The notes below the pieces were generated by a model that searched no databases, was not told the origin of the DNA, and saw only the letters and a list, made by a program, of their open reading frames with translations. Of a stretch of DNA of 28,430 bases, positions 1-28,430 are shown in pieces. Source of the stretch: a virus. The position numbers and the translations under genes were made by a program. Positions within the stretch are counted from its first letter, which is position 1, and the number at the start of each line of letters is the position of its first letter. The stretch covers positions 1 through 28,430 of the IMG/VR virus record IMGVR_UViG_3300029258_001000; one strand, given 5' to 3'.

Positions 1-56
1 AATCCTGGCCAGGGCGGCAGGATAACCAAACATAAACCATCACAGAGAGGCGCCTA

Positions 57-251
57 ATGCCATTGTACCGTTTCAATCTGATCAGCCTTGGTAGAGTGAT
101 CGGCAGCCAGGAACAGGAATGCACAGACGACCACGCAGCAGTTGCCGAGCAATATGATGGCCTCGAAATTGGACCGTCTAATAGTCGCTGGGTTGAACTG
201 TACAAGGTTGATCCGCGAACAAAACAATTGCTCCCGGTACACGCAGCATGA
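57..251 (+). CDS. Small hypothetical phage protein
   Basis: This ORF encodes 64 aa starting at ATG 57, with a GAGAGG ribosome-binding site about 7 nt upstream. I recognise no family. The protein is soluble and acidic to neutral, with no membrane segment; its C-terminal half (SRWVELYKVDP) could be a small beta fold. Its TGA overlaps the ATG of the next gene (ATGA at 248-251), so the pair is probably translationally coupled. This coupling is the main reason to believe the ORF, together with its position at the head of a row of small same-strand genes, typical of a phage early region. No function is assigned. Confidence 0.65.
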   Translation: MPLYRFNLISLGRVIGSQEQECTDDHAAVAEQYDGLEIGPSNSRWVELYKVDPRTKQLLPVHAA

Positions 252-436
252 CCCATTGGTCTGACGAACACCTAACCATGATCGACGACTGCGAGAAGCG
301 CGAAAGCCGTCTGACTGAGTGGGAAGCCGGCTTTATCGACTCGCTACGGTCTCAGATTGAGCGTGACCGCAGACCAACAGAACGGCAGATCGAGACGCTA
401 GACCGCATCTGGGAACACGCAACAGAAAGAGGCTGA
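248..436 (+). CDS. Small conserved phage protein (…LDRIWE type)
   Basis: This gene encodes 62 aa, starts at ATG 248 and overlaps the upstream stop by 4 nt. The sequence is highly charged and predicted helical. The pattern WEAGFIDSLRSQIER followed by ETLDRIWE resembles small proteins of unknown function common in phages of Pseudomonas and relatives; this is recalled from the family pattern, not searched. It has no signal peptide or membrane segment. It ends 4 nt before the next ATG (441), so it belongs to the same early-type operon. Its role is unknown; a DNA- or protein-binding helical adaptor is possible but not supported by any motif. Confidence 0.7.
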   Translation: MTHWSDEHLTMIDDCEKRESRLTEWEAGFIDSLRSQIERDRRPTERQIETLDRIWEHATERG

Positions 437-440
437 CCGA

Positions 441-599
441 ATGAAGAGACTGCCTATCATCCGACACATCCGCTTCTGGTGGCTACGATACCGCGTTTAC
501 TCCCACGCTTACGAGCTGGGCCGAATTGGCGTAGGCCTCGGCCAGCCGCATCAAGCAGACCTTGAACACCTGGAGAGAATTTGGAGGGGCGAAGCGTGA
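441..599 (+). CDS. Very small basic phage protein
   Basis: This gene encodes 52 aa from ATG 441. The N-terminal half is strongly basic and aromatic (KRLPIIRHIRFWWLRYR), followed by a helical HQADLEHLERIWRGEA tail. It resembles short phage proteins ending in DLxxLxxIWRG, which supports a real gene. It is coupled to the preceding gene by a 4-nt gap and to the following GTG start by overlap (GTGA at 596-599). Its function is unknown. The last codons and the following MTDSS start are embedded in a 19-bp segment (588-606) repeated at 1039-1057, so this gene's end marks a recombination joint. Confidence 0.6.
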   Translation: MKRLPIIRHIRFWWLRYRVYSHAYELGRIGVGLGQPHQADLEHLERIWRGEA

Positions 600-697
600 C
601 GGATTCATCAAAGCGTCACCAGATACCCGAGCTTTGCCGAGGCGATTACGCCTGCGACTTTGATTGGGATGCCTGGACGGCAGATCGGTACTCATAA
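596..697 (+). CDS. Chimeric mini-ORF, probable recombination remnant
   Basis: This 33-aa ORF has a GTG start at 596 overlapping the previous stop. It begins MTDSS, exactly as the gene at 1047 does. Its remaining 26 or so residues (HQIPELCRGDYACDFDWDA…) match the C-terminus of the gene at 1409-1954 with one substitution. At DNA level, 615-692 equals 1872-1949 with a single mismatch (647 T versus 1904 G). The ORF therefore looks like the head of one gene fused to the tail of another after a deletion or recombination event. It may be translated by coupling, but a function is doubtful. Confidence 0.45.
   Translation: MTDSSKRHQIPELCRGDYACDFDWDAWTADRYS
615..692 (+). repeat. 78-bp direct repeat, copy 1
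   Basis: This stretch is near-identical to 1872-1949, with one mismatch at 647/1904. It encodes the HQIPELCRGD…TADRY segment in the same reading frame in both copies. The two copies lie 1257 bp apart in direct orientation, so recombination between them would delete three genes. Confidence 0.9.
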
Positions 698-698
698 C

Positions 699-1030
699 GA
701 CAAGGCTGGACTTTTAACTGGAGATCTACATGCGAGATGAAAAACTCAAAGAGGCGCTAGATTTATTGGAAATATCTGCCGACGACATCCCCGATGATTT
801 GTGGCGCGAGGCAACCAGCGAATGGGTCAAAAATCTCAATGTTTGTATACATGACGGCAAAATACATATTTACGATGATTATTCGGAACGAAAAATCAGT
901 ATTACCAAAGCTATTAAGGAAGGTATGGATTTATCAGACCACGAAGACGATGAGGAAAGATCGAAATGGAAAAAAACTAGCAACGAATTGGCTGCTGCAA
1001 TTCATGACATCGACCTATTTTTGGCCTAAC
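699..1030 (+). other. AT-richer insert bounded by TAACGAC
   Basis: TAACGAC occurs at 695-701 and again at 1027-1033. The enclosed segment carries one gene (730-1029) that is visibly more AT-rich than its neighbours. Removing the segment joins the chimeric mini-ORF directly to the leader of the gene at 1047. TAAC at each edge resembles the conserved inner part of an attC R'' box, but no complete attC fold is visible. Insertion by integron-like or other recombination is an inference. Confidence 0.4.
730..1029 (+). CDS. Acidic orphan protein, AT-rich, probably acquired
   Basis: This gene encodes 99 aa from ATG 730, with GGAG at 720-723 upstream. The protein is very acidic (clusters DDIPDD and DHEDDEERSK) and mostly helical at both ends, with a short basic/aromatic central stretch (HDGKIHIYDDY). 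It has no membrane segment, signal peptide or recognised motif. Base composition is AT-richer than the surrounding genes, and TAACGAC flanks it on both sides, which suggests recent arrival. Size, acidity and helical content would fit a DNA mimic or an inhibitor of a host defence, but that is speculation; the protein could equally be an ordinary orphan. Confidence 0.65.
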   Translation: MRDEKLKEALDLLEISADDIPDDLWREATSEWVKNLNVCIHDGKIHIYDDYSERKISITKAIKEGMDLSDHEDDEERSKWKKTSNELAAAIHDIDLFLA

Positions 1031-1046
1031 GACGGAAAGGCGAAGC

Positions 1047-1397
1047 GTGACGGATTCCTCAAGCGATACCTGCGCACAACAAGCTGCTACTGAGGGTATC
1101 AAAGCGTCAGTCAGCGACAGTGAGCGACGGCAACCCCATATGAACACGCCTGGTTGGCGCCGGATCAACGGCAGAGCGCCAAAACCAGAGCCGCCGATCA
1201 ACACGCCTGTGCTTGTTGTGGCGTGTGTGGTCATTGACCCTGCTGTTGAAATTATGGCATGGACTGGCGACGGTTGGTCGAACGGAACATACGGCCGGTG
1301 GGATATGGCAACAAATGACGGAGACCATATTTACTACTGGATGCCTTTACCTGAGTTCCCAAACACAACCCCAGAAGAACTATGGGGCGACAGCTAA
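1047..1397 (+). CDS. DUF551-like small phage protein
   Basis: This gene encodes 116 aa from GTG 1047 (an alternative ATG at 1140 gives an 86-aa form starting MNTPGW). The C-terminal part has the features of the DUF551 group: an INTPVLVV strand, a GDGWSNGTYGRW segment and the terminal DHIYYWMPLPEFP motif. The family is common in phages and its biochemical role is unknown. The N-terminal ~30 residues are low in structure and share MTDSS with the mini-ORF at 596. The stop lies 11 nt upstream of the next GTG start. A second protein of the same type, shorter and ending HWMPLPEPP, lies at 2041-2247 inside the cassette array. Confidence 0.7.
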   Translation: MTDSSSDTCAQQAATEGIKASVSDSERRQPHMNTPGWRRINGRAPKPEPPINTPVLVVACVVIDPAVEIMAWTGDGWSNGTYGRWDMATNDGDHIYYWMPLPEFPNTTPEELWGDS

Positions 1398-1408
1398 CGG
1401 AGGTAGAT

Positions 1409-1954
1409 GTGAAAATCAAAGCACTAGCCAATGTGGCCTCTGAAATCCCATCAGCACCGGTTGTTGTTGATTTGCAGAATGGTGAACGGGTATCGACAAC
1501 GGGTTTCGTTGTTCGTGACGGAGACGACAACCAGCCGATCATCGTGCTGAAGGCCAAAAGCCTGATTAGCCAGAAACAGAAAGACAGTTTTATAAAAGAT
1601 GAGTTATCCATTTCTGATGACCAACGATTGAGGCCCGCCGTTGTGGCGCCTCTTGAGCAAACTGTTATGAGTCTTGATTTCCGGAAAACGATGTGGGCCG
1701 AGATGAAACCAGACATGTACGACGGCGAGCAGTGCGACCAAGTACGCCCGCAGTGGCAGGGATTCGCGGAAGGCGACATGGACTCGGATTACAGCGAAAC
1801 CCTTGAGCTAGCTGCCAAGCATTTCCCGCCCGGGACAAAGGTGCTGGTACTGGAACCAGAGTGTCCAAAGTGTCACCAGATACCCGAGCTTTGCCGAGGC
1901 GATGACGCCTGCGACTTTGATTGGGATGCCTGGACGGCAGATCGGTACTGTTAA
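1409..1954 (+). CDS. Hypothetical phage protein with Cys-containing C-terminus
   Basis: This gene encodes 181 aa. GTG 1409 is chosen over ATG 1382 because a strong GGAGG (1399-1403) precedes it at good spacing. The N-terminal ~60 residues look like a beta-rich domain (VVVDLQNGERVSTTGFVV). The middle is acidic. The C-terminus carries ECPKC, then C in ELCRGDDAC, then the FDWDAWTADRY ending, a pattern seen in uncharacterised phage proteins and possibly a small metal site. Its last 78 bp are duplicated at 615-692. The stop codon lies within the first attC-like site, so this gene is either the last native early gene or the first cassette. No function is assigned. Confidence 0.7.
   Translation: MKIKALANVASEIPSAPVVVDLQNGERVSTTGFVVRDGDDNQPIIVLKAKSLISQKQKDSFIKDELSISDDQRLRPAVVAPLEQTVMSLDFRKTMWAEMKPDMYDGEQCDQVRPQWQGFAEGDMDSDYSETLELAAKHFPPGTKVLVLEPECPKCHQIPELCRGDDACDFDWDAWTADRYC
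1872..1949 (+). repeat. 78-bp direct repeat, copy 2
   Basis: This is the second copy of the 615-692 sequence, differing at one base. It sits at the very 3' end of the 1409-1954 gene, immediately before the first attC-like site. Confidence 0.9.
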
Positions 1955-2032
1955 CACCAACCATTTGGGGCGGCGCGCTTTGCGCGGCGTCCCAGCAGCC
2001 GATAGGCTGCGACACGATTTACTTGTTTTAGG
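1949..2032 (+). other. Degenerate attC-like or attI-like site
   Basis: TGTTAAC at the gene end would be R'', and CTTGTTTTAG (R' core at 2025-2031) lies just before the next gene's RBS. Between them are two strong hairpins (GCGCGC/GCGCGGCG around 1972-1992 and GCAGCC…GGCTGC). The outer pairing is imperfect, so this could be a decayed attC, or the outer attI-type boundary of the array. Confidence 0.4.
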
Positions 2033-2040
2033 AGAGATTT

Positions 2041-2247
2041 ATGTGGGAGCCAATTTCCACAGCACCAATGGACCGAAAAACGCTGGTGCTGACATATGAC
2101 CCGAGCGCGCCGGAGGACGAAAGAATCCGAGTTGACCGCTGGGACTACCTTGGCCGCGACGACCTGGACAACAGCGTGTACGGGTGGGATGGATCTCCTA
2201 CTCATTGGATGCCTTTGCCAGAACCTCCGGCCTCCCAACGCTGTTAA
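2041..2247 (+). CDS. DUF551-like protein, first gene of cassette 1
   Basis: This gene encodes 68 aa from ATG 2041, with GGAGAG about 8 nt upstream. The protein begins MWEPISTAPMDRKTLVL, the characteristic 'W-PI-TAP-D' opening of DUF551-type phage proteins, and closes with HWMPLPEPP. Its biochemical function is unknown. It starts 16 nt after the R' core of the preceding attC-like site, as expected for a cassette gene, and is followed after 13 nt by a second gene in the same cassette. It is related in type to the protein at 1047-1397 just outside the array, suggesting that phage genes and cassette cargo share an origin. Confidence 0.75.
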   Translation: MWEPISTAPMDRKTLVLTYDPSAPEDERIRVDRWDYLGRDDLDNSVYGWDGSPTHWMPLPEPPASQRC

Positions 2248-2260
2248 GCGTGGAGGATTT

Positions 2261-2584
2261 ATGAGCAATGCAATTGATGATGTGATTCGAGAACGCCGCC
2301 ATCAGATCGAGCGTGAAGGATTCAACCCCGAACATGATGATAAGCACTTTGGCGGCGAGCTGTCGAAGGCGGCAGCAGGATACGCTGACCACGCGGCTGA
2401 TGTTCTTGCCAATGGAGAGCGCGGCGCAAACTGGGATGCTCCGTGCGACTGGCCTTGGGAAGATCAATACTGGAAACCGACATCTCCACGGCGCGACTTA
2501 GTGAAGGCAGCGGCTCTAATTATCGCCGAGATAGAGAGGATTGATCGAGAGCACTTTGCGCGTACCGAAGAACGCTCTGCGTAA
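2261..2584 (+). CDS. Conserved phage protein (EHDD / RRDLVKAAALIIAEIER type)
   Basis: This gene encodes 107 aa. ATG 2261 is chosen because GGAGG lies at 2252-2256. Conserved features include IRERRHQIEREGFNPEHDD near the N-terminus, a helical AAAGYADHA segment, the WPWEDQYWKP motif and the C-terminal RRDLVKAAALIIAEIERID helix. This combination is very common in proteins of unknown function from phages and plasmids. The mostly helical fold with conserved E/D residues loosely recalls all-alpha NTP pyrophosphatase-like proteins, but I would not claim activity. It is the second gene of cassette 1, with a 50-nt gap before the attC. Confidence 0.8.
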   Translation: MSNAIDDVIRERRHQIEREGFNPEHDDKHFGGELSKAAAGYADHAADVLANGERGANWDAPCDWPWEDQYWKPTSPRRDLVKAAALIIAEIERIDREHFARTEERSA

Positions 2585-2634
2585 GATACACCGACCACCG
2601 ATGCATTCTGGCAGCACTGATGCTGCGCCAAGTG

Positions 2635-2692
2635 GCCTAACGGCCAAGTAACCGGCGAGCGTAGCGAGTCCGAGTTGACTTGCTTGTTAGCG
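2635..2692 (+). other. attC: attC site 2
   Basis: R'' is GCCTAAC (2635-2641) and R' is GTTAGCG (2686-2692), preceded by CTT. The inner arms AAGTAAC and GTTGACTT pair with a single unpaired G, the extrahelical base typical of attC bottom-strand folding. A CGG…CCG inner stem encloses GAGCGTAGCGAG. Total length is about 58 bp. Confidence 0.8.
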
Positions 2693-2709
2693 TGAATTTT
2701 GGAGGTAAC

Positions 2710-3210
2710 ATGAACAGAGTAATGCTTGATTTGGAAACAATGGGAAACGGCACTAATGCCGCGATTATCGCTATCGGGGCGGCCCGTTTTGATGTCGGTG
2801 AAATTACCGATGAATTTTATGCGGTGGTTGATCTGGCCTCATCGGTTGCGGTTGGACTGGAGATTGATGCCAGTACCATCATGTGGTGGATGAAGCAGAG
2901 CGACGATGCAAGGAAACAGTTTGAGCGTGATAACGTTCCGTTGGTGGAGGCGTTGAAACAATTTTCCGAATGGGTTGGAGAAGATGCGGAAGTGTGGGGA
3001 AATGGGGCTGCGTTTGATAACGCAATATTGAGCAACGCATACCGAAAATGCGGCATGGAACAGCCGTGGAAATTCTGGAACGACCGCTGCTATCGAACTG
3101 TAAAGAGTATGAACCCGTACGTGAAAATGGTACGTCAGGGTGTGTATCACAGAGCTGTTGATGACGCGAAGAGCCAAGCTGACCACCTGATGCGGATGCT
3201 TTCACGCTAA
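2710..3210 (+). CDS. DEDDh 3'-5' exonuclease, Rv2179c/DUF5051-like (cassette 2)
   Basis: This gene encodes 166 aa. ATG 2710 is preceded by GGAGG (2701-2705) and was chosen over the in-frame ATG at 2680, which lies inside the attC. Exonuclease motifs are complete: ExoI DLET (D7, E9), ExoII WGNGAAFDN (D103), and ExoIII HRAVDDA (H147, D152). The small size and the MWWMKQSDDAR segment fit the single-domain Rv2179c-like 3'-5' exoribonuclease group found in phages and mobile elements. It is expected to degrade single-stranded or structured nucleic acid from the 3' end in the cytoplasm; substrate preference is not readable from sequence. The stop codon TAA is part of the R'' box of the following attC, a hallmark of a cassette gene. 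Confidence 0.9.
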   Translation: MNRVMLDLETMGNGTNAAIIAIGAARFDVGEITDEFYAVVDLASSVAVGLEIDASTIMWWMKQSDDARKQFERDNVPLVEALKQFSEWVGEDAEVWGNGAAFDNAILSNAYRKCGMEQPWKFWNDRCYRTVKSMNPYVKMVRQGVYHRAVDDAKSQADHLMRMLSR

Positions 3211-3265
3211 CGATCAGGGTAAGCGGGCGCGATTTTTGCGCTCCGCTTGACCCGCTTGTTATGCG
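3205..3265 (+). other. attC: attC site 3
   Basis: R'' GCTAAC (3206-3211) overlaps the preceding stop codon, and R' is GTTATGC (3258-3264). L'' GGGTAAGCGG and L' CCGCTTGACCC pair perfectly except for one extrahelical G, the orientation signal of attC sites. The apical part (GCGCGATTTTTGCGC) closes as a hairpin. This is the clearest attC in the window, about 60 bp long. Confidence 0.88.
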
Positions 3266-3282
3266 TTTTTGAGGGTAGAAAT

Positions 3283-3633
3283 ATGAGTGGACAAAATTGT
3301 AAACACGGATTGCCTCGTGACGAATGCGCACGTTGCTTCAACGAGTTTTCCATCCCTGTTGATGCGTATTTGGATGCGCGAGAAGACCGCGCTTTTGCTG
3401 ATTTGAGGGCAAGCGGTGGAACCGTTGACGCGATTGAGGCCAGCATGCGGAATTTAGCAAAATGCCCTTTTTGCGGGAACCGGCAATTGATCGTGAGCGA
3501 ACATGACTGCGGGGACAACGTGCGCGAGCATGCAGATATTGTCGTGTGTGGTGATTGTGGGGCACGCGGCCCCTGGGGCGATAACGAAACTGATGCAATG
3601 GATCTCTGGAATAGGCGTGACGGGATTGTTTGA
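3283..3633 (+). CDS. Lar-type restriction-alleviation zinc-ribbon protein (cassette 3)
   Basis: This gene encodes 116 aa. The start is ATG 3283 (GAGGG upstream), since the longer in-frame start lies in the attC. Residues ~61-111 form a Lar-like zinc ribbon: CPFCG (C61, C64), a hydrophobic strand, CGDCGARGP (C89, C92), and the closing DAMDLWNRR. An additional N-terminal CKHGLPRDECARC may bind a second metal. The Lar family is named after the Rac-prophage protein that modulates type I restriction-modification; many phage homologues are untested. Here the likely role is protecting incoming phage DNA from host restriction, inferred from family and context. TGA at 3631 abuts the R'' of attC 4. Confidence 0.8.
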   Translation: MSGQNCKHGLPRDECARCFNEFSIPVDAYLDAREDRAFADLRASGGTVDAIEASMRNLAKCPFCGNRQLIVSEHDCGDNVREHADIVVCGDCGARGPWGDNETDAMDLWNRRDGIV

Positions 3634-3634
3634 C

Positions 3635-3769
3635 GCATAACGCCAAGCTATGCGGCGGCTGGTGCGCAGCGGCAAGCTTGCGCAATAATGCCGAAGGCAT
3701 GCGCGAGCTGCCGCGTAGCACCAGGCGTCCGAGTGAGCGAAGCGAACGGCATGAGCGACTTGTTATGTG
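3635..3769 (+). other. attC: attC site 4, long form
   Basis: R'' is GCATAAC (3635-3641) and R' is GTTATGT (3762-3768), preceded by GCGACTT. The ~135-bp interior is rich in inverted repeats (for example GCATGCGC/GCGCAATAATGC and CGAGTGAGCGAAGCGAACG), comparable in length to long VCR-type attC sites. The long fold distinguishes it from the ~60-bp sites either side. Confidence 0.75.
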
Positions 3770-4055
3770 CTGCGGCGCACGGAAACACCCAGCCTTCCGC
3801 GGCCTGCGGTGGTTTGCCCGGCATAGACCAGTTGAAAACAGCACGGCATGAAAAATGACCGACCTTTTTCAGCAATGAACCTTCCTTTTCCAACGTGCCT
3901 TCCTTTCTCCGATTTTGCCTTCGCGAACCCCGGAGGAACAGCCCCCGGAATCGCTGCGCTTCAGCGCCCACCATCCGCCACCAGGCTTTCAAGTTCGCAA
4001 GGACTATTCCTACGAAGTGCCACACTGGCCAGCCCATGTTGTGCTTTACGCACAT
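3648..4055 (-). CDS. Possible antisense cassette ORF, doubtful
   Basis: This ORF spans 135 codons from an ATG lying within the R'' box of attC 5 to a stop inside attC 4. The first ~60 residues include a tryptophan-rich hydrophobic stretch followed by a strongly basic run (RGSRRQNRRKE) and could encode a short membrane-anchored peptide. The last ~45 residues are simply the complement of the attC. No RBS is evident. It is kept only because the sense strand of this cassette offers nothing better. Confidence 0.2.
   Translation of the reverse strand: MCVKHNMGWPVWHFVGIVLANLKAWWRMVGAEAQRFRGLFLRGSRRQNRRKEGTLEKEGSLLKKVGHFSCRAVFNWSMPGKPPQAAEGWVFPCAAAHNKSLMPFASLTRTPGATRQLAHAFGIIAQACRCAPAAA
3770..4051 (+). 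other. Cassette 4: no convincing sense gene
   Basis: Between attC 4 and attC 5 lie about 280 bp. A + strand frame from ATG 3848 gives 69 aa of compositionally biased sequence (many P, S, F) without a good RBS. On the - strand an ORF opens at 4055 (its ATG is inside the R'' of attC 5) and runs through the cassette and into attC 4. Its early part (WPVWHFVGIVLANLKAWW) looks more protein-like, but its tail is translated attC. I see no RNA gene or promoter I can defend. ORF-less and antisense-ORF cassettes are known in integrons; this is one of those, or a decayed gene. Confidence 0.5.
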
Positions 4056-4115
4056 AACGACTTTATTAACGCGACCCGGCGAAGCCGGGGTCGCTCGTTG
4101 AATTACTTGTTAGGC
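4052..4115 (+). other. attC: attC site 5
   Basis: R'' is ACATAAC (4052-4058) and R' is GTTAGGC (4109-4115), preceded by ACTT. The inner arms CTTTATTAACG and CGTTGAATTACTTG pair with an extrahelical base, and GCGACCCGGC/GCCGGGGTCGC forms a strong central stem. Total length is about 64 bp. Confidence 0.82.
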
Positions 4116-4132
4116 AGATTACGGAACTGACT

Positions 4133-4429
4133 ATGAAACACGTACTTACCGAAGCACTGAATGATGCGGTTACTGACTGGGATGGTGATTTCCATTTTGA
4201 GATCGAACAGACCGACACCTATGGCGATGAGTTTTTCTTTGATGTGACTGTGCGCCTGAACCGTCGCAAGGTGGAGCAATACTTTCCCGCTAAGGTGGTG
4301 ATAGACCGCGATCTCGATACCGAGTTTTGCTACATGGAGTGGGGCGAGGATTCATGGGAAATGATCGACCAATCGGCCTTGTTCACCTGGCTGTGGTTTG
4401 ACCTCGTGGACAAGCATGAGGCTGCCTAA
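4133..4429 (+). CDS. Acidic orphan protein (cassette 5, intI-proximal)
   Basis: This gene encodes 98 aa from ATG 4133, 18 nt after the R' of attC 5. The protein is acidic and aromatic, with a likely beta-rich middle (DFHFEIEQTDTYGDEFFFDVTV, VVIDRDLDTEFCYMEW) and an amphipathic, Trp-rich C-terminal helix (ALFTWLWFDLVDKHEA). It has no membrane signal or recognised family. Single-gene position, start close to an attC and stop (TAA) inside a GCCTAAC box are all typical of cassettes. Charge and size would be compatible with an inhibitor or DNA mimic, but this is unsupported. It is the last cassette before intI and lacks a complete attC of its own. Confidence 0.75.
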   Translation: MKHVLTEALNDAVTDWDGDFHFEIEQTDTYGDEFFFDVTVRLNRRKVEQYFPAKVVIDRDLDTEFCYMEWGEDSWEMIDQSALFTWLWFDLVDKHEAA

Positions 4430-4474
4430 CAGGTATTCACACGCAATACGGCATATTGAACAAGGCGCACAATA
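4424..4474. other. Array-intI junction: half attC or candidate attI
   Basis: GCCTAAC (4424-4430) is a perfect R''-type box, and read on the other strand it is GTTAGGC, a perfect core. No matching R' box follows before intI; the remaining 44 bp contain only TTGAACAAGG. The site could be a truncated attC, or an attI whose core has joined the array in inverted orientation. No LexA-type CTGT-N8-ACAG box is visible. Confidence 0.45.
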
Positions 4475-5467
4475 ATGAACATCTCGCAGATTGAGCGAAA
4501 AGCCCGCGACGTTTGCCGCCGCCGCCATCTTTCTCTTGCCACTGAGAGAACCTACCTGCACTGGATAAGGCGTTTTGCCGGCTGGTGCCGTCAACGTTCC
4601 GATGATTCTCGAGAAGCCAGGATTGTCAGCTTTCTCACTTACCTGGCGAGCCAGCGGCACGTGTCGGCCAGCACTCAGAGCGTTGCTTTGAACGCGATTA
4701 ATTTTCTGTACAAAGACGTGCTGCAGCTGGAACTCGAAGATTTTTCTAGCTTCGTGCGATCGAAGAAACCGAAACGCCTACCTACCGTGCTTTCACGTGA
4801 AGAAACGCTTGCGGTGATCAATCAGTTACGCGGCATGAAATGGATCATCGCGTCAATCATGTACGGCTCAGGGCTGCGCCAGCGCGAGGTGTTGAATTTA
4901 CGCGTGCAGGATATTGATTTCAATCGCCTCACCATTACTGTGCGCAGCGGAAAGGGCGCGAAAGACCGGGTTGTGATGCTCCCCACATTCCTGGTCAAAC
5001 CCATCGACACCCACATCGAAGAGGTCAGACGTCTTCACAACGCAGACTTGACCGCCGGATTTGGCGACGCTTACATGCCGCATGCCTTGGCACGAAAATA
5101 CCCAAGCGCAGTGAAGGAGTTCGGATGGCAGTTTCTTTTTCCCGCATCTAGGATCAGTGAAGACCCACGAGAACGATCTGAGCAGCGCCGGCACCACATT
5201 CATCAATCCGCTGTATCCAAAGCTATCACAGCTGCTCGGCGTGCCGCTGGAATCGATAAACGGGTAACCGCCCATACCTTCCGCCATTGTTTTGCGACCC
5301 ACCTATTAGAGGCTGGCGCCGATATTCGCACAGTGCAGGAACTACTCGGGCACGCCAACCTTGAAACCACGATGATCTACACTCACGTGACAAGCACCGG
5401 CGCGATTTCGACCCAAAGCCCGATAGATTTCCCACCGAACGTGACACCGATCCGAGTCGCAAGCTGA
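4475..5467 (+). CDS. intI: Integron integrase, IntI family tyrosine recombinase
   Basis: The protein is 330 aa, full length for IntI (IntI1 is ~337). The N-terminal SAM-like DNA-binding domain spans ~residues 15-100 (LATERTYLHWIRRFAGWC, SASTQSVALNAINFLY). The catalytic domain has R135 (GSGLRQRE), K160/K163 (SGKGAKDR), H267 and R270 (AHTFRHCFATH), H293 (ELLGHANLETT) and nucleophile Y302 (IYTHV). The diagnostic IntI insertion lies at ~201-224 (HALARKYPSA…GWQFLFPA), absent from Xer and phage integrases and used to handle extrahelical attC bases. All catalytic residues are intact, so it is probably active on the adjacent attC sites. It reads in the same direction as the cassettes. Its stop overlaps the phage int start by one base, making an intI-int translational pair. 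Only a weak AAGG precedes the start. Confidence 0.93.
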   Translation: MNISQIERKARDVCRRRHLSLATERTYLHWIRRFAGWCRQRSDDSREARIVSFLTYLASQRHVSASTQSVALNAINFLYKDVLQLELEDFSSFVRSKKPKRLPTVLSREETLAVINQLRGMKWIIASIMYGSGLRQREVLNLRVQDIDFNRLTITVRSGKGAKDRVVMLPTFLVKPIDTHIEEVRRLHNADLTAGFGDAYMPHALARKYPSAVKEFGWQFLFPASRISEDPRERSEQRRHHIHQSAVSKAITAARRAAGIDKRVTAHTFRHCFATHLLEAGADIRTVQELLGHANLETTMIYTHVTSTGAISTQSPIDFPPNVTPIRVAS

Positions 5468-6642
5468 TGTCACCAAAACGCCAACGAAAAAACCGCGACT
5501 TGCCACCAAACCTCTATTACACCACCAATCCGCGCGGTCCTTATTACTACTACCGTAACCCGCAGACCGGGAAGCGCACCTCGTTGGGCTACGACAAGGC
5601 AGCAGCGATCGACGCGGCAAACCAGGTCAACGCCCACTTAGCAGTGGGCGCCGCCATGATGCGGAAGATCATGACCGGCCAGGCCGAACAGGTGACAGTC
5701 ACCGAGTACCTGCAGCGCTACCGCGACGAGATCCTGCCAGCGCGTCGTGTGAAAGGCCATCCGCTCAGCGAAGCCTACCTCACCGAATGCCGTCGGATCC
5801 TAGACAGATTCGAGGCCGAGATCAGCGGGCACCTGGCACTGGCTGATATCACCCAGGCTCAGCTTGCTGCCTACCTGACAAGGCGCAGCACCGCTGAATC
5901 CTCTAACCAACATCGCAAGGTGCTCGCCGGGCTGTACAAACACGCCGTGAGCGATGGAATCCTCAGCGACAACCTAATCGCCAAGATCGTGCCACGCGAC
6001 ACAGGCCTACGCACCCGGGAACGTCTCAGCCTCGACGACTACAAGGAAATTTTCGCCGAGGCATCGCAATCGATAAAAAACGCGATGGACCTCTCCCTTA
6101 ACGCGCTGCAGCGGCGCAGTGATATCCAGAAATGGCAGTTCAAGGACCAGCGAGACGGGTTCGCCTACGTGATCCAGAGCAAAACCCGCAAACACGGCCC
6201 CAGCGCCTGGCTGCGGATACCACTAAATATGCCGCTGGCGCACTCTGAGCGTGGCGATCGCACCCTCGATGACCTGATCCGCCGCTGCCGTGACGACATC
6301 CCCTGCCCGTTTCTGGTACACAAACGACCGGAGCGCGTGAAAAAGAGCAAGGAAAAGGACCATCCGTTCCAGCTTTCATGCAAGCAGATTTCTGACGGAT
6401 TTGCCTTGGCCAGGGAGGCCTGCGGGCGGTTCGAGCAGCTGACACCGGCACAGCGCCCAACCTTCCACGAGATCATCGCCCTTGGCGAACACCTACGCCA
6501 GGAACAGGGATGGACTACCCGGGAGATACAGGTGCTACGCGGCCACACCACCGAGCGGATGACGGCGCATTACCTGGAGGGCCACACGTGGACCACAGTG
6601 ACGATTCCGGCGGTTTACGGGGACACAAAAAAGCCCCGATAA
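5467..6642 (+). CDS. int: Lambda-type phage integrase with altered catalytic Arg
   Basis: The protein is 391 aa. Residues ~8-58 match the lambda Int arm-binding domain (RDLPPNLYY…YYYYRNPQTGKRTSLGYDK). Residues ~75-175 form the core-binding domain and ~185-380 the catalytic domain. Catalytic residues visible are R216 (LQRRSDI), K239 (QSKTRK), H334 (TFHEII), H360 (LRGHTTERM) and Y369 (AHYLEG). Relatives have HExR at the second Arg; here the codon at 6475-6477 encodes Ile (I337), so the R-H-R-Y set appears broken. ATG 5467 overlaps the intI TGA by one base. The gene ends ~75 bp from the tRNA-Val-derived attP core and is flanked by arm-type repeats matching its arm-binding domain. Its expected role is site-specific integration and excision at tRNA-Val, if still active. 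Confidence 0.93.
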   Translation: MSPKRQRKNRDLPPNLYYTTNPRGPYYYYRNPQTGKRTSLGYDKAAAIDAANQVNAHLAVGAAMMRKIMTGQAEQVTVTEYLQRYRDEILPARRVKGHPLSEAYLTECRRILDRFEAEISGHLALADITQAQLAAYLTRRSTAESSNQHRKVLAGLYKHAVSDGILSDNLIAKIVPRDTGLRTRERLSLDDYKEIFAEASQSIKNAMDLSLNALQRRSDIQKWQFKDQRDGFAYVIQSKTRKHGPSAWLRIPLNMPLAHSERGDRTLDDLIRRCRDDIPCPFLVHKRPERVKKSKEKDHPFQLSCKQISDGFALAREACGRFEQLTPAQRPTFHEIIALGEHLRQEQGWTTREIQVLRGHTTERMTAHYLEGHTWTTVTIPAVYGDTKKPR

Positions 6643-6649
6643 ACGGGGC
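6627..6649 (-). terminator. Intrinsic terminator for leftward late transcription
   Basis: GCCCCG (6633-6638) and CGGGGC (6644-6649) form a perfect 6-bp GC stem with a 5-nt loop. On the - strand it is followed by six T (complement of 6627-6632). It overlaps the 3' end of int and would stop late-operon transcripts before they run antisense through int and intI. On the + strand the T-tract is poor. Confidence 0.75.
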
Positions 6650-6650
6650 A

Positions 6651-6680
6651 GTTTGCGATTGGTTTGCGATAGATTGCGAT
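6651..6680 (+). other. Integrase arm-type sites, int side (three repeats)
   Basis: GTTTGCGAT occurs at 6651-6659 and 6662-6670, with a one-mismatch copy (GATTGCGAT) at 6672-6680. They are direct repeats at 10-11 bp spacing, so on one helix face. They resemble the P' arm of lambda-type attP and are the likely targets of the N-terminal arm-binding domain of Int. Confidence 0.7.
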
Positions 6681-6718
6681 AACCAATTCCAGAAACTCGC
6701 GTAAGCCTCTGTTTTAAT

Positions 6719-6763
6719 TGGTAGGCGCGAGAAGACTCGAACTTCCGACCCCCACCATGTCAA
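6719..6763 (-). other. attP: attP core: 3' half of a tRNA-Val(GAC) gene
   Basis: Read on the - strand this is TTGACAT (anticodon loop with GAC), GGTGG (3' anticodon stem), a variable loop, GGAAG-TTCGAGT-CTTCT (T arm), CGCGCCT (acceptor 3' strand) and ACCA. The 5' anticodon stem is not continued (CTTAT instead of CCACC), so this is not a tRNA gene but a 45-bp identity block that would restore the host tRNA after integration. Phage genes on both sides make attP the best reading. Confidence 0.85.
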
Positions 6764-6959
6764 TAAGCTACTGTTGCGACAGCATCGCGTTGATATTTCT
6801 CGTGTTTCGCCTATTTTATCAACTACGATAACACGCGTTTTCCAACATTAAGAATCAATAGTTTGCGAACGGGTTTGCGAATGACTCGTTTTGAAATCCT
6901 GACCTACCATCTTCTGGCGGAACGCGCTTGCTTGCGCTCCACCCAGCGAACCTTGCCGT
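6764..6959. other. Non-coding P arm of attP
   Basis: No ORF is supported here. The first ~90 bp are AT-rich, as expected for a bendable attP arm that binds IHF or Xis-type proteins, though I cannot place a convincing IHF site. The segment contains the second pair of arm-type repeats and ends at the stop codon of the last late gene. Confidence 0.55.
6861..6881 (+). other. Integrase arm-type sites, distal arm (two repeats)
   Basis: GTTTGCGAA occurs at 6861-6869 and 6873-6881, direct repeats 12 bp apart. They share GTTTGCGA with the three repeats on the int side of the core. Repeats on both sides of the core are what a lambda-type POP' attP requires. Confidence 0.7.
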
Positions 6960-7199
6960 TCATTCGAGCCCGAGTTCCATGCGCTCCAGGTCGGTCATCG
7001 CCCTCCCGGCCTTGGCTTCGTCACCGGCCTTGATGACAGCTAGCTCTGAATGCGTTTTCAGCAGCGCCCGCTCGATGGCGAGGTTGTGCAGGTTTGCGTC
7101 AGTCACATCGGTGTAACCCGAAAAAACCTTCTGGCTGACCGACATGATCTCGTTGTTGTCTGCCAGTTGCTCCACGGTGATTCGCAGTTGATATGCCAT
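6960..7199 (-). CDS. Small hypothetical late protein
   Basis: This gene encodes 79 aa starting at 7199. The protein is helical and charged, with no membrane segment: an N-terminal basic strand (MAYQLRITVEQLADNN) followed by a long helix (NLHNLAIERALLKTHSELAVIKAGDEAKAG). It is the last gene of the late operon, 8 nt after the holin-like gene. No family is recognised. Its place among lysis-region genes suggests a morphogenesis or lysis accessory, but there is no direct support. Confidence 0.6.
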   Translation of the reverse strand: MAYQLRITVEQLADNNEIMSVSQKVFSGYTDVTDANLHNLAIERALLKTHSELAVIKAGDEAKAGRAMTDLERMELGLE

Positions 7200-7207
7200 T
7201 TTTGCCT

Positions 7208-7582
7208 CTATGGTTGATCATCGGCTCGACGCCGATATTGAAGTTTCCCGTCACACGATTTCCCCGGGGTCTTCCACCCGAGGTAGGTCCGCAGTCCGAT
7301 CACGAAGCTCAGCATCGCAACCGCGTTGAAATAATCGAAAAGCATCCAACCAAGGCTGACCTCCTCGCCAACAACCGAGTTGAAATCCTCGGTTATCCAA
7401 TGCGACTGGAGCACCAGAAAACTGCCAGCTTGGCAAAGCAGCGCGATCAGAAACGCGGCAACAGGAACATAGAGCGTTCTCGATATGCGGACACTGCACA
7501 GCATGAATCCGGTGCGTATCACCATCACGACGACTGCCGCGTAAACCCCGAGGCTGAGCATGTTCCACACATACAGGGTCAT
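7208..7582 (-). CDS. Holin-like small membrane protein
   Basis: This gene encodes 124 aa. The start at 7582 is chosen because it overlaps the upstream stop (ATGA) and leaves a clean N-terminus (MTLYVWNML); a longer in-frame start would add a charged, low-complexity leader. It has three predicted membrane segments (LSLGVYAAVVVMVI, YVPVAAFLIALLC, YFNAVAMLSFVIGL) and a basic C-terminal tail (YRRRADDQ), the general layout of a class I holin. Paired with the coiled-coil/TM protein just upstream, it probably belongs to the lysis module, forming inner-membrane lesions. Holins share little sequence, so this call rests on topology and position. Confidence 0.6.
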   Translation of the reverse strand: MTLYVWNMLSLGVYAAVVVMVIRTGFMLCSVRISRTLYVPVAAFLIALLCQAGSFLVLQSHWITEDFNSVVGEEVSLGWMLFDYFNAVAMLSFVIGLRTYLGWKTPGKSCDGKLQYRRRADDQP

Positions 7583-7872
7583 TTTGTGGCCCCGAAAATG
7601 TACGCCATCGCCATCGCCACCGCGCTCGAACCGACAATCCCCGCCAGCCAAACGACGCCTTTCTGCACCAACTGCGCGTTGCTCAGGCCCAGCTCCAGGT
7701 CATGCACCTTGGACAGCAGCAGGTCGAGCTTGGGCGTGTTCCGCGCCTGAGCCTCGAGCAGGTCGGCCATTCGTTGCGTGGAGATAATCAGTTGCCTGAT
7801 TTCATCCGACGCTTTCTCCGCGTCCCTCTCCAGCCGTGTCAGTCGGGTTTCGATATGGATTTCGTCGCTCAC
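7579..7872 (-). CDS. Coiled-coil protein with C-terminal membrane anchor (XhlA-like)
   Basis: This gene encodes 97 aa. Residues ~8-65 form a charged amphipathic/coiled-coil region (RLTRLERDAEKASDEIRQL, LLSKVHDLELGL), followed by one hydrophobic segment (GVVWLAGIVGSSAVAMAMAYIF) at the C-terminus. This layout resembles XhlA-type haemolysin/holin-associated proteins and phage proteins that accompany a holin. It overlaps both neighbours by 4 nt, indicating coupled translation with the holin-like gene downstream. Its likely role is holin partner or antiholin in the inner membrane. The alternative is a membrane-anchored accessory protein unrelated to lysis. Confidence 0.6.
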   Translation of the reverse strand: MSDEIHIETRLTRLERDAEKASDEIRQLIISTQRMADLLEAQARNTPKLDLLLSKVHDLELGLSNAQLVQKGVVWLAGIVGSSAVAMAMAYIFGATK

Positions 7873-8369
7873 TCGGCATCCACTAGCTCAAAAAATCGCG
7901 TGGCAACATCGAACACGAACGGATTGTCGGCTTCGGCGGCTTCTTTTCGAACTTGGTCACGGGCTGAGATCATCGCGATCTTTGCCGCATCGAGCGCGTC
8001 TGCTTTCGTGATCACCCTGGTGCTGTACTCAATAGGGTCGTACCCATGGTCAACGAAACGCTGCAACTGACGGCCGATGACGCCGTTATCCAGGTACGCC
8101 CGCGCATCGCTTTCCAGTTCCCGCCAGTCGAGAGTTTCGGCGTAGGGGTATTTGGATACCAGCGCGTCCATTCGTTGCTTGTGGACCGCGTAGGCCATAT
8201 CGACGTTGTAGTCGCGCACCGCTTGCTCTGCCTGCTCTTTGGTGATCTCCGGTATTGGCTCGTCGTGCGCCCAATACACCATCTCTTCACCGCCGTCCAC
8301 CGGCTTGAGCTGACAGTCCCAGTAACCCATGCGGTCAAGCGCGATTGCGGTGCCCTGCGGATAGCTCAT
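7869..8369 (-). CDS. Tail-fibre-associated or assembly-type protein
   Basis: This gene encodes 166 aa. The start at 8369 (MSYPQGTAIALDRMGY) is preceded by AAAGGAG and overlaps the fibre gene stop. The protein begins with a short beta segment (WDCQLKPVDGGEEMVYW) and continues as a mostly helical domain (EQAEQAVRDYNVDMAYAVHKQRMDALVSKYPYAETLDWRELESDARAYL). Small helical proteins directly after a fibre gene are often fibre chaperones or contain DUF4376-like domains; the YPYAETLDW…EARAY-type pattern fits that group. A role in fibre folding is inferred from position and pattern. Confidence 0.55.
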   Translation of the reverse strand: MSYPQGTAIALDRMGYWDCQLKPVDGGEEMVYWAHDEPIPEITKEQAEQAVRDYNVDMAYAVHKQRMDALVSKYPYAETLDWRELESDARAYLDNGVIGRQLQRFVDHGYDPIEYSTRVITKADALDAAKIAMISARDQVRKEAAEADNPFVFDVATRFFELVDAE

Positions 8370-9946
8370 GCGAGTTGCTCCTTTACGACAAGATGTTGGG
8401 TATTCCATGGCGCAACACCTAGATTATCCACACCCTGGAATCGCACCCCAATAGCGTCACCCGGCGCGACATCTCTGTAATCAAATGGAAAGGCCATCAC
8501 GCAGCGAGTTGCCGACCCCATCGCCCGGTTATCAGAATTGAACGCGGTTGCCGTCGTGAAATCGTAGACCTGCACTTTGACGTTGGTGCCATCTGGCACC
8601 GCGTTGTTATTCGATGCGTAGTTTGCAGACCCGGTGAGATTCATCCGACGGCGAGGCGCAACCGTTGAGGCTGTGGGCGCTGCCGGGTCGCCAGGGTCGC
8701 CCGCTACCGCGATGAACCCATCGTTGAAGGCTGTAGCCGGCATGTTCCCGTGATCCACCCAACTGGACCCGGAATAGGTTTGCGACGTCGATCCATCCCC
8801 TTCAATGCGCACCGCGCCGGGCATGCGCCCGTCCAAGTGTCTCGGGATAATCCAGCCGTCCAGGGATGAGTTCGGAACCAAGGTCGCCGACTCACCTGCG
8901 GTGTAATAGCGAAAGCGATCGTCCTCTGAGGCAGTTTCTGCGAAAAACTTCACCCCGGTGTCGCCTTTCACTTTAAGCAGGTAGGTCGAATTTCCAACCT
9001 CGATGTACAGAGAGATTCTGTCTGCGCTGGATGCTGGGGTGGGCAATACGAGGTGCACGTCAGCAGTCAGGCTGCTGAGGTCCACGTTGTAGTGCGTGTT
9101 CAGCGCTGCGGCTATATCTGACGAAGTCGGGGCCTGCGAAGACTCCGAGAGCACTACAACAGATTGCAGTTTGCTTTGGTCAGCGGTCGTATAGGGAGCA
9201 GTGGTCGCGTCAAGGACCGTCTTGTTCGCATGAGTGTGCCGGGCTGCGGTATTGGCCGTCACATCGCTGTTGGCAGACACCTGGGTCTGCAGAGTTGCTA
9301 TCAGCTGGTACTGCGAGTGGGGATGGCCTGCCGCCTCGTGATCGTCCACAGCCGCTGCCGCAGCACCGATATCATCATACAGCCCCTCGTGGCTGCCCCA
9401 CCCATAGGCTACGTTCCAGTTGCCGATATCTGACAATGAGATAGAGGCGGCAGGGCTTGCCAGGAAAACCGGGTCAGTCTCCGAGAAGCTTTTCAGGTAG
9501 CCCGCTAGGTTATGGTTGCCCCACCCATAGGCTGCGTTCCAGTTGCCGACATCTGACAACGAGATAGAGGCGGCAGGGCTTGCCAGGAAAACCGGGTCAG
9601 TCTCCGAGAAGCTTTTCAGGTAGCCCGCTAATCTATGGTCTCCCCATCCATACGCAATCACGCCGGCGGCGATGTCTACGAGAACGGCTTCTGCAATCTT
9701 GCTAGAAGTGACTGCGCCGACATCGATAACCCATACGGTTCCGCCGCCACTAACCGTGATGTCGCCCTTGTCGCCGTCGGTCACTCCACCACCGCCAACA
9801 CCGCCTGGTGGACCCTGCGGACCCTGCTGGACGACCTCGATGATGTCAGGCGCTGTTTCGATGACGACAACCTCGGAGCCATCGTCTATTTCGATTGTGC
9901 GGAACTCGGTTTCGGTCACGACGATGACGCTATCGCCAGTGCTCAT
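8366..9946 (-). CDS. Tail fibre with collagen-like and tandem repeats
   Basis: The protein is 526 aa. The N-terminal ~40 residues are acidic, then there is a collagen-like GPQGPPG (~43-49) and a glycine run, a common hinge in fibres. At ~98-185 come two full ~41-residue repeats and a partial third: AYGWGNHNLAGYLKSF, SETDPVFLASPAASISL and SDIGNWN, the AYGWG/ETDPV repeat seen in trimeric phage fibres. A middle section resembles trimeric stalk sequence, and residues ~250-526 form a beta-rich C-terminal region likely to contact the receptor. Start 9946 overlaps the upstream stop by 4 nt. It is expected to be a host-range determinant at the virion tail tip; the actual receptor cannot be read. Confidence 0.85.
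   Translation of the reverse strand: MSTGDSVIVVTETEFRTIEIDDGSEVVVIETAPDIIEVVQQGPQGPPGGVGGGGVTDGDKGDITVSGGGTVWVIDVGAVTSSKIAEAVLVDIAAGVIAYGWGDHRLAGYLKSFSETDPVFLASPAASISLSDVGNWNAAYGWGNHNLAGYLKSFSETDPVFLASPAASISLSDIGNWNVAYGWGSHEGLYDDIGAAAAAVDDHEAAGHPHSQYQLIATLQTQVSANSDVTANTAARHTHANKTVLDATTAPYTTADQSKLQSVVVLSESSQAPTSSDIAAALNTHYNVDLSSLTADVHLVLPTPASSADRISLYIEVGNSTYLLKVKGDTGVKFFAETASEDDRFRYYTAGESATLVPNSSLDGWIIPRHLDGRMPGAVRIEGDGSTSQTYSGSSWVDHGNMPATAFNDGFIAVAGDPGDPAAPTASTVAPRRRMNLTGSANYASNNNAVPDGTNVKVQVYDFTTATAFNSDNRAMGSATRCVMAFPFDYRDVAPGDAIGVRFQGVDNLGVAPWNTQHLVVKEQLA
9398..9643 (-). repeat. Two 123-bp tandem repeats inside the fibre gene
   Basis: 9398-9520 and 9521-9643 are near-identical direct repeats of 123 bp (41 codons), so slippage or recombination changes repeat number without shifting frame. 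A further partial, more diverged unit adjoins. Conservation at DNA level suggests recent duplication. Confidence 0.85.
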
Positions 9947-10284
9947 CTGACGACCTCAGGTGTGCAGATCACCAGGCCCTCTAGCAGGCGAGTTACCTTG
10001 GTTCCGCTGTCGATCTCTAGCGCGTAGTGTCCGCTGTCTATCTCAAGCGCCGAAGTGACATCATTGTTGATCTGAATCCTGATAGTACCCAAAACACCGC
10101 CAAGCGTGATTCCTGCCAAGTGAGTGAGATTCACCAGGGCCGCATCGGCTGTTGGGTTTTTTCTGATTTGGAAAGCGGCTGTGTACCCGGTCAGATCAAC
10201 CGGATTGCCAGCGCCGTCCTTGTAGGTGAGATTGAGATCGACGTCCTCACCTTTGTTGATCGTGATCGTGTACTTTCCAGGCAT
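9943..10284 (-). CDS. BppU-N-like tail/baseplate linker protein
   Basis: This gene encodes 113 aa. The start at 10284 (MPGKYTITINKGED) is chosen because it follows the upstream stop closely and removes an Arg-rich leader that does not look like protein. The pattern ITINKGEDVDLNLTYKD, then DLTGYTAAFQIRKNPTADA, then a 'GTIRIQINNDVT…SGHYALEIDS' ending matches the N-terminal domain of BppU-like baseplate upper proteins, a beta-sandwich that attaches fibres to the tail tip. Its 4-nt overlap with the fibre gene supports a role as the fibre's docking partner. Confidence 0.75.
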   Translation of the reverse strand: MPGKYTITINKGEDVDLNLTYKDGAGNPVDLTGYTAAFQIRKNPTADAALVNLTHLAGITLGGVLGTIRIQINNDVTSALEIDSGHYALEIDSGTKVTRLLEGLVICTPEVVR

Positions 10285-10285
10285 G

Positions 10286-10531
10286 TTACTTTTCCTTCCG
10301 CCTATCTTCGATGACCTTGTTGATGCGCTCCGGGGTCCGCAGCGGCGCGCCGATCTCTTGCACGAAGGAATCCTCAGCCGCAATGTCCTCATCAGCCTGG
10401 ATTACCTTCCGATGGTATGAGCGGCTGATCTCTACGCCGTCCTCCTCGATAATGGTATCGGTACGAACGTTCATGCTACCGTCAGGCCGCACCCGAATCT
10501 CACCAATTTCAACTCGCTTTGTAATTACCAT
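10286..10531 (-). CDS. Small conserved tail-region protein
   Basis: This gene encodes 81 aa starting at 10531. A short beta-rich N-terminus (ITKRVEIGEIRVRPDGSMNVR) is followed by TIIEEDGVEISRSYHRKVI and a charged C-terminal helix (TPERINKVIEDRRKEK). This 'REDG…SYHR' type of small protein is regularly found among tail genes of siphoviruses and Mu-like phages; its role is unknown. It sits 1 nt before the linker gene start, so both are translated from one message. It is probably a virion or assembly component of the tail tip. Confidence 0.65.
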   Translation of the reverse strand: MVITKRVEIGEIRVRPDGSMNVRTDTIIEEDGVEISRSYHRKVIQADEDIAAEDSFVQEIGAPLRTPERINKVIEDRRKEK

Positions 10532-10534
10532 GAC

Positions 10535-11401
10535 TCAATCCTCAGTTATGTATGCGCCGGATATTCTCAACTCAAACGCTGATGTAATTTCGCTGGCATC
10601 AAGCCCAGTTGGGCCAGAAGTCGAATCGAATACGGTGGGAAAGATTTTACTTGCACTTGAAAATTCCGCCACAGCGCCAGCAAGCGCCGAGGCAGCCGCC
10701 AAGTTCGCTCCAGCAAAGTAGCCGACTTGCAGTGACGGACGATCATCACCCGCCGCGATTTTGTTGAATGGCAACCCTGCCACATGTATGAGCCCGGACA
10801 AACTACCGACCGAGTTGAGCTTTATTCTCATGTCCACAAAAACCAAGGTGCCGATTTTTCGGTAGGCACCATACTGAACATCAAAGTCGGCGGGAGATAG
10901 GGTGTTAGTACCGTCGGATAACGTAGGTGTCCAGGCGCCCTCCTCGTAGTCATCAAGGGTGTGCGCGTCGCTGCTGGACAGCCCGTCAAGCTTGATGCCA
11001 CCCTGCAATAGCGTCATCCCGGAAGAATCGAAAGTTGCCGCGTTGTCTTTGGTGCCTGCGCCCTCCTTCACCACCAGCTGTCCGGCGGATTCGTCCCACT
11101 TCAAGAAGGCGTTGGTGCCAACCCGGAAATCGAAGTCCCCATCAGCTTTAATAACAAGGTTGCCGCCCGTGGTGTATCGCGCCCCAGCCCATAGCTGGAG
11201 GGTTCCACCAGAGGTATCAATGGCCGCGATGGCCGTGCCAGATCCGAGGCGAGTTCCTGTTTCCTCGAACAGCGCCCGGTTCGCTATGAGCAGGTCGCCT
11301 TCGATATTCACTCCGCACGGCATACGATAGGTATCGCTGCCCTGCGGAACCTCTAGCTGTGGGGTTGCCTCGTTGAGTGCAACGACGTCACGTTCTGCCA
11401 T
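10535..11401 (-). CDS. Tail appendage or secondary fibre protein
   Basis: The protein is 288 aa. The N-terminal ~35 residues (VALNEATPQLEVPQGSDTY) are of the kind that dock to the tail tip. Residues ~40-150 form a beta-rich stalk resembling fibres with 'LTLQLW…FLKWDES' repeats and ending LDGLSSSDAHTLDDYEEG. The C-terminal ~130 residues start WTPTLSDGTN and contain YGAYRKIGTLVFVDMRIKL, a jelly-roll-like appendage segment frequent at the end of phage fibres. It lies between the J-like gene and the small tail protein. It likely binds host surface structures together with the larger fibre. Confidence 0.75.
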   Translation of the reverse strand: MAERDVVALNEATPQLEVPQGSDTYRMPCGVNIEGDLLIANRALFEETGTRLGSGTAIAAIDTSGGTLQLWAGARYTTGGNLVIKADGDFDFRVGTNAFLKWDESAGQLVVKEGAGTKDNAATFDSSGMTLLQGGIKLDGLSSSDAHTLDDYEEGAWTPTLSDGTNTLSPADFDVQYGAYRKIGTLVFVDMRIKLNSVGSLSGLIHVAGLPFNKIAAGDDRPSLQVGYFAGANLAAASALAGAVAEFSSASKIFPTVFDSTSGPTGLDASEITSAFELRISGAYITED

Positions 11402-11402
11402 T

Positions 11403-14400
11403 TCATATCACCGTTTTGTAAGAGCCGTCGCTGGCCCGAATGATGCGCCCGACATAGACGTAGTCGCCGGTAGATTTCTGTACTGAGGCAAGGCACGCAT
11501 GCTCACCACCATCCTCAGCCAAAGCCACCGAGCCAAGCTGGATGCCTCGCTTGAAATACCAAGCCCCAAGTGCGCCGCTGTCACTCCCGTCCTGGGCGAT
11601 GCGGACGCTGATTTCGTGGGGCACGATTGGATCGTAGTCTGCCGCGATCTGCGCGTCTGTCAGTTGGTGCGATTCCCCCGACACTTGATAGGTGCTGATC
11701 GGCGCAAGCGCTTCATCAAGGGTTTCGAAATCGCCGGTGTCTTCGTCGGTCATGCTTCCAGCCACGCCGTCAGTCAAACCGTTCGCGCCGCCGATCTTGC
11801 CGCCCTTCCTGGTCCGCCACTCAAAGGTGAAATCCAGAGTTCGCCCGATGTTGTTGGTGTGTTCCCAGTTCGCGTTACAGGGCGCGTATGGGATCGCAGG
11901 CACGTTGGCCAGGACATCGGAAACCGTGATCGCATTCGCGAGGTTTGATGCAAACTGCGGGGCCTTGTAATACCAAGTTTCCCCGATATTGGCAGTAGCA
12001 AGCTCTTGCCGTATGACGGTCTGCTCAGTGAGCAGGATAAACACATCATTCTGCCCGTGGTTGCGCATATTCGCGGTGGATCCTCGTCGACCTCGCAGCA
12101 GGTTGGTCAAGTCGTAGTCGCCGGCCTGCCCGACCACTGGTAACGCATCTTTGAACTGCACGATCTCCCATCGGCCACGCTGCCCCCACGCCGCGACGTT
12201 GGCGTTTGACTGCAGCAGCGCAGATTCCGTCACGCTAAACAATGGCGCGCCGTTTTGGATCCTCACCCGAATGGTCTGCGTGTCGTAGGATTCAAAGTCA
12301 TACACCGGAACAGGAATGGTCTGGCAAAAGCCAGCAGGTGCCTTGGCTGTGATAACACCAATCGCAGTGAAATCGGAATTATCTGGAGACTGGTAGAATT
12401 GCGCGCCATTCCAGCGCTCACCAATGGCGAATGCGGTCAGGTAGGGAGAAGGGTTGTCCAAATCGTCGGCGTCGCGCAGGGTGTGAACGTCGAGCACTAT
12501 GGGCTTCGCCGGGCCTGAGCGGGTCACCGATTGCGACTTGTAGCCAGATCCAGGGGCAACCACGTAGGCGACCAAGTCATCGGTACTATCTGAAACCGCG
12601 CGCACATCGATCACGCCGTTTGCGCCCCGGTCAATCGACGTTAAACGCACGCGCGTGGAACCCTGTGACGTTGGGATCACAATACAATCCCCGGCATCCA
12701 GATAGCCGTACTTTGGCAGAAGCGTGAATGCGTGGGTGTACTGACCTGCAGTCGTTTGCAAAAGGCGCTTGCACAGCATGGCCGCCTCTGCGTCTGTTAT
12801 CGCAAGCGCGAACTCCGCAGTAGCCGTCGTGCCAACATTACCGAACGGGACCTCTGCAACGACAACCGCCGCCTGCTGATCCGCATCACTCGACAGATAC
12901 CGAAGGGTGAGGCTGCGCGGGATCTCTGCAGACGCGGGTTGGAATGTTTCCAGTGGCAGCACCGGGTCGCCGCCGGCCTCTCGGGCGCCAAGATCTCCAA
13001 CGTCGATTGTTGCAACCGCATTCGCTCCAAGCGGTAGGAATTTCAGCTGCCAGTCGCTTGATACTCGATAGGCATTCGCGATGCGCAGCAGCGCCGATAT
13101 GGATGCTTTTGGCGGACCGTGGCGTGTGTGTGCAAATCCATCAACATCCATGGTTATCGCCGAGGCATCAACCTCTGAAGAGGACAGTCCGGCCCTCTCA
13201 CAAAGATCCTCGATAATGTCGGCGACCGGCTGCTGTTGAACCGTATAAACGTCCGGGCTGTAGGTCAGGACATCGTCGGCAAGCGTGCCGGAGAAGTAGG
13301 TGTTTAGGCCATCGTGGTGAGTGACCGCACCGTAATAAGTAGCTCCGGCGCCGCTCAGGCTCCAGCGCCACATCCGCCGGGTAATCGGGTCAAGGCTCCA
13401 CAGACTCCCGTACCATTGAAAACAGAAGCGGCCTGTGTTTTCGTTGCGGGTCAGGCACTGCTGGTAGTGGCCGGTCCAGCTGTAATACCAAGGGCTCCAG
13501 CCGTTCAGCTCGATCAGGTCGTAAAGCGATACCAGCTCACCATTCGCTCCGCGCGAATCAGTAACCCAGAATCCGCCGCCAGACCCCCCAGTGAACGTGC
13601 AGTTGACCGGCCACCATACCAGCCCGTTGTCATCGATACAGGGTCGCGCCACGAAGGCATTGATCTCTTCGGCGGCGAGCTGAGGTTCGTCCCAGAAGTG
13701 GTCAGAGCCGCTGCCGCCGGTTAGCAAGGGCTTCAGGATCGCGACCGCAAACCTGGATGGGCTGCTCTGTTTGATTGGGGTCAGGATGTTCCCGCCAGCG
13801 TAGGCGCCATACAGGTCGTTCGTCGACAGGACGTATCCAGGCGGTACGTTCAGGCTGGAAACATAGGTTCTCGACCCGGTCTGCTTGACGAATATCTGGA
13901 CCCCGCCAGCTGCGTTGGCCATCAGAAACCCATCATCAGTTTCGCAAACGAATTTGACCCCCCAGCCTCCGGTGTTGAAGGTGTACTTGTAAGAGCCATC
14001 GGCCGTGCCCCATACGGTCCCATACCCGGTGTTTGATGAGTAGGCGATCGCCCAGTCCTGCCCACCAGCGGCCTCGCTACCGATCAAGGCCACCATCATG
14101 GATAGGTTGCCTCCAAGGCTGTAGCCGTGCAGGACCTCTTTTGTGTAGGGATCAAGCCAGAACAGCCCGGCTATGTAGCCACCATAGTATGCATGGCAGG
14201 CAGTAACGACGACGTCGAATTTCGATGAGTATTCAATTGTCGGGATACGGTTTCCCTGCGACCCTTGCAGCGCTTCTGCGATCACCGGCGAATCGTATGG
14301 GCTGATCAATCCAAACTGGATGGATGTCGTGCTGTTGGTGGCTATCAGAGCTTCGGTCAGGGGCGGGCGATTACCCCAGTCGGTCAGAATGCGGTCGGTA

Positions 14401-14966
14401 TACACCCCGTAGCAGATGCCGCGATACGCCGGGACATTACCCTCACCGATGAGCGCTTCGAGTTCCCAATCCGGCTCAGTCTGCGTGCCGTCGTAGTAGT
14501 AGATGTTCTGGGTGCCGTCTTCTGTCTGCGCAGTTGAGTTCCCAGAGTAATCCTCGGTCAACTTGCGGTTGTTCCAGATCTTGATCGCGCGGCCACGAGT
14601 TGGCGGCTCCGCGAAGGCGACCGCATAGGTCATGGAATAGGTGTAGGTGGTCTGCGTGACCGATGGGCCACTGCCCTTGCCTCCGCTGACCGTCGTGGTT
14701 TCCTTGGACTCGACCAAGTCGTCTGCGACGATAAACTGCCCGGCGACGCGCATCGTCCCGTAGATCAGCGGGATCGATGCGCCATCGGCTCCACCTGCTG
14801 AAACGCCGAGATCATCAAGTCTTGAACCTTCCTGGTGCTGGTCCTCCGCGAATAAGGCGTTTGCCACCAGACTCCCGGCAAGCCCGCCCAAGGCTCCACC
14901 GATTGCGCCACCAATGAGCGCCTTGCCGGCCATCTGGCCTACAGCCGTGAGTATCAGCGTCGCCAT
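11403..14966 (-). CDS. Tail-tip / host-specificity protein (J-like hub)
   Basis: The protein is 1187 aa. The N-terminal Gly/Ala-rich hydrophobic stretch (MAGKALIGGAIGGALGGLAG) typifies these hubs. Next comes a short conserved region (SIPLIYGTMRVAGQFIVADDLVE…YTYSMTYAVAFAEPP). Roughly residues 225-570 form a repeat-rich insert with many Trp/Tyr/Gly, possibly a beta-propeller. The phage-tail_3 region runs ~590-800 (PPKASISALLRIANAYRV, EIPRSLTLRYLSSDADQ, YGYLDAGDCIVIP). The C-terminal part has fibronectin-like segments (LTNLLRGRRGS). It should close the tail tube and carry receptor-binding proteins. It follows NlpC/P60 and DUF2163 genes, as in gene-transfer-agent-like tail modules. Confidence 0.88.
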   Translation of the reverse strand: MATLILTAVGQMAGKALIGGAIGGALGGLAGSLVANALFAEDQHQEGSRLDDLGVSAGGADGASIPLIYGTMRVAGQFIVADDLVESKETTTVSGGKGSGPSVTQTTYTYSMTYAVAFAEPPTRGRAIKIWNNRKLTEDYSGNSTAQTEDGTQNIYYYDGTQTEPDWELEALIGEGNVPAYRGICYGVYTDRILTDWGNRPPLTEALIATNSTTSIQFGLISPYDSPVIAEALQGSQGNRIPTIEYSSKFDVVVTACHAYYGGYIAGLFWLDPYTKEVLHGYSLGGNLSMMVALIGSEAAGGQDWAIAYSSNTGYGTVWGTADGSYKYTFNTGGWGVKFVCETDDGFLMANAAGGVQIFVKQTGSRTYVSSLNVPPGYVLSTNDLYGAYAGGNILTPIKQSSPSRFAVAILKPLLTGGSGSDHFWDEPQLAAEEINAFVARPCIDDNGLVWWPVNCTFTGGSGGGFWVTDSRGANGELVSLYDLIELNGWSPWYYSWTGHYQQCLTRNENTGRFCFQWYGSLWSLDPITRRMWRWSLSGAGATYYGAVTHHDGLNTYFSGTLADDVLTYSPDVYTVQQQPVADIIEDLCERAGLSSSEVDASAITMDVDGFAHTRHGPPKASISALLRIANAYRVSSDWQLKFLPLGANAVATIDVGDLGAREAGGDPVLPLETFQPASAEIPRSLTLRYLSSDADQQAAVVVAEVPFGNVGTTATAEFALAITDAEAAMLCKRLLQTTAGQYTHAFTLLPKYGYLDAGDCIVIPTSQGSTRVRLTSIDRGANGVIDVRAVSDSTDDLVAYVVAPGSGYKSQSVTRSGPAKPIVLDVHTLRDADDLDNPSPYLTAFAIGERWNGAQFYQSPDNSDFTAIGVITAKAPAGFCQTIPVPVYDFESYDTQTIRVRIQNGAPLFSVTESALLQSNANVAAWGQRGRWEIVQFKDALPVVGQAGDYDLTNLLRGRRGSTANMRNHGQNDVFILLTEQTVIRQELATANIGETWYYKAPQFASNLANAITVSDVLANVPAIPYAPCNANWEHTNNIGRTLDFTFEWRTRKGGKIGGANGLTDGVAGSMTDEDTGDFETLDEALAPISTYQVSGESHQLTDAQIAADYDPIVPHEISVRIAQDGSDSGALGAWYFKRGIQLGSVALAEDGGEHACLASVQKSTGDYVYVGRIIRASDGSYKTVI

Positions 14967-15385
14967 TACTCAACCCCCGGAATGGCGTACACGCCACGAA
15001 TGCGATCCAGCAGCCTGCCGGCCAGCCGGGTCTCGACAACCCCACCACGCTGATCACTGCCGTAGGCGTGTATTACCGAATCCTGTGAAGCCAGAATTGC
15101 AAGGTGTTGAGGCTCACCACCCCAGGCGAATACCAGGATGTCACCCGGCTTGCGGTCAAGAAACTTGCGCGGCTCCAGCGCCTCCTGCAGCAGGTTGCGC
15201 ATTCGCCCGTCCGGGATGCGAGGATAGTCGTTGATCGGCGTGTGATTTACCGCAATCCCAAGCTCATTCACAACGCCGAGGATGAATCCATAACAATCCA
15301 CGCCATCCCTGGTCTTGCCTTGATGGATAAAAGGAACGCCCTTCCAGCTTCGCGCGCAGTCGACAATTTGCTGCCTGTTGGTCAT
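14966..15385 (-). CDS. NlpC/P60-family tail-tip peptidase
   Basis: The protein is 139 aa, one complete NlpC/P60 domain. The catalytic Cys is in DGVDCYGF (C31), the His in QHLAIL (H94), and a third polar residue is near IHAYG (H106). PGDILVF is the conserved strand before the His. In siphoviruses with DUF2460/DUF2163 tails this protein sits at the tail tip and probably cleaves peptidoglycan stem peptides during DNA entry or helps assembly, like lambda gpK. It overlaps DUF2163 upstream by 4 nt and the J-like gene downstream by 1 nt. It is not the lysis endolysin by position. Confidence 0.88.
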   Translation of the reverse strand: MTNRQQIVDCARSWKGVPFIHQGKTRDGVDCYGFILGVVNELGIAVNHTPINDYPRIPDGRMRNLLQEALEPRKFLDRKPGDILVFAWGGEPQHLAILASQDSVIHAYGSDQRGGVVETRLAGRLLDRIRGVYAIPGVE

Positions 15386-16434
15386 AGCGGCCCCGCTGCG
15401 ATGACGTCGTTACCCGGCAGCTCCGGGAACCCTCCGAAGTTTGCCGCGTTGCCACCGCGCTCGAGGTTAAACTTCGCCCTGCAGTCTCCTGTGTACGGGG
15501 AACCCCAGGTATCGCCAGCGGCCTTGAGGAGCTTGTTGCAGCCCCGCACGGCGGTGTACGTGTCGCCAAGCTGGATTGCAAATGGCGCTGGAACGATCAA
15601 TGAAAGCGTGCCTGCTGCATTGGTCTTTATTGGCAGGCGAATGCCGGTATTCTGCCCAGTCGAAAATGTCAGCCATCCGAACGCGAAGTCGCCATCAGGC
15701 TCTGTGCGCGCGCTATCGGCGAATGTCCGGCTGTCGCTTACGCCGGTCACCGAACCCTGCTTGGTGTATGCCTCGTAACAGGTCCAGACCACGGTGCCAT
15801 CGGTCGTGGTGTTCCCTACCGTCGTGTCCCAGGTCGGCTCGGTGGATCCGCTTGTTCCAGGGGTTGTAACCACGTATCGCCGGCCATCGTAAACGGTTGG
15901 CGAGCGCGCGGCATTGAGCGCATACGCCGTTGTTGCAGCCCAGTTGGGCGGGTCAAGCGTTATGCCGCAGCTGGCATCGCCAAGTGTGTGCTGGCAGTAT
16001 CGGGTGAATAAACGCCCGACGTTGCGCCCAAGAAGCGCTTCGATCCCGATCACCTCAGCCTGGAAGCCGGCGCGCGTCATTCTGACCTCACCGATTACCC
16101 CGGCGTCCAACTTGTGCTTTCCGGCGGCCAGATCGTTGAAATCAACCTCGAACGAATAGACAACCGCGCCAGCGTATTTCCCAGCGGCAAGGTCAGCTTC
16201 AGTAATCCGGTCTGACGTCAGCACCCCAGACAGGGCCTGGCTGTCCTCCGTCGAGTTTTCGGTCTGCTTGGTTGCCGACTTCGCGAAGCTGCCGGACGGC
16301 TCGTAAGCCAACGAGTCGATGGTGAGCGTCTGGTCATGCGTAGTGAACCCCAGCGTTGTGCCATCTGACCTGACAACCTTCCAGCAGGAGCACCGTGTGC
16401 TGGAGAGCAGAATTGAGGCCGATGTGCTTTTCAT
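15382..16434 (-). CDS. Tail protein, DUF2163 with BR0599-type C-terminus
   Basis: The protein is 350 aa. The DUF2163 domain spans ~residues 1-165 (WKVVRSDGTTLGFTTHDQTLTIDSLAYEPSGSF opening), with the conserved RNVGRLFTRYCQHTLGDASCGI region at ~135-160. The C-terminal part contains GWLTFSTGQNTGIRLPIK and the AVRGCNKLLKAAGDTWGSPYTGDC motif with Cys residues, matching the phage BR0599-type domain; in gene-transfer agents the equivalent is a tail-hub protein that binds an iron-sulfur cluster. It follows DUF2460 and precedes NlpC/P60 with 4-nt overlaps on each side. Structural role: tail hub between distal tail ring and tip. Confidence 0.87.
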   Translation of the reverse strand: MKSTSASILLSSTRCSCWKVVRSDGTTLGFTTHDQTLTIDSLAYEPSGSFAKSATKQTENSTEDSQALSGVLTSDRITEADLAAGKYAGAVVYSFEVDFNDLAAGKHKLDAGVIGEVRMTRAGFQAEVIGIEALLGRNVGRLFTRYCQHTLGDASCGITLDPPNWAATTAYALNAARSPTVYDGRRYVVTTPGTSGSTEPTWDTTVGNTTTDGTVVWTCYEAYTKQGSVTGVSDSRTFADSARTEPDGDFAFGWLTFSTGQNTGIRLPIKTNAAGTLSLIVPAPFAIQLGDTYTAVRGCNKLLKAAGDTWGSPYTGDCRAKFNLERGGNAANFGGFPELPGNDVIAAGPL

Positions 16435-17081
16435 TCGCGCACCTCGGTCAGCGGGACACTGGCAGTTCCGTGTGTGTACTCCTCGAGCTGGATCGAAATG
16501 GAATTCGAGTTGAAGCGAACAGGAACGTGGAACTGGAACCCCGCAGTCACCTCGTCAGACTCGGATAGCGCGCCATGCGGCGTTGACCCTCCGGTGAGGT
16601 CAATCACGCCGGTTTGCTTGTTGATGGTAAAGTGCGTGCCGGCGGTTTTCTCGCTCCCGTTAATGCCGAGCAGCATCGTCCCGAAGATTCGGGTGATCTT
16701 CCTTTGGGTCTCGACTCCGGCGTAGGCATACGTCTTGTAAACCTGCAGCGATGTTTCACCGCCGACGGCGCTGCCAAGAATGACCACGTCGTCGAACGCG
16801 GGATCTGAATCCCTGGCACACGACTTCCAGTCAAGAGGGTCGCGGAACCTGAACCCATGCGTCATGCCCTGCGCGATCATGAAAATCGAGTGCAGTTCTT
16901 CCAGGTCGGCGATGTCTTTGACGCCGTATGCAACATCGTAGTCGTGCAGCGGATACGCCCAAGGATTGTTCCGCTCCTCATAGCCGGCGTCGTTGACGGA
17001 CACCTCGACGGCCCACCTCGGCCCGCCGGCGGATCCTGAGCTGAGCCCGGTCGGGAAAATGACGTCGTTGTAAAAACTCAT
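16431..17081 (-). CDS. Distal tail protein, DUF2460 family
   Basis: The protein is 216 aa. The family signature is complete: FPTGLSSGSAGGPRWAVEV near the N-terminus, WAYPLHDYDVAYGVKD, and LHSIFMIAQGMTHGFRFRDPLDW, with a 'TRKITRIFG' / 'TGVIDLTGG'-type C-terminal half. DUF2460 proteins form the distal tail ring between tail tube and hub in GTA-like and lambda-like siphoviruses (lambda gpM position). The start at 17081 overlaps the tape-measure stop by 1 nt. The neighbours on both sides are the expected partners. Confidence 0.9.
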   Translation of the reverse strand: MSFYNDVIFPTGLSSGSAGGPRWAVEVSVNDAGYEERNNPWAYPLHDYDVAYGVKDIADLEELHSIFMIAQGMTHGFRFRDPLDWKSCARDSDPAFDDVVILGSAVGGETSLQVYKTYAYAGVETQRKITRIFGTMLLGINGSEKTAGTHFTINKQTGVIDLTGGSTPHGALSESDEVTAGFQFHVPVRFNSNSISIQLEEYTHGTASVPLTEVRE

Positions 17082-18913
17082 CAGAACATCCTCCCGTAAT
17101 CGCGCCGCGCATCCTGGGCGATCTGCCGAGATGTGCGCTTGAAGCTGTTGGCGTCTGGCGTGCGAATATTTTGCACGACCGTGATGTTGCTGCCGAACTG
17201 GCCTGCGACGTTGGGAATAATGGTTCCTGCGCCCTGTGGAGCGAAGATCTCAGGCCCGGCCTCGCCGACAAGATAGGCTTTCCCGGACTCGACCGGCCCG
17301 CCGGCGGCCCTGGCACCACCGAAAAAGCTGGTGATGTCGAAGCCATCGATTGCCTTCTCGAACGCGGTATACAGCGGGGTAGATACCTTCTTCTTGAGGA
17401 AGATCCGCAGCAGATCCTGCTCAAGCGCCTTGAGCACGTCACCGAAGCTCTGCGCGTCCACGATGGCATTCTCAAACGCGGTGTTGAATGCCTCCCCGAT
17501 CTGATCGGCCATTGTCTTGGTTTCTTCGAGCTTGTCGACGCTGTCGTCGACCTTGTTGTTGATCTCGTCGATGTCGTCCTGGATCTGCAGCGCCTTCTCG
17601 GCAATGATGTCCGCGTAGGCAGGGAACTGCTGCTTCAGTTCCTCCAGGGCTTCGAGCTGGCGCAGCAGTGGGGCAACGGGATCCACATCGTCGATCACGT
17701 CGTTCAGTTTCTTCTGCCAATCGGCCTGCTCTTTCAGTGCCGCCGTCTTTGCCTTGTCTGCGGCGACCTCGGCTTTTTTGGCTTTCGCAAGCGCGTCCTT
17801 GTTTTTGAGCTCCTCCTGGTCAAGGCGCGCCTGCTCTGCAATCTGCGCGTTGTATAGGTTATTGAAGTCGACGCCAAGCTTGAGACCATCTCGGCGAGCG
17901 GTGTTCATTTCCTCCTGCTTTTTGCGCATCCGATCAGTGGACTTTTCCCACGTCTTCGACATCTGGCGATAGCTGTCTCCGGCGCTACGGAACGCCTTTG
18001 CCATGGTGTCGGCACCGAAGAAATCGGCGATTGCTGCAAGGTCATATTCGGCATCGGCAAGCGCGTTGGTGATCCATGCGTTGAAGTCCCCAAACTTCTC
18101 ACGCATCTTGTCGAACCATTCGATGGTCACCTGAACCGCGTCTGGTATGTTTTCCTGCAGCCACGTAGCCATGGCGTCAATGGTCGGTGCAAGCGCTATG
18201 GCGATAGTCTGCCCGAGCGCCACCGTCGTGGCGTTGAACTTCCACATGGCGTCGTTGGCAGTTGCGGCGCTGTCCGCTGCTGATTGGCTCAGGGTCAAAC
18301 CGAGACGGTCAGCTTCTTCGCGCATTTTCCGAATAGCTTCACTACCGCCCTGCATGGTCTGCAGCAGCGACACCCCTTCAGAGTCGAACAGCTTCATCGC
18401 CAGCCTGACGCGGTCGGCAGACGATTCAACGTTCATGATGGCGTCAGCCAGAACCTCAAACTGCTGATCCGGCTTCAGCTTGTTCAGTTGCTCGGCGGAC
18501 AGGCCGAGTTCAGCAAGCGCTTTCTTCGCTTCTCCGGTCCCCGTCGCTGCCTCCGCGATCCGCCGGGTCATGCGCTGCCACCCGATGGTAAGCGTCTGGA
18601 AGCTCACCCCGGTCAGCTCTGCTACGTGTCGGTACTGGGAAAGCGCCTCAGTGCTGGCTCCAAGGCGAAGCGATAGCTTCTGGATTTTATCTGCCGCATC
18701 GAGCGACGATTTGACAAACTTTGTCAGACCACCAACCGCCAACGCCGTTGCGATTGTTCCTTTGAAGTTTCGCCACGACTTTGATGCATTATCCAAGGCT
18801 TTTTTGGTCGATTTCCCAAAGCCATCGAGTTTCTTGTTGGCGCTTTTGAGTTCGGCGCGAAGCTGACTGCTTTCCGCTTCCAGTTTTACAACGAGTTTTG
18901 CGAGATCAGCCAT
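17081..18913 (-). CDS. Tail tape measure protein
   Basis: The protein is 610 aa, short for a tape measure, implying a fairly short tail tube. It opens with a coiled coil (LAKLVVKLEAESSQLRAELKSANKKLDGFGKSTKKAL), contains the lambda-type TMP segment ~55-230 (ASTEALSQYRHVAELTGVSFQTLTIG), a hydrophobic stretch (LGQTIAIALAPTIDAMATW), and a long Lys/Ala/Glu helix (~365-420). The C-terminus has FFGGARAAGGPVESGKAYLVGEAGPEIFAPQ, the conserved 'GG-V--G--YLVGE-GPE-F-P' ending of many tape measures. It determines tail length and is ejected into the host. It directly follows the G/GT chaperone genes, as expected. Confidence 0.92.
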   Translation of the reverse strand: MADLAKLVVKLEAESSQLRAELKSANKKLDGFGKSTKKALDNASKSWRNFKGTIATALAVGGLTKFVKSSLDAADKIQKLSLRLGASTEALSQYRHVAELTGVSFQTLTIGWQRMTRRIAEAATGTGEAKKALAELGLSAEQLNKLKPDQQFEVLADAIMNVESSADRVRLAMKLFDSEGVSLLQTMQGGSEAIRKMREEADRLGLTLSQSAADSAATANDAMWKFNATTVALGQTIAIALAPTIDAMATWLQENIPDAVQVTIEWFDKMREKFGDFNAWITNALADAEYDLAAIADFFGADTMAKAFRSAGDSYRQMSKTWEKSTDRMRKKQEEMNTARRDGLKLGVDFNNLYNAQIAEQARLDQEELKNKDALAKAKKAEVAADKAKTAALKEQADWQKKLNDVIDDVDPVAPLLRQLEALEELKQQFPAYADIIAEKALQIQDDIDEINNKVDDSVDKLEETKTMADQIGEAFNTAFENAIVDAQSFGDVLKALEQDLLRIFLKKKVSTPLYTAFEKAIDGFDITSFFGGARAAGGPVESGKAYLVGEAGPEIFAPQGAGTIIPNVAGQFGSNITVVQNIRTPDANSFKRTSRQIAQDARRDYGRMF

Positions 18914-19172
18914 TTTTCACCGCCAGCATGTCGAGCCCTTTCATGAACTTCCGCGACTGTTCTTCGCGTATCGTGTCCTGATCTTTATAGAAAAAATCGC
19001 CGACGTGCATGGGTTGCTGGCGGCGCCCTCTGTTAGCGTTGAAGGTCATGGACAGCATCTGGGCATGATGCCAGTTGTCTCGCCATGCACCGAACGGCTC
19101 CAGTCGCCAGTAAGCCATCCACTCGGTCAGCTCGTCAGACGGCATGCGATCCTGAAGATCGTGCACCGTCAT
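18906..19172 (-). CDS. T-like part of the tail assembly chaperone
   Basis: This frame encodes 88 aa if started at ATG 19172, but it is more probably translated only as the C-terminal part of the frameshift fusion. TVHDLQDRMPSDELTEWMAYWRLEPFGAWRDNWHHAQ is the signature of phage tail assembly protein T / DUF4035. A basic C-terminus (NRGRRQQPMHVGDFF…) follows. It overlaps the tape-measure start by 8 nt, placing it immediately before its binding partner. Confidence 0.8.
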   Translation of the reverse strand: MTVHDLQDRMPSDELTEWMAYWRLEPFGAWRDNWHHAQMLSMTFNANRGRRQQPMHVGDFFYKDQDTIREEQSRKFMKGLDMLAVKNG

Positions 19173-19528
19173 CCCTAGTTCCAGGGCTAATCGGAACAGG
19201 AACAGCCGCTCTGGATTAGCCCTCAGTCGTTTTTTGCTTCGTCCTCCTCGTCTGAGGAGATGCCAGACAGCTTCAGCACAGCGTCAGTAATCTCCTGCAG
19301 AACAGCCGGGTCGAAGTTCGCCACGTCGTCCAGGTCGTCTGGTCCGAATTCGTCAAGCGCGCAGGCAGCCATCCACGCGACAGCGCCTGCTGGATCATCG
19401 TCGAATCTTCCAGGTAACTCCTGCCGCTGACGAATGGTCAGGGCCGATATCGACACTTCGCCGAGCCCTTCAATATTGACCACCGCACGTTTTCTTGCCG
19501 CAGCTTTGATCAGTTCAGCCTTGTCCAT
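18906..19528 (-). CDS. Tail assembly chaperone fusion G-T via programmed -1 frameshift
   Basis: Ribosomes that slip -1 at A AAA AAC (19229-19235) bypass the stop of the G-like frame and enter the T-like frame. The joined product continues with an open segment (NPERLFLFRLALELG) straight into MTVHDLQDRM, with no intervening stop. This segment has no start codon of its own and is typical of gpG-T fusions. The long product binds the tape measure through its T part and recruits tail-tube subunits, as shown for lambda. The reading was checked codon by codon here. Confidence 0.88.
19223..19528 (-). CDS. G-like tail assembly chaperone
   Basis: The protein is 101 aa, the unshifted product. A beta-rich N-terminus (AVVNIEGLGEVSISALTIRQRQELPGRF) is followed by an acidic helical part (EFGPDDLDDVANFDPAVLQEITDAVLKLSGIS) and ends EDEAKND just after the slippery site. 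This matches gpG-type chaperones that coat the tape measure and are absent from the virion. The start overlaps the tail-tube stop (TGATG). Confidence 0.82.
   Translation of the reverse strand: MDKAELIKAAARKRAVVNIEGLGEVSISALTIRQRQELPGRFDDDPAGAVAWMAACALDEFGPDDLDDVANFDPAVLQEITDAVLKLSGISSDEEDEAKND
19229..19235 (-). promoter_or_regulatory. -1 frameshift slippery heptamer A AAA AAC
   Basis: On the - strand the G-like frame reads GCA AAA AAC GAC TGA. The heptamer fits the X XXY YYZ rule exactly, and the stop follows one codon later. Shifting back by one nucleotide opens the T-like frame. A downstream stimulatory structure was not assessed. Confidence 0.88.
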
Positions 19529-19953
19529 CAGCTCACCGTTTTGGTGATAGCGCCAGAGATCTTGGCGGTCACGGTTACGCTGTTTGCGTCCTCATACGAA
19601 GGGTTGACCACCCAGCTCAGCGGAACCACAGCGAACTCGTACGTCCAGGTCACAGTGCCGTCGTCCATCACGATCTGGAGATTGCGATTGGTACCGGCGT
19701 CCACGTCACCCAGCAGACCAGAAAGCTCAGTGCTGGCGGTTTGGTCATGATTGAACTCCATGGTGATCTCTTGGCCGTCGGCAAGGCCGGCAATGTATTC
19801 GCGGCCAGCAGAGTCGAAGTCCGTTACGTCGACCAGCGGGTTTACCTTGCCGAATCCGCTCAGGCCTTTCAGCCCTTCGATAGGGGTGAAAACCTCGGTC
19901 GGGGTGGTGCCATCTCCGCGTTTGAGCGTTACGCCGTTGATAAAGTCGGGCAT
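19528..19953 (-). CDS. Major tail tube protein
   Basis: This gene encodes 141 aa. The start at 19953 (MPDFINGVTLKRGDG) is chosen because GAGGA precedes it and the extra residues of a longer frame lie in the intergenic gap. The protein is beta-rich, with TEVFTPIEGLKGLSGFGKVNPLVDVTDFDSAGREYIAGLADGQEITMEFN characteristic of a siphovirus tail-tube subunit ('VDVTDFDS…EYIAGLADG'), followed by WTYEFAVVPLSWVVNPSYEDANSVTVTAKISG. It polymerises into the tail tube around the tape measure. Its position between DUF3168 and the chaperone pair is the standard order. Confidence 0.88.
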   Translation of the reverse strand: MPDFINGVTLKRGDGTTPTEVFTPIEGLKGLSGFGKVNPLVDVTDFDSAGREYIAGLADGQEITMEFNHDQTASTELSGLLGDVDAGTNRNLQIVMDDGTVTWTYEFAVVPLSWVVNPSYEDANSVTVTAKISGAITKTVS

Positions 19954-19963
19954 TCTTTTGTCC

Positions 19964-20356
19964 TCAGTTGTGCCAAAGTGTCCAGGCTTGCGATACCCGG
20001 TAGCGGCCACCTGCGAGACGATCCTCCCAGGTGTCGAATTCTGTGATCAGGTCTGTGCGGTATACGTGTTTGCTACCCAGCGCACCGGTGTGATTTTTCA
20101 GCGCAGACCTCAGCGCATCCGCCAGAGCCGTGGCCGCATCCAGCGTCTCCGCGATGCAATCGGTTTGCAGATCAGTTCGGGTGGTATTGCTCTGTCCATC
20201 GAAATCCGCCACGCCACCATTCGCGTCACGCTCGAAACGAACACACGGAAAATCCGCGCCCTGCGCCAGTCGCACCGGGTAAATGCGGCTCCCGCAAAGC
20301 GCAGTAACCCCTGCCTGTGCGGTCAGCCAGGCATAGAAATCGGCGTTGAAACTCAT
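19964..20356 (-). CDS. Tail completion / terminator protein, DUF3168
   Basis: The protein is 130 aa. The pattern FYAWLTAQAGVTALCGSRIYPVRLAQGADFPCVRFERDAN, then DLQTDCIAETLDAATALADALRSAL and a terminal beta strand identifies the DUF3168 / gp17-like family. These proteins cap the head-proximal end of the tail tube and join it to the head. The start overlaps the HK97 gp10-like stop by 4 nt, and the tail-tube start follows after ~10 nt. Confidence 0.87.
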   Translation of the reverse strand: MSFNADFYAWLTAQAGVTALCGSRIYPVRLAQGADFPCVRFERDANGGVADFDGQSNTTRTDLQTDCIAETLDAATALADALRSALKNHTGALGSKHVYRTDLITEFDTWEDRLAGGRYRVSQAWTLWHN

Positions 20357-20775
20357 CGACTCAGTTTTTCGATCTTGGTTTTTAGCTGGGCGGCCATGCG
20401 CTGTTCTACATTCCTCCGCTGCGCAACGAAGGACGGCACAAGCCAGGGCGTTTCTGGGATATAGCGTGTACCGAGTTCGAGGAACTGCACTACATAGAAC
20501 GCTTCGCGCGCGACACCGATCGAAACAACTGCGCGCCCGTCTTTGATCGCGATTTTCTTTTTGATGTTCCGCTTGGCGAATCCCGGGCTAACCAGGTTTC
20601 CTTTATAGGTTCGGTGCGCCTCCTCGCCTACTGGTATCCGCAAACGCGCCTCGCGTACTACCGGTGTGGCGGCATTCATCGCCGCTTGACGCAGGGTTTT
20701 TGCAGCCAAGCCTGCTTCCAGCTTGCTGAGCTTTCTGGACAGCTCTGCCAGGCCTTCAATCTGGTTAGTTGACAT
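20353..20775 (-). CDS. HK97 gp10-like head-tail protein
   Basis: This gene encodes 140 aa. The start at 20775 (MSTNQIEGLAELSRKL) gives the normal family N-terminus; the frame is open further upstream, but that part is the overlapping head-closure gene. Family features are visible: ELSRKLSKLEAGLAAKTLRQAAMNAATPVVREARLRIPV, then FVQFLELGTRYIPETPWLVPSF in the conserved 'E-GT--IP-PFL-PA' position. HK97 gp10-like proteins help complete the head-tail interface. It overlaps the head-closure gene by 11 nt. Confidence 0.88.
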   Translation of the reverse strand: MSTNQIEGLAELSRKLSKLEAGLAAKTLRQAAMNAATPVVREARLRIPVGEEAHRTYKGNLVSPGFAKRNIKKKIAIKDGRAVVSIGVAREAFYVVQFLELGTRYIPETPWLVPSFVAQRRNVEQRMAAQLKTKIEKLSR

Positions 20776-21100
20776 ATTCCCTGCACTGAAACCTGAGTTC
20801 CCTGTTGCGGTTTCCGACGTTATCCGGCGGCGCCACAATGTGGAATGTCCGACCACTGATCAAAATGCGCCATTTCGCCGTGGCCGCACCCACCGTGCTG
20901 TCGTATCGCATACGCACCACGTAGCGCGCCTCCGCTTGCCGCTGCAGGCCGTTGGTGTCCGCCTCTGTTCCTGATGCCATAACCAACCCACACGCCCGGG
21001 TGGCCACGTTCACGAAGGTTTCAACTGCCTCGCCGCTGGCACCACGTGTTTGTGTGGGCTGCTGCAACGTGGCGCGGTAGCGCAAGGACCCGGCGCGCAT
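20765..21100 (-). CDS. Head closure / head-tail joining protein
   Basis: The protein is 111 aa. The opening MRAGSLRYRATLQQPTQTRGASGEAVETF and the later RYVVRMRYDSTVGAATAKWRILISGRTFHIVAPPDNVGNRNRELRFQC are typical of the SPP1 gp16 / phage head-tail joining family, a small beta-barrel ring that closes the head after packaging. The start at 21100 overlaps the connector stop by 1 nt. Order and size match the HK97-type head-completion module. Confidence 0.88.
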   Translation of the reverse strand: MRAGSLRYRATLQQPTQTRGASGEAVETFVNVATRACGLVMASGTEADTNGLQRQAEARYVVRMRYDSTVGAATAKWRILISGRTFHIVAPPDNVGNRNRELRFQCREYVN

Positions 21101-21672
21101 CAGAAATACACCATCCGATACGGCGATAACAACGCTTCAACCGCCTGCGGCAACTCAGCCACGGACACACCCACAGCAACGCTTTCGCGATTTTCATACC
21201 AATGCCCGATCAGTAGCAGAATCGCTTGCCGAATCGGTTGCGGCACATCGGTTCCAGCCTGGCCGTATCCGGCAGTGAACGCCACGGTCACCGCGTTGGT
21301 CACCAACCGCGTCGTCGGCCAGGAGGCATCGTATGCCTCGGTAATGCGCCCGGGCTCGCAATCGTTGTCCACGCGGTACTCGGCGGCATCCAGCGTTTGT
21401 GTGTTACCGGCCGAATCCACGTAGGTGATCGACTCCACCGACTGGAGCGGCGGCTTTGGCATGTTGAATTGGCAAGGAAAGGCATCAAGTTTCCACGTCC
21501 ACTCCTGGGTGATCAACACCCGCTTAGTCACCGCTTCTACATGCTCGCGCGCCGCCGGAATCAGCGCCGATATCAGCGTATCGTCTTCGTCGTGCTCTAC
21601 ACGGCAATGCGCCTTAGCCTCAGCCAGCGACACCGGTTCAACACTGGGCGGGCTGGCAAGTGTCAACGCCAT
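21100..21672 (-). CDS. Head-tail connector, gp6-like adaptor
   Basis: This gene encodes 190 aa. The start at 21672 (MALTLASPPSVEPVSLAEAKAHCRV) is chosen over the longer frame because GAGGGA lies upstream and it gives the family's usual N-terminus. VSLAEAKAHCRVEHDEDDTLISALIPAAREHVEAVTKR is the helical core of HK97 gp6-like adaptors, followed by a beta-rich insert (QEWTWKLDAFPC…) and PQPIRQAILLLIGHWYENRE. It forms the dodecameric ring on the portal. It precedes the head-closure gene, as expected. Confidence 0.9.
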   Translation of the reverse strand: MALTLASPPSVEPVSLAEAKAHCRVEHDEDDTLISALIPAAREHVEAVTKRVLITQEWTWKLDAFPCQFNMPKPPLQSVESITYVDSAGNTQTLDAAEYRVDNDCEPGRITEAYDASWPTTRLVTNAVTVAFTAGYGQAGTDVPQPIRQAILLLIGHWYENRESVAVGVSVAELPQAVEALLSPYRMVYF

Positions 21673-21723
21673 GTGATTCCCTCTTTCCGACAAGGGCGAC
21701 CTGGCCGCCCTTGTCAGCAACAG

Positions 21724-22170
21724 TTAAGCGACGATCTCGTCGACAGTGGAGGCATCGTTAGCCGATGCCGGGTTGTGCCGAGCATGCCCGCCTACCAGCA
21801 AACCTCCGGCGTCGCTGGTAGCAGTGCCAACCGTGATAGACAGCCTCACGTGGTTGAACCCGTTGGCAATGTCCAGCTCCTCGTAGCGGCAGTTGATGAG
21901 CGCCTGTTTGTCATCATCGCTGCCCGCCTTGGTCAGCTGGGTGATAGCCTTACCCGAAACATCTTTGGCGCCGGTACCGCTGCCATCCGATGCCTGCTCG
22001 AGCTTGGCGTCCAGCGTGGCGGACGCTCCCAGGGTACCCGCCATGACGATCGCCACGATGGCAGTGAACGTTGCCATGTTGACCCAACCTGTACTCACCG
22101 TGCCGGCCGCGTACGCATCCGGATCGATCACACCAGCCACTGCCACTTCTTCACTCAGAAGGGTGTTCAT
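21724..22170 (-). CDS. Conserved head-region protein of unknown role
   Basis: The protein is 148 aa, with GAGGA about 10 nt before the start at 22170. The motif WVNMATFTAIVAIVMAGTLGASATLDAKLEQASDGSGTGAKDV, then ITQLTKAGSDDDKQALINCRYEELDIANGFNHVRLSITVG is widespread in phages between the capsid and connector genes. The beta-strand pattern could fit a head-decoration or minor capsid protein, but no function is established to my knowledge. The hydrophobic part is better explained as buried strands than as a membrane segment. Confidence 0.75.
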   Translation of the reverse strand: MNTLLSEEVAVAGVIDPDAYAAGTVSTGWVNMATFTAIVAIVMAGTLGASATLDAKLEQASDGSGTGAKDVSGKAITQLTKAGSDDDKQALINCRYEELDIANGFNHVRLSITVGTATSDAGGLLVGGHARHNPASANDASTVDEIVA

Positions 22171-22225
22171 TTCTCAATTCCTCTATTCAGTTCTTCAGTT
22201 CAAATCCACTGTTGAGCGCGGTACC

Positions 22226-22245
22226 GGGCGGGTTTACGCCCGCCC
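22226..22245. repeat. REP-like palindrome between capsid and head gene
   Basis: GGGCGGG (22226-22232) and CCCGCCC (22239-22245) form a perfect 7-bp GC stem with a 6-nt loop; GTAGGGCGGGC at its - strand edge resembles bacterial REP units. It lies in the 80-bp gap just after the capsid stop. It has no T-tract, so it is more likely an mRNA 3'-end stabiliser or attenuator for capsid expression than a full terminator. Confidence 0.6.
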
Positions 22246-22250
22246 TACGA

Positions 22251-23555
22251 TCATGCCCGGGCCGCCAGGGTGACGAACGGCGAACGGGTCACGCTGCTGT
22301 TCGGCGGGGTGATGGCATCAGACAACCAGGGCTGACCGTCGACGCGGAAGATCACACGGAAGGCCATCACATCGTAGTCGAACCACAGGTGCATCGAGGT
22401 ATCGGTCTGGATACCACCGGATTTCGTGATGGTCTTGTAACCCTTCATGTCGGCAAAGATGATGTCGCCAAGGTCGCCGACGGTCTGGCAGGTGTCTGTC
22501 ATCCGCACCGGCCGGCCGAGCAGGGTGCCGAGCGGCGCATCCGCCATGCCATTGGGCCCCACGTACATCGGCTGATCACCAAGGGTGAGCAGCGGCAGCT
22601 GCGGATAGGCATCCGGGTTGATCAACCATTCCGCGCGCGCCGGGCTTGTGTTGCGCGCAAACATCTTCACGATATTTTCCGCGACGATGGTGTCAGCAGT
22701 CTGGCTGGTTTTCTTAGCCTGAGTGACCAGGCAGCCGGCATTCATGATCCCCATCGGCTTTCCAGCGCCATCGCCGTTAACGATGGCGTCATTGGTTTTC
22801 CAGCGCACCGACTCCCCCGCTTTGCGGTTGATGTAGCTGTCCAACGCGGTGGCATCAGACAGCAGCTCATCGGTCACCGGCACCAGGGCAAAGAGCTTGC
22901 GCAGGCGTAGCGTGGAGCTCCCAACCACCGGCTTGCTCTGATTACCCTGCGATGCCTCACCTTCCCAGTAAGCCCGAATGCCATTGGACCCCCAGGGCGT
23001 GGTTTCATCCTTGGGGTATACCATGCTGTTTCCGGTGATAGGGTCATTGTCGGTCATCGGCAGCAGCGCGTCTTCTTCAAGGCTGTGCTGATACACATTG
23101 CGCGAAAACTCGGGCGGAATCAGATAACCGCCATCTGAGCCGCTACCTTCGTTTCCGTAGCTGGTCGGCGCCGCGCCGATGCGCAGCCTATCGTCAACGT
23201 GGCCACCTGCAATCGCGGCTTCGCGCACCGCGAGCGCGTATTCACCGAACGAAGCGAAACCGCGCTGCGGATCATCATCGATTCTGTCGCGCGCCGAAAC
23301 CCGCGTGTCGCCGTGATCCTGGCCGGCGCGATGGCTGGATACGGGAACGGCATTGCGCTCCTGATCCGCCATTGCCTCGTGGCGTTGGATACGGTTATCC
23401 AGACCGCCAACCTCGGCGGAGATAGCCTCATACCGCGATTGCTCCTCATCGTTCAGATCGCGGTCCTCGGCTTCCGCCGCAGCCAGCAGGGTGCTGGCCT
23501 CATCCAGCAGATCGGCCCGCCTTTCGCGCAGGGCCATCAATTGGGAAACAGGCAT
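22251..23555 (-). CDS. Major capsid protein, HK97 fold
   Basis: The protein is 434 aa. The N-terminal ~65 residues are a charged coiled-coil delta domain (LMALRERRADLLDEASTLLAAAEAEDRDLNDEE), normally removed by the prohead protease. An Arg/Asp-rich linker follows (~75-110). The HK97 core starts about residue 145 (GGYLIPPEFSRNVYQHSLEEDALLPM) and includes ALVPVTDELLSDATALDSYINRKAGESVRWKTNDAIVNGDGAGKPMGIMN, NPDAYPQLPLL and the C-terminal FRVDGQPWLSDAI. AGAGGACA precedes the start. It is encoded right after its S49 protease and forms the icosahedral shell. Confidence 0.94.
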   Translation of the reverse strand: MPVSQLMALRERRADLLDEASTLLAAAEAEDRDLNDEEQSRYEAISAEVGGLDNRIQRHEAMADQERNAVPVSSHRAGQDHGDTRVSARDRIDDDPQRGFASFGEYALAVREAAIAGGHVDDRLRIGAAPTSYGNEGSGSDGGYLIPPEFSRNVYQHSLEEDALLPMTDNDPITGNSMVYPKDETTPWGSNGIRAYWEGEASQGNQSKPVVGSSTLRLRKLFALVPVTDELLSDATALDSYINRKAGESVRWKTNDAIVNGDGAGKPMGIMNAGCLVTQAKKTSQTADTIVAENIVKMFARNTSPARAEWLINPDAYPQLPLLTLGDQPMYVGPNGMADAPLGTLLGRPVRMTDTCQTVGDLGDIIFADMKGYKTITKSGGIQTDTSMHLWFDYDVMAFRVIFRVDGQPWLSDAITPPNSSVTRSPFVTLAARA

Positions 23556-23613
23556 TGCTCTGTCCTCTTTGTTTCAGGGTTTTACGAAATGGGTGCTTTA
23601 CACCGAAGGGCGT

Positions 23614-24504
23614 TCAGTCACCGGGGTTAGCCCTGCCGAGCGACAGGCGCTTGAGACTGTTTCTGGCACTGGTCAGGTGCGGCGTTTTGCGCTGTGCCTG
23701 CAGGCGGCGCAGCGTATGGTCAAAGGTTTCGATACGGTCGACCATACCGAGCGTTTGCGCCTGCCGGGCACCGTATACGCGCCCCTGGCCGTAGTTGCTC
23801 CTCACATCGCTGGCGGTGGTGCCACGATAGCGCGCGACGGCCGAAACGAATTCGTCCATATACTCGTCTACACGCTGTTGGTAGAACGTCGCGGCATCGT
23901 CACTCAGCGGTTCATGCGGGTTACCCTCCGCCTTATACTGGCCGGCATGGATGTAGGTCACCTTCACGCCAAGGGCATCGTCGAGTCGACTTTGATCGGT
24001 GTGCGCCATGATCACGCCGATGCTGCCAACATCACCTGACGGGGTCACCACGAATTCAGAAGCCGCCGACCCGAGCCAGTAGGCCGCGCTCGCTGCCAGG
24101 CTGTTGGCAATCGCAAAGATGGGCTTTTTCTCGCGCGCACTGTAGATCTCGTCGGCCAGCTCCTGGATTCCGTATACCGACCCACCCGGGCTGTCGATAT
24201 CGAACAGGATCGCGCTGACACTGTCATCAGACAGTGCATTGCGAAACTGCGCAGTAAGCCGTTGAACACTGGCGCCACCGCTGAAATCAGACATCAGGTT
24301 CGCCCGCTGAACGAGCGTTCCGCGCACCGGGATGACAGCCACGCTGCCGATCAGGGTTGGCTCCGAACCCGATGCCGCCTGTATCTCAGGCACTGGCTGA
24401 CCACTGGCCTTGAGGTGAATGAACTCAACAATGGCTTCCAGCTTCGCCGGCTGAATGGCCCAGGCTGATTCAAAGATTGCTTGTACGATGCGCGCATAGT
24501 GCAT
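23614..24504 (-). CDS. Prohead protease, S49 (SppA/ClpP-like) family
   Basis: The protein is 296 aa. Features include the VIPVRGTLVQRA strand (~57-67), the FDIDSPGGSVYG oxyanion region (~101-112), catalytic Ser in NSLAASAAYWLGSAAS (S139) and catalytic Lys in HAGQYKAEGNPHEPLSD (K191), as in lambda gpC-type S49 proteases. The C-terminus (YGARQAQTLGMVDRIETFDHTLRRLQA) is the usual S49 ending. It should cleave the capsid delta domain during head maturation. Its start overlaps the portal stop by 1 nt. No separate scaffold gene is visible, so the delta domain probably serves as scaffold. Confidence 0.92.
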   Translation of the reverse strand: MHYARIVQAIFESAWAIQPAKLEAIVEFIHLKASGQPVPEIQAASGSEPTLIGSVAVIPVRGTLVQRANLMSDFSGGASVQRLTAQFRNALSDDSVSAILFDIDSPGGSVYGIQELADEIYSAREKKPIFAIANSLAASAAYWLGSAASEFVVTPSGDVGSIGVIMAHTDQSRLDDALGVKVTYIHAGQYKAEGNPHEPLSDDAATFYQQRVDEYMDEFVSAVARYRGTTASDVRSNYGQGRVYGARQAQTLGMVDRIETFDHTLRRLQAQRKTPHLTSARNSLKRLSLGRANPGD

Positions 24505-25982
24505 TAGCCGAAACTCCGTGAAAATAGCGCCAGCTCGGCCGCCCGGGTCTTCTCCCAGTTGTCGAGTAGCGCGGGTATATCTTGGCTTTCCTTGATCTGC
24601 TGCCGACCTACCTCGCAGTAGGTCATTGATGCCAACTGGCTCAAGCCCAAACTTTCCTGGAGCTTTTTGGCGTGGATACTGTAGATCTCTCGCGTGGCCT
24701 TGATAAATGCGTCGATCCTGTCCGGGCTGTAGGCCGCGCGCAGTTCGCTCAACTCCTCGCTCACAAGGCGTATTGCCGTTTCCCGGGAAACATCTTCTGA
24801 TTGGCCTTCCGGCGTCATGTTGAGTGGGCGCAGCGGCTCATCAAGCCCATCGAGCGGGTTGTAGTTTTCCTTTCGGCGCACCTCGTTGCGCGTCAGGAAG
24901 CCCGTATTGATGCCGGTGCTATAGGCCTCGTAACGGCTCTTCACATCGCCACGCAACAGGCCATCCACCAAAAACTCCGCAAAGTACCTGCGGCGATCAC
25001 CGATCAACTGGCGGCTAATTGCCTGTTCCCACTTCACCAGCCAGGGGCCCAGCGTGTGCACGACAAATTCCAGGCTTTGATGTTCGATGTTGTTGTTGGT
25101 CGCCCGATCCAGTTCGTTGATCATGTGCAGCGGCACACGAAAGGCCCTGGCGACGTCGGCAATCTGGAATTTGCGCGACTCCAGGAACTGGCTGTCTTTG
25201 TTGGTCAACCCGATCTGACTAACCTTGGCTCCACCCTCCAGCACGGCCGTCTTATGCCGATTCACGCCGGTACGCTGCTCCTGCCAACCCGCCTTGAATC
25301 GCTTGATAGCCTCAACATCCTTGAATGAGCCTGGGTGTTCGATCACCAGGCCGCCGGTCGCGTCGTTCTGGAAAAATCGCGCGCCATATTCTTCCGCCGC
25401 CAGGGCAATGCCGACGGATTCGCGCATCATCGCGATCGGCGACAGCCCCAGCACACCATCAGCGGACAAACCCCTGAGATGGAATACCTCCTCCTGCGAA
25501 TACCGATACTTCTGCGCCGCCCTGGCAACCGTTTCCGGCTCCTTGAACGTGTAACGCAGGCGGCGCCCTTCCAAAACATCTACCTCGGCGCTGTCTGGAT
25601 GCTGTGGCCACAGGTCGCTTACCAAACCGCGAGGGCCCAACTCGATCAAGGCGAAGGCATTGCCTCGCAGCGAGGCGTGCCCTTGCATCAGCTCCCGGAA
25701 CTCTCCCCCAGCCATCCACGCATTCGGGAATGCCAACACCTCCTCGAGGAGGTGATTCGGCACGGCCCGCTTTCCATCGGCAACGCGTTCGTACATGTGC
25801 AGCGGCAACTGCCCGATCGACTCAGCCAACACCCGAACACAGGCAAATACCGCCGAAGTGCGCATCGCGCGATCCGCTGTAACACGCGCACCGCTCGCCG
25901 TTTTGATCCCAAGATTCGAATACCAAAAGTCGTCCGTATCGCCGCGTTTGGTCGCGCCAATGTCGCCCGTCAGAAAACCCAT
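24504..25982 (-). CDS. Portal protein, HK97 family
   Basis: The protein is 492 aa. Typical portal sequence is present: AFACVRVLAESIGQLPLHMYER (~48-69), MAGGEFRELMQGHASLRGNAFALIEL, DGVLGLSPIAMMRESVGIALAAEEYGARFFQNDATGGLVIEHPG, ADVARAFRVPLHMINELDRATNNNIEHQSLEFVVHTLGPWLVKWE, and GFLTRNEVRRKENYNPLDG. It forms the dodecameric DNA-entry ring and docks the terminase. GAGGA precedes the start, 2 nt after the small membrane-protein gene. It is full length with no disruptions. Confidence 0.94.
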   Translation of the reverse strand: MGFLTGDIGATKRGDTDDFWYSNLGIKTASGARVTADRAMRTSAVFACVRVLAESIGQLPLHMYERVADGKRAVPNHLLEEVLAFPNAWMAGGEFRELMQGHASLRGNAFALIELGPRGLVSDLWPQHPDSAEVDVLEGRRLRYTFKEPETVARAAQKYRYSQEEVFHLRGLSADGVLGLSPIAMMRESVGIALAAEEYGARFFQNDATGGLVIEHPGSFKDVEAIKRFKAGWQEQRTGVNRHKTAVLEGGAKVSQIGLTNKDSQFLESRKFQIADVARAFRVPLHMINELDRATNNNIEHQSLEFVVHTLGPWLVKWEQAISRQLIGDRRRYFAEFLVDGLLRGDVKSRYEAYSTGINTGFLTRNEVRRKENYNPLDGLDEPLRPLNMTPEGQSEDVSRETAIRLVSEELSELRAAYSPDRIDAFIKATREIYSIHAKKLQESLGLSQLASMTYCEVGRQQIKESQDIPALLDNWEKTRAAELALFSRSFG

Positions 25983-25984
25983 GT

Positions 25985-26155
25985 TTAGTCCTCGCTGCGA
26001 TTAACGCGACGCGAAGGCACCGTTGCCACCAACACAAGGGCGAGCAACAACACACCGACCACTACCAGGGCATAGGTCCACCGCCACTCGATCGCCACAC
26101 CGACACCGATCATAGCCAAGGCGATGACGGCTACCAGGTCGTATATCCAACTCAT
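25985..26155 (-). CDS. Small two-segment membrane protein between terL and portal
   Basis: This gene encodes 56 aa. ATG 26155 overlaps the terminase stop (ATGA). It has two hydrophobic segments (LVAVIALAMIGVGVAI and YALVVVGVLLLALVLVATV) separated by EWRWT, with a charged C-terminal tail (PSRRVNRSED). Tiny double-spanning proteins at this exact place (between large terminase and portal) are frequent in HK97-like phages; their function is unknown. Overlap with terL, the portal RBS inside its end and its clean length argue that it is real. Confidence 0.7.
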   Translation of the reverse strand: MSWIYDLVAVIALAMIGVGVAIEWRWTYALVVVGVLLLALVLVATVPSRRVNRSED

Positions 26156-27864
26156 ACGCTAATCAGTCCACGGTGGTCGTATACGTTGTCATCGCGTTCA
26201 CCGCTGTCCATCAGCAGGGACATGCACATGATTCCCGCCACGGCACCGTCGATTTTTGAATGCCGGTTCTCTTTGTTCGGAAACACGTTCTCATTCCTGT
26301 CTTCTCTGGCCACCACGTTGCTCATCATCCAGGACAACACCGGGTTGCCGTCGTGATGTACCCTGCCTGCCTTGGTGCAGGCATGCAGCCATTTCATTGG
26401 CTCGGATAGCTGCTTGACAGTCTGTGGTATTTCAACGATTTCAATCTGAGCGGCATCGAGATTCTGTGCCAGCTGGGTTGCACCCCAAGGGTCGTATCCT
26501 GCCGTTTCCGTATCGAACGCTCGGCAATGATCAATCGTGTCATCCTCGATCACCTGGTAATCGATGATGTCTCCCTCTGTCGCAATCAGGTGGCCTCGGT
26601 TGATCCAATCCTGGTACAGCGCATGGTTCGGATTGTCGGTATCATCGGCCGTCTCTTTCGGGACGTAGTACGTCCCGAACAGGTAGTAATGCGTCAGCCC
26701 ATCTTCACCCGCGCCAACGAATGCCTCCCCGCGAGCGGTGATGTCGTACTTGCTCGACAGGTCAAGCGTCACCACATTACGCATGCCCTTGCACCGCTCT
26801 CGCGTCAGATCAGGATCGGCCTGCCGATTCCACCACTCCATGTTCATCCAGGCCGACATCGCACCGACCCACTGGTTGAGGTGCTTTGTCTTGAAAATCC
26901 CAGCCTTCGCCGGATCGTTCATTGCCACCTGTTGGCGATGCTTTAGGTAGTCAGCACTGACCGAAACCCCGTAATTCGGGTTCGCCATGATCAGCGCCGC
27001 CTCAGTATCCCAGGGTATGTCCTCATCAACCGTGTAGATAAGCACAAACAGGCGCTCGTTCGACACCAGGCGCTCCAGCACACGCTTGCATTCGCGCTCC
27101 TGTCGATGACACGGCCCCTCAAGGTTGTCGCCGGCCGTGGTGATCGTCAGCAGCAACGGTTCCTCACGTGCCCCCATGCCCGTTGCCATGGTGTCGTACA
27201 GATCGTCGTCTGGATGTTCGTGACGCTCATCCAGGATCGCGCAGCTCGGTGACGCTCCATCCCCTGGCTTGCCGATGACCGGCGCAAATACCGACCCATC
27301 GGATCGAGCCAGACTCTTCGCGTTGCGCTCCACCCCGTACTTGCGCGCATAGTGGGGCTGCCGCTGCGCCATCAACTTTGCTGGCTTAAACACCTCCAGC
27401 GCCTGCTTTTCGCTGGTGGCACCGCAATACACTTCCGCCCCAGGCTCCTGCTCAGGCCCAAGCATGTAAAGGCCGATGATCGCGGCCATAATGCTTTTCG
27501 CGTTCTTGCGCGGCACCGCAACATAGGCCTCATTTATCCGACGCAAACCCGTTTCACGTGACACCCATCCGAACAGGTTGGCCAGAAAGAACTTTTGCCA
27601 GGGCTCCAGCGTGATCCTGCCAGCCCTTCCCCGCAGCCGAGCCCAGGGCCCTTTCACGTGGCTAAACAGCTCGGCGAACTGGATAACCCTTGCGGCTTTC
27701 CCTTCGTCAAATACCCAGGGCCAGTCAGACTCATCCTGGCGATCGATATCCGCAACGAATCGATCAACCGCAAGCCTCTCCCAGCGGCACGCGAGCCTTT
27801 CACCGGAGCGCACAGCCTCCACATACCGCCAGATATCAGCGATATGCTCGGCTGTCGTTTTCAT
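26152..27864 (-). CDS. terL: Terminase large subunit
   Basis: The protein is 570 aa from ATG 27864; a TTG one codon earlier is possible. ATPase domain: Walker A-like VPRKNAKS (~residues 117-124) after LEPWQKFFLANLFGW, and Walker B SCAILDERHEH (~207-217) with catalytic Glu. Motif III-type LLLTITTAG follows. Nuclease domain: acidic residues in NVVTLDLSSKYDIT, AFDTETAGYDPWGATQ and SKIDGAVAGIMCM. This is a Terminase_1/YmfN-type TerL. It pumps DNA into the prohead through the portal and cuts it. Its ATG overlaps the small terminase stop (TGATG). Confidence 0.93.
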   Translation of the reverse strand: MKTTAEHIADIWRYVEAVRSGERLACRWERLAVDRFVADIDRQDESDWPWVFDEGKAARVIQFAELFSHVKGPWARLRGRAGRITLEPWQKFFLANLFGWVSRETGLRRINEAYVAVPRKNAKSIMAAIIGLYMLGPEQEPGAEVYCGATSEKQALEVFKPAKLMAQRQPHYARKYGVERNAKSLARSDGSVFAPVIGKPGDGASPSCAILDERHEHPDDDLYDTMATGMGAREEPLLLTITTAGDNLEGPCHRQERECKRVLERLVSNERLFVLIYTVDEDIPWDTEAALIMANPNYGVSVSADYLKHRQQVAMNDPAKAGIFKTKHLNQWVGAMSAWMNMEWWNRQADPDLTRERCKGMRNVVTLDLSSKYDITARGEAFVGAGEDGLTHYYLFGTYYVPKETADDTDNPNHALYQDWINRGHLIATEGDIIDYQVIEDDTIDHCRAFDTETAGYDPWGATQLAQNLDAAQIEIVEIPQTVKQLSEPMKWLHACTKAGRVHHDGNPVLSWMMSNVVAREDRNENVFPNKENRHSKIDGAVAGIMCMSLLMDSGERDDNVYDHRGLISV

Positions 27865-28364
27865 CAATCCAGCTGGTCGAACTCGTTATCGAACAAGTCG
27901 CCCTGGCGGGCTGCCGCGTATCGCATCTCTGTCGCCGGGCTCATGCCGAAGTGTGCAACCAGTTGCGTGAACTTACGGAAATCGTCGTTCAACTGCGCCA
28001 CCTGCGGCCGGCTCTTGTACTGCTTTCCATGGCGCCCCGTCGTCACATATACCCAGTCCACCTCGTCGAGCTCTTGCCGCAACTTATTCATCCGAACCAG
28101 CACTTCGCAATACTGCTGCAAAGAATCGGAGAACAGCGGCTTCATCCTGCCCGCAAGGATCAACTCCGGGCACACCCGCAACCACACCTCCCGCTCAGCC
28201 TCCGGCAGGTTGCTCGGCACCCAGGCAGCTGCTTGGTCGCGCGCTTTCTGTTCAGCTTCGGCCCGCTCCTCCTGCAAGAGCTGTTCGGCACGTTCACGAT
28301 CTGCGAGCCCAGGGTGCCTTGCGACATTCTCAGCGCCCTGTGGGTATCTTCCTCGGTTACTCAT
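27864..28364 (-). CDS. terS: Terminase small subunit (P27-like)
   Basis: This gene encodes 166 aa from ATG 28364 (MSNRGRYPQGAENVARHPG). The frame stays open to the window edge at 28430 with another ATG there, so the true start is uncertain. The protein is charged and helical: a long Glu/Arg/Ala helix (LADRERAEQLLQEERAEAEQKARDQAAAW), then PSNLPEAEREVWLRVCPELILAGRMKPLFSDSLQQYCEVLVRMNKLRQEL, the core of P27-type small terminases. It recognises the packaging site and loads TerL. No clear RBS was found for either start. Confidence 0.8.
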   Translation of the reverse strand: MSNRGRYPQGAENVARHPGLADRERAEQLLQEERAEAEQKARDQAAAWVPSNLPEAEREVWLRVCPELILAGRMKPLFSDSLQQYCEVLVRMNKLRQELDEVDWVYVTTGRHGKQYKSRPQVAQLNDDFRKFTQLVAHFGMSPATEMRYAAARQGDLFDNEFDQLD

Positions 28365-28430
28365 GTGCTGATACTCGGTTACCCACCCTTGGTGAATCTC
28401 TTTGAATTCCCAGGCCGGCGAAAATCTCAT

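Follow-up and report, generated by a model that had tools for sequence, protein, structure and literature searches.

The window—the whole stretch of DNA analysed here, 28,430 bp in length—is a complete IMG/VR virus record in which a gene for a Lar-family zinc-ribbon protein lies in an array of integron cassettes upstream of an integron integrase gene. The array is set within the following phage genes and sites.

57..1954, + strand: co-directional small ORFs, probably the phage early operon (ORF map)
4475..5467, + strand: integron integrase IntI, 330 aa (TIGR02249, 390 bits against a cut-off of 265)
5467..6642, + strand: lambda-type phage integrase, whose start overlaps the intI stop by one base (PF09003, E 1.6e-13)
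6718..6763, − strand: attP core, matching the tRNA-Val(GAC) 3′ end at all 46 bp (tRNA comparison)
6960..28430, − strand: late genes for tail, capsid, S49 protease, portal, and TerL (gene-family matches)

The phage setting

The window carries the features of a temperate tailed phage—TerL, portal, capsid, and tail genes, together with the lambda-type integrase and attP—which bears out the phage context asserted when the sequence was first read. The tRNA-Val(GAC) to which the 46-bp stretch is identical is gammaproteobacterial, phage DNA flanks the stretch on both sides, and a tRNA search of the window detected no intact tRNA; the stretch reads as an attP in its excised form. Among 369 genomes, the tRNA-Val 3′ end gave one exact match and four matches with two mismatches, a hint at the host at the level of class only. 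The window TerL was not found in the three genomes of the genus with the tRNA-Val match, and a scan with the window phage integrase found no relative.

A second IMG/VR contig of the same phage (L043) is 100% identical to the window over 12,276 bases, and a 320-base match places its other end near window position 9627, leaving the integron outside it. The two records also share an end point, at window position 28430 and L043 position 1: each stops precisely at the start codon (ATG) of the ORF lying upstream of TerL, a coincidence suggestive of trimming to the limits of a gene. In the early region, a 95-bp direct repeat (609-703 and 1866-1960, 94% identical) forms the ends of two units and looks like a duplicated gene end (part of phrog_24515).

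The joining of integron and phage might be regarded as an assembly artefact, being present in a single record with the sister contig stopping short of the integron. However, the intI and phage integrase genes overlap by one base, and the order of array, intI, integrase, and late genes recurs in other records, including L019, in which the late genes lie on the other strand; an artefact is thus highly improbable.

The cassette array

The two ends of an integron cassette carry boxes that are reverse complements of each other, and one arm of an attC site contains an additional unpaired base, from which the direction of the site can be told. On this basis, the array upstream of intI is made up as follows.

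2041..2584, + strand: DUF551 gene and phage-type gene (phrog_6628), probably one more cassette, whose left attC is degenerate (Pfam, PHROG; boundary deduced)
2635..2692, − strand: attC of the exonuclease cassette (R′ box with two mismatches; overlooked by attC scanners)
2707..3210, + strand: cassette ORF, Rv2179c-like exonuclease (PF16473, E 5.9e-53)
3205..3264, − strand: attC of the Lar cassette (box pairs, polarity)
about 3211..3640, − strand by attC polarity, with its ORF on the + strand: Lar cassette between its predicted integrase cleavage points (box pairs, polarity test; ends deduced)
3283..3633, + strand: 116-aa zinc-ribbon protein of the Lar family that has an additional C-x-H...C-x-x-C cluster towards its N-terminus (PF14354, TIGR03655, phrog_599, alignment)
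3635..3768, − strand: attC separating the Lar cassette from the next cassette towards intI (box pairs, polarity)
4052..4115, − strand: attC of the intI-proximal cassette (scan, box pair, polarity)
4133..4429, + strand: cassette ORF, 98 aa, with weak DUF440 similarity below the cut-off (Pfam)
4422..4474, − strand: probable attI, consisting of the core GTTAGGCAG (minus) and the stretch up to the intI start (position, box pair)

The boxes of the Lar cassette, GTTATGCGT at 3258 and ACGCATAAC ending at 3641, are exact reverse complements, and the Lar ORF is the sole ORF between them. Three consecutive exact 9-nt box pairs are present in the array (3258/3641, 3762/4058, and 4109/4430), as compared with 0.14 per sequence expected from 200 shuffles; a fourth array pair (2686/3211) is 8 nt long, and one more 9-nt pair (207/1169) lies outside the array. 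The exact cleavage points of the cassettes were deduced by the G|TT rule. The cassette at 3641-4057 contains no convincing ORF, its longest frame, of 135 aa, being on the minus strand. With respect to detection, two early attC scanners missed most of the window sites and a strict one found none, and a MAFFT alignment of ten attC sites was poor. The identification of the Lar gene as an integron cassette, proposed from the sequence alone in the original prediction, is nevertheless upheld by the box pairs, the attC sites, and the adjoining IntI.

The attC sites of the window show the R″/R′ boxes, hairpin, and polarity of integron attC sites. All four have minus polarity, the canonical one where intI is placed as here. 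The box of the first cassette has its partner in the core at 4422-4430, which, given the minus polarity of the four sites, is probably that of attI. A reading with a truncated last attC and with intI at the wrong end of the array was dropped when the polarity test made that site the probable attI. The arrangement usual for integrons, although not strictly required of them, has cassette ORFs running in the direction of attC, and is not that of the window: the cassette ORFs with family support (exonuclease and Lar) lie on the + strand, as do the early ORFs, intI, and the phage integrase gene. Thus, with attC polarity being minus, the Lar ORF opposes it; neither this inversion nor the breadth of the class of phage integrons that shows it was part of the original prediction.

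The Lar-family protein

The ORF at 3283-3633 begins with ATG and contains the motifs CPFCG, CGDCGARGP, and LWNRR. Its product passes the curated cut-offs of both PF14354 (Pfam; E 3.4e-11, 43.7 bits against 28.6) and TIGR03655 (NCBIfam; 49.6 bits against 39.6), and is matched by the "Lar-like" phrog_599 (E 4.6e-11). The Lar-type zinc ribbon that had been recognized by eye (CPFCG, CGDCGARGP, WNRR) is therefore confirmed by the motifs and two curated cut-offs, as is the extra N-terminal Cys cluster, which consists of C6, H8, C15, and C18. In an alignment of four Lar proteins, the four cysteines of the zinc ribbon and the WN.R end are invariant in all four, and the N-terminal cluster is absent from the three others. 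The predicted structure is weak (mean pLDDT 58.9, with the best blocks at 76-81). Scans of viral contigs yielded few relatives, and tblastn against phage and plasmid records yielded no homologue; the lone PDB sequence match, to troponin C (E 0.21), was judged to be due to chance.

As judged from its sequence, the window protein shares with the Lar family just the zinc-ribbon domain, with the Pfam profile spanning residues 57-112, about 55 of the 116 residues. The family name itself leans mainly on Rac Lar, and an anti-restriction role for the window protein is predicted from homology. Lambda Ral, to which the family's function is tied by analogy, is described as making type IA enzymes modify unmodified DNA faster (PMC12707154; PMC10286901).

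A general zinc-ribbon regulator or nucleic-acid binder, to which the family name has been over-extended, would also account for a profile match confined to some 55 residues, for the weak scores that several unrelated Pfam zinc-ribbon models give on the protein, and for an N-terminal cluster found in the window alone among the four aligned members. However, two curated Lar cut-offs are passed, PF14354 outscores every other Pfam zinc-ribbon model by more than 25 bits, and sister arrays carry DNA-modification and counter-defence genes, as described below; a general regulator is therefore possible, but we consider it doubtful.

Cassette polarity in phage and chromosomal arrays

The attC polarity test gave the expected result for 18 of 20 control sites in chromosomal arrays lying to the left of a + strand intI. 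The viral set comprised 84 loci, 45 of which had at least two scored attC sites (40 after removal of redundancy), and the chromosomal control comprised 48 of 80 loci, chosen mainly by flank length, of which 25 had at least two scored attC sites. After redundancy removal, 184 of 194 viral cassette genes ran against attC polarity, versus 6 of 91 chromosomal ones (Fisher test, 3.6e-53); by locus, 36 of 37 viral and 1 of 22 chromosomal arrays were inverted. Before redundancy removal, the counts obtained with an intI-seeded gene caller were 217 reversed and 10 not (45 viral loci) versus 6 and 85 (25 chromosomal loci). Within 5 kb to the left of viral intI genes, 203 attC candidates were found in the real and 16 in the shuffled sequences, and scanning the reverse strand flipped the attC polarity, which argues against a bias of the method. 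Thus, through the inversion of their ORFs, the cassette genes point the same way as intI and the early genes of the phage.

The exceptions are few. Among the 10 of 194 phage genes running the classical way, six are in L167, a locus in which the gene-caller seed was out of frame and the strand stayed wrong, and which was retained in the counts. Three of the six reversed chromosomal genes sit in one probable prophage. The chromosomal exception, L129, has inverted cassettes, an adjoining phage-type integrase, and an IntI falling inside the phage IntI group. This locus (L129, 3402-7513), from a Burkholderiales MAG, is a probable prophage and a possible source of a cultured system.

For L003, L007, and L028, self-training of the gene caller led to a wrong strand assignment, which changed once training was pooled or seeded with intI. 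For L025, in which intI is frameshifted, no genes were counted in the intI-seeded run and seven reversed genes in another count; attC boundaries were set by eye in L025 and with a relaxed threshold in L034 before polarity scoring. The L025 intI (3923-4941) lies in two overlapping frames, probably reflecting inactivity or a sequencing error, and the array still holds a Lar gene.

In two other phage integrons, L042 and L016, the array lies downstream rather than upstream of intI; L016 has one attC site of each polarity, and in L042 both the attC sites and the ORFs run with intI. L042 (KX853513.1, 4680-9434) is from virus Rctr41k of a DAMO/AAA enrichment, with an IntI annotated as xerD followed by attC sites and an array C5 methyltransferase; the record makes no mention of an integron.

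Distribution of phage integrons and phylogeny of IntI

Used as a query, the window IntI retrieved 39 viral loci, and a profile of phage IntI sequences gave 334 matches in IMG/VR viral contigs, 80 of which were kept; by these matches, integron-carrying phages are numerous in IMG/VR. The phage status of most records is given by the IMG/VR label and by markers (GpA TerL in 15 of 42, phrog_2 TerL in 7 of 40). At 44 of 76 viral loci, as compared with 1 of 39 bacterial loci, a gene for a phage-type recombinase is located no more than 3.5 kb past intI. Some IMG/VR contigs carry what we take to be Xanthomonas/Pseudomonas-like IntI; their interpretation as plain host sequence was rejected, as gene maps show early and late phage genes. 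Three closely alike phages (L193-L195) contain shuffled stretches upstream of intI, and the genes after intI in these phages look like those of ParB and SSB.

On the IntI tree, the phage label requires at least three changes, and the IntI proteins of the window, L225, L230, and L034 are separate from most of the phage rows, with those of the window and L034 forming long branches. From the number of changes, the inversion of cassettes seems to have arisen more than once.

The window IntI falls in a mostly chromosomal part of the tree, as would be expected if the phage had passively taken up a piece of a host's chromosomal integron that serves it no function, and prophage cases of this kind have been described for Vibrio and Shewanella (PMC9892861). 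Such a fragment would not, however, be expected to have inverted ORFs, an intI gene overlapping that of the phage integrase, phage-type cargo, and a layout shared with many other phages, and we regard this origin as very unlikely.

Probable exchange of cassettes, and their cargo

Stretches of 200-2000 bp that are 75-100% alike were found at differing distances from intI across records: 580 bp (100%) at 58 versus 581 bp in L164 and L165, 405 bp (93%) at 3519 versus 422 bp in L193 and L205, and 457 bp (93%) at 3799 versus 34 bp in L154 and L165. These differing positions suggest that cassettes have been exchanged between the phages. Within one array, ORFs of identical printed sequence at L007 positions 7238-7570 and 8313-8645 represent a duplicated cassette.

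Lar is rare in phage arrays, with scores above the cut-off in 2 of the 97 other distinct records (1 of 40, 1 of 40, and 0 of 21 across three sets, less four that overlap). Both genes (in L025 and L205) are less than 4 kb upstream of intI and on its strand; in L205, the two boxes enclosing the Lar ORF, GTTATGCCTC and GAGGCATAAC, form an exact pair of 10 nt, and the L025 gene lies between attC-like sites judged by eye. The relatives' cassettes, which it had been suggested should be surveyed for defence-linked functions, do carry these: besides the two Lar genes, DNA methyltransferases, Mom, and a Tad2-like protein were found. In a Pfam run on 196 phage array proteins, the matches included N6_N4 methylase (5), Dam (3), D12 (1), Mom (1), Tad2-like (1), PAPS reductase (2), Rv2179c exonuclease (2), and Lar (3), the last not being a frequency because the Lar genes of the window, L025, and L205 were added by hand, as were three other window cassette proteins. 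An earlier set of 79 phage array proteins contained one match each to Aca2-like, C5 methylase, and MqsA-like families, and L034 contains a phrog_954 DNA methyltransferase; these phage protein sets omit a few minus-strand array genes (in L167, L177, L193, L218, and L224). Methyltransferases and Lar are common early genes of phages, and the array may thus hold just ordinary phage cargo.

The chromosomal cassettes examined encode mostly toxin-antitoxin families: the 84 proteins include BrnT, ParE, PIN, VapB, and HicB-type families along with a TIR effector, and no DNA methylase is among the 25 of 75 families listed. This prevalence bears on whether the window protein is a RalR-like DNase toxin, or part of an addiction module stabilizing the array in the manner of chromosomal toxin-antitoxin cassettes. 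Rac Lar is also known as RalR, which has been reported to act as a toxin with DNase activity and to be paired with an RNA antitoxin (PMC4147584). The window protein, however, matches the RalR equivalog model NF007260 poorly (16.7 bits against a cut-off of 113), and the phage array families listed show no toxin-antitoxin signature except for the one MqsA-like match, making a toxin function unlikely.

Comparison with known integrons

In bacterial integrons, the Pc promoter in the platform reads the cassettes outward (PMC11551772). Sedentary chromosomal integrons share with the window an IntI, attC polarity away from intI, and cassette box pairs, but differ in that their ORFs are oriented with attC (85 of 91 genes) and in their toxin-antitoxin-rich cargo. 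In the "reverse" integrons of Treponema and others, intI runs in the direction of the cassettes. As in the window, intI and the cassette ORFs are thereby co-directional; in the window, however, the array is 5′ of intI and attC polarity is classical, the ORFs alone being flipped. L042 resembles the "reverse" type.

Class 1 integrons in phage-plasmids (PMC9600943) and resistance genes in prophages (PMC8386436) are reportedly the topics of other publications; judged by titles and the opening lines of abstracts, PMC9892861 was the one publication on phage integrons among those listed in the literature searches. Phage integrons, with attC sites and cassettes in phage genomes, have been published, and methyltransferase cassettes were proposed to help phages against restriction (Qi 2023, PMC9892861). 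As far as the accessible text of that study goes, its complete integrons come from hosts (Vibrio, Shewanella) or, in P1, belong to class 1, with the others being CALINs, and, unlike the window, they are described without an intI–integrase module, inverted cassettes, or Lar cargo. No report of these three features was found in the literature searched, which was mostly open-access and without bioRxiv preprints, and, on this search, both the class with inverted cassettes and the carriage of Lar as a cassette appear to be new.

Rac Lar (RalR) and lambda Ral are phage-borne like the window Lar, and Rac Lar belongs to the same zinc-ribbon family, with the likeness seen via the profile only; the window protein differs in its 116 aa, its extra N-terminal Cys cluster, and its location in an integron cassette.

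Proposed function of the phage integron

The gene family, the cassette, its attC polarity, the phage context, the parallels in other phages, and the cargo elsewhere can be read from the sequences themselves. We propose, with a probability of roughly 0.6, that the window contains a phage-adapted integron in which inverted cassettes are read by phage early transcription, with the Lar cassette providing an early protein that lessens restriction. IntI would recombine cassettes at the attI site just upstream of its own gene, and a cassette would enter there with its ORF pointing to intI, so that each new cassette would become the last of the early-region transcript. This transcript would continue through the array into intI and the phage integrase gene; that is, phage transcription from the left, and not a classical Pc promoter, would read the array, which would constitute an exchangeable part of the phage early operon. 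The Lar product would be made early and would lessen host restriction, possibly, on the model of Rac Lar and lambda Ral, through faster modification of the incoming DNA by a type I enzyme. In this scheme, we infer the recombination activity, the early promoter, the transcript, and the anti-restriction activity together with its target.

More broadly, it seems rather probable that such integrons form a widespread, hitherto undescribed class in temperate phages, acquired on more than one occasion and having cassettes inverted with respect to attC, with captured genes joining the early operon and a swappable counter-defence kit (Lar, methyltransferases, Mom, and Tad2-like proteins) being exchanged between phages. 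If so, phages would have domesticated the integron, with the same rewiring in several IntI lineages, and would possess a standing means of swapping counter-defence genes.

Integrons have been reported as stores of bacterial defence genes, a role that a phage counter-defence array would mirror. A sharp question is also raised, namely the origin of cassettes whose ORFs oppose attC polarity. Furthermore, if the proposal is true, host-range adaptation through cassette exchange would become directly testable.
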